From positions 1 through 64,000 of the forward strand of contig JAUHYW010000002.1 in NCBI GenBank assembly GCA_030426085.1: 64,000 bases of DNA, given 5' to 3'. The translations under genes and the position numbers were made by a program. Numbering within the stretch: position 1 is the first letter of the stretch; every line of letters starts with the position of its first letter. The notes beneath the pieces are model-generated. The model saw only the letters and a list, made by a program, of their open reading frames with translations, did no database searches and was not told the DNA's origin. This DNA comes from a bacterium (lineage in GTDB: Bacteria; Myxococcota_A; Bradymonadia; UBA7976; UBA1532). This document shows positions 1-64,000 of the stretch, in pieces.

Positions 1-114
1 GCGACCGCACGCAACGCCGAGGGGGCGTCCATCGACTGGATGTTCGACGTCGATGGCGCTCGCCAGAAGCTGGGTCGCTCCTATCCCCATGTAAACCAGT
101 CAGAATCCCTGTGA
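1..114 (+). CDS. Transposase C-terminal fragment (probable IS630-type), cut by the window edge
   Basis: The first 37 codons are open in frame 1 and end at TGA 112-114. The visible tail has a tryptophan followed by FDVDGARQKLGRSYP. This resembles the C-terminal end of IS630-family transposases, which often finish with a W-x-F-x-x-x-x-A-R-x-K-L-x-x-x-Y-P pattern. Only the last 37 residues are visible, so the DDE catalytic core and the element's ends cannot be judged. It converges on the cbb3 oxidase operon with only 7 bases between stop codons. The family call rests on remembered motif similarity and is tentative. Confidence 0.4.
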   Translation, partial: ATARNAEGASIDWMFDVDGARQKLGRSYPHVNQSESL

Positions 115-121
115 AGCAGAA

Positions 122-676
122 CTAGGGGCCGGAGGACTTCTCGCCCTCGGGCGCTTTGGGGTTGGCCGGGGTGGTGCCGCGCAGCGACTTCACGAAGGCC
201 GACACGTCGACGATCTCGTCCGGCGAGAGCTGGGTCTTCCAGCTGATCATGCCCTTCTCGGGCACCCCTTCGGTGATCACCTGCACCACGTCGGCCATCG
301 CGCCGCCGTGGATCCAGTGGTCGTCGGTGAGGTTGGGCCCCACCAGCCCGCCGCCGTCGGCGACGTGGCACGCGACGCACAGCTTGAGGAAGGTTTCCTT
401 GCCCCGGGCGATGCGGCTCTCGTCCTTCTGGGCGGCGAGCAGGTCGGTCTCGCTCGGCGCCTTCTTCTCGGGCATCGCGGCGGCGGCGGCGGCCATCTCC
501 TCGGCGTACTCCTCGGCGGCGAGCGGCCCCGGGCCGAAGAGGTAGTACGGCACGTAGACCACCCCGAAGACGATGCCGAACCAGAACAGGGCCAGCCACC
601 AGCGGGGCAGCGGGTTGTCGTACTCCCGGATGCCGTCGTAGTCGTGGTCCAGGATCTCGTCGTCGACCCGGCTCAT
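122..676 (-). CDS. ccoP: cbb3-type cytochrome c oxidase, CcoP-like subunit with a single haem c
   Basis: 184 aa. The N-terminal part (residues 10-25, YDGIREYDNPLPRWW) is the typical CcoP/FixP N-terminal segment, followed by one membrane helix (about 26-48) and an Ala/Glu-rich linker. One cytochrome c motif is visible (C100-V-A-C-H104), with M143 as the likely distal ligand. Canonical CcoP is about 280-300 aa with two CxxCH motifs; this copy has only one. It would pass electrons from periplasmic cytochrome c to the haem-copper core. Its ATG overlaps the ccoQ stop by 4 bases (ATGA) and it is the last gene of the operon. Confidence 0.9.
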   Translation of the reverse strand: MSRVDDEILDHDYDGIREYDNPLPRWWLALFWFGIVFGVVYVPYYLFGPGPLAAEEYAEEMAAAAAAMPEKKAPSETDLLAAQKDESRIARGKETFLKLCVACHVADGGGLVGPNLTDDHWIHGGAMADVVQVITEGVPEKGMISWKTQLSPDEIVDVSAFVKSLRGTTPANPKAPEGEKSSGP

Positions 677-852
677 CGTTCACCTCCCGGCAGCCCGTCC
701 TCGAGCGCCCGCCGGCTGCGGTCGGCGTAGGTCGCCTTGGACCCCGGCCGATAGACCCACACCAGCATCGCGACGAAGAAGGCGAAGAACAGCACCACCG
801 CGATCAGCGGAAACACCAGATAGTCGGTCTGCGACAACACGAAGTTCTTCAT
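673..852 (-). CDS. ccoQ: cbb3-type cytochrome oxidase subunit CcoQ/FixQ
   Basis: 59 aa. One hydrophobic helix (about residues 12-34, [19 protein letters not shown]) is followed by a short polar tail ([16 protein letters not shown]), the usual CcoQ layout. CcoQ stabilises the cbb3 complex in the inner membrane. Both ends overlap neighbours by ATGA: its ATG sits in the ccoNO stop and its TGA in the ccoP start. The small size and operon position support the assignment more than sequence identity does. Confidence 0.85.
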
Positions 853-3041
853 CGGGCGGCGCTCCCTTCGGCGGCCTTGATGTCGGTGCCGAGCCGCTGC
901 AGATAGGCGATGAGGGCCACGATCTGCTTGTCCCGGATGTCGGGCATCGTCGCGACCTGCTTCGTGAGCCCCTCGGCGATCTGCGCCGCCTGGGCCCGGG
1001 CGTTCTTCTCGGCGTCGCGCACGTCGTCGTCGGTGTACGGCGCGTTGAAGATCTGGAAGGCGCGCAGCTTGGTGGCGGTCAGGCTCAGGTCGAGCGCGTC
1101 CTCGAACAGCCAGGGGTAGGCCGGCATCACGCTGCCCTTCGAGGTCGAGCGGGGGTCGAGCATGTGGTTGTAGTGCCACATGTCGGGGTACTTGCCGCCC
1201 ACCCGGTGCAGGTCGGGGCCGATGCGCCGCGAGCCGAACTGGAACGGGCGGTCGTAGATGAACTCCCCGGCCTTGCTGTACTCGCCGTAGCGCTCGGTCT
1301 CGGCCCGGAACGGCCGCACCATCTGGCTGTGGCAGTTGTAGCAGCCCTCGGCGATGTAGATGTCGCGCCCCTCGAGCTCGAGCGGGGTGTACGGCTTCAC
1401 CGAGGCGATGGTCGGCACGTTGCTCTCGATGAGCAGGCTGGGGATGATCTCGAGCGCGCCGCCGATGGCCACCGCGATGGTGGTGTAGATGGTGAACCGC
1501 AGCGGGCGCCCCTCGAGCAGCCGGTGCCAGTGGCTCTTGTGCTCGCTCTCGGCGGTCTCGGCCGCGAGCGGCGCCGCCTGGGCGATCTGGTCGGTCTTCT
1601 CGGCGCCCTGGGCGGTCTTGACGAGGTTGTAGACCATCATGAACAGGCCGGTGATGTAGAGCACGCCGCCCACCGCCCGGATGACATACATCGGGAAGAG
1701 GGTGGGCAGGGTGTCCGACCAGGTGCCGTAGACCAGCCGGCCGTCGGCGTCGAACTCCTTCCACATCAGGCCCTCGGCGATGCCGGCGGCCCACATCGAC
1801 AGCACGTAGCAGCCGATGCCGACCAGCCCCAGCCAGAAGTGGGCGTTGGCCAGCTTGACGCTGTGCAGCGCCGGCTTCTGGCCCTTGCGCCGCCACAGCC
1901 GGGGCACCAGCCAGTAGAGCATGCCGAAGGTCAGAAAGCCGTTCCAGCCCAGGGCGCCGGCGTGCACGTGGGCCACCGTCCAGTTGGTGTAATGGCTCAG
2001 GCTGTTGACCGACTTGAGCGACAGCATGGGCCCTTCGAAGGTGGCCATGCCGTAGAAGGTCACCGCGGCGACCATGAACTTGAGCACCGGATCGGTGCGC
2101 AGCTTGTCCCACGCCCCGCGCAGGGTCAGCAGGCCGTTGATCATGCCGCCCCACGAGGGCGCGATGAGCATGATCGAGAACGCGGTGCCCAGCGCCTGGG
2201 CCCACTCGGGCAGCGCGGTGTAGAGCAGGTGGTGGGGGCCGGCCCACATGTAGATGAAGATGAGCGACCAGAAGTGGATGATCGACAGCCGATAGCTGTA
2301 GACCGGCCGCTCGGCGGCCTTGGGCAGGTAGTAGTACATCAGCCCGAGGAAGGGCGTCGTCAGGAAGAAGGCCACCGCGTTGTGGCCGTACCACCACTGC
2401 ACCAGGGCGTCCTGCACCCCGGCGAAGACCGGGTAGCTCTTGAACAGCGAGACCGGCACGGCCAGCGAGTTGACGACGTGCAGCAGCGCCACGGCGATGA
2501 TCGACGCCATGAAGAACCAGATCGCCACGTAGAGGTGCTTCTCGCGGCGGGTCTTGAGCATGCCGAAGAAGTTGATGGCGTAGATGATCCAGACGACGGC
2601 GACCGCGACGTCGAGCGGCCACTCCAGCTCGGCGTACTCCTTGGAGACGGTGATGCCCAGCGCGAAGGTGACCGCCGCGCCCACGATGATGAGCTGCCAG
2701 CCCCAGAAGTGGATCTTGGAGAGCGTGTCGCTGTAGAGCCGGGTCTTGAGCAGCCGCTGGGTGGCGTAGTACGACCCGGCGAAGATGGCGTTGCCCACGA
2801 ACGCGAAGATGACCGCGTTGGTGTGTATCGGGCGCAGCCGGCCGAACGTGATGTAGGGCAGCTCGAGGTTGAAGTGGTGGCTGGCGAGTTGCAGCGCCGC
2901 CAGCAGGCCGGCCAGCATGCCCACCGCGCCCCAGAAGACCGTCGCCACCACGAACTTGCGTACGATGGCGTCGTCGTAGGCGAAGGTCTCCAGGCCGGCG
3001 TCGGAGGGCGCTTCGGAGGGTGTGTCGAGCCGGGTGCTCAT
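849..3041 (-). CDS. ccoNO: Fused cbb3 oxidase subunits I and II (CcoN-CcoO)
   Basis: 730 aa. Residues about 25-480 are a haem-copper oxidase subunit I of the cbb3 type: [12 protein letters not shown] carries H73, a likely low-spin haem ligand; [11 protein letters not shown] carries a CuB-site histidine; many transmembrane helices follow. After a charged linker and one more helix, residues about 540-730 are CcoO, with a haem c motif CYNCH near 566-570 and the typical [10 protein letters not shown] and [14 protein letters not shown] stretches. The enzyme reduces O2 to water and pumps protons under low oxygen. N-O fusion is known in some phyla, so this is a variant rather than a novelty. It overlaps ccoS upstream and ccoQ downstream by ATGA. 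Confidence 0.95.
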
Positions 3042-3190
3042 CGCTCGGACTCCAGATCGTCGAACAGGGCGCGCCGGGCGGGGGTGTCGAGGTCGTCGAA
3101 CTGCCCGTCTCGCGCCGCGAAGGCGAACAACGCCACCGCGGCGAGCACGAAGCCGAGCGCCAGCGGCAGCAACAGATAGATGACTTCCAT
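3038..3190 (-). CDS. ccoS: cbb3 oxidase maturation protein CcoS
   Basis: 50 aa. One N-terminal membrane helix ([21 protein letters not shown], about 4-24) is followed by an acidic tail containing [12 protein letters not shown]. This Q-[FY]-D-D-L-[DE] signature is typical of CcoS, which is needed to insert haem and copper into cbb3 oxidase. The ATG at 3190 is preceded by a GGAGAGA Shine-Dalgarno sequence. It is first in the operon ccoS-ccoNO-ccoQ-ccoP; in many genomes ccoS lies with ccoGHI instead, and no ccoG, ccoH or ccoI is visible here. Confidence 0.88.
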
Positions 3191-3216
3191 GGGTCTCTCT
3201 CCGAAGGGGGGCGGCC

Positions 3217-3666
3217 TCAGCCGGCGTCGGCCCGGACCACGAGCGTGGGGGTCTTGCAGTGGCGCAGCACCTTCTCGGCGACGCTGCCCATCAGCAGGTG
3301 CCCCAGGCCGGTGCGGCCGTGGGTGCCCATGACCACCAGGTCGAACTCGGCGCCCTTCTCGGCGATGACCATCGCCGGGTTGCCGGCGATCAACACCCGC
3401 CGCGCGTCGGCGTCGGCCAGCCCCTCGACGCCGTCGAGCATCTCTCCGAGCAGGCGCTCGGACTCCCGCCGCACGTAGTCGTGCACCGAGACGGCCCCCG
3501 CGTCGGGCGGCTGGACCATCATGTCGCCGACGTAGTAGGGCGGCTCGAAGACGTGCAGGATCTCGATCTCGGCCCCGACCTGGTCGGCGAGCGCGAGCCC
3601 GTAGCGCACCGCGGCGCGGGCGCATTCGGAGAAATCCACCGGGATGAGGATACGCTCGATCTTCAT
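3217..3666 (-). CDS. Universal stress protein, UspA family
   Basis: 149 aa, a single USP domain. It opens with [19 protein letters not shown] and contains the ATP-binding signature G114[14 protein letters not shown]128 (G-2x-G-9x-G-S type), so it should bind ATP. The start at 3666 has AGGAG a few bases upstream. It lies 26 bp upstream of ccoS on the same strand and may be cotranscribed with the oxidase genes. Usp genes often accompany oxygen-limitation or stress regulons, so a link to micro-oxic growth is inferred. Confidence 0.92.
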
Positions 3667-3972
3667 GGCTCGCTCCTGAGAAGGCGGGGATCCCGCCGGT
3701 TCGCCGACGCCCCTTCTCAAGACCCGTGCCAAGATCGCCGCTGGGGCCCGCGCCCGGGGCGACGCCCGATCCGGACGGCCGCCGGGGTCGATCGGGCCCC
3801 CGCCGCCCGCGCCACGTAACCGATTCGGAACACGCCCCCCGGCAGACGTTACCGTTCGACGCGCCGGGCGGGTGACGCGTTCCCGACACCGCACGGGGCG
3901 CACCGATCGACCCCACGCCGACCCGCGGGCGGTGATCGGCGCCCGGGCTCACCTTCGCGCGCCGGCTGCGGT
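3667..3972. other. Divergent intergenic region, no gene seen
   Basis: About 300 bases between the minus-strand usp/cbb3 operon and the plus-strand glycosyltransferase operon. It is extremely GC-rich, has no convincing reading frame, and must contain both divergent promoters. I could not pick out a convincing -35/-10 pair or an FNR-type TTGAT-N4-ATCAA site. Confidence 0.6.
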
Positions 3973-4980
3973 ATGCTCCCGGTGACTCGCACGTCCCGGG
4001 GGGTGCCCGTGCCGGATCAGCCGACCATCTTCGTCTCGGTGGCGTCTTACGCCGACCCCGACGTGGCCGCGACGCTGGCCGACGCCTTCGCCCGGGCCCG
4101 CCACCCCGAGCGGCTGTGGATCGGCGTCTGCGCCCAGGAGGATCCGGCCGATCCCGACTTCCTCGCCGACTACGCCGATCACCCCCAGGTGCGTATCCAC
4201 CGCATGCCGCACACCGAGGCCCGGGGGCCGATGCTCGCCCGCCACATCTGCGCCGGCCTGATCGAAGACGAGGACTTCTTCTTCCAGATCGACGCCCACA
4301 GCCGCTTCTTCCCCGACTGGGACGCCCACCTCGTCGACATGTACGCCGAGTGCGACACCGAGCGGGCGGTGATCAGCGGCTTCCCCCCCGCCATCAGCCA
4401 CATGGGCGACCCCAAGAAGCTGCGCCACATCGGCCACTGCGGCTTCCTGCGCGAGCTGAGCCCCCGCCGGGTCAAGATCGGCAGCGTCTCGATCCAGTTG
4501 CCCGAGCGCCCCCGCCCGGCGTTCTCGATCTCGGCGGCCAACATCTTCGGCCCCACCGCCTTCGTGCGCGAGGTGCCCATCGACCCCCACATGCCCTACG
4601 GCCTGCAGCACGCCGAGCAGTTCACCTGGGCCGTGCGGCTGTATACCCACGGCTGGGATCTGTTCACCCCCAACCGCCACACGGTGGCGACGGCCTACGC
4701 CAAGGGGCCTCGGGCGGCGCGTTACAACAAGGTGCACCCCGCGGCGAACCGGTGGCGCAAGCGGAGCTGGCACCGGGCGCAGCACATCCTCGGGCTCGGC
4801 CCGCTCGACGCGGTGCACCCCGACCTGCAACGCGAACTCGACGTCTACGGCCTCGGCGACGCGCGCACGGTGAGCGACTACTTCCGCTCGCTGGGCGCGC
4901 CCGACCTCGACACCATCCGGGAGAAGCTCGCCGAGGGCCTCTCGTGGGATCGCAAGGCGAAGGCATGGCTCGACGGGTGA
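3973..4980 (+). CDS. GT60-like glycosyltransferase (Skp1-type polypeptide GlcNAc-transferase family)
   Basis: 335 aa, soluble, no signal peptide. It opens with PTIFVSVASYADPDVAATLADAFARA and GVCAQED, then RGPMLARH, FFFQIDAHSRF with D107-A-H109 in the nucleotide-sugar/metal site, and a downstream ISAANIFGP / HAEQFTWAVRLYTHGWDLFTP block. This order matches the GlcNAc (GT60) family, whose characterised member adds GlcNAc to hydroxyproline of Skp1 in Dictyostelium. Acceptor and donor here are unknown. ATG 3973 is used; GTG codons at 4003 and 4009 are in-frame alternatives closer to the conserved core. It overlaps the next gene by 16 bases, indicating coupling. Confidence 0.78.
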   Translation: MLPVTRTSRGVPVPDQPTIFVSVASYADPDVAATLADAFARARHPERLWIGVCAQEDPADPDFLADYADHPQVRIHRMPHTEARGPMLARHICAGLIEDEDFFFQIDAHSRFFPDWDAHLVDMYAECDTERAVISGFPPAISHMGDPKKLRHIGHCGFLRELSPRRVKIGSVSIQLPERPRPAFSISAANIFGPTAFVREVPIDPHMPYGLQHAEQFTWAVRLYTHGWDLFTPNRHTVATAYAKGPRAARYNKVHPAANRWRKRSWHRAQHILGLGPLDAVHPDLQRELDVYGLGDARTVSDYFRSLGAPDLDTIREKLAEGLSWDRKAKAWLDG

Positions 4981-7856
4981 AGGCCGGGCCCCGCCCGGCA
5001 GACGACGGCCTCGACCTCGACGCCGCCCGCATCTTCGTGCGCATCCCGGCCTACCGCGACCCGGAGACGCTACCCACCCTCGAGCGGCTGTTCGAGCGGG
5101 CCGAGCGCCCCGAGCGGATCACGGTCGGCGTCTGCTGGCAGTACGGCCCCGACGAGGGCCCGCTGCCGGTCCCGATCCGCTACGCGGGGCGGGTGCGGGT
5201 GGTCGACGTGCCGGCCGAGGAGAGCCGGGGGCCGGCGTGGGCCCGCCACCGGGCCGAGGGGCTGCTGCGGGACGAAGACTTCGTGCTCGGGGTCGACGCG
5301 CACACCCAGCCGGCCATCGGCTGGGACGCCGCGCTGCTCGACACCTGGCGCCGGGCGGGCCCCCGGGCGGTGCTCTCGGCCCCCCCGGCGGGCTACAAGG
5401 CGCCCGACCTGCTGCGCAGCAACCCCCTGCCCGGCTATCGCCGCCCGCACCGGGTCGATCGGCGAGGGCTGCTCGAGCTGCGCACCGGCTTCTTCGACGG
5501 CTTCCCCGAGGCGCCGGTGCGGGGCGCGTTCGTCGTCAGCCGCTTCGTCTTCGCCCCGGCCGAGGCCATCCGGGCGGTGCCCTGCGACCCGGGGCTGTAC
5601 CTCGACGAAGAAGATCTCACCCTCTCGGTGCGGCTCTTCACCCACGGGTGGGACGTCTACGCCCCGGCCGATGTCTTCATGTGGCACCTGTACAACGACG
5701 ACGGCGAGCAGCGCCCGCTGCACTGGAAGGCATACGACGACTGGCGCAGCCTGCGCGCCGAAGCCCGCCGCCGGGCCCGCCGGCTGCTCGGGATCGAGCC
5801 GCTCAAGGCCCACGAGCAGCCCGACCCCGACGATCGCTACCGACTGGGTACGGCCCGCACCCTGGACGACTTCGCGGCGTTCTGTGGCTTCGACGTGCGC
5901 GCCGGCCGCCCGACCCCCGCCGCCGACCGCTGCCCGTGGGTCGAGGCGCTGCGCGAGGTGGCCTCGATCAACGGCTACTGGATCGCGCCCCCCGATCCGC
6001 CGCCGGCCCCGGCTCCGCCCCCGCCGCTGGCCCCCGGCGACTGCGCGCCGTACGTGACGCTGCCCCTGCCGAGCGGCAAGCGGGGCGAGCTGCACCTCTA
6101 CGCCGGGGCCCCGCTGGCGCTGTTCTTCGTACCGGCCGACGCCCCGGCCGCCGATCCGTTCGTGACGCTGCTCGCCGCGCGCAGCGAGCACTTCGAGGTC
6201 GCCGGGACCCGGGCGGTGATCGTGGGCGTGGGGCCCGGGGCCGAGCGCCTGTCGCGGCCGGGCGCGCCGCCGGTGTGGCTCGACGCCGACGGGGCAGTGG
6301 CCCGGGCGTTCGGGGCCGAGGGCGAGCGAGCCGTCCTGCTCGACCGCAACCTGCGGGTCGTCGACGTCGCCGCCGGGCTCAGCCAGGGTGTCATCGGGCG
6401 GATGGTCGACGGCGGCCGGGCCCTGCGCGACACCCACGACCGCGCGCCGCGCACGATCGCCCCCCACCCGCCGGTGCTGGTGGTGCCCGACGCCATCGAC
6501 GATGACTTGCGGATGGCCCTGATCGACGCCTGGCGGGCCGGGGAACACTTCCAGGGGCGCACCGGCTCGGGCCAGGGCTCCAAGGTGCGCCTCAACCGCA
6601 AGGTGCGCACCGACGTGCAGGTCGACAAGGCGCTGCGGGCCCGCATCGACGCGGCGCTCGTCGGCCGGCTGGCGCCCGAGATCGAGAAGGTCTTCGGCTT
6701 CCGCCCCACCCGCCGCGAGACCTACAAGGTCGGCTGCTACCCGGCCGACGGCGGCGGCTTCTTCGGCCAGCACCGGGACAACTTCGAGCCGGCCCTGGCC
6801 CACCGCCGGGTGGCGATGACCCTCAACCTGAACGCCGACTTCGAGGGCGGGCGGCTGGTCTTCCCCGAGTACGGCCCCGACGGCTACGCCCCGACGCCGG
6901 GCACGGCGGTGGTCTTCCCCTGCGCGCTGATGCACCGGGTCGATCCGGTGACGGCCGGGCTGCGGTTCACCCTGGTGTCGTTCTTCCACAACGAGGCCGG
7001 GGCCCGGCTGCGGCGCCAGATGCGGCGCACCGCCGGCCTGCCTCCGCCGAAGGACGACCGCCGGTTCATCGCCCCCCGCCGGGGCGTGGTGAGCCATCAC
7101 GAAGACATCCGCCATCGCTATGCCATGCTGCGCGACCCCGAGCACCCGCCGGCCCCCCAGCGCCCGGTGACGCTGGTCGAAGCCCGGGGCGCGGGCAACC
7201 CCGAGGTGGCCCGGCGGCGCACCGACACCCCGCCGGGGGTGCTGGTGGTCGACGACTACCTGCACCCCGACGCCTGCGAACGCATCACCCGCTACACGCT
7301 CGACGCGCCCGGCCGGCCGCTGCGGGTGCTCGACCACGACCGCTCCGATGGCGACACGCTGGTCATGCGGACGAGCGACAAGCGCATCACCGAGAAGGTG
7401 CGCATCGACGGCATCGCCCCCGAGATGCTGGCCCTGTTCACCGACGTCTATGGCCACCGGCTCGAGCCGTTCTACGGGGTCGAGTTCGAGTGGTTCGAGC
7501 GGCCCCAGATCCTGCGCTACGGGCCGGGTGGCAAGTACCACGCCCACGCCGACGCCGAGCATTACGACCGGGAGGCGAAGCGCTTCGTGCGGGCCCAGGA
7601 CCGGGACTACAGCGTGCTGGTCTACGTCAACGACGGCTACGAGGGCGGGGCGATCGCCTTCCCCCGGCTGGACTACGAGGTGCGCCCCGAGCCGGGCATG
7701 CTCATCGCCTTCCCCAGCGACCACCGCTTCGAGCACGCCGCCCGGCCGACGACCGCCGGCACCCGCATCGCCCTGGTGAGCTGGGGCGCGGTGCGGGGCA
7801 CCCCCCGGGTCCGCCCCCGGCCGCCCTATGGGGCGGTCATCTTCCGGCCGCGGTGA
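4965..7856 (+). CDS. Four-domain fusion: GT60-like transferase, peroxiredoxin-like domain, two prolyl-4-hydroxylase-type dioxygenase domains
   Basis: 963 aa, no signal peptide. Residues about 22-340 are a second GT60-like domain (IFVRIPAYRDPETLPTLERL, GVCWQYGP, D111-A-H113, a DEEDLTLSVRLFTHGWDVYAP block). After a Pro/Ala-rich linker, about 360-485 resemble an AhpC/TSA thioredoxin fold but lack an obvious peroxidatic cysteine. Residues about 495-690 are a 2OG-Fe(II) dioxygenase with H603-R-D605, distal H657 and 2OG-binding R667. Residues about 745-955 are a second one with H861-A-D863, H924 and R934. Both iron triads look intact, so hydroxylation of prolyl (or other) residues is plausible, followed by glycosylation by the transferase domain. 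The start at 4965 lies inside the preceding gene; the TTL-like gene follows after 2 bases. Confidence 0.8.
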   Translation: MARRVKAGPRPADDGLDLDAARIFVRIPAYRDPETLPTLERLFERAERPERITVGVCWQYGPDEGPLPVPIRYAGRVRVVDVPAEESRGPAWARHRAEGLLRDEDFVLGVDAHTQPAIGWDAALLDTWRRAGPRAVLSAPPAGYKAPDLLRSNPLPGYRRPHRVDRRGLLELRTGFFDGFPEAPVRGAFVVSRFVFAPAEAIRAVPCDPGLYLDEEDLTLSVRLFTHGWDVYAPADVFMWHLYNDDGEQRPLHWKAYDDWRSLRAEARRRARRLLGIEPLKAHEQPDPDDRYRLGTARTLDDFAAFCGFDVRAGRPTPAADRCPWVEALREVASINGYWIAPPDPPPAPAPPPPLAPGDCAPYVTLPLPSGKRGELHLYAGAPLALFFVPADAPAADPFVTLLAARSEHFEVAGTRAVIVGVGPGAERLSRPGAPPVWLDADGAVARAFGAEGERAVLLDRNLRVVDVAAGLSQGVIGRMVDGGRALRDTHDRAPRTIAPHPPVLVVPDAIDDDLRMALIDAWRAGEHFQGRTGSGQGSKVRLNRKVRTDVQVDKALRARIDAALVGRLAPEIEKVFGFRPTRRETYKVGCYPADGGGFFGQHRDNFEPALAHRRVAMTLNLNADFEGGRLVFPEYGPDGYAPTPGTAVVFPCALMHRVDPVTAGLRFTLVSFFHNEAGARLRRQMRRTAGLPPPKDDRRFIAPRRGVVSHHEDIRHRYAMLRDPEHPPAPQRPVTLVEARGAGNPEVARRRTDTPPGVLVVDDYLHPDACERITRYTLDAPGRPLRVLDHDRSDGDTLVMRTSDKRITEKVRIDGIAPEMLALFTDVYGHRLEPFYGVEFEWFERPQILRYGPGGKYHAHADAEHYDREAKRFVRAQDRDYSVLVYVNDGYEGGAIAFPRLDYEVRPEPGMLIAFPSDHRFEHAARPTTAGTRIALVSWGAVRGTPRVRPRPPYGAVIFRPR

Positions 7857-7858
7857 CC

Positions 7859-8776
7859 ATGGCCCGGACCTTCCACGTCAACCGCTCGAAGCTGCTCGTC
7901 GCCGCGCTCGAAGCCCGGGGCTGGGTCGCCGCCGAGGCCGACGCCGAGGCCGATCTGGCGATGTGGGACCCCTATCGCACCGCGCCCCGGCGGGGGCGAT
8001 TGCAGACACTCGAGCGGCGGGACGCCAACCGCATCGACGGCAAGCGCCCGCTGTTCACCGCCCTGCGCGCCGCCGGCGAGGCCGGCCTGATGCCCGACAC
8101 CTGGCTCGACCTCGAGCGCTGGCGCCGGGACGCCCCGAGCGGCGGGCCGTGGTACGTCAAGGCCAGCCACCTGTCGGGCGGACGAGGCATCGAGTGCGTG
8201 CCCGACGCCGATGGCATCGCCGCCGCGCTGGATGCCATCCGGGGCGCGTGTGTCATCCAGCGGGGGGTGGCCGATCCCATGCTGATCGACGGGCGCAAGG
8301 CCACCGTGCGGACCTACGTGCTGTGGCGGGGCGACGGGCGACACCTCGTCTTCGGCGAGTCGCTGTTCATCCTCCAGCCGAGGCCGTGGGATCCGGCCGA
8401 CCTCGACCCCGAGGTGCAGTTCCTGCACCGCAAGCCCGGCTACCGGTCGAGCGACGATCACCCGGGCTACCCCGCGCTGCACCGGCGCATCGCCGACGCC
8501 AGCCGGCGCACGCTCGCCGCCCTCGCCCCCCGCCTCGACGCCCGGGGCGACGCCGGCCGGTTCCAGCTCCTCGGCTTCGACTACCTGCCCGACGCCGGGG
8601 GCACCCCGTGGCTCATCGAGATCAACGCCTGGCCCAACTTCGGCTGGCGCGAGCGGGCGACGCAGCGGGCGGTCAAGCACCGCCTGATGACCGACTTCGC
8701 CCGGCTCGCCGAGGGCCTGCTCGACGGCGCGCCGCCCGACCTCGGCCGCTTCACGCCGCTCGACGGTGGATCGTAG
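7859..8776 (+). CDS. Tubulin-tyrosine-ligase-like ATP-grasp ligase
   Basis: 305 aa. Visible ATP-grasp features in order: WYVKASHLSGGRGIECV (ATP-contacting lysine and Gly-rich loop), LIDGRKATVRTYVLW (the TTL-type R-x-Y-V-L strand) and LLGFDYLPDAGGTPWLIEIN, with the D, E and N expected to bind Mg-ATP. TTL-family enzymes ligate an amino acid (Tyr, Glu or Gly) to a protein or peptide. The substrate here is unknown. It begins 2 bases after the dioxygenase-transferase fusion and is clearly in its operon, which suggests the same target protein or peptide. Identification as ATP-grasp is secure; the TTL subfamily call is by motif similarity. Confidence 0.75.
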   Translation: MARTFHVNRSKLLVAALEARGWVAAEADAEADLAMWDPYRTAPRRGRLQTLERRDANRIDGKRPLFTALRAAGEAGLMPDTWLDLERWRRDAPSGGPWYVKASHLSGGRGIECVPDADGIAAALDAIRGACVIQRGVADPMLIDGRKATVRTYVLWRGDGRHLVFGESLFILQPRPWDPADLDPEVQFLHRKPGYRSSDDHPGYPALHRRIADASRRTLAALAPRLDARGDAGRFQLLGFDYLPDAGGTPWLIEINAWPNFGWRERATQRAVKHRLMTDFARLAEGLLDGAPPDLGRFTPLDGGS

Positions 8777-8852
8777 ACGGGCTGTGTCCTCCAGCCGGGT
8801 TGGCGTATCGTCTGGCGAGCCGCGGCGGCGCGGCCGCACGACAGGAGGTGTC

Positions 8853-10355
8853 ATGAGGCATGGGTTCCCGCTCTCAGCGCAGTTGGCGTCGCTGGCGCTG
8901 CTGACGCTCGCTCTGGTCGGCTGTGACGACGACGAGGCGAGCGCCGACCCGGCGGATGCCATGCGCGCCATGGACATGACTCCGGTCGCGATGGACATGA
9001 CATCCGACGGAGACGCCGCCCGCGACATGGCACCTGCGGGTGACGCGATCCCGGACGCGGCGCCCGACATGGCGCCCGAGGTGGACTACGACATCCCGCC
9101 GCCGCCCGAGCTGCCGCCGCCCGGCGCGTGTGACGACTCGCAGCTCCCGGCGGTGATGGCTCATGGCTTCCTGGCGGCGGGCGATACGTGGTCGGCGCAC
9201 GTGCAGCGCTTCGCGGCCAACGGGCACTGCGTCGATCGCTACCACGCCTTCGACTGGAACACGCTGGTGATGGATCCCGCGCCGCACGTCGAGGCGCTCG
9301 ACGCCTTCATCGACGCGGTCCGGGCGCAGCACGGGGTCGAGCAGGTCGACCTGATGGGGCACTCGGCGGGCGGGCGGCTGGGGTATGCCTACCTGGCCGA
9401 TCCGGCGCGGGCGGCGAAGGTGCGGGCCTACGTGCACACGGCGAGCTTCCCCGAGGAGGCGCCCCCGACGCCCGAGGGCGCCGGGACCCGCACGCTGAAC
9501 CTGTGGTCCGACGCCGACTTCGCGGTGGAGGGGGCCGACATCCCGGGGGTGGAGAACGTCACCCTCGAGGGGGTCGACCACTACGCGGTGGCGACGGCGG
9601 CCGAGGCGTTCTCCACCGTCTACGGGTTCTTGTACGGCGCGCCGCCGGCCACCACCGACCGGGCGCCGGCCGAGATCCCGGTGGTCGAGGGGCGGGTGCT
9701 CACCCTGGGCGAGAATCGGATCGAGGTGGGGGCGGTGGTCGACGTGTGGCCGCTCGATCCGGCGACGGGGCAGCGGGCGGGCCCGGCGCCCCGGGCCCGG
9801 TTCGTGACCGACGAGGCCGGGCGCTGGGGGCCGTTCGCCGCCGAGCGCGAGGTGCCCTACGAGCTGCACGTGCGGCCGGCGGGCGACGGGCGGCCGGTGC
9901 GCTTCTATCGGCCGCCGTTCGCCGGGGACGACCCGCTGCTGTACCTGCGCACGCTGCCCGGGCCGGGATCGACGGCGGGGCTGATCCTGACCCAGATCGA
10001 CTTCGGGGCCGAGGGCACGGTGATGGTGGTCTTCTCGTCGACCCGGGCGATCGAGTTCGGGGTGGACGATCTGCGCGTCGACGGGGCATCGGTGCTGACC
10101 GCCGCGCTGGCCCCGCCGGAAGAGACCCTGATCGCGCTGTTCGTCTACGACCAGGGCGGGGACGGCATGCCCGGGCGCACCAACCCGATCTTCGAGCAGT
10201 TCCCCTTCCTGCAGATGCTCGACCTGCCCATCGGGGCCGACCCGGCGGCGAGCGTCGAGGTGCGGCTGGGCGATCAGGTGGTGCGCATGCCCCGCTGGCC
10301 GGCCGATCCCGAGGGGGCGATCATCGCGATCTTCGATCCGACGGAGCAGCGATAG
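8853..10355 (+). CDS. Lipoprotein alpha/beta-hydrolase (lipase-like)
   Basis: 500 aa. The ATG at 8853 follows an AGGAGG sequence. Signal peptide with lipobox LVGC (C24), then an Asp/Ala/Met/Pro-rich tether (about 25-95, runs such as DMAPD). The hydrolase domain begins at LPAVMAHGF (oxyanion-hole side) and has the nucleophile elbow GHSAGG and a candidate catalytic His in GVDHYAV. The C-terminal 220 residues look like beta-rich domains of unknown role. It is probably anchored in the outer membrane and acts on esters outside the cell. The reading frame could extend upstream, but only this start gives a signal peptide. It sits downstream of the TTL-like gene with a 76-bp gap, so it may or may not share that transcript. 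Confidence 0.82.
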   Translation: MRHGFPLSAQLASLALLTLALVGCDDDEASADPADAMRAMDMTPVAMDMTSDGDAARDMAPAGDAIPDAAPDMAPEVDYDIPPPPELPPPGACDDSQLPAVMAHGFLAAGDTWSAHVQRFAANGHCVDRYHAFDWNTLVMDPAPHVEALDAFIDAVRAQHGVEQVDLMGHSAGGRLGYAYLADPARAAKVRAYVHTASFPEEAPPTPEGAGTRTLNLWSDADFAVEGADIPGVENVTLEGVDHYAVATAAEAFSTVYGFLYGAPPATTDRAPAEIPVVEGRVLTLGENRIEVGAVVDVWPLDPATGQRAGPAPRARFVTDEAGRWGPFAAEREVPYELHVRPAGDGRPVRFYRPPFAGDDPLLYLRTLPGPGSTAGLILTQIDFGAEGTVMVVFSSTRAIEFGVDDLRVDGASVLTAALAPPEETLIALFVYDQGGDGMPGRTNPIFEQFPFLQMLDLPIGADPAASVEVRLGDQVVRMPRWPADPEGAIIAIFDPTEQR

Positions 10356-10441
10356 CCGGGCGTGGTGGCCGGGCTTGACAGCGGGCGGCGGGCGGCGAAG
10401 ACTGCCCGACTCGACCTCGTGCTCCGGCTCCGGGAGGCCCC

Positions 10442-11404
10442 ATGGCCCGTCGCTCTCTCTCCGGTGTGCAGCCGTCCGGTCTGCTGCACCTCGGCAACTA
10501 CTTCGGCGCGATCCGCACCCACGTCGCCCGGCAGGACGACGCGTATTACTTCATCGCCGACTTCCACGCGCTGACCACCACCCACGACCCGGCGGTGCTG
10601 CGGCAGAACGTGTTCGACGTGGCGGCGACCTACCTCGCCCTGGGGCTCGACCCCGAGCGGGCGGTCCTGTGGCGGCAGTCGGACGTGCCCGAGGTGCAGG
10701 AGCTGGCCTGGCTGCTGGCGACGGTGACCGGCATGGGGCTGCTCGAGCGGGCCCACAGCTACAAGGACAAGGTCGAGCGCGGCATCTCGGCGTCGGTGGG
10801 GCTCTTCTACTACCCGGTGCTGATGGCGGCCGACATCCTGGCGTTCGACAGCGACGTGGTGCCGGTGGGCAAGGATCAGGTGCAGCACCTCGAGATGACC
10901 CGGGACATGGCGCAGTCTTTCAATGCGCGCTACGGGGAGGTCTTCAAGCTGCCCAAGGTCGAGCTGGGCGTGCCCGAGCCGGTGCCCGGCATCGACGGGG
11001 CGAAGATGTCGAAGAGCTACGACAACCACATCCCGATCTTCCCGGCGAGCCGCAAGGCGCTGAAGAAGCGGGTGATGGCGATCAAGACCGACTCGACCCC
11101 GATGGAGGATCCCAAGGATCCCGACACCTGCACGGTCTTCGCGCTGTATGCCCTGTTCGCCGACGCGGCGCAGCAGGCCGAGATGCGGGCGAAGTACGCC
11201 GGGGGCGACTACGGGTACGGGCACGCCAAGCTGGAGCTGCTCGAGCTGATCGAGGCGCACTTCGCCGACGCCCGGACGCGGTACGCCGAGTTCGAGAAGC
11301 ACCCCGACCGGGTCGAGGAGATCCTGCGGGCCGGCGCCGAGCGGGCGCGGCCGGTGGCCCGGGCGGTGCTGGACCGGGCCCGGGCGGCGTGTGGTCTGGC
11401 CTGA
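10442..11404 (+). CDS. trpS: Tryptophanyl-tRNA synthetase
   Basis: 320 aa, normal for bacterial TrpRS. Class-I signatures: P11-SGLLHLGNYFGA (HIGH-type, 16-19) and A187-KMSKS192. Other conserved blocks include IADFHALTT, YPVLMAADIL and PVGKDQVQHLEMTRD. It charges tRNA-Trp in the cytoplasm. The ATG at 10442 is preceded by a GGGAGG-like sequence. It converges on infA. Confidence 0.98.
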   Translation: MARRSLSGVQPSGLLHLGNYFGAIRTHVARQDDAYYFIADFHALTTTHDPAVLRQNVFDVAATYLALGLDPERAVLWRQSDVPEVQELAWLLATVTGMGLLERAHSYKDKVERGISASVGLFYYPVLMAADILAFDSDVVPVGKDQVQHLEMTRDMAQSFNARYGEVFKLPKVELGVPEPVPGIDGAKMSKSYDNHIPIFPASRKALKKRVMAIKTDSTPMEDPKDPDTCTVFALYALFADAAQQAEMRAKYAGGDYGYGHAKLELLELIEAHFADARTRYAEFEKHPDRVEEILRAGAERARPVARAVLDRARAACGLA

Positions 11405-11421
11405 GCGGCCGGGTCGGCCGC
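11405..11421. terminator. Hairpin between convergent trpS and infA
   Basis: GCGGCC-gggtc-GGCCGC: a 6-bp perfect GC stem with a 5-base loop, directly after the trpS stop and just beyond the infA stop. There is no T tract on either side, so it is a candidate bidirectional terminator only. Confidence 0.4.
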
Positions 11422-11427
11422 CTCGAC

Positions 11428-11649
11428 TCAGCGGGCGCGGAACGTGATCCGGCCCCGGGTGAGGTCGTAGGGCGAGACCTCGAGGGTGACCTTGTCCCCG
11501 GGCAGGATGCGGATGAAGTACTTGCGCATCTTGCCGGAGACATGGGCCAGGACCGGCTCGGGCAGCTCCGGGACCTCGACCTTGAACATCGCGTTGGGCA
11601 GCGGCTCGAGGACCTTGCCTTCGAACGTCAGCGCTTCTTCCTTGGGCAA
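11428..11649 (-). CDS. infA: Translation initiation factor IF-1, TTG start
   Basis: 73 aa, the family's usual length. The sequence [18 protein letters not shown], then [20 protein letters not shown] and [13 protein letters not shown] is diagnostic of the IF-1 S1/OB fold. The conserved N-terminus (x-K-E-E) begins directly after a TTG at 11649, with GGAG nine bases upstream, so TTG is chosen as start. The frame continues upstream, but that extension is Arg/Gly-rich and unlike IF-1. IF-1 binds the 30S A site during initiation. The gene stands alone between trpS (convergent) and the gcdH cluster. Confidence 0.95.
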
Positions 11650-11811
11650 CTTGGGCTCTCCAGATTGAGCGAATGGCGTGCGGCCGCCACCCCGGCGGGG
11701 TGCTTCACGGCCGCCATGCGTTGCGCAGTTTAGCGGTGCGGGCGGCTTTCGCAACCCCCATCGCCCGGTCGACGCCGTTTGTTCACGGGTCGGGGGGCGC
11801 CGGGCGGGCCC

Positions 11812-12993
11812 TCAGGTGAACGCGTTGTGCCCGGTCAGCGCCCGGCCGATGGCCAGGGTGTGCACCTCATGGGTGCCCTCGTAGGTGTAGACGCTCTCGA
11901 GGTTGGCCATGTGCCGCATGATGGGATACTCGGCCATGATGCCGTTGCCCCCGAGGATGCCCCGGGCGGTGCGGGCGATGTCGAGCGCGGCGCCGACGTT
12001 CTCCCGCTTGGCGAGGCTGACCTGGATCGGGCTGAGCCGGCCGGCGTCCTTGAGCGTCGCGAGGTGCTGGCTGAGCAGGTGGCCCTTGACGATGGTGGCG
12101 CCCATCTCGACCAGCTTCTGCTGAGTGAGCTGGAAGCCGGCGATGGGCCGGCCGAACTGCACCCGCTCCCGACTGTAGGCCAGCGCGGCGTCGTAGCAGG
12201 CGAGCGCCGCGCCCAGCGCGCCCCACGAGATGCCGTAGCGGGCCTGGGTCAAGCACGACAGCGGGCCCTTGAGCCCCTGCACCCCGGGCAGCACGTTGGC
12301 CTCGGGCACGAAGCAGTCTTCGAGCACGATCTCGCCGGTCCACGAGGCGCGCAGGCTCATCTTGTCCCGCATCTTGGGGGTCGAGAAGCCCTCGAACCCG
12401 CGCTCGACGAGGAACCCGCGGATGGTCTTCGCGTCGCCGTCGTCGACCTTGGCCCAGACGATGGCCACCCCGGCGATGGGGGCGTTGGTGATCCACATCT
12501 TGGCCCCGTCGAGCACCCACCCGCCGTCGGCCTTGCGGGCCCGGGTGCGCATCGAGCCGGGGTCGCTGCCGCTGTCGGGCTCGGTGAGGCCGAAGCAGCC
12601 GATCAGCTCGCCGGTGGCCATCCGGGGCAGGAAGCGCTGCTTCTGCGCGTCGCTGCCGAACCTCCAGATGGGGTACATGCACAGCGCGCCCTGCACGCTC
12701 GCGAAGCTGCGCAGGCCGCTGTCGACGTACTCCAGCTCGCGCATGATCAGGCCGTAGGCGGTGGCGTCGAGGCCGGCGCAGCCGTAGCCGGTGAGGTTCG
12801 CCCCGAGCACCCCGAGCTCGCCGATGGCCGGGATCAGGTCGTCGGGGAAGGTCTCGTCGAGGTAGCACCGGGCGACCCGCGGTTCGAAGACCTCCCGGCT
12901 GAAGGCGCGCACCGCGTCGCGCACCATGCGCTGCTCTTCGGTCCATATCGACTCGACGGCGAAGAGGTCGAGCAGGGGCGTGGGGTCGCTCAT
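11812..12993 (-). CDS. gcdH: Glutaryl-CoA dehydrogenase-like acyl-CoA dehydrogenase
   Basis: 393 aa, normal for GCDH. FAD/substrate motifs CFGLTEPDSGSDPGSM and WITNAP are visible. The ARYGISWGALGAA segment and YTYEGTHEVH, which carries the catalytic glutamate, are characteristic of the glutaryl-CoA dehydrogenase subgroup. It would oxidatively decarboxylate glutaryl-CoA to crotonyl-CoA, a step in lysine/tryptophan and anaerobic aromatic degradation. Its start overlaps the stop of the creatininase-family gene by 4 bases, and a benzoate-CoA-ligase-like gene precedes both. This supports an aromatic or dicarboxylate catabolic operon. Confidence 0.88.
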   Translation of the reverse strand: MSDPTPLLDLFAVESIWTEEQRMVRDAVRAFSREVFEPRVARCYLDETFPDDLIPAIGELGVLGANLTGYGCAGLDATAYGLIMRELEYVDSGLRSFASVQGALCMYPIWRFGSDAQKQRFLPRMATGELIGCFGLTEPDSGSDPGSMRTRARKADGGWVLDGAKMWITNAPIAGVAIVWAKVDDGDAKTIRGFLVERGFEGFSTPKMRDKMSLRASWTGEIVLEDCFVPEANVLPGVQGLKGPLSCLTQARYGISWGALGAALACYDAALAYSRERVQFGRPIAGFQLTQQKLVEMGATIVKGHLLSQHLATLKDAGRLSPIQVSLAKRENVGAALDIARTARGILGGNGIMAEYPIMRHMANLESVYTYEGTHEVHTLAIGRALTGHNAFT

Positions 12994-13877
12994 CGGGCGG
13001 GATCTCCGGGTCGTCCGGTGGGGTCACCGGGGCGCTCGGCCGATCGGTCCGGGGTCTCGATGGACTCGGCGGCCGGGCGCTCGGTGGATTGCTCGGCGCG
13101 CTCGCCGGGGCGCTGCGCCAACGCTTCGAGCACCTCGGTGGCGACCATCTCGGCGAGCACGGCGTAGAGCAGGTCGCCTTCGGTCGGATCGGCGGCGGCG
13201 GGGTCGCCGGTGTAGGCCCGGTGCATGCCGGCGTCGACGAAGCGATCGGTCCCGGCGGCGATGGCCTTGCTCAGGCTGATGTCGAGCGGCGGCAGGCCCC
13301 GGGCGGTCTGCATGTCGACCTGCTCGGGCGCGGTGGCCAGCATCAACGAGCCTTCGTAGCGCCCGGCGTGACACGCCCCGCTCTTGAACTCGGCCCCGAG
13401 GCGGCTGCCCCAGCGGCGGTCGGTGACCTTGGCCGCCGAGACGGTGTGCGGCCCGTAGGCCCCGCCGATCGCCTCGCAGGCGGCGTCGAGCGCTTCGAAC
13501 TGGCCCGGCTCGAGGTGGTGGTTGACCAGCGCGACGTGGGCGAAGCCGTCGTCGAGGAACCGGGCGGCGCCCCCGGCGATGACCGCGACGAGGGCCTCAG
13601 CGGGGATCGAGATCGCGCCGGGGAAGCCTTCGGCGAAGTCGGTGACCCCGTAGGGCAGGCTGGGGGCGACGACGGCGAACAGGCCGGCGGCCCGCAGCCG
13701 CAGCGCCGCCCGGCGGGCGTTCTCTTCGGCGAGCAGGGTGTCGGTGGCGAGCGGCAGGTGCGGCCCGTGGGGCTCGACGCTGCCGACGGGCCACACCACC
13801 ACCGCGTCGTCGGCCGCGGCGAGCGCCTCGGCGAGCGTGGTCGTGGTGTAGCGGGCCAGTTCGAGCGGTCGGCTCAT
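12990..13877 (-). CDS. Creatininase-family amidohydrolase
   Basis: 295 aa. Motifs: VVVWPVGSVEPHGPHLPLATDT (the E-x-H-G-x-H-L-P-x-x-T-D metal-site signature), PYGVTDFAEGFPGAISI, LVNHHLEPGQ in place of the usual N-x-H-x-G-N, and a conserved E in YEGSLML. The family are Mn/Zn amidohydrolases; members outside creatininase act on varied amides, and the substrate here is unknown. The last 40 or so residues are a Pro/Glu/Arg-rich tail not found in typical members. ATG 13877 is preferred over ATG 13883 because GCGAGG lies at proper spacing. Its stop overlaps the gcdH start. Confidence 0.82.
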   Translation of the reverse strand: MSRPLELARYTTTTLAEALAAADDAVVVWPVGSVEPHGPHLPLATDTLLAEENARRAALRLRAAGLFAVVAPSLPYGVTDFAEGFPGAISIPAEALVAVIAGGAARFLDDGFAHVALVNHHLEPGQFEALDAACEAIGGAYGPHTVSAAKVTDRRWGSRLGAEFKSGACHAGRYEGSLMLATAPEQVDMQTARGLPPLDISLSKAIAAGTDRFVDAGMHRAYTGDPAAADPTEGDLLYAVLAEMVATEVLEALAQRPGERAEQSTERPAAESIETPDRSAERPGDPTGRPGDPAR

Positions 13878-13914
13878 ATGCATCCTCGCGTCGCCTGTGG
13901 CGCAAGCGCCCCCA

Positions 13915-15486
13915 TCAATCGCGCGGCAGCCGCTTCTTGTCCACCTTGCCCCGGTCGTTACGAGGCAGTGACTCGACGAAGACGACCTCCCGGGGATATT
14001 TGTACCGCGCCAGCCGGGTCCGGACCCAATCCTTCAGGGCCTCGGCCAGCGCCTCCGATCCGACCTCGCGGCTCTCGACGACTGCCCGGGTCGACATCAG
14101 CCCCTCGCGCTCGACCCCGATCACCGCCGCCTCGACCACCGCCGGGTGCTCGGCGAGGCAGTGCTCGATCTCGAGCGGGCTGACCCACTGCCCGCTGACC
14201 TTGAGCAGGTGATCGGCCCGGCCGCGGAACCAGTAGTAGCCGTCCGCGTCGACCCGGAACAGATCCCCGGTGCGGCACCAGTGGCCGTGGAAGGTCTTCC
14301 AGCTCTTGTCGCGGTCGAGCCAGTAGCCCAGCGCCACGCTGTCGCCCTTGATCCACAGCACCCCGTCCTCGCCGACCGGCACCGGCTCGGCCCCCGGACC
14401 CTCGGCATCGGCCGGCAGGATCCGGGCCTCGTAGCCCTCGACGATGCGGCCGAGTGAGCCCGGCTTCACGTCGCCGGGGCGGTTGGTGATGTAGATGTGA
14501 AACATCTCGGCGCTGCCGATGCCGTCGTAGACCGGCACGTCCCACCGGGCGGACCACCGGTCGAGCAGCGCCGGAGGCAGCGCCTCGCCGGCCGACAGCG
14601 TCCACTTCAGGCTCGACAGGTCGATGGGCGAGCGGGCGTCGGCCTCGAGCAGCCGCGACATGAGCGTCGGCACGTTGGTCAGCGCGGTGGCCCGATAGTG
14701 CTCGACGGCCCACGCGATGCGATCGGCGGTGGGCTTCTCGACGAAGAGCCCGCACGAGGCGCCGACCGCGAAGGGGAACATCAGGTTGGTGCCGGTGGCG
14801 TAGCCGAAGAACAGCCGGGGCACGCTGACGCAGACGTCGTCCTCGTGGTAGCCGATGGTGTCCTTGGCGTAGACCTCGGTGTTGAACGCGAAGTCGCGGT
14901 GGCAGTGCATCGCCGCCTTGGGCCGGCCGGTGCTGCCGCTGGTGAACAGCCAGATGGCGGGGGCATCCCGCCGGGTGGGCTCGACGGACCCCGGGGCGCA
15001 GCCGGCGATGCGGGTGGCGAGGCAGCGGGGGTCGGACAGCTTCGCCTCGGGGTCGTCGAAGGTGCCGCCGTCGGGCACCACGAGCACCTCGGCCTTGGGC
15101 GCGTCGCCCCAGGCAGCGTCGAGCCGGGCGGCGACCTCGGCGGTGGTGACCACGACCCGGGGGCGCACGTAGTCGACGACGTGGTCCAGATCGGCGGTCT
15201 TCGTGAGCGGGTTGCCCATCGCGACGACCGCCCCCGCGCCGAGGGTGCCGAAGAAGGCCCAGGCGAAGGGCGGGGTGTCGGGCAGAACGATGTAGACCCG
15301 CTCCTCGGGGCGCAGGCCCAGCCCGCGCAGGGCGGTGATCGTGCGCCGGGTGCGGTCGGCCACCTCGGCGTAGGTCCAGGTGCGGTCGCCGAAGCGCAGG
15401 GCGATCCGCCCGCCGCGGCCCTCGGCGATACGCTCGAAGAGGTAGTAGTCGGCGAGGTTGAGCGGGTCGGGCAGGGCGGGGCTCAT
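13915..15486 (-). CDS. Benzoate-CoA ligase-family acyl-CoA synthetase
   Basis: 523 aa ANL-superfamily adenylating enzyme. Visible motifs: WLFTSGSTGRPKAAMH (P-loop, A3), YDGIGSAEMFHIY (A5), YWFRGRADHLLKVSGQWVSPLEIE (A8 hinge) and a C-terminal NDRGKVDKKRL with the catalytic lysine (A10). The NLADYYLFERIAEGRGGRIAL N-terminus and overall length match the benzoate/4-hydroxybenzoate-CoA ligase group. It would activate an aromatic acid to its CoA ester. It is the first gene of a three-gene minus-strand cluster with the creatininase-family protein and glutaryl-CoA dehydrogenase. Exact substrate unproven. Confidence 0.85.
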   Translation of the reverse strand: MSPALPDPLNLADYYLFERIAEGRGGRIALRFGDRTWTYAEVADRTRRTITALRGLGLRPEERVYIVLPDTPPFAWAFFGTLGAGAVVAMGNPLTKTADLDHVVDYVRPRVVVTTAEVAARLDAAWGDAPKAEVLVVPDGGTFDDPEAKLSDPRCLATRIAGCAPGSVEPTRRDAPAIWLFTSGSTGRPKAAMHCHRDFAFNTEVYAKDTIGYHEDDVCVSVPRLFFGYATGTNLMFPFAVGASCGLFVEKPTADRIAWAVEHYRATALTNVPTLMSRLLEADARSPIDLSSLKWTLSAGEALPPALLDRWSARWDVPVYDGIGSAEMFHIYITNRPGDVKPGSLGRIVEGYEARILPADAEGPGAEPVPVGEDGVLWIKGDSVALGYWLDRDKSWKTFHGHWCRTGDLFRVDADGYYWFRGRADHLLKVSGQWVSPLEIEHCLAEHPAVVEAAVIGVEREGLMSTRAVVESREVGSEALAEALKDWVRTRLARYKYPREVVFVESLPRNDRGKVDKKRLPRD

Positions 15487-15634
15487 CGGCAGCTCCCTCG
15501 GTGGCGTCGTCGTTGACGGGGTACGATGTCGGGCGACCCGCCGTCAATCACCGCGGGCGGGCACCGTTTGACAGGACCCCGGGCCGGTGCGAGATTGCCG
15601 CGGTCGGGCCACCGCCCGGGGGAAGGAGCCGCCC

Positions 15635-17116
15635 ATGGAGTTCAACTGCCCACAGTGCAATACACCCCACGCGTTCCCCGACGATCAGATCCCCGAGGCG
15701 GGCATCGTCGTCGCCTGCACCCATTGCGAGTCGCACATCACGCTCGACCGCAACGGCGTCCGGGGTGAGGATCCGACCGAGGCGATCGAGATGGTCAAGG
15801 CCGACGCCCCGGCCGCGGCCCCGGCTCCGCCCGCCGCGCCCCCCGGGCCGCCCGCCTCGGCGCCGCCCCCGCCGACGCCGACGCCGACCCCGACCCCGAC
15901 CCCCGCGCCGCCGGGGAGCTGGCCCCAGCCGGGTCCGGCCCCCGCGCCCCAGAGCGGCTGGCCTCAGCCGGGGCCGTCCCCCGCCCCGGGCCCCAGCCTG
16001 GAGAAACCCGCCGCGCCGGCCGACGCGCCGGACGACAGCGTCGGCAACCGCCTCTCATCGGCGTTCGGCTCGGCCATGGGCGCCGCCTCGCGGGCCTTCG
16101 ACGACGCCGCCGGCGAAGAGATGGCCGCCGAGGACGACGTGCCCGAGGGGCTGCGCTTCCCCGGCTTCGCGCCGGGCGACGCGGGGCCGTGGACCTGGCG
16201 CGATCTGCCGCGGGCGTTCGTGGGCCTGCTCGACGTGCGCCGGGTGGCGTTCACCGCGGTGGGCCTGTGGCTGGCGCTGGTCGCCTTCCTGCTCGTCAAG
16301 TGGCTGGGCAGCAAGATCGGATTCCTGACCACCGTGCTCGACGTGGTCGCCTGGGCCTTGCTCATCGTCGGCTTCGCCCTGGTCACCGCGGTGATGTCCT
16401 TCGTATGCCACCAGACGGTCATCGAGCGGCGCGCGTCGTCGATCAAGGCCGGGGTGGGCTGGGTCAAGAGCTGGATCAAGAGCGTCGCGGGCACCCCGCT
16501 GGCGTTCGCCGGGGTCATCGCCGGAGCGGTGCTGATCGAGGCGCTGCTGGGGCTGGTGGGGCGCATCCCGGTCGTGGGACCGATCGTGTGGGGGCTGACC
16601 AGCCCGGTGACGGTGCTGCTCAGCGTGGCCAGCGGGCTGGTCGCGGTGGCCCTGGTCTACAGCCTGCCGCTGTACGTGCCGGTCATCTACAACGAGAAGA
16701 CCGGGCCCGCCGAGACCCTCAAGCGCCTGCTCTCGCTCTTCCGGGGCCACGGGCTGCGGCTGGTGGGGCACCTGATGCTGTCGGCGCTCATGATCGGGCT
16801 GGCGGTCGCGGTCACCCTGGCGCCCGCCCTGCGGCTGGGGCGGACCTTCACCGACAACGCGGTGGCCAACGCGATGGGCGACAACCTCGGCGGGCTGTTC
16901 GTCAAGGCCCCGGGCGTCTTCCAGGGGCCGCTCGTGGCGCTGGTGACCCCCGCCGGCGCCCCGGCCGATCCCGGCTTCGGGCACACCCTGGGCGGCATCC
17001 TAGGCGGGATCGGCAGCGCGCTGCTGCCGGCGCTGGTGCTGGCGGTGGTCGTGCTCGTGCAGTACACCGCCGGCTGCATCATCTACAGCATCGTCACGGG
17101 CCGGCAGAAGGTCTGA
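15635..17116 (+). CDS. Zinc-ribbon membrane protein with Pro-rich linker
   Basis: 493 aa. N-terminal MJ0042-type zinc ribbon (FNCPQCNTPHAFPDDQIPEAG, then ACTHCESH: two CxxC pairs, residues 5-32). Residues about 55-145 are an Ala/Pro/Thr linker with a TPTPTPTP run. The C-terminal half (about 195-490) has six or more hydrophobic segments, so the ribbon probably faces the cytoplasm from a membrane domain. The ATG at 15635 has GGAAGGAG upstream. Function unknown; such ribbon-linker-membrane architectures are frequent in myxobacteria. It is probably transcribed alone. Confidence 0.75.
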   Translation: MEFNCPQCNTPHAFPDDQIPEAGIVVACTHCESHITLDRNGVRGEDPTEAIEMVKADAPAAAPAPPAAPPGPPASAPPPPTPTPTPTPTPAPPGSWPQPGPAPAPQSGWPQPGPSPAPGPSLEKPAAPADAPDDSVGNRLSSAFGSAMGAASRAFDDAAGEEMAAEDDVPEGLRFPGFAPGDAGPWTWRDLPRAFVGLLDVRRVAFTAVGLWLALVAFLLVKWLGSKIGFLTTVLDVVAWALLIVGFALVTAVMSFVCHQTVIERRASSIKAGVGWVKSWIKSVAGTPLAFAGVIAGAVLIEALLGLVGRIPVVGPIVWGLTSPVTVLLSVASGLVAVALVYSLPLYVPVIYNEKTGPAETLKRLLSLFRGHGLRLVGHLMLSALMIGLAVAVTLAPALRLGRTFTDNAVANAMGDNLGGLFVKAPGVFQGPLVALVTPAGAPADPGFGHTLGGILGGIGSALLPALVLAVVVLVQYTAGCIIYSIVTGRQKV

Positions 17117-17243
17117 GCGGCTGTATTCCAGCCGGGCGTCAGCGCAAGGCCGGTGACCCGAGGGCGTGACCCACGAACCTGCGGCCCCCCGGGCCAACCC
17201 CACGGACGGGCGTCGCGGCGGGTCGTCCGTCTGCCCTCGACGC

Positions 17244-17663
17244 ATGAGATGGATCCCACTCAGCGCAGCGATGCTCGGCGTCTCTGCCGCGCCTGTGACG
17301 GCCCACCCGGCGCCATCGGCCTGCCTCGCGCCCACCGAGCCGCCGCCGTGCCCGGCCCCTGCGCTCCTCGCATGCGGCGCCTGCCAGCCCGGCGCCGTCG
17401 ACGCAGAGACCCCCGCCGCTCGACCCGCCCCGCCGGGCCTGCTCCATGCCTCGCTCGAAGCGGCCATCGGCCTGGGTCACACGCTGATCGGCATCGGCGA
17501 CGGTGGGGACAACTCGCGGCTCTACATGTGGTTGGCATCTTGTCCCGGGCCTTCGAACAAGTGGTTGGCACCTATCTCGGCACCTATCTCGGGCCTTCGA
17601 ACAAGTGGTTGGCACCTATCTCGGGTGGTTGGGACCTATCTCGCACCTATCTCGGTCCTGTAG
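17244..17663 (+). CDS. Possible small exported protein whose 3' end runs into a repeat array
   Basis: 139 aa if real. The N-terminus (MRWIPLSAAMLGVSAAPVTAHP) looks like a signal peptide, followed by a Cys/Pro-rich stretch with several cysteines and an LLHASLEAAIGLGHTLIGIGDGG segment. From about residue 96 the frame is encoded by the direct-repeat array at 17529-17654, giving repeated WLAPIS / APIS peptides. It may be a truncated gene whose original 3' end was replaced by repeats. No homologue recognised and no strong Shine-Dalgarno sequence. Confidence 0.35.
   Translation: MRWIPLSAAMLGVSAAPVTAHPAPSACLAPTEPPPCPAPALLACGACQPGAVDAETPAARPAPPGLLHASLEAAIGLGHTLIGIGDGGDNSRLYMWLASCPGPSNKWLAPISAPISGLRTSGWHLSRVVGTYLAPISVL
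17529..17654. repeat. Short direct-repeat array near a REP-associated transposase
   Basis: A 24-bp sequence beginning GGGCCTTCGAACAAGTGG is present twice, exactly, at 17547-17570 and 17591-17614 (44-bp period), with a diverged earlier copy at about 17529. The shorter unit CACCTATCTCG occurs at 17569, 17581, 17613 and 17644, with a GACCTATCTCG variant at 17633. The array lies 0.5 kb downstream of the end of the RAYT gene. Such arrays are often non-autonomous companions of RAYT proteins; that link is inference. Confidence 0.65.
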
Positions 17664-18196
17664 AGTGCGCATGCACGGCCGCCCGAGAGCGCCCGTCTAA
17701 ACCCTGCTCAACTGGCGATGCGCACCATGGCTCGCCGAAATGCTGTTCGCGCTGGCGTGTTCGATCAGCGAAGCCGGGCGACGACCCGACGTCGAGATCG
17801 TGCGGCACGCAGCCATGGAGACGAATGGTCCCGTATCCTCGCTGACCTCGAAGCGGCAGCCGCCAAGTTCCTCGAACACTTCGACGACGAGGCCGATGCC
17901 CTCGAGCGCCTGGACTGACGCACTGTCAACCACCTGTAGAGCGCCCGCGAGAGGCGCGAGAGGTGTCGAGCACCTGTAGAGCGCCGGGTTGGTGACCGGG
18001 CTTTGACCGGCCTTGACCGGGCTCGGGCATGGCGCCGAGGCCCGCTCTCGACTCACATTCTGCGACCCTTCGCCCCTTGTCGGCCACCCTCGCCACGTCG
18101 CCCGCCCAGCCACCCCGACGAGACACACCACGCCCTCCGCGCCCGAGACGCCACCGACACCCGCGTCGTGACCGAATACATCGGCCTCGGCGGCGG
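17664..18196. other. Gene-poor stretch with short repeats
   Basis: Between the repeat array and the RAYT stop codon. A perfect 15-bp direct repeat CACCTGTAGAGCGCC occurs at 17931-17945 and 17971-17985 (40-bp spacing), followed by three TGACCGG copies between 17992 and 18020. A plus-strand frame at 17718-17918 (66 codons, ending in an amphipathic EWSRILADLEAAAAKFLEHFDDEADALERL) might be a remnant, but the opposite strand is also open and I do not call it as a gene. Confidence 0.5.
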
Positions 18197-19138
18197 CTAC
18201 CCGCCGGGCGCCGGCGCCATGCGCACCGGCCGGCACCCCTCGGGTGGGAACCCACACGCCGCGATCCCCGCCCGCAGCGCCTCCATCGCCGACCGATACG
18301 TCGCGACGAACGCCCGATACGCTTCCCACCAAGCCACCCGCTGCGCCCGGCTGCTCGCATGAACCGCCGGCGCCGGGCTGCGCTTGCTCTTCTCCGGCCG
18401 GTCGTGCGGCCTGACCCGCAGCACGCCCGCCGGCCCCAGCACCCGCCCCGTGGCCGGATACCGCGCCTCGGCCACCTTCACCAACTCGCGCCACTGGCCG
18501 CGCAGTTCATCCACCGTCAACCCCGCCCACATCGGCGGCGGCGTCAGCGCCACGACCCGCGGCTCGGCGACGTCGGCGAGCACCGGCCGCCGCCCGCGCT
18601 TGCCCTTCGGCCGGGCCGCCCACGCCTTCTGCATCCGGTAGAGCCGCGTCCGGTCGTACCACACGCCGACCAGCGGCCTGCCCGTCGTCACCGCCTGGAT
18701 CCACGGCACGCCCGGCCAATCCGCTGCCCGGCGAACCAGGCCGGCCTTCGTCGCCTGCCCCGCCAGATACACCAGCCGCTCGAACAGCGTCGCCTCGTCG
18801 AGGATCGGAATGTCGCTCGACCGCCGCTCCCAGTGGCCGCCCGGCCAGTCGTAGAGCTCGCCCAGCTCTTTCGACAGATTGGTCCGCACATGGCAGACCC
18901 AGGCCGCCTTGACCTCGGCGCTGCGAAAGGCCATCACCAAGTGGATGTGGTTGCAGGTGCCCCCTGCGAAGTACAGCCGCACATCGTCGCCGTACAACCG
19001 CATGGCCTGCCCGATCACCCCGACGATCCGCCGGTTGGCCTCCCGCCCCGGGCGCATCAGATACCGCGCCTGGGCGCACCTCCACGTCAGCTCCACCGGC
19101 TGGAAGCTGTGCGCCACATACCTCAACCGTCGACTCAT
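18197..19138 (-). CDS. REP-associated tyrosine transposase (Y1/HUH, RAYT-like)
   Basis: 313 aa. The HUH motif H64-I-H66 sits in TCNHIHLVMAF, followed by the RAYT-typical HWERRSSDIPILDE and LVYLAGQATKAGLV...DWPGVPW block; Y124 in that helix is a candidate nucleophile. The family is related to IS200/IS605 transposases and processes REP-type palindromes as single-stranded DNA. The C-terminal 120 or so residues (Arg/Pro-rich, PEKSKRSP region) are extra compared with minimal RAYTs of 150-170 aa. ATG 19138 has a CGGAGG sequence upstream. Repeats occur on the 3' side (17.5-18.0 kb). It is flanked by about 1 kb of apparently non-coding DNA on both sides. Confidence 0.85.
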   Translation of the reverse strand: MSRRLRYVAHSFQPVELTWRCAQARYLMRPGREANRRIVGVIGQAMRLYGDDVRLYFAGGTCNHIHLVMAFRSAEVKAAWVCHVRTNLSKELGELYDWPGGHWERRSSDIPILDEATLFERLVYLAGQATKAGLVRRAADWPGVPWIQAVTTGRPLVGVWYDRTRLYRMQKAWAARPKGKRGRRPVLADVAEPRVVALTPPPMWAGLTVDELRGQWRELVKVAEARYPATGRVLGPAGVLRVRPHDRPEKSKRSPAPAVHASSRAQRVAWWEAYRAFVATYRSAMEALRAGIAACGFPPEGCRPVRMAPAPGG

Positions 19139-20232
19139 CTCGACCTCCGATCGCTCGAAGGCTCCATCGATCAGCCGCGGCGATTGTTGCGCACTTTCTA
19201 CCCGAGACCTCCCCGGATCCCGCCCCTCGGGGCCCCGCCGGGTACCACAGCGCCCCTGATCGAGCGCGAGACGCCACCCCCTCAGGGGCGGCGCCCACCC
19301 ACGACCCCCTTCGAGGGGTCATGGGCGATGGGCACGCACCGCGAGATCGCTGGCGAGGGGGACCACGCGATGAGCGCGCCGGGTCAAGACCACCGGGACC
19401 CGGCCCGTGCCCATGAGCGCCGGATCGCCGACTGCCCCGAACCGGCGCTCACCGATGGTCGCCGTCGGGTCGCGGTGGCCCTCGACGGCGCCGGCCCCTA
19501 CCCGGTGACGCCGGGATCGCCGCCGCGGGGCAGGCGCCGCCGGGCGACCTCCGCGACGAGCTGCCCGCAGAGCCACCCGCCGGTGGGCGCGCCCTCCAAA
19601 AAGCCCCTGGGCGGCGGTGGTGGTCGGACGCAGCCCCCAGCACCGGCGCCCGGCGGGTGTCAGCGGCGTCGACGGCGCGTAGATCATGCGGTCGACGCAG
19701 CCGCCCGATGGAGGCGCTCCACCCGACACCGCCGCCCCGCGCCGAGCTCGAGCCCCTCGCTCACCCGGCGCCGGCCTTCGAAGCCGATCCGCGGCGCCGC
19801 GCCCCATCGACGACCGCCCCTCGACGGCGCTCCCGCGGCTGTCGCCCACCGCTGATCGCTGGCCAAGGGCCCTGCCGGACGGGCGTCGCTCGACTCGACC
19901 CGCCGCGCGGCGCCGTTTTCGTCCGCCGCGTCCACCGACCATCGCCCCCCGCCGGCCCTCGCCGATGGGCGGCGGCCGACACCGACCGCCGGACCGCGCC
20001 CGGCGGGCACCGCCGGTCGGTGCATCATCTCGGCGACTCGCCGGGCGGAGACCCCCTGCCCGGGGCGAAGGGGATGGGGTGGGCTCACCCGAAGATGCCC
20101 GGCCCGGCCCGGCGCGTGCTCGACCGTGTCTCGTGGGCGAGCTCTCGACAAAAATCGACGCTCGACTGATCCGATCCGATCCGGGCCCGTAGAGCGCCGC
20201 CGTCACGACAACGGCACGGCAGGATACGCCCC
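19139..20232. other. About 1.1 kb with no convincing gene
   Basis: Frames are open on both strands because of high GC, but all translate to Arg/Pro/Gly-rich low-complexity sequence without signal peptides, domains or good ribosome sites. Several dyads are visible, for example CCCCTCAGGGG near 19280 and GATGGGCACG (about 19327) against CGTGCCCATG (about 19409). The region carries the RAYT 5' side and the promoter of the following lipoprotein. It may include REP-like elements, but no exact multi-copy unit was found by eye. Confidence 0.5.
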
Positions 20233-22356
20233 ATGCGCAGCCCGATCTCCGCCTCTCTCCTCTCCTTCGCCCTCGCCGCCTCGGCGGCCGGACTCGCCGG
20301 GTGCGGGTCCCACGGATCCTTCGTCGAGACCGACAGCGCCCTCGGGCGGGTGGTCGTCTACCGCAACGGCATCGCCTACTACGAGCGCCGGGCCCGGCCC
20401 ACCGGCGACGCGCTGGTCCTCACCGTGCCCCAGGACAAGGTCGACGACTTCCTCAAGTCGCTGACGGTGACCGACGCCGCCAGCGGCGAGACGGTCCCGG
20501 TCTCCTACCCCACCCGCGGCGCCAGCCGGGGCGAGCAGGTCGACATGACCTTGCAGCTCCCCCCCGGCACCGGCGACGAGCTGGTCATCACCTACATCAC
20601 CGACGCCCCGGCCTGGAAGCCGAGCTACCGCCTCGTCGTGAGCGACGGGGGCCAGGTCGAGGTGCAGGGCTGGGCCATCGTCGACAACACCACCGGCGAG
20701 GACTGGTCCCAGGTGCGGGTCGGGGTCGGGGCCAGCTCGGCGCTGTCCTTCCGCTACGACCTGCGCTCGGTGGTGCACGTGCACCGGGAGACCCTCGGCG
20801 GGCAGACCGCGTTCGCCGTCGCCCCGCCGACCGGCGGCGCGGTGCACGGCAGCGGCGCGAGCAAGGGCGGTGAGGCGGTGGCCCTCGCGCTGGGCGACGA
20901 CGTGCTCGACCGGGCTCGGGCGGTGCACAGCGCGCCGGGGGCGGCCCTGGTGCAGACCGAGGTCGTCGAGGCGATCGCCGAGAAGCAGGAGGACGAGGCG
21001 AGCGACGATCTGATGGGCGGCGCGCGGTCGCGCCCCGCCCGCCGCCCGGCCCCCACCGAGGCGCCGGCCCGCGACGCCCGGGCGGCTCAGGCCGACCACC
21101 GCATCGCCGGCCTCGCCAACCGCCTGGCCCGCAGCGGGGAGTCGGTGGTCATCGAGGGCTACCGGGCGGCGCACCAGGGCGACGCGGTGGCCCTCGAGCG
21201 GGCCCACTTCGTGCGCAACCGGCTCATCGAGCTGGGGGTGGCTCCGGGCCGGGTGCAGGTGCAGAGCCGGGGCCACGTGCCCGGCCAGCCGGCGGGGGTG
21301 AAGATGCGCCTGATCGCCGCCGCGCAGGCCGCCGAGGCCAAGGCCGACCCGGTCGGTGAGAGCCACTTCGAGTCCCAGGCGCCGATGACCATCCCCCGGG
21401 GCACCAGCGCGATGGTCGCGGTGCTCGACGCGGGCACCGCCGGCGAGGTGGTCTACGTCTACAACCCGGACGGCGAGCGGGGCGACGGGCGCTACGCGTT
21501 CAAGGCGGTGCGCTTCCAGAACCCCACCGACTCGACCCTCGAGGCGGGCCCGGTCACCGTCTACGGCGCCCAGCGCTTCATCGGCGAGGGCATCACCGAG
21601 TCCATCCCCCCTGAGGCGACGGCCCTCATCCCGTTCGCCCTCGACCGTCAGGTCGCCGTCGAGCGGGCCGCCGAGACCCGGGAGTCCATCGAGCGGGTCA
21701 TCGGCGTCGACCGGGGCGTCTTCACCGCCGAGCTGCGCCACACCCGGCGCTCGACCTACACCGTCACCAACCGGGGGCACGACACCGTCACCGTCTTCCT
21801 GCGGCACACCGTCGGCGACGGCTGGACCCTCGGCGAGGCCCCCGAGCTGTTCGAGAAGCAGGGCGAGGCCCACCTGTTCGCGGTGCAGGTGGCCCCCGGC
21901 GCGACCGAGGCGGTGGACGTCGAGGCGTGGACCCCGATGCAGCGCACCCTCGACCTGCGGGCCGGGGCGGGAGTCGACCTGATGCGGGGCTGGCTCGAGA
22001 CCGGGCCCACCGACCAGCGGTTCGTCGACGCGGTGCGCACGCTGCTCGGCATCCACGACCGCATCGTGGCCCACCACACCCGCATCGAGACCACCCGGGC
22101 CCAGCTCGTCGAGCTGCGCCAGCGCAGCGCCGAGCTGACCGCCCAGATCGAGCGCCTCGACGGGACCCGCGGCGGGCGCACGCTCGAGAAGCACCTGCAG
22201 AAGAAGCTCGTCGAGATCAGCGAGCGCATCCAGCAGGCCACCGTCGAGACGGTCACCGTGCAGGAGGAGCTGATGCTGGCCCGCATCCGCTTCCAGGACG
22301 CCGCCGCCGAGCTGACCCTCGAGCGGCCGAAGAGCGAGCAGCTCTCCCGCCGCTGA
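20233..22356 (+). CDS. DUF4139-type lipoprotein with an internal OmpA-like segment
   Basis: 707 aa. Signal peptide with lipobox LAGC (C24). Residues about 36-180 (GRVVVYRNGIAYYERRA, DDFLKSLTV, YITDAPAWKPSYRLVV, DNTTGEDWSQVRV) and about 390-590 match the DUF4139 beta-sandwich architecture, in which a mucoidy-inhibitor-A-like protein is split by an insert. The insert at about 286-365 (ADHRIAGLANRLARSGESVVIEGY, AHFVRNRLIELGVAPGRVQVQSRG) resembles an OmpA C-terminal peptidoglycan-binding fold. Residues about 610-707 form a coiled coil. It probably links outer membrane and cell wall. Function unknown. Confidence 0.75.
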   Translation: MRSPISASLLSFALAASAAGLAGCGSHGSFVETDSALGRVVVYRNGIAYYERRARPTGDALVLTVPQDKVDDFLKSLTVTDAASGETVPVSYPTRGASRGEQVDMTLQLPPGTGDELVITYITDAPAWKPSYRLVVSDGGQVEVQGWAIVDNTTGEDWSQVRVGVGASSALSFRYDLRSVVHVHRETLGGQTAFAVAPPTGGAVHGSGASKGGEAVALALGDDVLDRARAVHSAPGAALVQTEVVEAIAEKQEDEASDDLMGGARSRPARRPAPTEAPARDARAAQADHRIAGLANRLARSGESVVIEGYRAAHQGDAVALERAHFVRNRLIELGVAPGRVQVQSRGHVPGQPAGVKMRLIAAAQAAEAKADPVGESHFESQAPMTIPRGTSAMVAVLDAGTAGEVVYVYNPDGERGDGRYAFKAVRFQNPTDSTLEAGPVTVYGAQRFIGEGITESIPPEATALIPFALDRQVAVERAAETRESIERVIGVDRGVFTAELRHTRRSTYTVTNRGHDTVTVFLRHTVGDGWTLGEAPELFEKQGEAHLFAVQVAPGATEAVDVEAWTPMQRTLDLRAGAGVDLMRGWLETGPTDQRFVDAVRTLLGIHDRIVAHHTRIETTRAQLVELRQRSAELTAQIERLDGTRGGRTLEKHLQKKLVEISERIQQATVETVTVQEELMLARIRFQDAAAELTLERPKSEQLSRR

Positions 22357-22397
22357 GCGCCCCCATCCCCCGCCCCCGCTGCGCGGATAGGGCAGAC

Positions 22398-22439
22398 AAA
22401 TTCCCGCGATTGCGCAATAATCCCGTGAGAGGGGAATTT
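22398..22439. promoter_or_regulatory. Nested inverted repeat upstream of the tethered-lipoprotein/repeat-protein pair
   Basis: Outer arms AAATTCCC (22398-22405) and GGGAATTT (22432-22439) are perfectly complementary with a 26-base spacer. Inside lies a perfect 10-bp palindrome ATTGCGCAAT (22409-22418). This is the most AT-rich stretch for several kilobases and lies 21 bases before the ATG at 22460. It could be a promoter/operator or a 5'-UTR stem. No experimental analogue is known to me. Confidence 0.45.
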
Positions 22440-22459
22440 TCAGGGGGGAGGACCCAGCC

Positions 22460-22885
22460 ATGCTCCTGCGCTTTCTGGCGCCGGGGGTCGCGCTGCTGTG
22501 GATGCTCGCCGCCGTCGGATGCGACGACGCGGCGACACCCGGCGGCGACCCCGACGGCGCGCCCCCGGCCGACATGCGGCCGGATCCCGAGGTCGGGCCC
22601 GATCCCGACGCCGCCCGCCCGGACGGCGGGCCACCACCCGACAGCGGACCACCACCGGACATGCGGCCGCCGCCGGACGCCGCGCCCGACGCGATGCCCG
22701 ACGCCGCGCCGCCGACCCCCGGCGCGCCGAACGTCGTCGCCGGCGGGGCCCGCCGGGCCACCGACCGCTTCCAGATGACCGTGACCGTGGGCGGCCCCGC
22801 CCCGACCTCGGCCGTAGAGAGCCCCCGATTCCGCGCCCGGATCGGCGTGGGCATCCCTTCCATCGACACCGCCGGAGCCCCGTGA
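22460..22885 (+). CDS. Small Asp/Pro-rich lipoprotein
   Basis: 141 aa. Signal peptide MLLRFLAPGVALLWMLAAVGC with lipobox AVGC (C21), then a low-complexity Asp/Pro/Gly/Met region (about 22-88, units such as PPPDMRP) and a short C-terminal segment TDRFQMTVTVGG...RFRARIGVGIPSID. Most of the length is tether-like. Its TGA shares a base with the ATG of the next gene (TGATG), so the two are translationally coupled and the small lipoprotein may anchor or escort the large repeat protein. Confidence 0.75.
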   Translation: MLLRFLAPGVALLWMLAAVGCDDAATPGGDPDGAPPADMRPDPEVGPDPDAARPDGGPPPDSGPPPDMRPPPDAAPDAMPDAAPPTPGAPNVVAGGARRATDRFQMTVTVGGPAPTSAVESPRFRARIGVGIPSIDTAGAP

Positions 22886-25404
22886 TGCGTCGCTTCATCC
22901 GCCTGATGTCCGCCGCGCTCGCCGCGGCTCTCCTGATTCCGGCCGTCGCCCTCGCGGTGCCGGCCACCGTGCCCGTCCAGGGCGTCCTGCAGGACGCCGA
23001 CGGCGCCCCGATCGCCGGCGATCTGCCGGTGGAGTTCAACCTGTACGCCGACGCCGCCGGCGAGGCCCTGGTGTGGACCGAGACCCGCCAGGTGAGCTTC
23101 GACCGGGGCTTCTTCACCCTCGACCTGGGCGCCGACGAGCCGCTGGACGCCGGCCTCTTCCGGGACAACGCCGCCGGGCTGTGGCTCGGCATCGCGGTCG
23201 ACGGGGACGACGAGATGGCGCTGGTCGCGATCGGCACCGCGCCGTTCGCCGGCTTCGCCGAGTACGCCGGCGAAGCCGCGACGGCGGCCAACGCCGAGAC
23301 CGCCGCCACCGCCGCCACCGCCGATCGGGCGACGGTGGCCGACAGCGCCGACGACGCCGCGCTGCTCGGCGGGGTGGCGGTCGACGACCTCGCCCGGGCC
23401 GATCACACCCACCCGTTCGCCGCGCTGACCGACATCCCTGCGGGGCTGGCCGACGGCGACGACGACACCACCTACGCCGCCGGCGACGGGCTGACCCTGG
23501 CCGACGGCAGCTTCGCGCTGCGCCCGTGCGCGGCGGGCGAGGTCCTGGTCGGCTCGGACGCCGGCTGGGTGTGCGCTGCCGGCGAGACGCTCTCCCCGGC
23601 GGTGGGCGCCGAGCTGGTCGGCACCGATCTGGTGATCACCGACGGCGTGGGGGTGAGCGTCGTCGATCTGGCCGCGCTGGTGGCCGACGGGGACGCCGAT
23701 CCGGCCAACGAGCTGCTCATCGGCGCCGCGCTCGAGGACGCGACGCTGGTGCTGACCGACGCCGGCGGCGAGACCCGGGTCGACCTGGGCGCGCTCATCC
23801 CCGACGCCGCGCTGGCGGTGACCGCGGCCGCGCTGGAGGACACGACGCTGACCCTCAGCCGGGGGGCCGATCCGGCCGACGCCCTCGCCGTCGATCTGGC
23901 CCCGCTGGTGCCGGTGGACGGCGACAGCGACCCGACCAACGAGCTGCTGCAAGGCGGCGCGCTGAACGGCACCGTGCTCACCTTCAGCGACGCGGGCGGC
24001 GACGTATCGGTCGATCTGGCGGCGCTGACCCCCGAAGAGCTGGACGGCGACCCGCTCAACGAGGTCCTGCAAGCGGCGATGCTCGCCGGGGCCGACCTCG
24101 TGCTCACCGACGCCGGTGGGCAGTACACCGTCGACCTGAGCAGCCTGATCGACGACGCCGACGCCGACGCGGCCAACGAGCTCATCCGGGCGGCGGCCTT
24201 CGACGGGGCGGTGCTCACCATCAGCGACGCGGGCGGCGACTACGCGATCGATCTGAGCGGGCTGGGCGACGACGCCGACCCCGACCCCACCAACGAGCTG
24301 CTCACCGGCGCCAGCTTCAACGGCGGCGTGCTCACCCTGGCCGACGCCGGCGGTCAGCGGCAGGTCGACCTGAGCGCGCTGGTCGACGACGCCGACCCCG
24401 ACCCCACCAACGAGCTGCTCACCGGCGCCAGCCTGAACGGCAGCGTCCTGACGCTCGCCGACAACGGCGGCCAGCGGCAGGTCGAGCTGGGGTCGTTGAT
24501 CGACGACGCCGACGCCGACCCGGCCAACGAGCTGCTCACCGGCGCCAGCCTGAACGGCACGACGCTGAGCATCGAGGACGCCGGCGGCCAGCGGCAGATC
24601 GAGCTGGCATCGCTGATCGACGACGCCGACGCCGACCCCACCAACGAGCGCATCACCGGCGTATCGCTCGACGGCACGGTGCTGCGCATCGAGGAGGGCG
24701 GCGCCGCGCAGCAGGTCGATCTGGCGGGGGTCGCCAGCGACGACCAGACCCTGAGCATCGACGGGGCGAGCGGCGCGCTGACCATCTCGGAGGGCAACAC
24801 GGTGAACGTGTGGCAGGGCGCCTTCGTGCTCAGCTCGAACCTGGGCATCAGCGAGGACGACATCGCCTTCGCCGACTCGGTCAACGGCGACGACAACGGG
24901 GCCTCGGTCGAGCTGCCGTTCACCGTGAACTACGGCGGGGTGGCCTACACCCACGCCTTCGTCAGCACCAACGGCTGGATCGAGTTCCAGCAGGCGGCGG
25001 CCGACCTCAACGCCGACTTCAGCAACGAGACCCTGCCCACCAACGAGCACCCGGGGCCGTTCGCGGCGATCTACTGGGACGACCTGGTGAGCACCGTCTC
25101 GTGGGAGATCGCCGGGACCGCGCCCAACCGGGTCTTCACCGTCTACTGGACCGGCGACACCTTCACCGGCGACCACATCGTGCGCTTCACCGCCCAGATC
25201 TCGGAGACGTCGGGCGCGATCACCGCCCGCTACCTCTCGATGGCGCCCGAGGCCACCGGGCAGGGCGCGACGCTCGGCTTCCAGACCGCCGGCGGGGCCA
25301 ACGCCAAGGCCTACCCGCTCTCGACCAACGTCAAGGTGCTCGACGACAACACCGACGACAACGGCCCCAGCGAGCAGGGCTGGTCCATCGCGCCGCTGCG
25401 CTGA
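22885..25404 (+). CDS. Large exported repeat protein with DPTNELL repeats and a C-terminal beta domain
   Basis: 839 aa. Signal peptide (MRRFIRLMSAALAAALLIPAVALA). Residues about 25-125 form a conserved head (VPVQGVLQDADGAPIAGDLPVEFNLY...RGFFTLDLG...GTAPFAGFAEYA), then an Ala-rich coiled-coil-like stretch. From about 265 to 625 there are roughly eight units of about 40 aa with a consensus D-D-A-D-x-D-P-T-N-E-L-L-T-G-A-S-L-N-G-x-x-L-x-L. Residues about 640-839 are a beta-rich NIDO-like domain (ELPFTVNYGGVAYTHAFVSTNGW, FAAIYWDDLV). The acidic D-x-D-x-D patches could bind calcium. It is probably a surface fibre or adhesin. No enzymatic motif. Confidence 0.75.
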   Translation: MRRFIRLMSAALAAALLIPAVALAVPATVPVQGVLQDADGAPIAGDLPVEFNLYADAAGEALVWTETRQVSFDRGFFTLDLGADEPLDAGLFRDNAAGLWLGIAVDGDDEMALVAIGTAPFAGFAEYAGEAATAANAETAATAATADRATVADSADDAALLGGVAVDDLARADHTHPFAALTDIPAGLADGDDDTTYAAGDGLTLADGSFALRPCAAGEVLVGSDAGWVCAAGETLSPAVGAELVGTDLVITDGVGVSVVDLAALVADGDADPANELLIGAALEDATLVLTDAGGETRVDLGALIPDAALAVTAAALEDTTLTLSRGADPADALAVDLAPLVPVDGDSDPTNELLQGGALNGTVLTFSDAGGDVSVDLAALTPEELDGDPLNEVLQAAMLAGADLVLTDAGGQYTVDLSSLIDDADADAANELIRAAAFDGAVLTISDAGGDYAIDLSGLGDDADPDPTNELLTGASFNGGVLTLADAGGQRQVDLSALVDDADPDPTNELLTGASLNGSVLTLADNGGQRQVELGSLIDDADADPANELLTGASLNGTTLSIEDAGGQRQIELASLIDDADADPTNERITGVSLDGTVLRIEEGGAAQQVDLAGVASDDQTLSIDGASGALTISEGNTVNVWQGAFVLSSNLGISEDDIAFADSVNGDDNGASVELPFTVNYGGVAYTHAFVSTNGWIEFQQAAADLNADFSNETLPTNEHPGPFAAIYWDDLVSTVSWEIAGTAPNRVFTVYWTGDTFTGDHIVRFTAQISETSGAITARYLSMAPEATGQGATLGFQTAGGANAKAYPLSTNVKVLDDNTDDNGPSEQGWSIAPLR

Positions 25405-25406
25405 CC

Positions 25407-25420
25407 CGCCGGGCCCGGCG
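25407..25420. terminator. Palindrome between convergent genes
   Basis: CGCCGGGCCCGGCG is a perfect 14-bp palindrome lying in the 21 bases between the stop codons of the repeat protein (plus) and the HEAT-repeat protein (minus). It is a candidate bidirectional terminator; no T run is present. Confidence 0.35.
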
Positions 25421-25425
25421 AGACA

Positions 25426-26634
25426 TCAATCCGGCGGGCGGGCCAGCCGCCCCCGGCGGGCCATCAGGCCCAGCAGCGCGATGAGCCGGGTCGAGGTGCC
25501 CCGGACGAGCGGCTGGGGGTTGTTGGCCGACTCCACCGCCGCGGCCCACACGGACTGATCGTCGTCCGCCAGCCGGCTCAGCGCCTCGAGCGCCTGGGCC
25601 CGGACCCGCGGGTCGCGGTCGCCCATCGCCATCTCGATCAGCAGCGTGCGCGCCGTCTCGGCCCGGCCGACGTCCTCGGCGTCGCCCGGCGCCCGATCGG
25701 GCGGCAGCCTGCGCACGACGAGCGGCACGAAGGCGCTCAGCGCCCGCTGGCGCAGCCGCTCGACCTCGGCGTCCTCGAACGGCCCCTGGCGAATCAAGCG
25801 CCACATCGCCGCCGACGCCGCCTCGGCCCGGGTGCCCAGCCGCTGGAGCGCGGAGAGCGCGGCCATGCGGGTCGCCGGGGGGCCGCTCTCGAACTCGCGC
25901 AGCAGCAGCGGGACCAGCGACCGCTCGACGAAGCCCTCGACGTCGTCGGCCAGGGGGTCGAGCGGCGCGTCGGTCTCGGGGTGGGCGGCGGTGAGCGCGT
26001 CCAGCGGCGTCTCGGGCCGCTCCCCGGCGGGCGCCTCGGGGGTCGGGGGGGCATCGGGCGGGCCCTCCGGGGACGCCGCCGAGAGCCCTTGCAGCGCGGT
26101 GATCGCCGCCGCCCGGGTGTAGGCGTCGTCGTCCTCGACCGGGCGGGACAAGAAGCGGCGCAGCGCCTCGATCGCCGCCGGGCGGTCGCGGGCGGCGGCG
26201 GCCAGATAATCCACCGCGCCCCGATGCGCCGCGCCCTGAGCGCCCTCCAGCAGCCCCCGGACGGCGGGCTCGACGACCTCGGCGAAGTGCGCCAGGAGCG
26301 TATCGGCGGCCGCCCGCACGCCCTGGGGACCCCCGGCGGCCTCCTCGGCGTGCCCGTGCCACGCCCGCAGCGCCTGCAACGCCTCCCGCAGCGCGTAGCC
26401 GTGGCGCTCGAGGCCGGCCTCGGCGACCGATCCGACCAGCCACCGGGCCACCGCGGGGGCCGCGACCATACCCGCCGGGCCCTCCCGCTTGAGCGCCGCC
26501 AGCGCCGCCCGGCTGGTCTGCCACCGGCCGACGACGAGCTGCTCGACCAGCAGGGGCACCGCCGGCCCGGGGTGATGCCGGCGCAGGACCTCGAGGGCGT
26601 CGTCCAGGCCCGCCTCGGTCGCCGACGCGCTCAT
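25426..26634 (-). CDS. HEAT-repeat protein
   Basis: 402 aa, soluble, Ala/Leu/Arg-rich helical repeats throughout (for example RAAAITALQGLS, RMAALSALQRLGTRAEAASAAMWRLI, RDPRVRAQALEALSRLADDD), typical of HEAT/armadillo solenoids. A Pro/Glu-rich unstructured insert lies at about 190-225. There are no catalytic motifs; probably a protein-protein interaction scaffold. Its ATG overlaps the TPR membrane protein's stop by 4 bases, making it the last gene of a three-gene operon (FGE-like lipoprotein, TPR membrane protein, HEAT protein). Confidence 0.75.
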   Translation of the reverse strand: MSASATEAGLDDALEVLRRHHPGPAVPLLVEQLVVGRWQTSRAALAALKREGPAGMVAAPAVARWLVGSVAEAGLERHGYALREALQALRAWHGHAEEAAGGPQGVRAAADTLLAHFAEVVEPAVRGLLEGAQGAAHRGAVDYLAAAARDRPAAIEALRRFLSRPVEDDDAYTRAAAITALQGLSAASPEGPPDAPPTPEAPAGERPETPLDALTAAHPETDAPLDPLADDVEGFVERSLVPLLLREFESGPPATRMAALSALQRLGTRAEAASAAMWRLIRQGPFEDAEVERLRQRALSAFVPLVVRRLPPDRAPGDAEDVGRAETARTLLIEMAMGDRDPRVRAQALEALSRLADDDQSVWAAAVESANNPQPLVRGTSTRLIALLGLMARRGRLARPPD

Positions 26635-27383
26635 GCGGCCCCGCCCAGCGCCTCGATGCGCGCCAGCTCGGCCGGCGCCGCGCCCGCCTCCCGGGCGTCG
26701 TCCAGCGCCTCGCGCCAGCCCCGATCACCGACCCGGGCCAGCGCCTCGGCCCGCAGGCACAGCACCTCCGGCTTCTCCCGCCGATCGCAGGTCTCCACCG
26801 CCTCGCCGGCCAGCCGGGCCGCCTCGCGCAGGCTCTGGCCCTGCATCACCAGCAGCCGGGCGAGGTTGATCCGGGCCGGGGTCAGCTCCGGGCGGCGGGC
26901 CAGCGCGGCCCGATAGCGGCCCTCGGCGGACTCGTGGCGCCCGGTGGCCAGCTCCTCGGCGGCCAGGTTCAGCTCGATGCGGGGGCGCTCCTCGGGCGGG
27001 GCGTGGGCCAGGGCCTCGGTGTACAGCCGCCACGCCGCCTCGTGATCGCCCCGGGCGCCGGCGGCCAGGGCCCGGGTATCGGGCAGGACGTGGGGCCGGC
27101 CGAAGCGACGGATGAGCCACTGCCCGGCGAGCAGGCGGTCGAGGCCGTCCAGATCCTCGGTGGCCAGACAGCGCAGCGCGTCCCGATGGAACGCCCGCTC
27201 GGCGGCCAGCGCCCGGCGGGGCAGCGCGATGAACCACAGCACGATGAAGCCGAGGACCGCCGCCACATACAGCATCAGCCACAGCAGGTGCTGCCGCAGC
27301 AGGAAGAGCACCGCCAGCGAGGCCGGCAGCCACAGCCACTTCAGGTCGATCTCGAGCCCGCCGCCCCCGGCCGCCCCGCTCAC
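26631..27383 (-). CDS. Membrane-anchored TPR-type protein
   Basis: 250 aa from a GTG start at 27383 that overlaps the upstream stop (GTGA). Two adjacent hydrophobic helices (about 15-52, WLWLPASLAVLFLL and LWLMLYVAAVLGFIVLWFIAL) are followed by a cytoplasmic helical-repeat region. TPR-like units include AAWRLYTEALAHAPPEERPRIELNLA and AEGRYRAALARRPELTPARINLA. Role unknown; together with the HEAT protein downstream it may form an envelope-associated scaffold. Confidence 0.7.
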   Translation of the reverse strand: MSGAAGGGGLEIDLKWLWLPASLAVLFLLRQHLLWLMLYVAAVLGFIVLWFIALPRRALAAERAFHRDALRCLATEDLDGLDRLLAGQWLIRRFGRPHVLPDTRALAAGARGDHEAAWRLYTEALAHAPPEERPRIELNLAAEELATGRHESAEGRYRAALARRPELTPARINLARLLVMQGQSLREAARLAGEAVETCDRREKPEVLCLRAEALARVGDRGWREALDDAREAGAAPAELARIEALGGAA

Positions 27384-28219
27384 GGCGCCTCGCGGCAGCA
27401 GCGGAAGCCGACCGTGGCCCGGGCGAAGGTCGGGGCCGAGAAGCTGCCCACGAAGCTGGTCACGTCACAGACGAGATCGGTGTCCCGGTGGCGCTCGGCG
27501 ACCGTCTTCCAGCCCGCGCCCTGATAGACCCGCTCGTCGGGGTCGTTCGCGTTGCGCTCGTTGGTCCACTCCCAGAGGTTGCCCGTCAGATCGTAGCCCC
27601 CCTCCTCGCTGACGCACTCCGCGTAGTGCCCGGTGGGCGACTCGCTGGCGAAGTCCTCGCCCTCGACCCGGAACGCCTCCCGCACATTGCACACCCCGGT
27701 CTCGAAGGTCTGCCCGTAGGGATAGCGGGTGTTGCTCTCCCCGCCGCAGGCCCGGGTCAGCTCCTCGCTGAAGCACAGGCGCCAGCCGATGGCCCGGCAG
27801 GCGGCGTCGGCGTCGCGCCAGCGCACGCTGTGCCACGGGCGGACGCCGGGCGCCGAGCAGGCCTCGGTCTCGACATCGGGGGCCTCGATGGTGTCGCCCT
27901 GCGAGCGGGCGCAGGGGAAGGCCGCGTCGGCGGTGGCCAGCGGATGGCTGGCCTCGTAGGTGAAGATGTGGAACGGCCGCCCATCGTCGAGCAGCTCGAT
28001 GTAGTCCGGCTCACCGGCGCAGTCGAGGGGGCCGGCGATGCCCGTGACCCGCCGGTCGCCCTCTTCGCACGTCACCATGCCCGCGTCGACCGCGGCGTCG
28101 GCCACGTCGAGGACGGTCGCGTCACCCCCGCCCCCGCTGCCGCCCCCGCCCCCGCCCCCGACGCAGGCGGCCGCAGAGAAACACAGTCCGACGAGGCACG
28201 GGCGAAGGGCGTAGCGCAT
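27380..28219 (-). CDS. FGE-sulfatase-domain (SUMF1-like) lipoprotein
   Basis: 279 aa. ATG 28219 gives a signal peptide ending in a cysteine (SAAAC, C19) followed by a glycine-rich linker (G7-S-G4). The C-terminal domain has hallmarks of the formylglycine-generating-enzyme/C-type-lectin-like fold: GWRLCFSEELTRACGG, YPYGQTFETGVCN, YDLTGNLWEWTN and a terminal VGFRCCR. Most lipoproteins with this domain are not sulfatase activators, and the copper-binding cysteine pair of true FGE was not identified. First gene of the FGE-TPR-HEAT operon, divergent from lpxC. Confidence 0.75.
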   Translation of the reverse strand: MRYALRPCLVGLCFSAAACVGGGGGGGSGGGGDATVLDVADAAVDAGMVTCEEGDRRVTGIAGPLDCAGEPDYIELLDDGRPFHIFTYEASHPLATADAAFPCARSQGDTIEAPDVETEACSAPGVRPWHSVRWRDADAACRAIGWRLCFSEELTRACGGESNTRYPYGQTFETGVCNVREAFRVEGEDFASESPTGHYAECVSEEGGYDLTGNLWEWTNERNANDPDERVYQGAGWKTVAERHRDTDLVCDVTSFVGSFSAPTFARATVGFRCCREAP

Positions 28220-28332
28220 TGCAGGCTCCGGCGATGGGCTCGGGGCATCATCCATGTTTTCGGCGCCGATTTCAGATCCATGTTGCGGGCGGGCCTGCGC
28301 TACTGTACCGCCGACACGAGGCGGAGGCGCCG

Positions 28333-29142
28333 ATGCAGACGAGCCGGATCGGGCTGACCCGCGCGGTCGAGCGCCGGGGGATCGGCCTGCACGGGGGCCG
28401 ACCGTGCCGGGCGACGCTGGGCCCGGGCGCCGGGCTGACGCTCAACGGCACGCCGGTGGACCTCGACGCGGTGACCGACGGGGCCTGGGCCACCACGCTG
28501 ACCACGGCCGGGGGCCCGGTGCGCACGGTGGAGCACCTGCTCGCGGCGCTCGTCGGCTGCGGGGTCGACGACGCGGCGATCACGATCGAGGGCGGCGAAG
28601 CCCCCATCCTGGACGGCAGCGCGGCGCCGTGGGTGGCGGCCATCGAGGCCGCCGGCCCCACCCCGCGGCCCGGGGCCCGCCCGGTGCACCGCGTCACCCG
28701 ACCGCTGACCGTGGGCGACGGCGACCGCTGGATCCGGATCACCCCCGCCGCGCGGCTCGAGCTGGCCGTCGCGATCGACTTCCCGCTCATCGGCCGGCAG
28801 CGCTTCGAAGCCCCGGCCTCGGCCTTCGCCGCGGTGGCCGACGCCCGCACCTTCGGCTTCCTGCGCGATCGGGACCGCCTGCGCGCCGCCGGCCTCGCCC
28901 GGGGCGCGGCGCTCGGCAACACGGTGGTCTTCGCCGACGACGGGCGCTCGCTCGCGCCGCTGCGCCACCCCGACGAGCCGGCGCGGCACAAGTGGCTCGA
29001 CCTGCTCGGCGACCTGGCGCTGCTCGGTCGACCCCTCATCGCCCGGGTGGAGGCCCACTGCGCGGGGCACGCGCTGCACCATCGGCTGGTGGCGGCGCTG
29101 CGCGAGCCGGGCGCGACCGACCGACCGCCGGGCGATCCTTGA
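28333..29142 (+). CDS. lpxC: UDP-3-O-acyl-N-acetylglucosamine deacetylase
   Basis: 269 aa, somewhat shorter than the 300 or so of the E. coli enzyme. Zinc ligands are visible as H68 (TVEHLLAAL), H219 and D223 (RHKWLDLLGD), with the catalytic general acid H246 (CAGHALHH). The 4- and 27-residue spacings equal those of E. coli H238, D242 and H265. ILDGSAAPW and ARTFGF are also conserved. It commits UDP-acyl-GlcNAc to lipid A synthesis, so the cell makes lipopolysaccharide. The start at 28333 has GGAGG upstream. It stands alone, away from the usual ftsZ-lpxC neighbourhood. Confidence 0.95.
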   Translation: MQTSRIGLTRAVERRGIGLHGGRPCRATLGPGAGLTLNGTPVDLDAVTDGAWATTLTTAGGPVRTVEHLLAALVGCGVDDAAITIEGGEAPILDGSAAPWVAAIEAAGPTPRPGARPVHRVTRPLTVGDGDRWIRITPAARLELAVAIDFPLIGRQRFEAPASAFAAVADARTFGFLRDRDRLRAAGLARGAALGNTVVFADDGRSLAPLRHPDEPARHKWLDLLGDLALLGRPLIARVEAHCAGHALHHRLVAALREPGATDRPPGDP

Positions 29143-29198
29143 TCGGGGGGCCGAAAGCCTGCGACAACGGGTCCCGTCACGAACCATGGAGGTCTCCG

Positions 29199-29648
29199 AT
29201 GCGCCGCACCGCGCTCATCCGATTCGCGCTCGCCGGGCTGCTGCTCGCCGGCCTCGCCCCGCTCGGCGGCTGCGGCGGCCAGCCGGCCATGACCCAGGTC
29301 ACCCCCGGGCCCCACATCCCGGGGCTCAAGCTCAGCGGCAAGTGGTACAGCACCGAGTTCGGCGACATGCGGCTGATCCAGGACGACAAGCGGGTCACCG
29401 GCACCTACGAAGACCCCCGGGGCCCGGACCACAACGGCCGCTTCGACGGCCGGGTCGAGGGCGACGTGCTGTGGATGGACTGGATCAAGCCGGGCAACCC
29501 GGTGGCCGCCGTCTTCCCCATGCGGGGCAAGACCTGGGCCCGCATCACGGTCGTCGACGGCATCACCCGGGTCGAGGGCGAGTGGGGCTACGACGACAAC
29601 CACTCCAACGGCGGCAAGTGGAGCGCGGAGAAGTCGCAGTTCCAGTGA
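29199..29648 (+). CDS. Small lipoprotein, beta-barrel-like
   Basis: 149 aa. Start 29199 follows GGAGG. Lipobox LGGC (C25). The mature part alternates short beta strands: LSGKWYSTEFGDMRLIQDDKRVTGTYEDP, GRFDGRVEGDVLWMDWIKPG and RVEGEWGYDDN. This pattern resembles small calycin-like lipoproteins that appear as single-domain hypothetical proteins in myxobacteria. Function unknown. It follows lpxC by 56 bp and may be cotranscribed. Confidence 0.7.
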   Translation: MRRTALIRFALAGLLLAGLAPLGGCGGQPAMTQVTPGPHIPGLKLSGKWYSTEFGDMRLIQDDKRVTGTYEDPRGPDHNGRFDGRVEGDVLWMDWIKPGNPVAAVFPMRGKTWARITVVDGITRVEGEWGYDDNHSNGGKWSAEKSQFQ

Positions 29649-29692
29649 ACCCCGCAGTGAACCCCGCAGTGAGCGCCGCAGTGAACCCCGCA
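29645..29692. repeat. Four 12-bp tandem repeats
   Basis: GTGAACCCCGCA repeated four times in tandem (the third copy is GTGAGCGCCGCA), starting at the stop codon of the small lipoprotein. The first copy contains its TGA. The unit length is a multiple of 3. It lies between convergent genes. Confidence 0.75.
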
Positions 29693-29712
29693 GCGCGCCC
29701 GCGGCCCCCCGC

Positions 29713-30513
29713 CTACCCGTCGAACACCGTCACGAGCTGCTCCTCGATGGCCGCCAGCCGGCCGTCGGGGCCGTAGATCTCGCCCCGGGCGGCCACATGC
29801 CCCGCCGCCGCCTGCTCGACGACCCCCCGAAAACCCCAGAACGCGTCCGGATCGACCGCCTCGGGCACCTCGGCGAAGGTGGTCGACCAGAAGACCGAGC
29901 TGGCCGGCACCGGCCGATCGGCGAGGCACAGGATCGGGCTGGGCCACGCGTCGAACAGCGCGAGCAGCACCGCGTGCGGCGAGACCCCGGCGGCGCCCCG
30001 CAGGCGCACGTAGCCCTCGATCACCGCGTCCTCGCCCCCGCTGAACGGCAGATCGGGCGAGGCGTAGCGGAAGTCGCAGTGCTGCACGAAGCGGGGCATC
30101 ACCCCCTCGATGTAGGGCAGGGCGGGCAGCGACTCGGGCGGGGGCAGCGCCGGCCCCGGGCGGGGATCGACGACCAGCTTCGACGGCCGGGCGGCGCCCA
30201 GGGCGGCGGTGATCTGAGCCCGCACCGCGTCGCCCTGCACCACCTCGGCCCGGGCGTGGGTGAAGGCCCGCCCCGCGCGCAGCCGGGTCGTGCGGACGTG
30301 CACCGGCCCCGGAGCCACCGGACCGATGAAGGCGGTGTGCACCGACCGCGGCAGCCGCGCGGGCTCGACCCCCCGCCGCAGCGCCTCGAGGCCCAGCGCG
30401 GCCACCAGCCCCCCGAAGGCGGCCCGGCCCTGCATCCAGTCGGGGTCGATCTCAGTGGTCCAGGCGCCGTCGTCGGCGGGCTCCAGGCGCAGGACATCGG
30501 CGAAGTCGATCAT
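29713..30513 (-). CDS. Acyl-CoA thioesterase, TesB-like
   Basis: 266 aa, double-hotdog architecture. The N-terminal half has DPDWMQGRAAFGGLVAALGLEAL and PRSVHTAFIGPVAPGPVHVRTTRLRAGRAFTHARAEVVQGD, the usual TesB-type helix and strands. The C-terminal half has SPHAVLLALFDAWPSP and SSVFWSTTFAE. It would hydrolyse acyl-CoAs; chain-length preference is unknown. Closest to the 4HBT_3 group of thioesterases. Monocistronic, divergent from the lipoprotein at 30638. Confidence 0.8.
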   Translation of the reverse strand: MIDFADVLRLEPADDGAWTTEIDPDWMQGRAAFGGLVAALGLEALRRGVEPARLPRSVHTAFIGPVAPGPVHVRTTRLRAGRAFTHARAEVVQGDAVRAQITAALGAARPSKLVVDPRPGPALPPPESLPALPYIEGVMPRFVQHCDFRYASPDLPFSGGEDAVIEGYVRLRGAAGVSPHAVLLALFDAWPSPILCLADRPVPASSVFWSTTFAEVPEAVDPDAFWGFRGVVEQAAAGHVAARGEIYGPDGRLAAIEEQLVTVFDG

Positions 30514-30637
30514 GGGCCCGCTCCACGGGGATGACGAGGTGTGCCCGACCAGATGCCCCAGCGGCGGCGCGCGTCTCGCGCTTGCGTCGGTCGACCGCTT
30601 CGGAGAACGTCAGCCACATCGGCCGGGGGAGTACACC

Positions 30638-32224
30638 GTGGCGAAGTGGAGATCGAGCGCGCTGACGCTGAGCGTGCTGCTCGGGGCGGCGGGCTGCATC
30701 GACGTGCCGGTGCGCCACGACGGCGCAGACGGCGACGGCGTGACCCCGGACGCGGCCGACGACGCGCGGACGGAACCCGGGGACGCCGGCCGGGACGCGG
30801 CGGACGGGCCCACGGATGGACCCCCGATCGACCGCCCGCGGCCCGATCGCGGGCTGCCCGACGGCGACGCCCCCGACCTCGGCCCGCCCGACGACCCCGA
30901 CCCCGACATCGGCCCGCCCCCCGACGGCGCCGTCGACCTCCCGCTCCTGACGCTGTACGTCGACGAAGACCGGATCGACGGGCGCACCCACCGCCGCCCC
31001 CCGACCGAGGTCGGCGGGCAGGACACCTTCGAAGTCCGGCTCGTCAACCCCAGCGGGGTGCGCCTCGTCATCCGCGAAGGCCCCGCGCTGGAGGGCCGGC
31101 GAGGGGTGGGCTTCCGGGCGACCCCGATGGACGAGTTCGTGATCGAGCCGATGAGCGAGCTGGCCTTCCCCCTGACCTTCGATCCGATCGCGCCGGGCCC
31201 GGTCGAGGCCGAGGTGAGCTTCCACGCCGCCACCGGCTTCGTGACCTCGGCCCGGCTGAGCGGCGTGGGCTACGCCCCGGTGCACGCCGCCGTGGGGCCC
31301 ACCGGCGCGGTCGGGGTCACCCCCGATCTGGCCATGCACTGGTGGCTGGACGCGCTCGACGCCCCGCCGCTGGCCGGCGCGCTCGACGTCGCCTGCGGCG
31401 GGACCTGCCGGGCCCCGGGCGACCCCGCCGGCGCCTCCGACGCGGCGTGCGTGCTCGTGGCCACCACCGCCGACGGCGCGGTGGCCCGCTACACCCGGGA
31501 CGGCGACCGGTGGGACGACGTGGTCTTCGACGGCGACCCCGGCGGCTTGATCGCGGTGGACCACGGCCCGCCGTGGATCGCGCTCGGGCGGGACGGCCGC
31601 CTGTGGCGCTCGGACGACGGCGCCCGCTGGGCGGCGGTGAGCGACGCCCGGCGGGACGTGCAGCCGCTCGACGTGGCGGTGAACGCGGCCGGCGACGTGG
31701 TCTGGCTGGGCAGCGACGGGCTGGTGGTCCATGTGCCGGCCGGAGGCCCGATCGGGGTGATCCCCACCGACGACGACGTCGAGCTGCTGCGGGTGGCCGA
31801 CGCCGGCCGGCAGTTCCTCGCGGTGGGCGAGCGCGGCCGGACCCTGCGCATCGACGGGCCCGCGCAGACCGGGAGCGGACGACTGGCGGCCATGCCGCTG
31901 GTCCGCGAGGTGGGCCACGGCCCCTTCCCCCGGGCGCGGCAGTGGGTCGCGGCCACCGACACCGGGCTGCACACCTCCCCCGACGGGGTCGACTGGGTGT
32001 TCGACCTGAACACGGACGCCGTGCACGCCTTCGCGCTCGGCGACCGGGGGCTGGTAGGCGGCCAGGTCCAGGCCGACCAGGAGACGGTGGTGGCCTTGCC
32101 GGTCGACGGCGTCGCCCTCGAGCCCCGCGTCCCGCCGGCCGCGTTCTCCCGCTTCGCCGCCGGCCGGCTGTGCGCCCGGGCCGACCGGGAGCCGGTCGCG
32201 CCGGTGCGGATCGAGGCGCCCTGA
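30638..32224 (+). CDS. Tethered lipoprotein with beta-propeller-like domain
   Basis: 528 aa from GTG 30638 (GGGGGAG upstream; this start gives a proper signal peptide, lipobox GAAGC, C20). A long Asp/Pro/Gly-rich tether (about 21-105) is followed by an Ig-like beta domain (FEVRLVNPSGVRLVI, LAFPLTFDPIAPGPVEAEVSF). Residues about 240-510 have repeating strands with W and G-D-G turns (IALGRDGRLWRSDDGARWAAV, WVAATDTGLHTSPDGVDW), like a BNR or sialidase-type propeller. Surface-exposed, function unknown. Confidence 0.7.
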   Translation: MAKWRSSALTLSVLLGAAGCIDVPVRHDGADGDGVTPDAADDARTEPGDAGRDAADGPTDGPPIDRPRPDRGLPDGDAPDLGPPDDPDPDIGPPPDGAVDLPLLTLYVDEDRIDGRTHRRPPTEVGGQDTFEVRLVNPSGVRLVIREGPALEGRRGVGFRATPMDEFVIEPMSELAFPLTFDPIAPGPVEAEVSFHAATGFVTSARLSGVGYAPVHAAVGPTGAVGVTPDLAMHWWLDALDAPPLAGALDVACGGTCRAPGDPAGASDAACVLVATTADGAVARYTRDGDRWDDVVFDGDPGGLIAVDHGPPWIALGRDGRLWRSDDGARWAAVSDARRDVQPLDVAVNAAGDVVWLGSDGLVVHVPAGGPIGVIPTDDDVELLRVADAGRQFLAVGERGRTLRIDGPAQTGSGRLAAMPLVREVGHGPFPRARQWVAATDTGLHTSPDGVDWVFDLNTDAVHAFALGDRGLVGGQVQADQETVVALPVDGVALEPRVPPAAFSRFAAGRLCARADREPVAPVRIEAP

Positions 32225-32245
32225 CCCGACGCCCGCGCGGACGCC

Positions 32246-33034
32246 TCAGCGCCGCCCCAGCGCCCGCCCGATGAGCCGGGCGCCGGCCGAGCCCACCTGC
32301 CGCCCCAGGCGCAGCGCCACCTCGGCGGCCCCCTCCCCCGGCAGCGGCATGTCCGACGGCGGCGCCGGCATGCGATCGTCCACCGGCGGCCGCTCGACCT
32401 CATCGACCCGCGGCGTGCGCAGCGCGGTGAGCAGGGCCTCCTTGTCGAAGCGCACCCGCACCACGACCCGCCCGGTCTCGACCCGCATGTTGCGCACCGT
32501 CAGCACATCGAGCAGCGGCACCTGCGCGTCGCCGATCGACAGCACCTTGTCCAGCGCCGAGAGGTTGCCCAGCCCGATGTGAAGCCGCCCGTGCTCGTAG
32601 CTGAGCTGCCGGGGGAACCGATCGCGCACCAGCGCCAGCAGCGACGGCGTGTGCAGGATGCGCCCCATGATCAGCTTGGCCATCGGCGGCAGGCTGCGCA
32701 TGCCCAGCGACGCCTCGACGAGCTGCAACCCGCCCTGGGGCCGCAGCACCACGAACCGCCCGATGGGATCGATGCGGGCCTGCTCCAGCTCGAAGACCTG
32801 CTCCACCTCGGGGGCGAGCGGCACCCCCTTCGACCGCAGATCGACCCGCAGCCGCAGCACCAGGTGCCCCGGGCGGCACAGCACCCGGACCCGGTCGATG
32901 GGATCGGGCATCGACAGCTCGCCGAGCAGATCGTCGAGCATCTTCTCGGGCAGGCAGAAGCGCCCCTCACCCAGCCCGCTCCAGGTGTTCCCCTCGAACA
33001 GCTCGGCGAGCAACGCGTGGACCGGCAGCTTCAT
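32246..33034 (-). CDS. Conserved-looking hypothetical protein
   Basis: 262 aa, no signal peptide or membrane segment, not recognised. ATG 33034 is preferred over GTG 33040 because AGGG lies 8 bases upstream. It alternates strands and helices: LLGELSMPDPIDRVRVLCRPGHLVLRLRVDLR, PMAKLIMGRILHTPSLLALVRDRFP, VETGRVVVRVRFDKEALL. A C-terminal region with PP-rich linker ends in a short Gly/Arg-rich helix. The repeated R-V-x-V-R-V-R-F type strands suggest a lipid- or ligand-binding beta structure, but this is a guess. Monocistronic, convergent with the propeller lipoprotein. Confidence 0.55.
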   Translation of the reverse strand: MKLPVHALLAELFEGNTWSGLGEGRFCLPEKMLDDLLGELSMPDPIDRVRVLCRPGHLVLRLRVDLRSKGVPLAPEVEQVFELEQARIDPIGRFVVLRPQGGLQLVEASLGMRSLPPMAKLIMGRILHTPSLLALVRDRFPRQLSYEHGRLHIGLGNLSALDKVLSIGDAQVPLLDVLTVRNMRVETGRVVVRVRFDKEALLTALRTPRVDEVERPPVDDRMPAPPSDMPLPGEGAAEVALRLGRQVGSAGARLIGRALGRR

Positions 33035-33135
33035 CGGCACATCCCTGATGAGAATCGACGATCGATAGGACCCCGCCCGGCCCGCGAACGCAAGATCGTG
33101 CCCCGCCGCCGCGCCGCCGACCCCGGCAGCCCGGC

Positions 33136-33696
33136 TCAGGTCCCGGTGGCGGCGAGCTGCTGCGCCTGCGGCGCGAAGACGAAGTCGAGCATGGTCCCGA
33201 GCGCCGGGTGGGCCGCCAGGAGGGACCAGTCGACATCGCGCGGCACCTCGCCCTCGAGGAGCGCCGGCTTGCGGAAGCGGACGAACTGCCGCGGCGCGAA
33301 CCGGGCCAGCGCCCGCTCCTCCTCCCCGAGCGGCTCGCCGAAGAGCTGGGCCTCGAGCGCCCCCCCGTCGAAGAGCAGGACCTCGAACTCGGGCTGGACG
33401 ACCGTCAGGTGAAAGCGCTCGGGCGGCGCGATGCGGCTCAGCTCGTCCCGCATGTACCGCGCCCGATCGTCAGCGGCCACCTGATCGTCGGTGTCCGCGT
33501 CGAAGATGACCGCCAGCCGATGCGGCGTCTCGCGGAGCAGGTGCCGGGCGATCTTGCCCACGCCGGCCCGACCCGCGTCCGCCGTAGAGAAGCGGACCGC
33601 GTCCATCGACAGGCCGTGCAGGCCCGCGTGTGCCGCGAGCGCGCGCTTCAAGAACTCGATGTCCCTGCGCCCTTCGGCGACGACGACAGTCATCAT
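33136..33696 (-). CDS. TOPRIM-domain protein (OLD/DUF4435-like), possible defence partner
   Basis: 186 aa. The N-terminal strand-loop VVVAEGRRDIEFLKRAL carries the TOPRIM glutamate (E8), and LAVIFDADTDD carries D66 and D68 (D-x-D). This is the metal site layout of TOPRIM nuclease domains such as those in OLD-family proteins. A C-terminal helical region (FEVLLFDGGALEAQLFGEPLGEE) resembles stand-alone anti-phage TOPRIM proteins. The ATG is 2 bases after the stop of the PD-(D/E)XK gene, so they form one transcript. Nuclease activity is inferred only. Confidence 0.6.
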   Translation of the reverse strand: MMTVVVAEGRRDIEFLKRALAAHAGLHGLSMDAVRFSTADAGRAGVGKIARHLLRETPHRLAVIFDADTDDQVAADDRARYMRDELSRIAPPERFHLTVVQPEFEVLLFDGGALEAQLFGEPLGEEERALARFAPRQFVRFRKPALLEGEVPRDVDWSLLAAHPALGTMLDFVFAPQAQQLAATGT

Positions 33697-33698
33697 GG

Positions 33699-34280
33699 TC
33701 AGGTCTCCTCCAGCGCGGCGCCGCGGGGTGAATAGGGATCAGCGTACCAGATGGCCTTTCGCCACTTCTCACGCAGGATGTCCACCATCCCGCCTCGCGA
33801 GTCGAGGCCCTCTCGAAGGTCGTCGTGATCCCACAGGAGGATCCGGAGAGGGGAGAGCATGGCGAGCAGCCGGGTCGCCGGCTCGGTGAACCCCTTTCGG
33901 GCGCTGAAGACCATGCCCATGACCGCGGCCGGACGGCGCTGAAGCCGCTGACGCAGCTCCAGGATCGGCACCGCGTCGAGCCCCTTCTCGTGGTTCTTGG
34001 ACTCGACGAGCCAGTGAACCCCACCCCATTCGATCGAGCCGTCGAGCTGCTCGAGCACCGTGTTCGGCGTGCCGAGGCGCGCGTCGCGGACCTCGAACGG
34101 GTACTCGACGGCTGCCGGCGGCAGGTCCAGCTCGAACGCCCGGATCACGAGATACTCGAACGGCTTGCCCTTCGCCCAGCCCGCGGGCAGCGCCCCCTTC
34201 ACGATGTGCTCTCGCCAGAGCGCTCGCAGCGCCGGCCGGTCCATCGCCCGAATCAGGTCGCGGTACTCCTCTTCCCTCAC
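33699..34280 (-). CDS. PD-(D/E)XK restriction-endonuclease-like protein
   Basis: 193 aa from GTG 34280 (AGGAG six bases upstream). The core reads LEQL-D80-GSIEWGGVHWLV-E93-S-K95, the D-x(n)-E-x-K nuclease signature with the usual beta strands. An upstream helix contains FEYLVIRAFEL. Downstream VMGMVFSARKGFTEPATRLL resembles Mrr/HJC-like nucleases. It directly precedes the TOPRIM gene (2-base gap) and follows the Fes-like esterase gene (8-base gap). A nuclease plus TOPRIM pair is a typical defence arrangement; no ATPase or methylase accompanies it. Confidence 0.6.
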   Translation of the reverse strand: MREEEYRDLIRAMDRPALRALWREHIVKGALPAGWAKGKPFEYLVIRAFELDLPPAAVEYPFEVRDARLGTPNTVLEQLDGSIEWGGVHWLVESKNHEKGLDAVPILELRQRLQRRPAAVMGMVFSARKGFTEPATRLLAMLSPLRILLWDHDDLREGLDSRGGMVDILREKWRKAIWYADPYSPRGAALEET

Positions 34281-34288
34281 GGCTGCTC

Positions 34289-35422
34289 CTACTCGTAGAC
34301 CATCCACAGATGCCCCGGGAACAGCCACGACAGCCCCTCGCGCAGCCGATCGCGCCAGTTCTCCCAGTTGTGCCCGTCGCGGCTCTCGACCAGCCGCACG
34401 TCGACCCCCCGCCCGCGCAGGAACGGCGCCATCGAGCGGTTCTCGTAGATCAGGCTCTCGTACATGCCGCAGCTCATGAACACCCGCTCCGCCGGCCGCC
34501 CCGGCGCCGCGCGGAAGGCGTTGACGAACTCGACCACCGGGTCGAAGGCCGGCCCCCGGCGGTGCTCGCCGATGTCGGTGAAGGCGAACGAGCCCGACTG
34601 CAACAGCAGCTTGCCGAACATGCCCGGCCGGCGCCACGCCGTCGCCAGGCTGGCCACCGCGCCGAAGCTCGCCCCCATCAGGCAGCGGTTGGCCGGGTTG
34701 CCGAACAGCGGATAGCGCTGCTCCAGCGCCGGCACCACGGTGTCGGCCACGAACGCGACGTGGCGCGGATCGTCGGGGTACTCGACCAGACGATCGCCCG
34801 GGTGGCTCAGGGCCACCACCATCGGCACCACCTCCAGCCGGTGGATCAGGTTGTCGAGCACCGTCTGGAGCGCCGCGTACTTCACGTAATCGCCGCCGTC
34901 GTGCACCACCAGCAGCGGATAGCGCCGGCTGCGGCGGAAGCGGGCCGGCAGGTAGACCGTGACGTGGCGCTCGTCGCCGAAGGGCGTATCCCGGAAGCGC
35001 AGCTCCTCGGTCGAGCCGGCGCGGGCCTCGGGGTCGGGCTCGATCCACTCCGGGGTGGCGTAGCCCTCGCCCACCGCCACCGAGTTGGCCCCGAACGGGT
35101 CGTGGGCCATGCGCGGGTTGAGCGGATCACGCACCCAGCGCCCGCCGCCCCCCTCGACGACCTCCAGCTTGTACTCCACCCGGCTGCCGGGCGGGATCTC
35201 GAGGGTCACGAACCACAGGTCGGTCTCGCCGATGCGGCGGAACGGCACCGTCGACGGCAGCCCGTAGACGAAGTGCCGCAAGAAGACCCGGTCGACATAG
35301 CCCCGATAGACGAAGGTCACCTCACGCCCCTCGACCAGCGGCCAGACGTGGCGCTCGATGAGCGCGTCGATGCCCTCCCGGGTGTGCGGCCCCTCGGCCA
35401 CGAAGTCGTGCACCGCGCCCAT
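34289..35422 (-). CDS. Enterochelin-esterase-like alpha/beta-hydrolase
   Basis: 377 aa. The N-terminal about 130 residues form a CBM48-like beta domain (VTFVYRGYVDRVFLRHFVYG, LWFVTLEIPPGSRVEYKLEV). The hydrolase part has YPLLVVHDGGDYVKY, MVVALSHPGDR, the nucleophile elbow MGASFGAVASL and a candidate catalytic His in SRDGHNWENW. This is the Fes/IroD layout. It is cytoplasmic (no signal peptide), so it may cleave an imported siderophore or another ester. Its ATG shares a base with the stop of the S51-like gene (TGATG). Confidence 0.8.
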   Translation of the reverse strand: MGAVHDFVAEGPHTREGIDALIERHVWPLVEGREVTFVYRGYVDRVFLRHFVYGLPSTVPFRRIGETDLWFVTLEIPPGSRVEYKLEVVEGGGGRWVRDPLNPRMAHDPFGANSVAVGEGYATPEWIEPDPEARAGSTEELRFRDTPFGDERHVTVYLPARFRRSRRYPLLVVHDGGDYVKYAALQTVLDNLIHRLEVVPMVVALSHPGDRLVEYPDDPRHVAFVADTVVPALEQRYPLFGNPANRCLMGASFGAVASLATAWRRPGMFGKLLLQSGSFAFTDIGEHRRGPAFDPVVEFVNAFRAAPGRPAERVFMSCGMYESLIYENRSMAPFLRGRGVDVRLVESRDGHNWENWRDRLREGLSWLFPGHLWMVYE

Positions 35423-36399
35423 CAGACCCCCTCCGACGCGGCGGGCATGGCGGGCGCGATGGGATCGGGCCCCGCGGTCGAGCCCGAGCGGCGCACGTCG
35501 CCGTCCGACGCCAGCAGCCGGGCCCCCTCCAGGCGCCACGCCCCGTCGACCCGCTCGATGGCGTCGCCCGGATCGAGCGGCACGCAGGCCGCCGGCCGGA
35601 AGCGGCGGGCCATCAGCAGCACCCGCTCCCGATCGGCCAGCCGCAGCCGCTTCTTCGCGTGGGGCAGCACCACCAGCCCCGGAGCCAGCCCCAGCCCGAA
35701 GTCGAGCAGCTCGGCGTCGCCCGCGCCCCACGGCGGCGAGTCGTGGAAGAGCACCACCCGCTCGCACAGCGCCATGGCGCCCGCCGACCACGCGATGATC
35801 GGCTTGTCCCCCAGCAGCGCCTCCAGCCCGAACAGCCGCAGCCGGCCGAGCAGCACCGCGATGTGACCCCCGGCCAGCACCACCGAGTCGCAGCCGGCCA
35901 GCGCCCGGGCCAGCGCCGCCCGCTGCCCGGCCACCGCCGCCCGGGCCCCGGGGTGCATCGCCTCCTCGAACGCCAGGTGGGTCTCGGTGATGCGCTGGAG
36001 GTGGTGGGCGTCGAGCGCGCGCACCGCGGTCACCGCCGACCGCCGCTCGGGCTCGAGCAGCGCCGGCTCGCCGGCCATCGCCAGCAGCCGCCGGGCGGCG
36101 TCCATCAGCCCGCCCAGCCGGCCCCGATACAGCGACTGCAAGCGCCGCAGCCGGTCCTGACGGGCCCGGTGGGCCACGCCCAGCGCCGGATCCTCGGCCC
36201 GCAGGCGCTCCCAGCGGGCGTACAGCCGCAGGTTCACCGCCGGCAGGCCCAGGGCCGCCTCCAGCTCCTCGGTCTCGTCCTCCCGCTCCTGCCAGCCGGC
36301 GGTGATCAGGGCGCAGGGGCCCTTCAACCCCAGGCGGCGGGCGGCCTCGCCCACGGTCGGGTGCAGCCGCTGCGGGCCGAGCAGCGCGATGGGTTTCAT
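35422..36399 (-). CDS. Class-I glutamine-amidotransferase-like / peptidase S51-type protein
   Basis: 325 aa. It opens with MKPIALLGPQRLHPTVGEAARRLGL, followed by ITAGWQEREDE. VVLAGGHIAVLLGRLRLFG precedes IIAWSAGAMALCERVVLFHD, where S-A-G-A is the nucleophile-elbow position of S51 peptidases/cyanophycinases. A histidine in VVLPHAKKRLRL may complete the site. The substrate is unknown. RBS GAGGAGG precedes ATG 36399. Its first 58 codons were copied in the 1,782-bp duplication, leaving a fragment at 38007-38181. It heads a tail of the operon leading into the Fes-like, PD-(D/E)XK and TOPRIM genes. Confidence 0.72.
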   Translation of the reverse strand: MKPIALLGPQRLHPTVGEAARRLGLKGPCALITAGWQEREDETEELEAALGLPAVNLRLYARWERLRAEDPALGVAHRARQDRLRRLQSLYRGRLGGLMDAARRLLAMAGEPALLEPERRSAVTAVRALDAHHLQRITETHLAFEEAMHPGARAAVAGQRAALARALAGCDSVVLAGGHIAVLLGRLRLFGLEALLGDKPIIAWSAGAMALCERVVLFHDSPPWGAGDAELLDFGLGLAPGLVVLPHAKKRLRLADRERVLLMARRFRPAACVPLDPGDAIERVDGAWRLEGARLLASDGDVRRSGSTAGPDPIAPAMPAASEGV

Positions 36400-36496
36400 G
36401 GACCTCCTCGAACGGCGCGATCGAAATGGCGCGCCAGGATAGGCCAGCCCCTCGCCGTTGACCACTCGCCCGCGCGCCCCGCCCGAACCGGCCGCC

Positions 36497-37084
36497 TCAC
36501 CCGCCCGGCGGCAGGTCGTCGGGCGCCCGGAAGCCGAAGCGGGCGCGCAGGCGGTCGAAGTCGTCGAGCGCGAGGTAGGTCGTCGGCGGCGGCACGGACT
36601 CGACGCCGAGGACCCGGCCGCCCGGATCCACGATCACCGGCCACACCAGGGGCTGCTCGATGTACTCGCGGGGGGGGGGGATCCACTTCCAGAACGCCAT
36701 CTGCTGCCCGGTCTTGGGCGCGTCGGCCGGGATGGCGAAGATCAGCCGATTGAGCAGGAAGATGTTCTCTTCAAGCCGGCGGTGCACGCCCACCGCGCTC
36801 CCTCGGCTCCACGTCATCACCCCGGCCATGCCCGCCCGGACGTCTTCCGGCGCCATCGCGACCAGAGCCCGGGCGGTCGCGAAGTAGGCCGGCGCAAACG
36901 CGTCGACCGGGCGGGGAGTGCGACGCGCGGTCACGGCGCCCCAGGGGGGCAGGTCGAAGAGCAACCGGGCGGCCCGCAACGGTTCACCGGGCGGCGCCGC
37001 GTCGTCGGGCATCTGCACCCGCATCGGCCCGCACCCGACGAGCAGCGCGAGGAAGGCCAGCGCGAGCCGGCGTTCAGCGGTCAT
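36497..37084 (-). CDS. Duplicated lipoprotein A, copy 1 (contains C11 tract)
   Basis: 195 aa. Lipobox LVGC (C18) after MTAERRLALAFLAL. The mature protein starts with a proline-rich stretch and has DLPPWGAV, FAPAYFATARALVAMAPEDVRAG, NIFLLNRLIFAIPADAPKTGQQMAFW, PPREYIEQPLVWPVIVDPGGRVLGVES and ends GFRAPDDLPPGG. No known domain recognised. Its ATG lies 11 bases inside copy 1 of lipoprotein B. An 11-base C tract (sense strand) encodes part of W-I-P-P-P-R and could cause frameshifts. About one third of residues differ from copy 2 although the flanking non-coding DNA is nearly identical. Confidence 0.75.
   Translation of the reverse strand: MTAERRLALAFLALLVGCGPMRVQMPDDAAPPGEPLRAARLLFDLPPWGAVTARRTPRPVDAFAPAYFATARALVAMAPEDVRAGMAGVMTWSRGSAVGVHRRLEENIFLLNRLIFAIPADAPKTGQQMAFWKWIPPPREYIEQPLVWPVIVDPGGRVLGVESVPPPTTYLALDDFDRLRARFGFRAPDDLPPGG
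36670..36680. repeat. Homopolymer of 11 G (C11 in the sense strand)
   Basis: Uninterrupted run inside lipoprotein A copy 1, covering the Pro-Pro-Pro codons after W-I. The corresponding position in copy 2 (about 38452-38462) is interrupted (GAGGGGGGCGG). Runs of this length are slippage-prone and could switch the frame; it may equally be a sequencing-sensitive site. Confidence 0.8.
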
Positions 37085-37811
37085 GGGTGTCCTCCTCGAT
37101 CCGGGTCTCACCCGGCGGGCAGCAGGTCCAGGTGACCCGCACCTCGCGCGAGAGCGCGGGGCGCTCGTCGGCCTGCCAGAACAGCGGCGCCCGCCAGGTC
37201 ACCGGCCCGGCGTGGTTGATCATCGCGTCGCCCACGGTGAAGGGGCTGCCCGGGCGCTCGGGGTGCTCGTCGCCCATCATCTCGTCGGCGTAGAACCGCG
37301 CGTGACCGTGGATCGAGGCGTTGCCCTGGGGGACCGCCTGACTGTTCAGGCGCCAGGCGTCGCTGGCCCCGGCCACCGCGCCGGCGTTCACCTGCCAGGC
37401 CTCCCAGTAGGTCCAATAGAGCGGCAGGTACTCAGCCTGCCCCATGTCGTCGGTGCAGGCGCGGGGGACCACGGCCGGGCAGCTCTGGAGGTCAGCCGGG
37501 TCGGTCGTCGAGCACTCGGGCGTGATGGCGACCTCGATGTGCTGCACGATGTAGCCGTCGGTCGGCGCACCCTCGGGCATGAGCCAGTTGATCGTGCGCT
37601 GATAGGCGCCGCACTCACCGGTCGTCCGGACCCCGGCGTCCCCGTCCTCGACCAGGCTGCGATAGGACAGCCCGCCGACCGCCTCCGCATCGGGGAAGCA
37701 GTCGGGGTCGTTCGGGTTCTCGTTGCAGTACGCCGGGCTCTTCGCCGGCCCGCAGCCGACGAGCAGCGCGAGGAAGACCAGCGCGAGCAGTAACGGGGTG
37801 ACGCGACTCAT
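37074..37811 (-). CDS. Duplicated lipoprotein B, copy 1
   Basis: 245 aa. Lipobox LVGC (C20) after MSRVTPLLLALVFLALL. The mature N-terminus GPAKSPAYCNENPNDPDCFPDAEAVGGLSYRSL has a cysteine pair; a beta-rich body follows with TINWLMPEGAPTDGYIVQHIEV, LPLYWTYWEAWQVNAG, WRAPLFWQADERPALSREVRVTWTCCPPGE. Even cysteine content suggests disulfides in the periplasm or on the surface. No known family recognised. It overlaps lipoprotein A1 by 11 bases and is the first gene of unit 1. Copy 2 (38856-39593) has the same length and is highly similar. Confidence 0.78.
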   Translation of the reverse strand: MSRVTPLLLALVFLALLVGCGPAKSPAYCNENPNDPDCFPDAEAVGGLSYRSLVEDGDAGVRTTGECGAYQRTINWLMPEGAPTDGYIVQHIEVAITPECSTTDPADLQSCPAVVPRACTDDMGQAEYLPLYWTYWEAWQVNAGAVAGASDAWRLNSQAVPQGNASIHGHARFYADEMMGDEHPERPGSPFTVGDAMINHAGPVTWRAPLFWQADERPALSREVRVTWTCCPPGETRIEEDTHDR

Positions 37812-38006
37812 GGCAGACCTCCGGCCCGCGACGACCCGGCGAGCATAGCACCGCCCGTCGACCCCTGACGACCGCCGACGGGCCCGCGGCCCGGCGATGG
37901 CCCGAAGGCCCGACGGCCGCCGGCCCGAGCGAGGCGTCGAGCAGAGACCGGGGAAAGTCGCCGTCGCGAGCCGAGCGAGAGGCCGTGGCCGGCAAGGCGC
38001 GACGCC

Positions 38007-38181
38007 GCCGCAGGTTCACCGCCGGCAGGCCCAGGGCGGCCTCCAGCTCCTCGGTCTCGTCCTCCCGCTCCTGCCAGCCGGCGGTGATCAGGGCACAGGG
38101 CCCGGTCAACCCCAGCCGGCGGGCGGCCTCGCCCACGGTCGGGTGCAGCCGCTGCGGGCCGAGCAGCGCGATGGGTTTCAT
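38007..38181 (-). pseudogene. 5' fragment of the S51-like gene left by the duplication
   Basis: About 58 codons from MKPIALLGPQRLHPTVGEAA to ALGLPAVNLR match the start of the gene at 35422-36399 with only about six base changes in 175. Beyond 38007 homology stops abruptly and the frame runs on into unrelated Arg/Ala-rich sequence. The ATG and its GAGGAGG ribosome site are intact, so a short chimeric peptide could be made, but it lacks the S-A-G-A site and is almost certainly non-functional. Confidence 0.85.
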
Positions 38182-38278
38182 GGACCTCCTCGAACGGCGC
38201 GATCGAAATGGCGCGCCAGGATAGGCCAGCCCCTCGCCGTTGACCGCTCGCCCGCGCGCCCCGCCCGAACCGGCCCGC

Positions 38279-38866
38279 TCACCCGCCCGGCGGCAGGTCG
38301 TCGGGCGCCCGGAAGCCGAAGCGGGCGCGCAGGCGGTCGAAGTCCTCCACCGGGAAGTACCCGGTCGGCGGGCGCACCGACTCGATGCCGACCACCCGGC
38401 CTCCCGAATCGACCACGACCGGCCACGCCACCGGCTGCTCGATGTACTCGCGAGGGGGGCGGATCCTCTTCCAGAAGACCATCTGCCGGCCGGTCTTCGG
38501 CGTGTCCGCCGGAATGGCGAAGATCAGCCGGTTGAGCACGAAGACGTTCTGCTGCAAGCGCTCCCACGCCCGCAGGTGATGCCTGCGGGTCCACTCCACC
38601 GAGGCCACGAGGCCAGCCCGCACGTCGTCGGGCGCCATCGTCGACAAGACGCGGGCGGCTTCGTAGTACGCCGGGGCGAAGGTCTCGGCCGGTCGCGGCG
38701 GGGCGCCGTAGTCCGCAGCGCCCCACGGCGGCAGCTCGAGCATCAGCCGGGCCGCTCGCAGCGGTTCACCGGGCGGCGCCGCCGCGTCGGGCATGCGCGC
38801 GATCTGCGGTCCACAGCTCACCAGCACGATCAGCGACCCGACGAAGAGCCAGCGCTCAGCGGTCAT
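38279..38866 (-). CDS. Duplicated lipoprotein A, copy 2
   Basis: 195 aa, same length as copy 1. Lipobox LVSC (C18) after MTAERWLFVGSLIV. Conserved blocks shared with copy 1: AAPPGEPLRAARL, LPPWGA, NRLIFAIPAD-PKTG-QM-FWK, PPREYIEQP, and the identical C-terminus DFDRLRARFGFRAPDDLPPGG. The region from about residue 48 to 95 is the most different (EWTRRHHLRAWERLQQNVF against TWSRGSAVGVHRRLEENIF). No long C tract. Its ATG overlaps lipoprotein B copy 2 by 11 bases. Function unknown. Confidence 0.75.
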   Translation of the reverse strand: MTAERWLFVGSLIVLVSCGPQIARMPDAAAPPGEPLRAARLMLELPPWGAADYGAPPRPAETFAPAYYEAARVLSTMAPDDVRAGLVASVEWTRRHHLRAWERLQQNVFVLNRLIFAIPADTPKTGRQMVFWKRIRPPREYIEQPVAWPVVVDSGGRVVGIESVRPPTGYFPVEDFDRLRARFGFRAPDDLPPGG

Positions 38867-39593
38867 GGGTGTCCTCCTCGATCCGGGTCTCGCCCGGCGG
38901 ACAGCAGGTCCAGGTGACCTGCACCTCGCGCGAGAGGGCCGGGCGCTCGTCGGCCTGCCAGAACAGCGGCGCCCGCCAGCTCACCGGCCCGGCGTGGTTG
39001 ACCATGGCGTCGCCCACGGTGAACGGGCTGGTCGGGTGATCGGGGTGCTCGTCGCCCATCATCCCGTCAGTGTAGAAGCGGGCCGCACCCGACATCGAGA
39101 AGCGACCCTCCGGCACCGCCTGACTGGCGGAGTCCCAGAGATCGCTGGCCCCGGCCACCGCGCCGGCCTCGACCCGCCATGCCTCCCAGTAGGTCCAATA
39201 GAGCGGCAGGTACTCGGCCTCCCCCATGTCGTCGGTGCAGGCGCGGGGGACCTCGGCCGGGCAGCTCCGGAGGTAGGCGGGGTCGGCCGTCGAGCACTCG
39301 GGCACGACGGCGACCTCGACGCGCTGCACGATGTAGCCGTCGGTCGGCGCGCCCTCGGGCATGAGCCAGTTGATCGTGCGCTGGTACCGGCCACACTCTC
39401 CCAGCTTGCGGACCCCGGCGTCCCCGTCCTGGACCAGGCTGCGATAGGACAGCCCGCCGACCGCCTCCGCGTCGGGGAAGCAGTCGGGGTCGTTCGGGTT
39501 CTCGTTGCAGTACGCCGGGCTCTTCGCCGGCCCGCAGCCGACGAGCAGCGCGACGACGCCCAGCGCGAGCCGTAACGGGGTGACGCGGCTCAT
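38856..39593 (-). CDS. Duplicated lipoprotein B, copy 2
   Basis: 245 aa. Lipobox LVGC (C20). Nearly identical to copy 1 at both ends (AYCNENPNDPDCFPDAEAVGG and WRAPLFWQADERPALSREVQ), with differences concentrated in the middle (AVAGASDLWDSASQAVPEGRFSMSGA against AVAGASDAWRLNSQAVPQGNASIHGH). It probably arose by the same duplication and has begun to diverge. It is the first gene of the minus-strand series that runs down through unit 1. Confidence 0.78.
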   Translation of the reverse strand: MSRVTPLRLALGVVALLVGCGPAKSPAYCNENPNDPDCFPDAEAVGGLSYRSLVQDGDAGVRKLGECGRYQRTINWLMPEGAPTDGYIVQRVEVAVVPECSTADPAYLRSCPAEVPRACTDDMGEAEYLPLYWTYWEAWRVEAGAVAGASDLWDSASQAVPEGRFSMSGAARFYTDGMMGDEHPDHPTSPFTVGDAMVNHAGPVSWRAPLFWQADERPALSREVQVTWTCCPPGETRIEEDTHDR

Positions 39594-40080
39594 GGCAGAC
39601 CTCCGGCCCGGGACGACCCGGCGAGCATAGCACCGCCCGTCGACCCCGGACGACCGCCGACGGGCCCGCGGCCCGGCGATGGCCCGAACGCCCGACGGCG
39701 GCCGGCCCGAGCGAGGCGTCGAGCCCCCGAGCGGCGACCGCGGCCGGGCGCCGATCCCCTCGGCGGGCGTCGGCGATGGGCGGCGGCGGGCGGATGAGGT
39801 CGAGGCGCGCGCCGCGGCGCGTCGGCGATCGCCCGGACGGGCCGAGCGCGCGCGGCGGACCCCGAGCAGAGTCGCGGCGGCGGGGCTCGGCGAGGGCCGG
39901 CGGCCCGATCGCGGTCGACGGGCGGGGATCGGCGGGGGCGAGCGGCCCGTTCGCGGTCGACGGGCGGGGCTCGGCGGGGGCCGGCGGGCCGATCGCGACC
40001 GGGCGGATGGGGGTATGAAGGGCGGATCGGCCTGATCGCGATCGAGCGGAAGGGGGTCGCCTCGCCCCCCTTCGGGTGTC
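39594..40080. other. Non-coding GC-rich stretch with 42-bp tandem repeats
   Basis: About 490 bases without a convincing gene; it holds the upstream region of lipoprotein B copy 2. At 39901-39942 and 39943-39984 two 42-bp units (each beginning CGGCCCG and containing CGCGGTCGACGGGCGGGG) follow head to tail with two or three mismatches, then a partial third copy to about 40006. The antisense frame over these repeats gives an Arg/Pro repeat peptide that I regard as non-coding. Confidence 0.6.
40049..40073. terminator. Hairpin downstream of the gene at 40081-40842
   Basis: GAAGGGGG (40049-40056) pairs with CCCCCTTC (40066-40073) around a 9-base loop, 7 bases beyond the stop of the minus-strand gene. 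An 8-bp strong stem; no clear T tract on the minus strand. Plausible terminator. Confidence 0.45.
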
Positions 40081-40842
40081 TCAGCCGTCCTGGCTCGAAG
40101 GGGCCGGGGCCTCGACGGCCGGCGCGTCCCCCGAGCGGGCGCGGGCCTTGCGGGCGATGCGCTCGTCGAGCTGGCCGAACAGGCGGGCGTCGAGGTCGGC
40201 GGGCAGGTCGGGGCGGCGCTTCGACTCGTTGGCGATCTGGGCCCGCAGCTCGCCGAGCAGCCCGATCACCTGCCCCCGCAGGTTGCGCCCGCCCTCGGCC
40301 CGGTCGCGGGCCCGCTCGGCGAGGATGTCGGCCCGGCGGGCGAGCAGCCGGCCGATGCGCTCGCCGCTCTCCACGAAGCGCTCGGCGAAGTCGCCCAGCG
40401 CCTCGCCCCGGCCGGCGCGCAGGGCGTCGAGCCCGGCCCGGTCGCCGTCGAGCCGCCGCCGCAGCCGCCCGGCGTGGGCCGCCTGCTCGCCGTAGCCCGC
40501 CGCGAGCCGGGCCCGGCCGTCGATCCAGGTCGCCTGCAACGCGGCGGCGTCGGCGACGAGGTCGGCGTAGGCCGGCAGCGGCCCCAGCGCCCGAAAGCTC
40601 TCGAACTGGTGCCACAAGAAGAGCCCGTAGGCGTCGTGGGCGACGTCCTCGGCGCTCAGCTCGGCGGCGAGCGGCATGCCGCCGTCGGCCTCGCTCTCGA
40701 GCCGCTCCCCGAGCGCGTCGATCTCGTCGCGGTACAGCGGGCCGTTGTGGGTCTGGTCGAGCAGCGCCTGCCCCTCGGGGCTGCGCAGGCGGCGGACGGC
40801 GATGAGCAGGTCGGTGTTGTCGAGCGCGTTGATGGTGGTCAT
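40081..40842 (-). CDS. Unknown helical protein
   Basis: 253 aa, soluble, mostly alpha-helical and Ala/Arg/Glu/Leu-rich. It begins MTTINALDNTDLLIAVRRLRSPEGQALLDQTHNGPLYRDEIDALGERLESEADGG in short segments, then SAEDVAHDAYGLFLWHQFESFRALG and a long probable coiled coil (about 100-225, with RLRRRLDGDRAGLDALRAG and ERIGRLLARRADILAERARDRAE). Not recognised; no catalytic motif. It is divergent from the ATP-grasp pair with 178 bases between start codons, so joint regulation is possible. Confidence 0.6.
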   Translation of the reverse strand: MTTINALDNTDLLIAVRRLRSPEGQALLDQTHNGPLYRDEIDALGERLESEADGGMPLAAELSAEDVAHDAYGLFLWHQFESFRALGPLPAYADLVADAAALQATWIDGRARLAAGYGEQAAHAGRLRRRLDGDRAGLDALRAGRGEALGDFAERFVESGERIGRLLARRADILAERARDRAEGGRNLRGQVIGLLGELRAQIANESKRRPDLPADLDARLFGQLDERIARKARARSGDAPAVEAPAPSSQDG

Positions 40843-41020
40843 GGGTGCCTCGTGGGTGTTGTCCGTGGATCCACGGTGCCCCGCCTCCGCCCGGCGGTCA
40901 AGGGTCGAATTCGGGCGCCGGGGTGCACTTCGGCTTGCCCCGGACCCGGCCGCGATCCATAGTGCGCCGCCGCTCGGCCCCCGGCGCATCCATCGGGGCC
41001 GCTGACGTCGGAGGTGCACC

Positions 41021-42244
41021 GTGCACGTCGTCTTCGTCGCCCCCCACTTCCCCGCCAACCAGCGCGACTTCGTGCGCGGGCTCAAGGCCGTCGGGGCCCG
41101 GGTCACCGGCATCGGCGAGAGCCCGCTCGAGTGGCTCGACGGCGAGCTGCGCGGCTGGCTCGACGACTACGAGCAGGTGGGCAACGTGTGCCACCCGGGC
41201 ATGCTGTATGGCGCGGTCGAGCGCATCCAGGCCCGGCGCTGGGTCGACCGGCTCGAGGCGACCGTCGAGGCCCACATCCTGCCCGCGGCCAAGGTGCGCG
41301 CCGCCCGAGGCATCCCCGGGCTGACCCCCCGGGCGGCCGAGATCTGCCGGGACAAGGCGCTGATGAAAGAGGTGCTGCGCAAAGGCGGGGTGCCCTGCGC
41401 CCGCTCGGCCCGGATCGCCAGCGTCGCCGAGGGCCGGGACTTCGCCGCCGAGGTGGGCTTCCCGCTGATCGTCAAGCCGCTCGACGGGGCCGGGGCCGCC
41501 GGCACCAGCCGGGTGGACGACGTCGAAGCGCTGGTCGAGGCGCTCGAAGAGGCGGGGGTCGACGGCCGCCACGCGGTCGCCGTCGAGGAGTTCATCGAGG
41601 GGCACGAGGGCTTCTACGACACGCTCACCGTCGGCGGCGAGGTGGCCCACGACTTCATCAGCCACTACTCCCCCAATGTGCTCGTCGGCATGCGCACCCG
41701 CTGGATCTCGCCCCGCATCGTGGCCACCAACCGCGACGAGGCCCCGGGCTACGCCGAGGTCCGCGCGCTGGGGCAGCGGGTCATCGAGCTGCTCGACCTC
41801 GAGACCACCGCGACCCACATGGAGTGGTTCTTCGGGCCCAAGGGGCTCAAGTTCTCCGAGATCGGGGCCCGCCCGCCGGGGGTGTTGCAGTGGGATCTGT
41901 ACAACTTCGGCAATGACATGGACCTGTACCGCGAGTGGGCCGCCGCGCTGACCCACGGGCGGGTGCTCGAGCGCAAGTCGCGCCGCTTCGCGACCGGGCT
42001 GCTCGCCAAGCGGCCGGACCGCGACGGGCGCATCGTGGGCTACTCGGGCATGGACGCGGTGCAGCGGCAGGTCGGCGAGTGGATCATCGACGCCCACCTG
42101 CCCCCGGCGGGCACCCCGACCCAGCCGGTGGAGGCCGGGTTCATGGCCAACGCCTGGGTCCGCATGCGCCACCCGGATTACGACACCCTCAACCGGATGA
42201 TGGACTTCGTCGGCCGCACGCTCCAGTGCCACGCCGAAGGCTGA
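41021..42244 (+). CDS. ATP-grasp ligase, first of a tandem pair
   Basis: 407 aa from GTG 41021 (GGAGGTG upstream). N-terminal Rossmann-like pre-grasp (MHVVFVAPHFPANQRDFVRGLKAVGARVTGIG). CRDKALMKEVLRKGGVPCA marks the start of the grasp, GFPLIVKPLDGAGAAGT has the ATP lysine and loop, VEEFIEGHEGFYDTL follows, and FSEIGARPPG replaces the usual E-I-N-x-R-x-G metal site. These are features of the carboxylate-amine ligase branch (biotin carboxylase/PurK-like). It probably forms an amide or peptide bond from a small carboxylate; the substrate is unknown. Paralogue of the next gene, 34 bp upstream of it. Confidence 0.8.
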   Translation: MHVVFVAPHFPANQRDFVRGLKAVGARVTGIGESPLEWLDGELRGWLDDYEQVGNVCHPGMLYGAVERIQARRWVDRLEATVEAHILPAAKVRAARGIPGLTPRAAEICRDKALMKEVLRKGGVPCARSARIASVAEGRDFAAEVGFPLIVKPLDGAGAAGTSRVDDVEALVEALEEAGVDGRHAVAVEEFIEGHEGFYDTLTVGGEVAHDFISHYSPNVLVGMRTRWISPRIVATNRDEAPGYAEVRALGQRVIELLDLETTATHMEWFFGPKGLKFSEIGARPPGVLQWDLYNFGNDMDLYREWAAALTHGRVLERKSRRFATGLLAKRPDRDGRIVGYSGMDAVQRQVGEWIIDAHLPPAGTPTQPVEAGFMANAWVRMRHPDYDTLNRMMDFVGRTLQCHAEG

Positions 42245-42278
42245 TCCCACCCCGCGCCATCCAGAGGAGGCAGGTGCC

Positions 42279-43499
42279 ATGCGCGTCGTCTTCATCGCCC
42301 CCGACTTCCCGCCCGAGCAGCGGCTCTTCACCCGGGGCCTCGCCCGGGTCGGCGCCGAGGTCATCGGCGTCGGCGGCAGCCCCGAGGGCGCCCTCGACCC
42401 CGCCGTGCGGGCGGCGCTCTCGGCCTACCTGCATGTGCCGCATCTGTTCAACGAGCCCCGGGCGGCCGAGACCATCGCCCGGGCCGTCGCTCGGCTGAAG
42501 CCCGACCGGGTCGAGAGCTTGTGGGAGCCCACCGTCCTGCTCGCCGCCCGGGTGCGCGAGATGTTGGATCTGCCCGGCATGCGGTACGACACGGCGCTCG
42601 GCTTCCGGGACAAGGTGACCATGCGCGAGCGCTGCGCGGCGGCGGGGGTGCGCATCCCCCACACCCGGCGGGCGCGCACGGTGGGCGAGGCGTGGCAGGC
42701 GGCCGAAGAGATCGGCTTCCCGCTGGTGCTCAAGCCCGTCGCCGGGGCCGGCAGCGCCGACACCTATCGCTGTGACACCCCCGACGCGTTGAACGACGTC
42801 CTGCGGCGCACCGGGCATGTGCCCGAGGTGAGCGTCGAGGAGTTCGTCGACGGCGAGGAGTTCACCTGTGATGCGGTGTGCATCGACGGCGAGCCGGTGT
42901 TCGAGAGCGTCACCCAGTACTTCCCCCGGCCGCTCGTCTTCCGCAGCGAGCAGTGGATCAGCCCGGCCCAGCTCACCTATCGCGATCCACACCAGCCGGC
43001 GCTGATGCCCGGCGTCGAGCTGGGGCGGCGGGTGGTGCAGGCGCTGGGCATGGGCACCGGCTTCACCCATATGGAGTGGTATCGCAAGCCCGACGGCGAG
43101 GTGGTGCTGGGTGAGATCGGCTGCCGCAACGGCGGGGGGCATCTGGTCGACATGATGAACTGGTCGAATGACATCGACCTGTACACCGAGTGGGCCCGGG
43201 CGGTGTGCTTCGGTGAGTTCGAGGCGGCGCCGAGCCGGGCGTATCACGTCGGCATGGTGTTCAAGCGGGCGGTCGGCGAGGGGCGCATCACCGGGGTCGT
43301 GGGGCAGCAGATGTTCCACAACGCGGCCGGGCCGTGGCTGGTGGCCGATACGCTGCTGCCGGTCGGCGCCCACCGCCGGGACTGGAAGGCGACGCTGGTG
43401 AGCGATGGCTTCCTGTGTGTGCGGCACCCCGAGCTGGGCAAGGTGCGCGGGCTGATGGATCGGGCGATCGACGAGGTCCGGCTGTACGCCGGGGGGTGA
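42279..43499 (+). CDS. ATP-grasp ligase, second of a tandem pair
   Basis: 406 aa, start 42279 with AGGAGG upstream. The N-terminus MRVVFIAPDFPPEQRLFTRGLARVGAEVIGVG is clearly homologous to the first copy. GFRDKVTMRERCAAAGVRIP, GFPLVLKPVAGAGSADT, VEEFVDGEEFTCDA, HMEWYRKPDGEVVLGEIGCRNGGG give the ATP and Mg sites. The pair has diverged substantially, so they likely act on different substrates or in consecutive steps, for example on a small peptide or modified amino acid. No transporter or other biosynthetic gene is adjacent. Confidence 0.8.
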   Translation: MRVVFIAPDFPPEQRLFTRGLARVGAEVIGVGGSPEGALDPAVRAALSAYLHVPHLFNEPRAAETIARAVARLKPDRVESLWEPTVLLAARVREMLDLPGMRYDTALGFRDKVTMRERCAAAGVRIPHTRRARTVGEAWQAAEEIGFPLVLKPVAGAGSADTYRCDTPDALNDVLRRTGHVPEVSVEEFVDGEEFTCDAVCIDGEPVFESVTQYFPRPLVFRSEQWISPAQLTYRDPHQPALMPGVELGRRVVQALGMGTGFTHMEWYRKPDGEVVLGEIGCRNGGGHLVDMMNWSNDIDLYTEWARAVCFGEFEAAPSRAYHVGMVFKRAVGEGRITGVVGQQMFHNAAGPWLVADTLLPVGAHRRDWKATLVSDGFLCVRHPELGKVRGLMDRAIDEVRLYAGG

Positions 43500-43535
43500 T
43501 GTGAGATAGCCTCGAAGGCGGCCACGGGAGGGTGC

Positions 43536-43980
43536 ATGCTCCGAGTGTCGTCGGTCGCCCTCGCCCTCGCCCTCGCGCTCACCGGATGCCCCGGCGCCAA
43601 TACGTCGACGTGCAACGCCGACCCCGGCTTGCCGGCGTGCATCGTCGACGCGGGCACCGTGGGTGGGCTGACGTACCGCGCCCACCCCGGGCGGGTGGCC
43701 CCCGTCTGAGCCGATCGAGCTCCATCGTTCGTTCGTCACCGTCGGCGCGTTCCAGATCCCTCGGTCGCCGGTCGCGGTGCGGTGGCCGGTCGTCGAGGGT
43801 TCATCGGGCGATGTCGTCGCCATCTCGGATCCCGTCTTCTTCTACTTCGCCCGATACGACGCAGTGGGCGAGTTCACGCACTTCCTCGCCCGCTACCCCC
43901 GCCGGGCGCCGGCCGCGTTGGATCGATCTCGGGCCCGCGGGCCCGCAGCCCCGTTGTGCCGGCCCGCCCCCGGCTGGTAG
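43536..43980 (+). pseudogene. Frameshifted third relative of lipoprotein B
   Basis: The ATG frame (43536-43709) encodes a 57-aa peptide with lipobox LTGC (C18) and mature start PGANTSTCNADPGLPACIVDAGTVGGLTYR. This matches the pattern of lipoprotein B (CNENPNDPDCFPDAEAVGGLSYR) and then hits TGA. The next frame continues without stop to 43980 as EPIELHRSFVTVGAFQIP, VRWPVVEGSSGDVVAISDPVFFYFARYD, which looks like real protein. A single-base shift near 43700-43710 in a C-rich run would restore one gene of about 147 aa. It could be a true pseudogene, a phase-variable gene or a sequence error. Confidence 0.6.
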
Positions 43981-44017
43981 GGTCCGCGGCCCTTCCTCCC
44001 CAGGCCCCGGAGCACGC

Positions 44018-46057
44018 ATGCCGGCCGACGCCGAGACGCCCGAGACGACCGCCGACGATCCCACCGCCGAAGCCGCCCCCGAGGCCACCGAGCCCGAGGC
44101 CGCCGAGCCCGAAGCCGCAGCGCCCGAAGCCACCCCCGAAGTCCCGGAGCCCGAAGCCACGCCCGAGGTCCCGGAGCCCGAAGCCACCCCCGAGGTCCCG
44201 GAGCCCGAGGCCACGCCCGAGCCCGAGCCCGACGTGGCGCCCTTCGCCGCGCTCGGCGCCTCGCCCAAGCTGGTCGATCGGCTGGCGCAGGACGGCATCG
44301 TCGAGCCCACCGAGATCCAGGCGCTGGCCATCCCCCCGCTGATGGCCGGCGAGGACGTCATCGGGCAGGCCCGCACCGGCACCGGCAAGACCGCCGCGTT
44401 CGTGGTGCCGCTCGTCGAGCGGCTCGACCCGTCGCTGAAGGCGGTGCAGGCGATCGTGCTGGCCCCGACCCGCGAGCTGGCGGTGCAGGTGGCCCGGGTC
44501 TTCAAGTCGCTGGCCCGGGCCCGGCGGGGGCTGCGGGTGGTCGCGATCTACGGCGGGGCGGGCTACGGGCCGCAGCTCCGGGCGCTCGACCGGGGGGCCC
44601 AGGTCGTCGTCGGCACCCCGGGGCGGGTCATCGACCTCATCGAGCGGGGCGCGCTGCGCTTCGACGACCTGTCGGCGGTGGTGATCGACGAGGCCGACGA
44701 GATGCTCCAGATGGGGTTCATCGATGAGGTCGAGCGCATCCTCGACGCGATCCCCCCCGAGCAGCCGCGGCAGGTGGCGCTGTTCTCGGCGACCATGCCG
44801 CCCCCCATCCGGCGCATCGCGAAGCGGCACTTGAAGGATCCGGTCGACGCGAAGACCGAGGGCGCCGGGCAGACGGTGACCGCGATCGATCAGCAGGTGG
44901 TCTACGCCGAGCGGGACGATCTGTTGATGGTGCTCGACCGGCTGCTGCGGGTCGACCCGCCCGATCAGGCGCTCATCTTCGTGGCCACCCGGGACGGCTC
45001 GGCCGACATGGCCGACGCGCTCGTCGAGCTGGGGCACGGCGCGGCGGCGATCAGCGGCGCGATGAGTCAGGCCCAGCGCACCGACGTGCTCGATCGGTTC
45101 CGCTCGGGCGCGCTGCGGCTGCTGGTGGGCACCGACGTCGCCGCCCGGGGGCTCGATGTGCACGGCATCAGCCACGTCTTCAACATCGGGCCGCCCCACG
45201 ACCTCGACAGCTACGTGCACCGCATCGGCCGCACCGGGCGCGCCGGCCGGACGGGCATCGCCATCACCTTCGCCAGCCCCCGCTCGCGGCGGCGCGTCGA
45301 GCGCATCGAGCAGCACACCGGGGTCCGGATGACCCGCCGCCGCTGGCCCTCGGCGGCCGAGGCCCGCGCCCGCCGGACCGCGGGGCTGGTGGCCCGCATC
45401 GCCGATCAGACCCAGAACGCCGCCGCGCTGGAGCCGTACCTCGTCGCGGTGGACGCGCTGGTGGCCCAGGGCCTCGACGCCCGCCTGATCGCCGCCGCCG
45501 CCGCCCGCATGGCCGACGGCGACCGCCCGATGGTCGACGACCCCCGCCCCGATCGGGAGGCGGTGCCCTTCGCGCTCGGCGGCGGCTCGCGCCACCGGGT
45601 GCGCCCGGGGGATGTGGTCGGCACGCTGTGCAACGAGGCCGGGCTGCATCGGCGGGACATCGGCTACATCGACGTCGACCGCTTCGAGACGGTGGCCTGG
45701 GTCTCGCCGGCCGGGGCCGAGGTGCTCGCCGGGCTCGAGGTGGTGCACCTGCGGGGGCACCCGGTCGCGGTGTGGCCCGAGGGTGAGCCCGCGCCGCCCA
45801 AGCCGGCTCGATCGGACCGGGGTCCGCGGCCGGAGAGGGGCCGCAGCGGGGGCGACGACCGGCCGCGCGGAGGCAAGCGCTCCGGGCCGTGGCGGCGCAC
45901 GGGCACCTCGGGCAGCAAGCGGCGGTCGGGCGGCAAGCCCCGCCGCGGCCGGGCTCAGGCCGATCGGGCGGGCGGCGGCGATGGCCCGTTCAGCGGGTGG
46001 AAGGGCCGCCAGGGGCGCCGGGGGCGCTCCACCCGCCACCGGCACGACGAGGACTGA
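44018..46057 (+). CDS. DEAD-box RNA helicase with DbpA-type C-terminal domain
   Basis: 679 aa. An acidic N-terminal extension of about 65 residues contains EATPEVPEP repeats. Helicase motifs: Q motif (VEPTEIQALAIP), I ARTGTGKT, Ia PTRELAVQV, Ib TPGR, II IDEADEM, III FSATM, IV ALIFVATR, V GTDVAARGLD, VI HRIGRTGRAGR. A DbpA/RRM-like domain follows (about 555-620, RPGDVVGTLCNEAGLHRRDIGYIDV, VHLRGHPVAVWPE), then a basic Arg/Gly/Lys-rich tail. Probably in ribosome assembly or cold-adapted RNA remodelling. Closest to DeaD/DbpA; I leave the symbol blank because members are hard to separate. Confidence 0.93.
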   Translation: MPADAETPETTADDPTAEAAPEATEPEAAEPEAAAPEATPEVPEPEATPEVPEPEATPEVPEPEATPEPEPDVAPFAALGASPKLVDRLAQDGIVEPTEIQALAIPPLMAGEDVIGQARTGTGKTAAFVVPLVERLDPSLKAVQAIVLAPTRELAVQVARVFKSLARARRGLRVVAIYGGAGYGPQLRALDRGAQVVVGTPGRVIDLIERGALRFDDLSAVVIDEADEMLQMGFIDEVERILDAIPPEQPRQVALFSATMPPPIRRIAKRHLKDPVDAKTEGAGQTVTAIDQQVVYAERDDLLMVLDRLLRVDPPDQALIFVATRDGSADMADALVELGHGAAAISGAMSQAQRTDVLDRFRSGALRLLVGTDVAARGLDVHGISHVFNIGPPHDLDSYVHRIGRTGRAGRTGIAITFASPRSRRRVERIEQHTGVRMTRRRWPSAAEARARRTAGLVARIADQTQNAAALEPYLVAVDALVAQGLDARLIAAAAARMADGDRPMVDDPRPDREAVPFALGGGSRHRVRPGDVVGTLCNEAGLHRRDIGYIDVDRFETVAWVSPAGAEVLAGLEVVHLRGHPVAVWPEGEPAPPKPARSDRGPRPERGRSGGDDRPRGGKRSGPWRRTGTSGSKRRSGGKPRRGRAQADRAGGGDGPFSGWKGRQGRRGRSTRHRHDED

Positions 46058-46173
46058 GGCGGCCGCGCGGAGACAGCGCGCAACCCGGGCGGGCCTCGGC
46101 GGTTGTCGCCGACGAGCGCTGCGGCGGCCGACGCGGTACAGTCGCGGCCATCCGCCCGGCCCGAGGAGTGTGC

Positions 46174-47952
46174 ATGCGCCGCCCGATCCGTCCGCTGCCC
46201 GTCTTTCTGCCCGCCCTGCTCGCCGTGGGCCTCGTCGCCTGTGACGACGATCCGAGCGAGGGCGACCCGGCCGACGCCGCCCCGCTGGCCGACATGGCCC
46301 CCGACCCCGACCCCGATCAGGGCCCGGTCGATGACATGGGCCCCACCGCCGACATGGGACCCGTCGATGACATGGGCCCGCCCCCCGAAGAGTGCGTGCT
46401 GCCCGACATCGAGCGGGGCGGTGGTCTCGTCGCCACGACCCGGGGGCTGGTGCAGGGGCGCGAGGCCGACGGGGTGTGGAGCTGGCAGGGCATCCCCTTC
46501 GTGGCCCCGCCGGTGGGTGATCTGCGCTTCCGGCCGCCGCAGCCCCACGCCTGCTGGGACGACGTGAAGCTGGCCGATGGCTTCGGCCCCAAGTGCCCCC
46601 AGGTCGAGGTCGGGCTGGCCGGGGTGCAGACCGTCGGCGAGGAGGACTGCCTCACCCTCAACGTGTGGAGCCCGACCGGCGACGCCGACGGCGGGGCCCG
46701 CCCGGTGCTGTTCTTCATCCACGGGGGGGCCAACATCATCGGCTCGGCCTCCGAGACGATCGCCCCCGGGCGCTATATCTACGACGGCGCGGCGCTGGCC
46801 GCCCGGGGTGATGCGGTGGTCGTCACGATCCAGTACCGCCTGGGGCCGCTGGGCTTCATGACCCTGCCCGAGCTGGACGCCGAGGGCGAGGCCGGCACCT
46901 CGGGCAACTACGCGCTGATGGATCAGCTCGCCGCCCTGGGCTGGGTGCGGGACAACATCGAGGCGTTCGGGGGCGATCCGACCCGGGTGATGGTCTTCGG
47001 CGAGTCGGCCGGCGCGCTGAACACCTGCATGATGATCGCCACCCCGATGAGCCGGGGGCTGATGCACCGGGCGCTGATGCAATCCGGCGGCTGCGGGGCC
47101 GCCGCCAAGGTGGCCGCCCAGATGGGGTCGGTCACCGGCGCCGAGCTGGCCGGCTGCGCGGGCGACGACCGCCTGAGCTGCCTGCGGGCGATGGACGCGC
47201 ACACCCTGGTCGAAGAGGCGTCGGGCAGCGTCGGCCTGGGCGACAGCCCCACCGACAACGGGCTGAGCTGGGGCCCGGTGGTCGACGGGCACGTCCTGCC
47301 CGACACCCCGCTGGCGCTCATCGCCGCCGGCGAGCACACCGCGGTGCCCACCGTGGTCGGCAGCAACGCCGACGAGATGGCGTCCCGCGCGCTCAACCGG
47401 CTGACCGTCGAGACCCCCGAGGACTACACCCGGGCGGTGCAGGTCACCTTCGGCCTCCTGGGGGCCGACGCGCTCGATCGCATCTTCGAGACCTATCCGG
47501 TGGATGCCTTCGAAAGCCCCGACGACGCCTTCATCCAGGTGGCGACCGACGCGTTCTTCACCTGCGGCGCCCGCCGGGTCGCCCGCACGCTGGCGATGGG
47601 TCAGCAGCAGCCGGTGTATCGCTACTTCTTCAGCCGTCGCTTCGAGACCGCGATGGGTGAAGGTCGGGCCCAGCATGGCATCGAGCTGCTGTATGTCTTC
47701 CGCTCGCTGGAGGCCATCCCCGCCTTCCAGCCGAACGCGAGCGAGCTGGCGGTGGCCGATCAGATGATGGACGCCTGGCTGAACCTGGCCGCCGACGGCG
47801 ACCCCGGCGGCGGCCCGGCCGGCGACTGGCCGCCCTACGCGCTCGAGACCGAGCCGTCGCAGGTCTTCGACGATCCACCCGCAGTCGAGGACGGCGTGCG
47901 CGCCGCGAAGTGCGATCTGTGGGACGAGCTGCTCGCCGGCATCGTGGACTGA
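46174..47952 (+). CDS. Type-B carboxylesterase lipoprotein
   Basis: 592 aa. Signal peptide with lipobox LVAC (C23), then a short Asp/Met/Pro tether (DMGPTADMGPVDDMGPP). The carboxylesterase domain has QGIPFVAPPVGDLRFRPPQP, EDCLTLNVWSP, the oxyanion-hole HGGANIIG, FGGDPTRVMVFGESAGA with the catalytic serine, a probable catalytic acid in GSNADEM, and AQHGIELLYVF with a candidate catalytic histidine. Probably a surface esterase of broad specificity. The ATG at 46174 follows GAGGAG. Confidence 0.9.
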   Translation: MRRPIRPLPVFLPALLAVGLVACDDDPSEGDPADAAPLADMAPDPDPDQGPVDDMGPTADMGPVDDMGPPPEECVLPDIERGGGLVATTRGLVQGREADGVWSWQGIPFVAPPVGDLRFRPPQPHACWDDVKLADGFGPKCPQVEVGLAGVQTVGEEDCLTLNVWSPTGDADGGARPVLFFIHGGANIIGSASETIAPGRYIYDGAALAARGDAVVVTIQYRLGPLGFMTLPELDAEGEAGTSGNYALMDQLAALGWVRDNIEAFGGDPTRVMVFGESAGALNTCMMIATPMSRGLMHRALMQSGGCGAAAKVAAQMGSVTGAELAGCAGDDRLSCLRAMDAHTLVEEASGSVGLGDSPTDNGLSWGPVVDGHVLPDTPLALIAAGEHTAVPTVVGSNADEMASRALNRLTVETPEDYTRAVQVTFGLLGADALDRIFETYPVDAFESPDDAFIQVATDAFFTCGARRVARTLAMGQQQPVYRYFFSRRFETAMGEGRAQHGIELLYVFRSLEAIPAFQPNASELAVADQMMDAWLNLAADGDPGGGPAGDWPPYALETEPSQVFDDPPAVEDGVRAAKCDLWDELLAGIVD

Positions 47953-47961
47953 CAGCGCCCG

Positions 47962-49161
47962 TCAGGCGCCCGCCTCTTCGGCCTCCAGATCCTTGAGCGC
48001 GGCGATCACCGCGTCCACCTCGGCCTGCAACCGGCGGGCGGTCGCCTCGGCCGCCTTGCGGAGCGCGGGCGAGCCCTGCTTGCTGGGGTCGGCCAGGATC
48101 GGCTGGGCGGCGACCTCGGCCGCCAGCGCCCGGCGCAGGGTCAGCGCCGCGTCGAGCTGCGGGCCGGCGGGGTCTTCGTCGGGCAGCGTCTCGAGCACGG
48201 CGTCGGCCTCGTCGAGGTGCCCGGTCTCCATCGCCAGCGCGACGTAGAGGTGGCGGTCGTAGTCCCGATCGGCGGCCTCGAGGTCGCTCATCGTCTCCCA
48301 CGCCGGCCCCCGGGCCCCGGCCCAGCGCAGGCAGCGGGCGCCGAATACCCGCACCGGCAGCCCGCCGACGGTGAAGGGCGCGTCGGCCGCCTCCCGGGCC
48401 TGACGCAGCGCGAAGATCGCCGCGACGTGACACCCCAGGGCCGCCGCCGCGCGCCCCAGTTCGAAGCGGGTCACCGGGTTGTCTTCGGGGGTGTCGAGCA
48501 GCGCGTCGACCGCCGCCTCGGGTCGGCGGTCGGCCAGGGCCAGCATCGCGTCGATCAGCGGCTCGCCCGCCGCGCGGATGTGACCGTGCAGGCGCTCGGG
48601 CCACGCGCCCTCCAGGGCCTCGACCACCCGCAGCCGATCGTCGGGCACCCACGGGGGCACGAACTCCGCCGCCCGGGGCTCGATCTCGAGGCCGGGCAGG
48701 CCGAACGGCTCGTCGCCGCCGAAGTACAGCCGCACCGCGCCCTCGCCGTGCAGCGCGCTGCGGGCGAAGTCGCCGGGGTCGTCTCCCAGCTTGCGCCGCC
48801 GCTCGGCCGCGGTCACCAGATCGTCCCACACCGCGTCCCGGGCGCTGTCGACCGCGATGCGCTGGATCTCGGCCCGGGTCTCCTCGAAGAGCGCCTCCTG
48901 CCCGCCGGCGTGGAACTGCTCGGCCAGCTCGAGGTGGCTCTGCGCCTGCTCGGCGTCGCCGGCCCGGGCCCGCTGCACCGCCCGCTCGAGGTTGACCCGC
49001 ACCAGCGCCGCCTCGGCCTCGGCGACCACCGCCTTCGCCTCGGGGTCGTCGACGTCGAGCACCGCCAGCCGGGCCTCGGCGAAGCGCTCGTCGCCCATCA
49101 GCTTGCGGGCCTTGGCGATCTTGTCGGCGGGTTTGGGGAAGAGCCAGCCGAGCAGCCCCAT
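47962..49161 (-). CDS. TPR-like helical protein
   Basis: 399 aa, soluble, Ala/Glu/Asp-rich helical pairs, no signal peptide. Repeat-like units include KARKLMGDERFAEARLAVLDVDDPEAKAVVAEAEAAL, AVQRARAGDAEQAQSHLELAEQFHAGG and AMETGHLDEADAVLETLPDED. A central beta-like segment (AVRLYFGGDEPFGLPGLEIEPR) does not fit a pure TPR. Function unknown; it converges on the carboxylesterase with only 9 bases between stops. ATG 49161 has GGAGGTGAC upstream. Confidence 0.6.
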   Translation of the reverse strand: MGLLGWLFPKPADKIAKARKLMGDERFAEARLAVLDVDDPEAKAVVAEAEAALVRVNLERAVQRARAGDAEQAQSHLELAEQFHAGGQEALFEETRAEIQRIAVDSARDAVWDDLVTAAERRRKLGDDPGDFARSALHGEGAVRLYFGGDEPFGLPGLEIEPRAAEFVPPWVPDDRLRVVEALEGAWPERLHGHIRAAGEPLIDAMLALADRRPEAAVDALLDTPEDNPVTRFELGRAAAALGCHVAAIFALRQAREAADAPFTVGGLPVRVFGARCLRWAGARGPAWETMSDLEAADRDYDRHLYVALAMETGHLDEADAVLETLPDEDPAGPQLDAALTLRRALAAEVAAQPILADPSKQGSPALRKAAEATARRLQAEVDAVIAALKDLEAEEAGA

Positions 49162-49224
49162 GGGTCACCTCCTCGGGGGTGGGTGTGCGTCGGTTGTATA
49201 GCAGCCCCGCCGGGGGGGCGCACG

Positions 49225-49917
49225 TCAGTCGAGCCAGGCGAAGGCCCGCCGGACGTGGTCGTGGGCGTCGTCGACGATGCACCGGCCGTGGCTGAGCACG
49301 ACCCGGTCGAAGGGCCACGCCAGCATGCGGTCGCGGGCGGCGCGGGCGGTGTCCCGGTCGCGCACCGTCAGCCGCCAGTCGGGCGGGCAGCCACCACCGG
49401 GGGCCTGGATGCCGGCGATGCGCTTGACGCTGCGCCAGAACCAGCCGTCCCGCTCCGGCTCGTGGTTCTGCACGATGTCGGTCAGGATCAGCGCCCGCGA
49501 GCGGCGGTGGAAGAACACCACCTCGGGCAGCACCTTCGAGCCGCCGAAGACGAGCTGGTCGATGTCCTCGGCCCAGGCCGCCGGCGGCGCGTCGCCCAGC
49601 TCGGCGTGCCACGGCACGTCGTCCCGCCGCTTCGCGAGCTTGGGCGCGGCCCAGGTCTGCGCCTCGGGGAAGGGCTCGAGCCAGGGGTGCACGTACAGGT
49701 GGTGCAACAGGTTGGGCGCGACGAGGTGCCGCACCGGGCCCAGGCTCTCGATCGCCGCGCGCCGGGCGTCGGTGAGCGTCACCGGCGAGTGCAGCCAGAT
49801 CCCGCCGTCGCTCAGCCGCACGGCGGTCATCCGGGTGCGGAACGGGATGGTGTAGAACCGCAGCGGGTCGCCGTCGACGAGCCAGATGTCGTCGCCGAAC
49901 GGTCGCAGGACGCTCAT
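49225..49917 (-). CDS. DUF4336-like metallo-beta-lactamase-fold protein
   Basis: 230 aa. FGDDIWLVDGDPLRFYTIPFRTRMTAVRLSDGGIWLHSPV, ESLGPVRHLVAPNLLHHLYVHPWLEPFPEAQTWAAP, RALILTDIVQNHEP and DRVVLSHGRCI follow the order of the DUF4336 family, which looks like a metallo-beta-lactamase fold with a reduced metal site (HHLY in place of HxHxDH). Activity unknown. Monocistronic; 63 bp downstream lies the start of the TPR-like gene on the same strand. Confidence 0.68.
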   Translation of the reverse strand: MSVLRPFGDDIWLVDGDPLRFYTIPFRTRMTAVRLSDGGIWLHSPVTLTDARRAAIESLGPVRHLVAPNLLHHLYVHPWLEPFPEAQTWAAPKLAKRRDDVPWHAELGDAPPAAWAEDIDQLVFGGSKVLPEVVFFHRRSRALILTDIVQNHEPERDGWFWRSVKRIAGIQAPGGGCPPDWRLTVRDRDTARAARDRMLAWPFDRVVLSHGRCIVDDAHDHVRRAFAWLD

Positions 49918-50050
49918 GGCAGCTCCGGGGCTCCGGTGGAAAGCGAGGCGAGGCTACGCCCCCCTCCCCCGGGGTACAAGCCCGGTTGCGGGGTTCGCGC
50001 CGGCCGCCCGCGTGGAGGGGTGTGAGCCCATCCGCTCCCTGGAGGCCCCC

Positions 50051-50146
50051 ATGCGCACCATCGACCGCGTCGTGCTCGGCTGCCTGCTGACCTCGATCGG
50101 CGCCGCGTCCCTGTGGCTGCTCGGCGCCCGCCTGCTCGCGCTCTGA
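50051..50146 (+). CDS. 31-residue single-helix membrane peptide
   Basis: MRTIDRVVLGCLLTSIGAASLWLLGARLLAL: short basic N-terminus followed by one hydrophobic helix covering nearly the whole length, encoded right after a good GGAGG ribosome site at 50041-50045. It lies alone between two minus-strand genes. Small membrane peptides are often missed; this could equally be a chance open frame, but the RBS spacing and amphipathic boundary favour a gene. Confidence 0.5.
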   Translation: MRTIDRVVLGCLLTSIGAASLWLLGARLLAL

Positions 50147-50164
50147 GCCGCCCCGCGAGATACC

Positions 50165-51649
50165 TCACGGCCCGTCGCCCAGCACGGCGTCGATCACCGC
50201 GTCGAGCGCCTCGTAGCGCATCTGCTCGGCGGGCGAGAGGTCGCCTTGCAGCAGGTCGGTCTGTTCGAACGGGTCCTCGGCGAGGTGGTAGAGCTGCGCC
50301 GCCCCATCCGCCTCGCGCACCAGCTTGTAGGCGTCGTCCCGCGCTGCGCTGCCGATGGTCGGCACGCGGTTGGAGGGGCCCCGCTGGGCGAAGCTCCACG
50401 CCCGCTGGGGGCCGGCGTCGGGGTCGCTCAGGTAGGGCGCGAGGCTGACCCCGTCGGAGGGCGGCGGGTCGACGCCGGCCAGCTCGAGCACGGTGGGGAA
50501 GACGTCGGTCACGTCGATCGGGTGCGGCACCCGGCGGCCGCCCTCGCGGACGGCAGCGCCGGCGATCACGAACGGGACCCGGATTCCGCCCTCGTAGAGC
50601 GTGTCCTTGCGCTGCAGCGGGCTGTAGGGCGTCTGCACCGCCTCGGCCGGGCTGCCGTTGTCCCCGAAGTAGATGATCGTGGTCTCGGCCAGCGCCGCGG
50701 GGTCGATGCCGTCGAGCAGCCGCCCGATCTCGGTGTCCATCGCCTCGATCATCGCCCGGTAGTAGTCGGCCGGCCGGGCCTCGATGTCAGCCTCCGATCC
50801 GTCGAGGTCGTCCTGCGAATGCAGCGCGGCGGGCGGCAGGTGCAGCGGGGTGTGCGGCGCGTTGAACGCGACCATCGCGAACCACGGGCCGTCCCGGCCG
50901 TCGAGCCACGCCAGGGCGTCGTCGACGAAGGCGGTGGTGGTGTAGTCCGTGCTGCGCCCGGTGCGTCCGTTCTCGGTGCGGCGCCACCCGGTGTAGCTGG
51001 GCACCGCGCCCGAGGTGAAGCCCGCGTAGTGGTCGAAGCCGGCGTCGTTGGGGTGGGTCTGCTCGTCGTTGCCCTCACCGGCGAGGTGCCACTTGCCGAA
51101 GAGGGCGGTGTCCACGCCCGCGCCGCCGTCGTCCAGGGCCCGGGGCAGCGCCAGCGCGTCGGGGGAGAGGCCCGGGTCCTCCCGCCCGATGGGGCCGTAG
51201 ATGCCGGTGCGGAAGGGGTACATCCCGGTGAGCGTCGAGGCCCGGGTGGGCGAGCAGACCGGCATGGCCCAGGCGGCGTCGAAGACGATCCCCTGCTCGC
51301 ACAGGCGGCGGATGTTGGGGGTCGGCGCGATGGTCCCGTCGGCCTCGGGGTAGCACTCGGCGTGGTCGATGCCCAGGTCGTCGGCGATGATGAGCAGCAC
51401 GTTGCCCGCGGTGGGCGGCGGGCCGGCGTCCGGTGCGGGGCCCTGGTCCGATCCGGGGCCCAGATCCGATTCGGGGCCCTGGTCCGGCGCCGCGTCGGTC
51501 ACCGGATCGGGCGCGCTGTCCGGCCCTGTCTCGACCCCCTCGTCGCGCACCGGATCCGCCGCGGCGTCGACGGTCGCCCCCTCGTCGCTGTCACAGCCGA
51601 GCAGCGCCATCGCCAGCGCCCATCCGATCCCATGTCGTCCGATCCGCAT
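50165..51649 (-). CDS. Sulfatase lipoprotein
   Basis: 494 aa. Signal peptide with lipobox LLGC (C19), Asp/Pro/Gly tether to about residue 80, then an arylsulfatase domain: VLLIIADDLGIDHAECYP (metal D90-D91), VCSPTRASTLTGMYP with C132 in the C-x-P-x-R formylglycine consensus, ALFGKWHLAG, FFAMVAFNAPHTPLHLP-type block, YFGDNGSP and the C-terminal EDPFEQTDLL. It should hydrolyse a sulfate ester outside the cell once C132 is converted to formylglycine; no dedicated activating enzyme is adjacent (the FGE-like lipoprotein at 27380-28219 is distant). Monocistronic, divergent from the PhzF-like gene. Confidence 0.9.
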   Translation of the reverse strand: MRIGRHGIGWALAMALLGCDSDEGATVDAAADPVRDEGVETGPDSAPDPVTDAAPDQGPESDLGPGSDQGPAPDAGPPPTAGNVLLIIADDLGIDHAECYPEADGTIAPTPNIRRLCEQGIVFDAAWAMPVCSPTRASTLTGMYPFRTGIYGPIGREDPGLSPDALALPRALDDGGAGVDTALFGKWHLAGEGNDEQTHPNDAGFDHYAGFTSGAVPSYTGWRRTENGRTGRSTDYTTTAFVDDALAWLDGRDGPWFAMVAFNAPHTPLHLPPAALHSQDDLDGSEADIEARPADYYRAMIEAMDTEIGRLLDGIDPAALAETTIIYFGDNGSPAEAVQTPYSPLQRKDTLYEGGIRVPFVIAGAAVREGGRRVPHPIDVTDVFPTVLELAGVDPPPSDGVSLAPYLSDPDAGPQRAWSFAQRGPSNRVPTIGSAARDDAYKLVREADGAAQLYHLAEDPFEQTDLLQGDLSPAEQMRYEALDAVIDAVLGDGP

Positions 51650-51735
51650 CGCGCCCCCCTCGTTCGGAGAGACCAGGATAGCCCTCGCCCCCCGGACCGT
51701 GCATCATCGGGCCCCGAACGCCAGACGGAGGGCCC

Positions 51736-52533
51736 ATGCCGACCATACCGCTGTACCAGATCGACGCCTTCGCCGAGCGCCCGTTCGCCGGCAACCCGGC
51801 CGCGGTCTGCCCGATGGAGGCGTGGCTGCCCGATACGCTGCTCCAGGCCATCGCCGCCGAGAACAACCTCTCCGAGACGGCCTTCGTGCGCCCCCGCCCC
51901 GACGGCGACTTCGACCTGCGCTGGTTCACCCCGGCCCTCGAGGTCGACCTGTGCGGCCACGCGACCCTCGCCGCGGGCCACGTCGTGCTGCAGCGGCTGC
52001 GGCCGTCGGCGAAGCAGGCCCGGTTCCACACCCGCAGCGGCCTGCTGACCGTCGAGCGGGCCGACGGCGCGCTGCGCATGAGCCTGCCCGCCGAGACCCC
52101 GGCCCCGTGCGACCCGCCGCCGGGCCTGACCGACGCGCTGGGCGCGAAGCCGGAGGCGGTCTTCAGCGGGCGCTACCTGCTGGCGGTGCTGCCCGACGGG
52201 GCCACCGTCCGGGCGCTGAAGCCCGACATGCGGGCCGTCGCCGCGATCGACGCCCACGCGGTCTGCGTGACCGGCCCCGGGGGCGGCGCCGACGCCGACG
52301 TGGACTTCGTCAGCCGGCTCTTCGCGCCCCGGGTGGGCATCGACGAAGACCCGGTGACCGGCTCGGCCCACTGCATGCTGACGCCCTATTGGTCCGCCCG
52401 CCTGGGTCGCCCGACGCTGCGCGCCCGGCAGGTGAGCGCCCGGGGCGGTTTGCTGACGTGCACTGCGCGCGGCGACCGGGTCGAGCTGGTCGGGCACGCG
52501 GTCGAGGTGGTCGAGGGCACGCTCAAGTGGTAG
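51736..52533 (+). CDS. PhzF-family isomerase-like protein
   Basis: 265 aa. The diagnostic features are YQIDAFAERPFAGNPAAVC near the N-terminus, NNLSETAFV carrying the catalytic glutamate, RWFTPALEVDLCGHATLAAGHV, and a C-terminal DEDPVTGSAHCML. The fold is two similar halves, as in diaminopimelate epimerase. PhzF itself isomerises a phenazine intermediate; most relatives have unknown substrates, and no phenazine genes are nearby. Short for the family (280-300), with no obvious gap in the core. Confidence 0.9.
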   Translation: MPTIPLYQIDAFAERPFAGNPAAVCPMEAWLPDTLLQAIAAENNLSETAFVRPRPDGDFDLRWFTPALEVDLCGHATLAAGHVVLQRLRPSAKQARFHTRSGLLTVERADGALRMSLPAETPAPCDPPPGLTDALGAKPEAVFSGRYLLAVLPDGATVRALKPDMRAVAAIDAHAVCVTGPGGGADADVDFVSRLFAPRVGIDEDPVTGSAHCMLTPYWSARLGRPTLRARQVSARGGLLTCTARGDRVELVGHAVEVVEGTLKW

Positions 52534-52542
52534 GGCCGTCAT

Positions 52543-52620
52543 CGTCAGGCGCCTGACGGGATTCGAGCCAGAGGGCGGCCCGGCTGGTCCGACCCGGCCT
52601 GCTTCGTCAGGCGGCTGACG
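52543..52620. terminator. Two similar 16-bp dyads between convergent genes
   Basis: CGTCAGGCGCCTGACG (52543-52558) is a perfect palindrome. A near-identical CGTCAGGCGGCTGACG lies at 52605-52620, 46 bases later. Both fall in the 108-bp gap between the PhzF-like gene (plus) and the Hsp70-DUF3731 gene (minus) and probably act as a back-to-back terminator pair. Confidence 0.55.
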
Positions 52621-52641
52621 CTCCGGCCGCGCGCCAGCGGC

Positions 52642-55434
52642 TCAGCTCAGCCGCAGCCCGGCCGGCAGCGCGTCGCCGAGCAGCCGCTTCGCGTCGCCTT
52701 CGCTGAGCGCCGTCGGGCGGGTGAGCATGTCGATCCACACGCTCGACGCCCGGGCCGCGGTCAGCCGCTCGAGCACCTGCGTCCGCAGGGCCGGCGAGAC
52801 GTCCCGGGTGGGGTCGCCGGTGAACCGGGCGAGCAGCACCGCGGCGAAGTCGGCCCCGTCGGCGCGCTGCCAGTCGAGCGCGAGCACCGAGGTCAGCCAG
52901 CCCTCGGCGACCGCCGCCGGCACCACGTCGGCCGGGTCGCCGTGGAACAGCTCGCGGGCGCCGAGCCGGCCGAGCGGCCAGTAGCTGTTGATCTTCTTGA
53001 ACCACGCCTCGAACCAGCCGCCGGCGGTCACCTTCTGATCGGGCGAGAGCCGCTCGAGCGCGGCGAGCAGCCGGATCATCTCGGGGTGACCGTGGGCCCG
53101 TGGGCCCTGGGGCTGGGGCTGGGGCCCCTTCTGCGCCAGCCAGGGGCGCACGTCTTCGAACAGCGCCCGCTGCTGCGCCCGGTCGAGCCCCGGCGCCACC
53201 CGGCGCCACAGGATCCACCACTCGCCCCAGTTGGCCTTGGCCTTGGGGTGGATCAGCCCTTCGCCGTGCAAGGCCCACAGCGTCGCGACCCGGGCGTCGT
53301 CGCCCACCAGCCCGAAGCCGGGGCGCATGGTCCAGCTCAGCAGCCGCAGCCAGTTCATCTCGTGCAGCGCGCTGACCCCGCGGTACGCCTCGCGGCCGAG
53401 CAGCGCGTCGAACAGCGCCCGGCACAGGCTCAGCGACCACTGCCCCCGCCCGCCGACGGCCTCTTCGACCGCCCGCCGCACGCCCTTGGCCTGCTTGGGA
53501 TCGGCCGAGACCCGCCCCGGCCCGAACGCCCGGGTGATGGCCCGCTGGGCGTCTTTGAACCCCTTGGGCAGCGGCTCGGGCTTCGCCGGCTGCGGGCCCG
53601 CGTCGGCCGCCGCCCCCTCGCTCGGCGGGGCCTCGGCGGCGCTGCCGTCGGGCTCGAGCGAGAACTGGAGGCGCCACCGGCGGGGCGGCAGCTCCAAGGT
53701 CATCACGTACAGCTCGAGCGCGCCCTCTTCGGTGAGCGCGCTCGACAGCCGCACCGGCACCCGCCCGCTCTCGGGGTCGACCCACATGTCGCCCTGGCGC
53801 TTGAGCCGGGTCTCGATCGAGGGCAGCGGATCCAGCTCGCCGTCGACGTCCACCACCGCGCCCGCCGGGTCGCTGCGGTCGCCGGTGTAGGCGTACAGCG
53901 GGAAGGTCACCGGGCGGTCGACGATGAGGTCGAAGCGCTGGTCGATGGTGTCGATCGCGCTGCCGTCGTCCATGCCCTTGGGCGCCACGCAGAACGCCCG
54001 CCGCTGGCCCTCGGGGCCCTCGACGCCGACGTAATACGCCCGGGCGGTGCCCCCGCCGATGAGCTGGCCCAGCCCCCGCCGGCCGAGCGCGAAGCGGGCC
54101 GCGCCCCGGGCGACGGCGGTGTCGAGGCTGGTGTGGGGCAGAAGCTCGACCGGGGCCTCGCCGAACCAGCCGCCGAAGACCGCCCGCAGCCGCTCGACGA
54201 GGGCCGGCGCGTTGAACACCCCACCGTTGAGCAGGATACGATCGGGGCGGGGCAGGCCGTCGAAGATCCGAGCCCCGGCCTCGGCCGCAGCGCTGGCGTG
54301 GCGCCGCAAGAAGGCGCAGACGTGGCGCGGGATCGCGGCGTCGGTGGTGTAGGGCAGGCCCAGCGTCGTCAGCCCGGCCCGGCCCTTGCGGTCGGCGACC
54401 TCGGTGGGCCCGGTGTGGGGGGCGAAGCCGTCGAGCAGCAGGTCGCGCACCGCGTCCCGCTCGAGGGTGACCGTCTTCGTGCCCCCGAGCAGCCGCCGCC
54501 CGCGCCGCTGCACCGACACCCGGGTCGACTCGGGCGCGTCCGCGGCCAGGAGCTGCTCCTTGGCCCGGCGGGCCTGCTGCACCAGCGCGGCCCACTCGGT
54601 CGGGTCGAGCCGGCGGTCGATGCCCGCCTCGGACAGCACGTGATGGGCCAGCGCGGCGTCCATGTTGTCGCCGCCGAGCATCAGGTGCCCGCCGACCGCG
54701 ATGCGCTCCAGCTCGGGCGGCCCATCCCCCGGCCGCACCCGGACCAGCGTCAGGTCGGTCGTGCCGCCGCCCACGTCGACCACCAGCACCAGCCGGGCGT
54801 CGCCCAGCGCCGCGCGCAGGTCGTCGGCGTGGGCCCCGATGAAGTCGTACAGCGCCGCCTGGGGCTCTTCGATGAGCCGGATGTCGCTCAAGCCGGCGGC
54901 CCGGGCGGCGTCGGCGGTCAGCTCGCGGGCGACCTCGTCGAACGAGGCCGGCACGGTGATCACGACGTCCTGATCGGCCAGCGGCGCCTCGGGGTGGGCT
55001 GCGTCCCACGCTGCCCGCAGGTGGCTCAGGTAGCGCACCGAGGCGGTGTAGGGCGAGATCTGGGGCGTGCCTTCGGGCGCGCTCCACGGCAGTATCGGCG
55101 CCCGCCGGTTGACCCCGCCGTGGCAGATCCAGCTCTTGGCCGAGGCCACCAGCCGCCCGGGCACCTGCGCGCCCCGCTGACGGGCCAGCTCGCCCACCGG
55201 CGGGGCCGCCTCGCCGTCCGCGGTCCACGGCAGCTTCAGATCGCCCGGGGCCAGCTCGCCCTCCGCCGGCAGGTACAGAAACGACGGCAGCAGCGGCCGG
55301 GCCTCGAGCGTGCCCGGCGCGGTGAGCTGGGGGATGTCGAACAGCCGGACGTCGACCCGCCCCACCGGGCTGTGGGCCACCGCGCAATGGGTCGTGCCCA
55401 GGTCGATACCGACGACGTGTCGTGGGTCGGCCAT
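52642..55434 (-). CDS. Hsp70-family protein with C-terminal DUF3731-like extension
   Basis: 930 aa. An actin/Hsp70 ATPase domain occupies about 1-480: GIDLGTTHCAVA (phosphate 1), VVITVPASFD, RLIEEPQAALYDFI, VVDVGGGTTDLTLV (phosphate 2) and RILLNGGVFNAPALVERL (adenosine-type motif). A beta-rich substrate-binding-like part follows (about 485-600), then a 300-residue helical region (about 620-930) with KGFKDAQRAITRAFGPGRVS, WWILWRRVAPGL, as in the long Hsp70 homologues with DUF3731. This is not a canonical DnaK. It begins immediately (0 bp) after the other Hsp70 gene. Confidence 0.88.
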   Translation of the reverse strand: MADPRHVVGIDLGTTHCAVAHSPVGRVDVRLFDIPQLTAPGTLEARPLLPSFLYLPAEGELAPGDLKLPWTADGEAAPPVGELARQRGAQVPGRLVASAKSWICHGGVNRRAPILPWSAPEGTPQISPYTASVRYLSHLRAAWDAAHPEAPLADQDVVITVPASFDEVARELTADAARAAGLSDIRLIEEPQAALYDFIGAHADDLRAALGDARLVLVVDVGGGTTDLTLVRVRPGDGPPELERIAVGGHLMLGGDNMDAALAHHVLSEAGIDRRLDPTEWAALVQQARRAKEQLLAADAPESTRVSVQRRGRRLLGGTKTVTLERDAVRDLLLDGFAPHTGPTEVADRKGRAGLTTLGLPYTTDAAIPRHVCAFLRRHASAAAEAGARIFDGLPRPDRILLNGGVFNAPALVERLRAVFGGWFGEAPVELLPHTSLDTAVARGAARFALGRRGLGQLIGGGTARAYYVGVEGPEGQRRAFCVAPKGMDDGSAIDTIDQRFDLIVDRPVTFPLYAYTGDRSDPAGAVVDVDGELDPLPSIETRLKRQGDMWVDPESGRVPVRLSSALTEEGALELYVMTLELPPRRWRLQFSLEPDGSAAEAPPSEGAAADAGPQPAKPEPLPKGFKDAQRAITRAFGPGRVSADPKQAKGVRRAVEEAVGGRGQWSLSLCRALFDALLGREAYRGVSALHEMNWLRLLSWTMRPGFGLVGDDARVATLWALHGEGLIHPKAKANWGEWWILWRRVAPGLDRAQQRALFEDVRPWLAQKGPQPQPQGPRAHGHPEMIRLLAALERLSPDQKVTAGGWFEAWFKKINSYWPLGRLGARELFHGDPADVVPAAVAEGWLTSVLALDWQRADGADFAAVLLARFTGDPTRDVSPALRTQVLERLTAARASSVWIDMLTRPTALSEGDAKRLLGDALPAGLRLS

Positions 55435-57243
<1,809 letters not shown>

Positions 57244-57277
57244 GACAGAATCCCATCTCTGATGACATCGGCGCCGG

Positions 57278-57895
57278 TCAAAGCTCGATCTCGGCCGGGG
57301 CCAGGATCGACGCGTCGTGGCCGGCGGTGGTCGTCGGCAGGGTCAGCGCGGTGGCCTTCCACCCGGGGTGCACCAGCTCGCCGGTGAACGGCGGCTCGCC
57401 GACCACGTTGCCGGTCACCTGGTTGCGGGCGGCGTCGAAGCCCGGATCCAGCGTCACCCGGCAGCCCTCGGCCTCGGACCGCACCGGCTCGACGCTCAGG
57501 TAGCGCTCCAGCGCGCGCTTGCAGCCCTCGTGCACCACCCGGGCGGCGGCGCCCACGTCGGCGTCGCCCGCCGCGCTGACGTCCTCCTGCAAGAAGTCGA
57601 TGAACCGGCCCTCGCGCTGGAGGATGGCGAGGAGCTGCAGCGCGGGGGTCGGATCGGGGCCCGCGTCCTCGACCGCCTCGGCCTCGGTGTCGTCCACCTC
57701 GGGCTCGGGCAGGGGCGTGACCTCGCGCTCGATGTCGGCGGGGAGCCCGTCGGGGGCCGGTTCGGGCGCGGGCAGGGCCTCGCCGGCCGCGGCGGCCGAC
57801 ACCCGGGCGGCGAGCGCGCCGTCGAAGATCAGCCGCCAGGGCAGGATGAAGGCCATCCACAGTCGCGCGAAGAATCCGAGCCGTTCCGGCGCCAT
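57278..57895 (-). CDS. DUF2760-like protein, first gene of the Hsp70 operon
   Basis: 205 aa from ATG 57895 (GGGAGG upstream; the frame continues 18 codons further). N-terminal FFARLWMAFILPWRLIFDGALAARV looks like an amphipathic or membrane segment. An acidic, proline-rich linker (about 40-85) precedes a C-terminal domain: QLLAILQREGRFIDFLQEDVSAAGDADVGAAARVVHEGCKRALERYL, and PFTGELVHPGWKATALTLP. Such proteins are found beside the two Hsp70-like genes in many proteobacteria and myxobacteria, so a role as partner or targeting subunit of these chaperones is inferred. Confidence 0.68.
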   Translation of the reverse strand: MAPERLGFFARLWMAFILPWRLIFDGALAARVSAAAAGEALPAPEPAPDGLPADIEREVTPLPEPEVDDTEAEAVEDAGPDPTPALQLLAILQREGRFIDFLQEDVSAAGDADVGAAARVVHEGCKRALERYLSVEPVRSEAEGCRVTLDPGFDAARNQVTGNVVGEPPFTGELVHPGWKATALTLPTTTAGHDASILAPAEIEL

Positions 57896-58095
57896 ACGTC
57901 CTCCCGATCGTCGAAGCAGGTTGATGCCACGGCTGAGCGCGCGTCGCAACTGATCCCGCGCGCGGGCGGGGCCCGGCCGGCCGGTCGGGGTCGGCTCGGA
58001 TTTTTTCGTCGACCGCTGTCAGAGCGCCGTCGGCCGCGGCGAAGTCCCGAGTGCTGGTCGGATGGACCGCCCAGCCAGTCATCGGGAGTCATCTC

Positions 58096-58674
58096 ATGTT
58101 CGCTCTTCGCACCCTGCCCGTGCTCGCCGCCCTCGTCTTCACCGCCGCCCACGCGGCGCCCCCCATCGAGGGGCTCGCCGAGGCCCCGCTGCTGTCGGTC
58201 GCCGGCCAGACCGCCTACGTGCTCCAGCAGACCCCCGACGGCGAGCCCGGCCCGGCCCCCCAGGTCGCCGGCGACACCGCGGTCGTGCTGCTCGGCAGCC
58301 GCATCGGCCGGGTGCCGAGCGCCAACCTCACCGCGGCGATCTCCAATGGCTTCTTCAAGGTCGTCGGCACCGTCGATCTGATGGTCGTCGGCGACCCGGT
58401 CGAGACCGACCTCATCAGCCGGGCCGCGGCCAAGCTGCACGCCGACGAGGCCGCCGCGCTGGTCGCCGGCCCGTTCGCGATGGCCGAGGCCAGCCTCGAT
58501 CACCGCGACGGCCGCTACGACGCGCTGCTCCGAGAGGCGCTGGCCCACGCCCGCGAGCTGATGGCCGAGCTCAACCGCCCGGCGCGCTTCATCGCGGCCG
58601 ACGGCACCGAGTTCGACTGCTACGGGGACTACGTGCGCTACCAGTGGGGCGGCGTCGGCCTGCCCTGCTGGTGA
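58096..58674 (+). CDS. Small exported protein of unknown function
   Basis: 192 aa. Signal peptide MFALRTLPVLAALVFTAAHAAPP (cleavage probably after AHA). The mature part has TAYVLQQTPDGEP, DTAVVLLGSRIGRVPSANLTAAISNGFFKVVGTVDLMVVGDPVETDLI and ends WGGVGLPCW with a single terminal cysteine pair element (FDCYGDY upstream). ATG 58096 lies a few bases after GGGAG; the longer frame upstream lacks a signal sequence. Divergent from the Hsp70 operon with about 200 bases between starts. No family recognised. Confidence 0.65.
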   Translation: MFALRTLPVLAALVFTAAHAAPPIEGLAEAPLLSVAGQTAYVLQQTPDGEPGPAPQVAGDTAVVLLGSRIGRVPSANLTAAISNGFFKVVGTVDLMVVGDPVETDLISRAAAKLHADEAAALVAGPFAMAEASLDHRDGRYDALLREALAHARELMAELNRPARFIAADGTEFDCYGDYVRYQWGGVGLPCW

Positions 58675-58678
58675 GCCC

Positions 58679-59098
58679 TCAGCGGGGCGGCTCGCTGCGC
58701 CGCTCCCGCCGCCGCCGCTCGGGGCCCGCGTAGGGCGCCTGGGACTGGCGGCGCTCCCGCCCCGATCGCCGCTCGCCCTCGATGATCAGCAGCCAGCCGT
58801 GCTCCAGCGCGTCCCTGATCTGGGGCTCGGTCAGCGGCAGATAGTCGGTCGACGAGGGCCGGCGGGCCCAGGCCCGCAGCGTGCCCCGGGGGCCGCGGTC
58901 GATCTTGACCACCCGCCAGCGCCCCCGCAGAGCCTCGTGATCGCGCACCACTTCGAACGCGGTCCCGACCGTCATCCCGCACACCGAGATCGGTACGTCG
59001 GGCGCCTCGGGGGCCCCGCTGCTCGACGCATCGGACGCGCCAGGGCTCACGCCGCTGACGATCCAATCCATCACCTCGTCCATGGACTCGTCGATCAT
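58679..59098 (-). CDS. Hypothetical protein with Arg-rich C-terminus
   Basis: 139 aa from ATG 59098 (GGGAGCGAG upstream); ATG 59128 is an alternative. An acidic, methionine-containing N-terminus (MIDESMDEVMDWIVSG) is followed by a beta-rich stretch (ISVCGMTVGTAFEVVRDHEALRGRWRVVKID) and a C-terminal AGPERRRRERRSE that resembles the GPERR tails of some PilZ-associated proteins. Convergent with the exported protein upstream with 4 bases between stops. Function unknown. Confidence 0.5.
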   Translation of the reverse strand: MIDESMDEVMDWIVSGVSPGASDASSSGAPEAPDVPISVCGMTVGTAFEVVRDHEALRGRWRVVKIDRGPRGTLRAWARRPSSTDYLPLTEPQIRDALEHGWLLIIEGERRSGRERRQSQAPYAGPERRRRERRSEPPR

Positions 59099-59261
59099 CT
59101 CGCTCCCGGGCCGCTCACCGGGTTGCATTCCGACCGATCGTTACAGATCCGGGACGTCGGACGCCAGCGCCGCACGATCGGGCCCGCCTCGCGCCAGCGT
59201 GTTCATTTCCCGCCGCCGGGAGAGTATCGTGGCCGCGACACCCCCGACCGAGGAGACACCC

Positions 59262-59714
59262 GTGGCTGCGTGGAACGACTTCGCCGACCGATACGGCACC
59301 GACAAGGCCCTCCGCGATCTCGACGGCGAGCAGATCAAGGCGGTCGTCGACCTGCTGCTGCTCGTGATGTACGCCGACGACAAGGCGAGCGTGCTCGAAG
59401 AGATGGAGTTCGAAGAGCAGCTCTGCAAGCTGCCGGCGATCGCCGACAAGCGGGCGCTCGTCGACGCCCATGTCTCCGGGGCCACCGCCCGCATCCGGGC
59501 GGCCGGGGCCGGCGAGGCGCAGGCGATCGCCGAGCAGGCGGCGGCGAAGCTGCCCGAGGGCGACGCCCGGTCGCGGGTGTTCGCGATGACCGCGGCCATG
59601 GCGTTCTCCGACGTGCAGCTCGCCGTCGACGAGAGCGACGTGCTCAAGATCGTCGCCGCCGCGCTGGGCCTCGACCTGGCGACCGCGGTCTCGATCGTCG
59701 CCGCCCAGAGCTGA
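59262..59714 (+). CDS. TerB-like (tellurite-resistance-type) protein
   Basis: 150 aa from GTG 59262 (GAGGAG eight bases upstream). All-helical. The hallmark acidic pairs are LLLLVMYADDKASVLEEMEFEEQL near the N-terminus and VFAMTAAMAFSDVQLAVDESDVLKIVAAALGL near the C-terminus, the TerB/TerB-like internal symmetry with conserved aspartates that can bind metal. It heads a plus-strand operon with two unknown proteins and an ATP-dependent ligase, so it is probably part of a stress- or DNA-related module rather than simple tellurite resistance. Confidence 0.75.
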   Translation: MAAWNDFADRYGTDKALRDLDGEQIKAVVDLLLLVMYADDKASVLEEMEFEEQLCKLPAIADKRALVDAHVSGATARIRAAGAGEAQAIAEQAAAKLPEGDARSRVFAMTAAMAFSDVQLAVDESDVLKIVAAALGLDLATAVSIVAAQS

Positions 59715-59751
59715 ACCGACCCCACACCCCGACCCCCAGGAGTCCCCACCC

Positions 59752-60357
59752 ATGGCCCGCGAGATCATCCTCGAGCGGGACGGCCGACAGTCGCGCTTCG
59801 GGCTCGGCAAGATCGACCGCTCCAAGCTCTATGGCGTGCGCCGCCGGATCCCACTCGACCCCCAGGACGCGCGGTGCGAGCGCGCCGAGCTGACCGCCGA
59901 CGGCAGCCTCGTCATCCGCCAGGGCATGACCGCCCAGGCCTACTTCGACGACGACGGCGTCTGGATCCCCCACGCCGATCTGGTCAACCTCGAGCCCGAC
60001 GGCAGCGTCGCCGAGAAGCACGACTCGACGCTCGGCAACCCCCAGCCGCTCGAAGAGGCGCCGCCCGAGGCGCTGCTCGACGCCCAGGTCACCGCGGTCT
60101 ACGGCCTCGAGCCCACCGAACTCGACGAGGCGCTGAAGAGCGCGCTCGCCGGGGGGGCCATCTTCCGCTTCCCGTTCAACTACCGCGCCGGCTACAACCC
60201 GCAGACCGCGTTCCTGGTGGGCAACGACAACGGGTTCTTCGCCCTGGTCGGCCAGACCACCGAGAGCGACTGGTGCGAGCTGCAGAAGCCCGCCGTCGAG
60301 GCGTTCGACGACGCCGAAGACGACCTCGACGATGACCTCGACTTCGAGATGTTCTGA
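59752..60357 (+). CDS. Unknown protein, second gene of the TerB-ligase operon
   Basis: 201 aa. N-terminal IILERDGRQSRFGLGKIDRSKLYGVRRRIPLDPQDARCERAELTADGSLVIRQGMTAQAYFDDDGVWI forms a beta-rich domain. The middle has GAIFRFPFNYRAGYNPQTAFLVGNDNGFFALVGQ. The last 25 residues are strongly acidic (DDAEDDLDDDLDFE). No known family recognised. Starts 37 bp after the TerB-like gene and its stop overlaps the next start by 1 base (TGATG). Confidence 0.65.
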   Translation: MAREIILERDGRQSRFGLGKIDRSKLYGVRRRIPLDPQDARCERAELTADGSLVIRQGMTAQAYFDDDGVWIPHADLVNLEPDGSVAEKHDSTLGNPQPLEEAPPEALLDAQVTAVYGLEPTELDEALKSALAGGAIFRFPFNYRAGYNPQTAFLVGNDNGFFALVGQTTESDWCELQKPAVEAFDDAEDDLDDDLDFEMF

Positions 60358-61070
60358 TGAGAAAAATCCACCTGACCAACGCCGGGGGCCGCGACGCCAC
60401 GGTGAGCATGGAGGGCCTGCGCCCGTCCACCGGCTCCCGCCCCGGGCTGCCCGACCGCGACGTGCGCTTCGAGCGCTACCTGGCCACCACCGAGAGCGGG
60501 CTGCACGAGCGGCTGCAAGCAGCCCACGGCGAGGACTACGCCGACGCGCTCGTCCAGGGTGACCCCGAGATCGACCTCGAGCAGGTCGGCCGGCGGGTGG
60601 CCGACACCGACCGCATCTACCTGTCGTCCACCGGGGACGTGCTCTACGCCGCGCCCCGGGTGATGGAGGTCATCCTCGGCCCCGACGGCGAGGAGAAGGA
60701 GCGCCGCCAGCCGGTCGACGTCGAGTCGAACGTCAACGACGAGGACAAGGCCATCCGCTGGACCGGTCGCAAGCTGCCCAAGTCCGCCGCGGTGCGCCGC
60801 TTCGTCTTCGGGCGCACCGTGCAGGTGCGCCACGTCGACGGGGTGACCTACGACTATTGCTACGAGATGGCGAAGACGCTCGCCGAAGAGGACGCGGTGA
60901 TGATGCTCGGCGCCGGTGATCGGGGCCGGGCCCCGCTGGTCTTCCAGACCAACGGCACCCCCTACCGCGGCTTCCTCGAGGGGCGGGTCGACGGCGAGAA
61001 GTACAAGCTGCTGCTGCACCTGAGCAACATGGAGCTCAAGCGGCCCGAGCCGGCGGAGGCAGGCAAGTGA
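60357..61070 (+). CDS. Unknown protein, third gene of the TerB-ligase operon
   Basis: 237 aa. MRKIHLTNAGGRDATVSMEGLRPSTGSRPGLPDRDVRFERYL opens it, then ESGLHERLQAAHGEDYADALVQGDPEIDLEQVGRRV, RIYLSSTGDVLYAAPRVMEVILGPDGEEKERR and TVQVRHVDGVTYDYCYEMAKTLAEEDAVMMLGAGDRGRAPLVFQTNG. Alternating strands and helices; I do not recognise the family. Its start shares TGATG with the preceding gene, and its TGA overlaps the GTG of the ligase by 3 bases (GTGA). Confidence 0.65.
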   Translation: MRKIHLTNAGGRDATVSMEGLRPSTGSRPGLPDRDVRFERYLATTESGLHERLQAAHGEDYADALVQGDPEIDLEQVGRRVADTDRIYLSSTGDVLYAAPRVMEVILGPDGEEKERRQPVDVESNVNDEDKAIRWTGRKLPKSAAVRRFVFGRTVQVRHVDGVTYDYCYEMAKTLAEEDAVMMLGAGDRGRAPLVFQTNGTPYRGFLEGRVDGEKYKLLLHLSNMELKRPEPAEAGK

Positions 61071-62524
61071 AGGGCATCGACCAGAGCAAGGCCCGCCCGC
61101 TCGGCAAGGGCTTCCAGACCGGCCCCGGCTGCGTCGCCGACAGCGACCTGCAATCGCGGCTGCGCGGCTTCAAGCGCGCGGTGGCCAAGCGCTACCGGGC
61201 GATGAACAGCGAAGAGATCGAGACGAAGAGCCCCTACGGGCCGATCTGGGCCCAGCCCAAGATCGACGGCGAGCTGTGGTACCTGATCATCGACGACGGC
61301 GACGCCTTCTTCGCCAACCCCAAGGGCCGCTGCTTCTACGGCGAGCTGCCGGCGCTCGACGAGATCCGCAAGACGGCGGTGCCCCGGGCCCGCGGCCTCA
61401 CGCTGATCGCCGGCGAGCTGTTCGCCATCCGCAAGGGCGGCCGCCCGCGGCACGACGACCTGGCCGGCGCGCTCGGCGGGGAGACCGCGGCCCAGGTGGC
61501 CCGGGTCGGCTTCATGGCGTTCGACATCCTCGACGGCGGCGACGCGACGACGCCCGAGCCCGGCGGGGACTACGGTGAGCGGCTCGAGACGCTGCGCCGC
61601 CTGTTCGCCGGCGGCAAGCGGGCCCAGGCGATCAAGACCGAGCAGATCGAAGGGGCCCCGGCGATCCGGGCGATGTACGACGAGCTGGTCGCCAGCGACA
61701 AGGCCGAGGGCCTCGTGCTGCGCCGGCCCGACGGCCGCATCTACAAGCTCAAGCCGATCTACACCCTCGACGCGGTGGTCGTCGGCTACACCGAGCGCCT
61801 CGAAGAGCCGGGCCGCATCCGCTCGATGGCCCTGGCGATGATGCGCGAGGACGGCCAGCTCCAGCTCATCGGCTCGTGCGGCAACATGGGCGGCGAGACC
61901 CGGGAGCAGATGTTCGAGGCCATCTCGCCCCACGCCACGACCGCCGACTTCCGCCACGCCAGTCACGACGGCGCGCTGTACCGCTTCGTGAAGCCCGAGG
62001 TGGTCATCGAGATCAAGGTGACCGACATCCTCGGCGAAGAGGGCGACGGCGACCCGATCAAGCGCATGGTCTTCGAGTACCGCGACGGCACCTACCACGC
62101 CGCCCGGCCGATGCCCGGGGTGAGCATCCTGCACCCGGTCTTTCAGCGGCACCGCACCGACAAGACCTACGACGCGGTCGACGTGCGCATCAGCCAGCTC
62201 ACCGAGCGGGTGGCGGTCGACGACCTCGACAAGCACGCCGAAGAGGTCGACCTGCCGCCCAGCGAGATCATGCGGCGCGAGGTCTACGTCAAGGAGAGCA
62301 AGAAGGGCACCGCGGTGCGCAAGCTGGTGCAGTGGCGCACCAACAAGCAGGACGTCGACCCCGACTACCCGGCGTTCGTGGTGCACTACACCGACTACAG
62401 CCCGGGGCGGAAGCAGCCGCTGCAGCGCACGGTGCGGCTGGCGCCGACGTTCGACCTCGCCGAGCAGATCGCCGAGGAGATCCTGGCCGACAAGGTCAAG
62501 CGGGGCTGGAAGCAGGTGAGCTGA
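61067..62524 (+). CDS. ATP-dependent polynucleotide (DNA or RNA) ligase
   Basis: 485 aa from GTG 61067. Nucleotidyltransferase motifs are complete: I K65-I-D-G (adenylated lysine), III LIAGELFAIRK (116-121), IIIa GFMAFDILDGG, IV E214-GLVLRR and V Y226-KLKP. An OB-like part follows (VVVGYTERLEEPGRIRSMALAM, LQLIGSCGNMG, DGALYRFVKPEVVIEIKVTDIL), then a 100-residue C-terminal extension. Seals nicks through ligase-AMP. Bacterial replicative ligases use NAD, so this is an accessory ligase for repair, defence or RNA processing. Operonic with the TerB-like gene. Confidence 0.85.
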   Translation: MKGIDQSKARPLGKGFQTGPGCVADSDLQSRLRGFKRAVAKRYRAMNSEEIETKSPYGPIWAQPKIDGELWYLIIDDGDAFFANPKGRCFYGELPALDEIRKTAVPRARGLTLIAGELFAIRKGGRPRHDDLAGALGGETAAQVARVGFMAFDILDGGDATTPEPGGDYGERLETLRRLFAGGKRAQAIKTEQIEGAPAIRAMYDELVASDKAEGLVLRRPDGRIYKLKPIYTLDAVVVGYTERLEEPGRIRSMALAMMREDGQLQLIGSCGNMGGETREQMFEAISPHATTADFRHASHDGALYRFVKPEVVIEIKVTDILGEEGDGDPIKRMVFEYRDGTYHAARPMPGVSILHPVFQRHRTDKTYDAVDVRISQLTERVAVDDLDKHAEEVDLPPSEIMRREVYVKESKKGTAVRKLVQWRTNKQDVDPDYPAFVVHYTDYSPGRKQPLQRTVRLAPTFDLAEQIAEEILADKVKRGWKQVS

Positions 62525-62533
62525 GCGCCCCGC

Positions 62534-63190
62534 TCACCCCCGGCGCAGGGCGCGCAGCACGAGGCCGGTGAAGGTCTCGACGCTGTCGGTCCCCCACGCC
62601 AGCGCCCGCGCCCGATCGTCGAGCCCGTCGTGCAGCGCGATGCGCCCCGCCCGCGCGGCGGGGATGAGCGCCTCGGCGGTGTAGCCTTGCAGCAAACCCG
62701 ACAGATGGATCGGCCCCTCGGGCTGCGCCGCGCGGAAGAGGTCGAACTCTTCCTGCAAGCCAGGGGGATCGGTCTGCGAATGCTTCGAGTCCTCGCCGCC
62801 GACGAAGACCGCCGCGTTCGCGTCGGCCGCCATCGCCCGCCGCATCGCCGTCAGCTCGCCCCCGATGGGCGGCAGCGCTTCGCCCGGTGTCCGCGCCGCC
62901 CCGTGCCACCGGAACCCGCCCAACGCCGGCCACGCCGAGCCGCGGGGGAAGCGCCGGAGCTGGTGCAGCTCGACCTGCGCCGGCTCAGCCGCCGTGTGCC
63001 CGATCAGATGGTCGAGCAGCGGGGTGATGGTCGGGTGCCCCCCGCAGACGACGGTGCCCCCGCCGACGAGCAGCGCGCCCAGCAGATCCATCACCAGCGA
63101 GGGCGCGCGCACCGCAGCCGGATGGTCCTTCAGCGGCGTGGGGATGCTCGCCGAGAAGAAGAGACGGACGCCCTCGTACGGGCCCTTCAT
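62534..63190 (-). CDS. SLOG-like domain protein, partner of the TIR gene
   Basis: 218 aa. It begins VRLFFSASIPTPLKDHPAAVRAPSLVMDLLGALLVGGGTVVCGGHPTITPLL, the SLOG/STALD Rossmann-like pattern with the glycine-rich G-G-x-V-V-C-G-G-H-P loop. AAVFVGGEDSKHSQTDPP and a C-terminal RARALAWGTDSVETFTGLVLRALRRG follow. SLOG domains bind or process nucleotide-derived signals. Its ATG overlaps the TIR gene's stop (ATGA), so the two proteins are made together, as expected for a TIR-generated signal and its sensor or effector. Confidence 0.7.
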   Translation of the reverse strand: MKGPYEGVRLFFSASIPTPLKDHPAAVRAPSLVMDLLGALLVGGGTVVCGGHPTITPLLDHLIGHTAAEPAQVELHQLRRFPRGSAWPALGGFRWHGAARTPGEALPPIGGELTAMRRAMAADANAAVFVGGEDSKHSQTDPPGLQEEFDLFRAAQPEGPIHLSGLLQGYTAEALIPAARAGRIALHDGLDDRARALAWGTDSVETFTGLVLRALRRG

Positions 63191-64000
63191 GACGTGATCT
63201 CCTCGGTGGGGCGGGTCCACAGGTCTTCGAGCCAGGGGTACAGGCCGACCCGGGTGGTCAGATCCATCGGCACCTCGCGGGCGGCCCACCGGGCCGCCTC
63301 TCGTACGGAGGGATGCAGCTCACGGGCCTCGGTCACCAGGATCGAGTCGCCGCGGCCGCCCCCGAACTCCGCGTCGTGGGACTGCCACAGCCGGTGCCAG
63401 CCCTCGAGCGTCGGCCAGCTCGGGTCGGCGTGCACCAGGATCTGGCGCTCGGGGTGGCGCAGCAGCCAGCCCGCCCGCCCGCTCTCCCGGGTGCTCATCA
63501 CCCGGGCGTCCACCATCCCGGCGAAGTCGCGCAGCACCCGGGCGATCGCCTCGTCGAACAGGCGCCGGCGGGCCAGCCGCCCGTTGACGAACGCCCGCAC
63601 CGCGCAGTCCACCCCGCCGGGCCAGTCCAGCACCGGCGCCTGCACGAAGGCGAACCCCTCTGCGCCCGCGTCGATCCGCAGGCGACCGATGGGCACCCGC
63701 CAGCGCTGGGCCATCAGCATCTCCTCCCGCACCCAGCGCGAGCCGGTGGCCCCCTTCGACTCGAAGAGCAGGACCAGCCCGCTGTCTCTGATCGCCGCCT
63801 CGATCTCCCGCTGGACCGGATCGCCGCCCCGCAGCCGCCAGCGGTCGACGAAGACCCGGAAGCCGTCTGCCTCCAGCGCCGCGCGCGCCGCCTCGCACTG
63901 CGCGGTGGCGTCATCCCGGCGATAGGAGAGGAAGATCTGCTGGTCGTGGTCGGCCTCGCGCCCCAGCCGGAAGCGGACGAGCCGGGCGATGTCTGCGCGC
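63187..64000 (-). CDS. TIR-domain protein, 5' end outside the window
   Basis: 270 residues are visible; the frame stays open to the window edge, so the true start lies beyond 64000. Visible residues 22-100 form a TIR domain: QQIFLSYRRDDATAQCEAARAALEADGFRVFVDRW, GDPVQREIEAAIRDSGLVLLFES, and SRWVREEMLMAQRW, where E93 is the likely catalytic glutamate for NAD hydrolysis or cyclisation. A 170-residue C-terminal region (FAFVQAPVLDWPGGVDCAVRAFVNGR, RQILVHADPSWPTLEGW, VREAARWAAREVPMDL) has no assigned domain. It overlaps the SLOG gene by ATGA. Confidence 0.75.
   Translation of the reverse strand, partial: RADIARLVRFRLGREADHDQQIFLSYRRDDATAQCEAARAALEADGFRVFVDRWRLRGGDPVQREIEAAIRDSGLVLLFESKGATGSRWVREEMLMAQRWRVPIGRLRIDAGAEGFAFVQAPVLDWPGGVDCAVRAFVNGRLARRRLFDEAIARVLRDFAGMVDARVMSTRESGRAGWLLRHPERQILVHADPSWPTLEGWHRLWQSHDAEFGGGRGDSILVTEARELHPSVREAARWAAREVPMDLTTRVGLYPWLEDLWTRPTEEITS

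Follow-up and report, generated by a model that had tools for sequence, protein, structure and literature searches.

Protein glycosylation coupled to hydroxylation is so far known from eukaryotes, where it acts on Skp1 and on plant cell-wall proteins. In the Skp1 pathway of Dictyostelium and Toxoplasma, a cytosolic 2-oxoglutarate (2OG)-dependent prolyl hydroxylase, PhyA, is coupled to Gnt1, a polypeptide GlcNAc-transferase of family GT60. Skp1 itself is a eukaryotic protein and is absent from bacteria. Toxoplasma Gnt1 requires the hydroxyproline made by PhyA (PMC6939170), while GT60 enzymes of T. cruzi glycosylate Thr of mucin-like proteins (PMC9472816). The latter (TcOGNT, which attaches alpha-GlcNAc) and the GalNAc-transferases of GT27 are eukaryotic systems without a coupled hydroxylase, and TcOGNT1 is located in the Golgi. 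Bacteria have 2OG oxygenases such as Pseudomonas PPHD, the Bacillus anthracis prolyl 4-hydroxylase (P4H) and the PKHD-type proteins PiuC and YbiX, all of which stand alone, without GT60.

Here we describe a locus on a DNA stretch of 64,000 nucleotides (the window) from an uncultured bacterium. Its central gene fusion, which recurs in distant bacteria, suggests that the hydroxylate-then-glycosylate pathway known from amoebae has a bacterial counterpart, as yet undescribed, with a putative target. Like the Skp1 pathway, the locus pairs GT60 with prolyl hydroxylase-type domains, but here GT60 is joined to two hydroxylases and a dead redoxin in a single polypeptide, a second GT60-family protein and a tubulin-tyrosine ligase (TTL)-like enzyme are added, and the bacterial neighbours are adhesins and lipoproteins. 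We found no description of GT60 with bacterial hydroxylases or TTL in the literature, which is weak evidence of absence given that open-licence papers only were covered.

Gene layout and domains of the cassette

The cassette is surrounded by housekeeping genes. Its features are as follows.

3973..4980, + strand: gene A, GT60a, a stand-alone GT60-family protein (PF11397; ORF, Pfam)
4965..7856, + strand: gene B, a 963-aa fusion of GT60b, redoxin-like, PKHD-type 2OG and P4H-type 2OG domains (ORF, Pfam, NCBIfam)
5016..5969, + strand: GT60b domain of the fusion, aa 18-335 (DxH and C-His present)
5982..6029, + strand: proline-rich linker PPDPPPAPAPPPPLAP leading from GT60b to the redoxin domain (sequence)
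6021..6434, + strand: redoxin/AhpC-TSA-like domain of the fusion, aa 353-490 (Pfam, predicted fold)
6432..7034, + strand: OG1, 2OG-Fe(II) oxygenase 1, aa 490-690, PKHD/PiuC type, H603/D605/H657
7197..7853, + strand: OG2, 2OG-Fe(II) oxygenase 2, aa 745-963, P4H type, H861/D863/H924
7859..8776, + strand: gene C, TTL-like ATP-grasp ligase (Pfam, residue alignment)
8853..10355, + strand: gene D, lipase-like lipoprotein with lipobox, Pro-rich linker, alpha/beta hydrolase and Lipase_C

Genes A, B and C are co-oriented. Gene B, whose ATG lies at 4965, overlaps gene A by 16 bp, gene C follows after 2 bp and gene D after a further 76 bp, so that the coordinates of the first three reading frames and both close junctions given in the earlier note were reproduced. 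Its family calls were likewise upheld by Pfam: GT60 in gene A (E=3.5e-53) and gene B (7e-52), with 181.7 and 177.5 bits against a curated cut-off of 21, 2OG-FeII_Oxy_3 in gene B (2e-29) and TTL in gene C (5e-15, 55.9 bits against 20.1). In the fusion, the GT60 and two hydroxylase domains that it listed are present; the redoxin-like domain had been overlooked. The Pfam scores, together with orthologues 69-74% identical and under purifying selection, rule out chance or artefactual reading frames.

The DxH metal motif is kept in both GT60a and GT60b, as in nearly all of the 196 GT60 domains compared (D in 193, H in 195). A C-terminal metal histidine has been described for GT27, a family related to GT60 (PMC7185993), and His occupies that place in GT60b and in 193/196 domains. 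In GT60a it is replaced by Thr, as in the GT60a orthologue, and GT60a reads AEQ where nearly all GT60 domains read GEE. Loss of this histidine, which is compensable in other GT-A families (PMC7185993), makes inactivity or altered activity of GT60a possible. With a branch of 1.87 in the GT60 tree, GT60a is too long-branched to be placed, and its dN/dS of 0.27 is the lowest in the cassette. From its sequence, GT60a may be a pseudoenzyme, or a transferase that is altered yet under selection. We class it simply as a member of the GT60 family whose activity is doubtful, a predicted transferase at most; the earlier count of two transferases does not hold as worded, the active site of one being degenerate.

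The structure model of GT60a (pLDDT 84) has a predicted GT-A fold resembling the polypeptide GalNAc-transferases of GT27, the first 41 PDB matches of a fold search all being GalNAc-transferases, and the sole match of the GT60 profile among PDB sequences is TgGalNAc-T3. As the top fold matches are all enzymes of this kind, the model supports a polypeptide acceptor for GT60. The cassette shares with TcOGNT and GT27 the GT60 family, the DxH motif and the GT27-like predicted fold. GT60b clusters with redoxin-adjacent GT60 domains of Alphaproteobacteria (SH-aLRT 94), in a clade that is not exclusive. GT60 is a prokaryote-plus-protist family (PMC7185993) with plentiful bacterial members in our scan of GTDB contigs, and the description of the cassette as eukaryote-style is not supported as worded.

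The redoxin/AhpC-TSA domain of the fusion scores 0.0018 with Pfam in the window, 1e-4 in the sister genome and 1e-11 in a distant homologue. It has no Cys, and the peroxidatic one is likewise absent in the fusion homologues; with a predicted fold like that of the thioredoxin ResA, this makes a docking or spacer role without catalysis likely. Stand-alone redoxin-2OG fusions occur at L264:4053-5237 and L265:6805-7884, in genomes with and without GT60, and their redoxin seems to be likewise non-catalytic.

Both Fe(II) triads are intact, exactly as first listed (H603/D605/H657 in OG1 and H861/D863/H924 in OG2), with Arg (R667) at the 2OG-binding place of OG1 and R934 as the basic residue for 2OG in OG2. 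OG1 is assigned to the PKHD/YbiX group by NCBIfam. The nearest solved relatives in a PDB sequence search are PiuC for OG1 and P4HA2 and bacterial P4H for OG2; the fusion's oxygenases belong to the same groups as the stand-alone bacterial enzymes. PhyA is absent from these matches, the P4H-type domain matching collagen-type and bacterial P4H instead in this search. A fold search with the fusion model returned PiuC, P. putida P4H with EF-Tu, PHD2 and ResA; only the redoxin and OG1 domains are well modelled (full-length pTM 0.35), and PHD2 appears only in this search of a low-confidence multi-domain model.

Gene C aligns with tubulin-tyrosine ligase across the ATP-grasp core, sharing its conserved catalytic residues (K101, R151, D241, E254 and N256 are intact), but it is bacterial, without tubulin. 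When its partners were sought across phages, plasmids, viral contigs and the phylum, full-length matches came from the two congeners only, and the ligase is found alongside GT60 in this one genus only.

GT60-hydroxylase fusions and Pro/Thr-rich neighbours in other bacteria

A scan of GTDB contigs with the GT60 alignment yielded 174 relatives, of which 80 were kept; the same scan with the whole fusion as query gave no match. Fusions of related design are found in two Rickettsiales MAGs (L055, L061) and an alphaproteobacterium (L059), with two to four GT60 copies followed by redoxin, OG1 and another 2OG domain, the L061 and L059 genes being cut by contig ends. Further variants are GT60x3-redoxin at a contig end (L073), GT60-redoxin beside a P4H (L053), GT60-P4H beside another GT60 (L091), and GT60-redoxin facing a P4H-GT60 gene pair (L263, from the same genome as L054, which encodes a stand-alone redoxin-2OG protein elsewhere). 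In one alphaproteobacterial order about 10/263 genomes encode multi-GT60 redoxin-2OG-type proteins of 1313-2456 aa, several of them cut by contig ends. A divergent sulfotransferase gene (PF13469) is present in all nine multi-GT60 loci with readable upstream DNA, Pfam-confirmed in four. The loci L055, L061, L073, L112, L294, L295 and L297-L299 encode giant proteins of the form GT60x3-5-redoxin-2OG(-2OG) alongside a divergent Sulfotransfer_3 gene, and the complete ones, within the one order, have conserved downstream synteny.

The recurrence of GT60-hydroxylase fusions in unrelated bacteria, among them GT60(x1-4)-redoxin-2OG fusions in alphaproteobacterial MAGs, indicates that the link between the two is not due to chance and supports a functional one. 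Of the pathway proposed there, the coupling of hydroxylation with glycosylation is supported; the part assigned to the ligase is weak, TTL being found with GT60 in a single genus. GT60 also occurs in other company. G224, a genome of the same taxonomic family as the window's (L044, L045), encodes three proteins of 708-937 aa that join GT60 to a methyltransferase, L047 and L048, from the same phylum, are GT60-HtrL_YibB fusions, and viral contigs (L132-L211) contain at least 236 stretches encoding GT60.

Genes for Pro/Thr-rich surface proteins tend to lie beside GT60. Counted over 82 GT60 loci among L053-L131 and L294-L303, they make up 14/135 of directly adjoining genes against 4/418 of those three or more genes away (p=1.9e-6, an optimistic value because the loci are not all independent and include several Oxalobacteraceae, Gallionellales and Rhodospirillaceae pairs, though many families are represented). 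By rank, the share with Pro/Thr repeats falls from 16/150 at rank 1 to about 1% at ranks 4-5. The repeats include TTEPP, PTDTPA, PTVT, PPVTTE and APTE, some in RTX- or TPS-type adhesins, and at several loci the contig breaks inside the neighbour's repeat. This arrangement fits the activity of T. cruzi GT60 on mucin Thr (PMC9472816), and from these gene neighbours we propose that bacterial GT60 enzymes generally may have Thr/Pro-rich, mucin-like acceptors. As most GT60 genes beside Pro/Thr repeats lack a hydroxylase, hydroxylation is not needed for GT60 action generally.

Beyond the genus, the closest P4H domain found to that of the fusion belongs to a GT60-P4H fusion in genome G395 (P4H 52% identical over 209 aa, GT60 39%). 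Within L300:3-6384 this gene shares a strand with genes for an FhaC/ShlB transporter and for a TpsA adhesin with a (PTPEPTPEPT)n tail, inside which the contig ends. A glycosyltransferase beside an FhaC-like transporter and a TpsA adhesin presumably resembles the HMW1/HMWC type of cytoplasmic glycosylation, which acts on two-partner-secretion adhesins and from which L300 differs in its GT family and its fused prolyl hydroxylase, and the window's genome in having no TPS domain. Of the matches to PTPEPTPE repeats, the seven in G395 all lie in the L300 adhesin and a single one in G432 is unrelated; the window's genome has none, and no Thr/Pro-repeat adhesin lies beside its cassette. A TPS adhesin was rejected as acceptor in the window's genome, where no TPS domain was found, and so were collagen-like repeats and flagellin, no motif for either being present in 129 GT60 loci.

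The sister genome and local acceptor candidates

Among 58 relatives, all parts of the cassette are present in two genomes only, that of the window and its congener G209. The four products have G209 homologues 69-74% identical with dN/dS of 0.27-0.51, indicating that genes A-D are real and under selection. The fusion has a full-length homologue (74%), GT60a a sister gene at L043:9023-10078 (73%) and the ligase one next to GT60a (69%). The earlier note had expected the three genes to be kept together in another genome, and this is not borne out: G209 splits them into two conserved pairs, GT60a with TTL on contig 98 and fusion with lipase on contig 15, so that the order in the window interleaves them (A-B-C-D against AC and BD). 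At synonymous sites GT60a and TTL (dS 0.75 and 0.74) have diverged twice as far as the fusion gene (0.38), which implies pairs with partly different histories. From TrpS onward, window positions 10374-17116 are collinear with G209 at 81%. This collinearity stops exactly at the cassette end (10355-10374), the cassette lying elsewhere in G209. With the set split in this way and the ligase accompanying GT60 in one genus, the claim that the three genes act on one target is not sustained.

The lipase lipoprotein (8853-10355), which directly follows the three genes in the window and adjoins the fusion gene in the sister genome, has the linker PDAAPDMAPEVDYDIPPPPELPPPG, rich in D, M, A and P with little Thr, and is a possible acceptor of the cassette. 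D/A/M/P-rich linkers after the lipobox are common to the secreted lipoproteins at 8853-10355, 30260-32224, 45889-47952 and 50165-51649. These lipoproteins are a possible acceptor class and, the lipase included, would be the best local candidates.

Proposed mechanism, alternatives and significance

From domain content, intact residues, fold, the recurrent fusion, purifying selection and the adjacency of GT60 to Pro/Thr-rich proteins, we infer a chemistry, an order of steps, an acceptor and a role for the ligase. We predict, with about even confidence, a cytoplasmic protein-modifying machine in which the fusion hydroxylates and glycosylates Pro-rich exported proteins and GT60a and TTL form an accessory pair. 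The two O2- and 2OG-dependent domains of the fusion would hydroxylate side chains, most likely prolines, and GT60b would add the first sugar, by GT60 precedent alpha-GlcNAc or similar, to the same Pro/Thr-rich stretch, the catalytically dead redoxin serving as docking or spacer module. Most likely the acceptors would be proteins bound for export, carrying the modification in their Pro-rich linkers or repeats before they leave the cytoplasm. In the window the candidates are lipoproteins, among them the lipase next door, and in other bacteria (P/T)n-repeat adhesins. GT60a and the TTL-like ligase would make up another pair, separable from the first, which probably has a helper role or attaches an amino acid to targets of this class. 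The sugar may be accepted by hydroxyproline, as on Skp1 (PMC6939170), or by Thr/Ser. Against the proposal speak the absence of a Thr/Pro-repeat adhesin beside the cassette and of a TPS adhesin from the genome, the low Thr content of the lipase linker and the presence of similar linkers in other lipoproteins of the window, the poor model of the fusion outside the redoxin and OG1 domains, and the many GT60 loci with Pro/Thr repeats but no hydroxylase.

The two activities could instead run in parallel, GT60b acting on Thr/Ser and the oxygenases on other residues of the same exported protein, with hydroxyproline not the sugar acceptor. The GT60-adjacent repeat proteins are mostly Thr-rich (TTEPP, PTVT, APTE) in loci without a hydroxylase, and T. 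cruzi GT60 acts on Thr (PMC9472816), but the repeated direct fusion of GT60 to P4H or PKHD domains suggests sequential use and the L300 and L053 repeats are Pro-saturated; we regard parallel modification as rather unlikely. It is more doubtful still that the cassette senses oxygen, as with Skp1, by modifying a single specific cytosolic protein such as a translation factor, although the fold search likens the fusion to PHD2 and to the EF-Tu prolyl hydroxylase of P. putida, PPHD hydroxylates EF-Tu (PMC4543633) and the genes are set among housekeeping genes. The two to five GT60 domains found in one protein, the adhesins next door and the sulfotransferases agree better with bulk decoration of exports, and no conserved cytosolic partner was seen. 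Least probable, and improbable indeed, is a product other than protein, with the cassette building or decorating a small molecule, a peptide natural product or a glycan. ATP-grasp ligases are known from peptide biosynthesis, and in other bacterial proteins GT60 is joined to a methyltransferase, HtrL/YibB or capsule-type domain; beside the cassette, however, there are no genes for scaffold building, for export or for a precursor, and the P4H/PKHD and GT60/GT27 precedents work on polypeptides.

A further possibility, compatible with the other readings and in our view less likely than not, is that the three-gene arrangement is incidental, the GT60a-TTL and fusion-lipase pairs having been joined by rearrangement. 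The separate contigs in G209, the doubled dS of GT60a and TTL, and the exact coincidence of cassette end and synteny breakpoint all favour this, while the 16-bp overlap and 2-bp gap between co-oriented genes, the presence of all genes in the same two genomes and the interleaved order, not to be expected if two loci had simply been joined, speak against it.

The reading of the fusion as a hydroxylating and glycosylating enzyme of exported proteins can be extended, in what we consider an unlikely but consequential form, to single giant O2-dependent bacterial enzymes making hydroxyproline-linked surface glycoproteins like plant extensins and arabinogalactan proteins, sulfated in some lineages and here possibly amino-acid-ligated, from which the protist PhyA/Gnt1 pair would be derived. 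The Pro/Thr-repeat neighbours provide concrete acceptor candidates for bacterial GT60 enzymes. If the proposal is true, it would offer one-protein tools for producing hydroxyproline glycoproteins and a hint at the origin of the protist pathway, and bacteria would gain an oxygen-dependent, extensin- or mucin-like surface chemistry, in a one-polypeptide version recurring across phyla.
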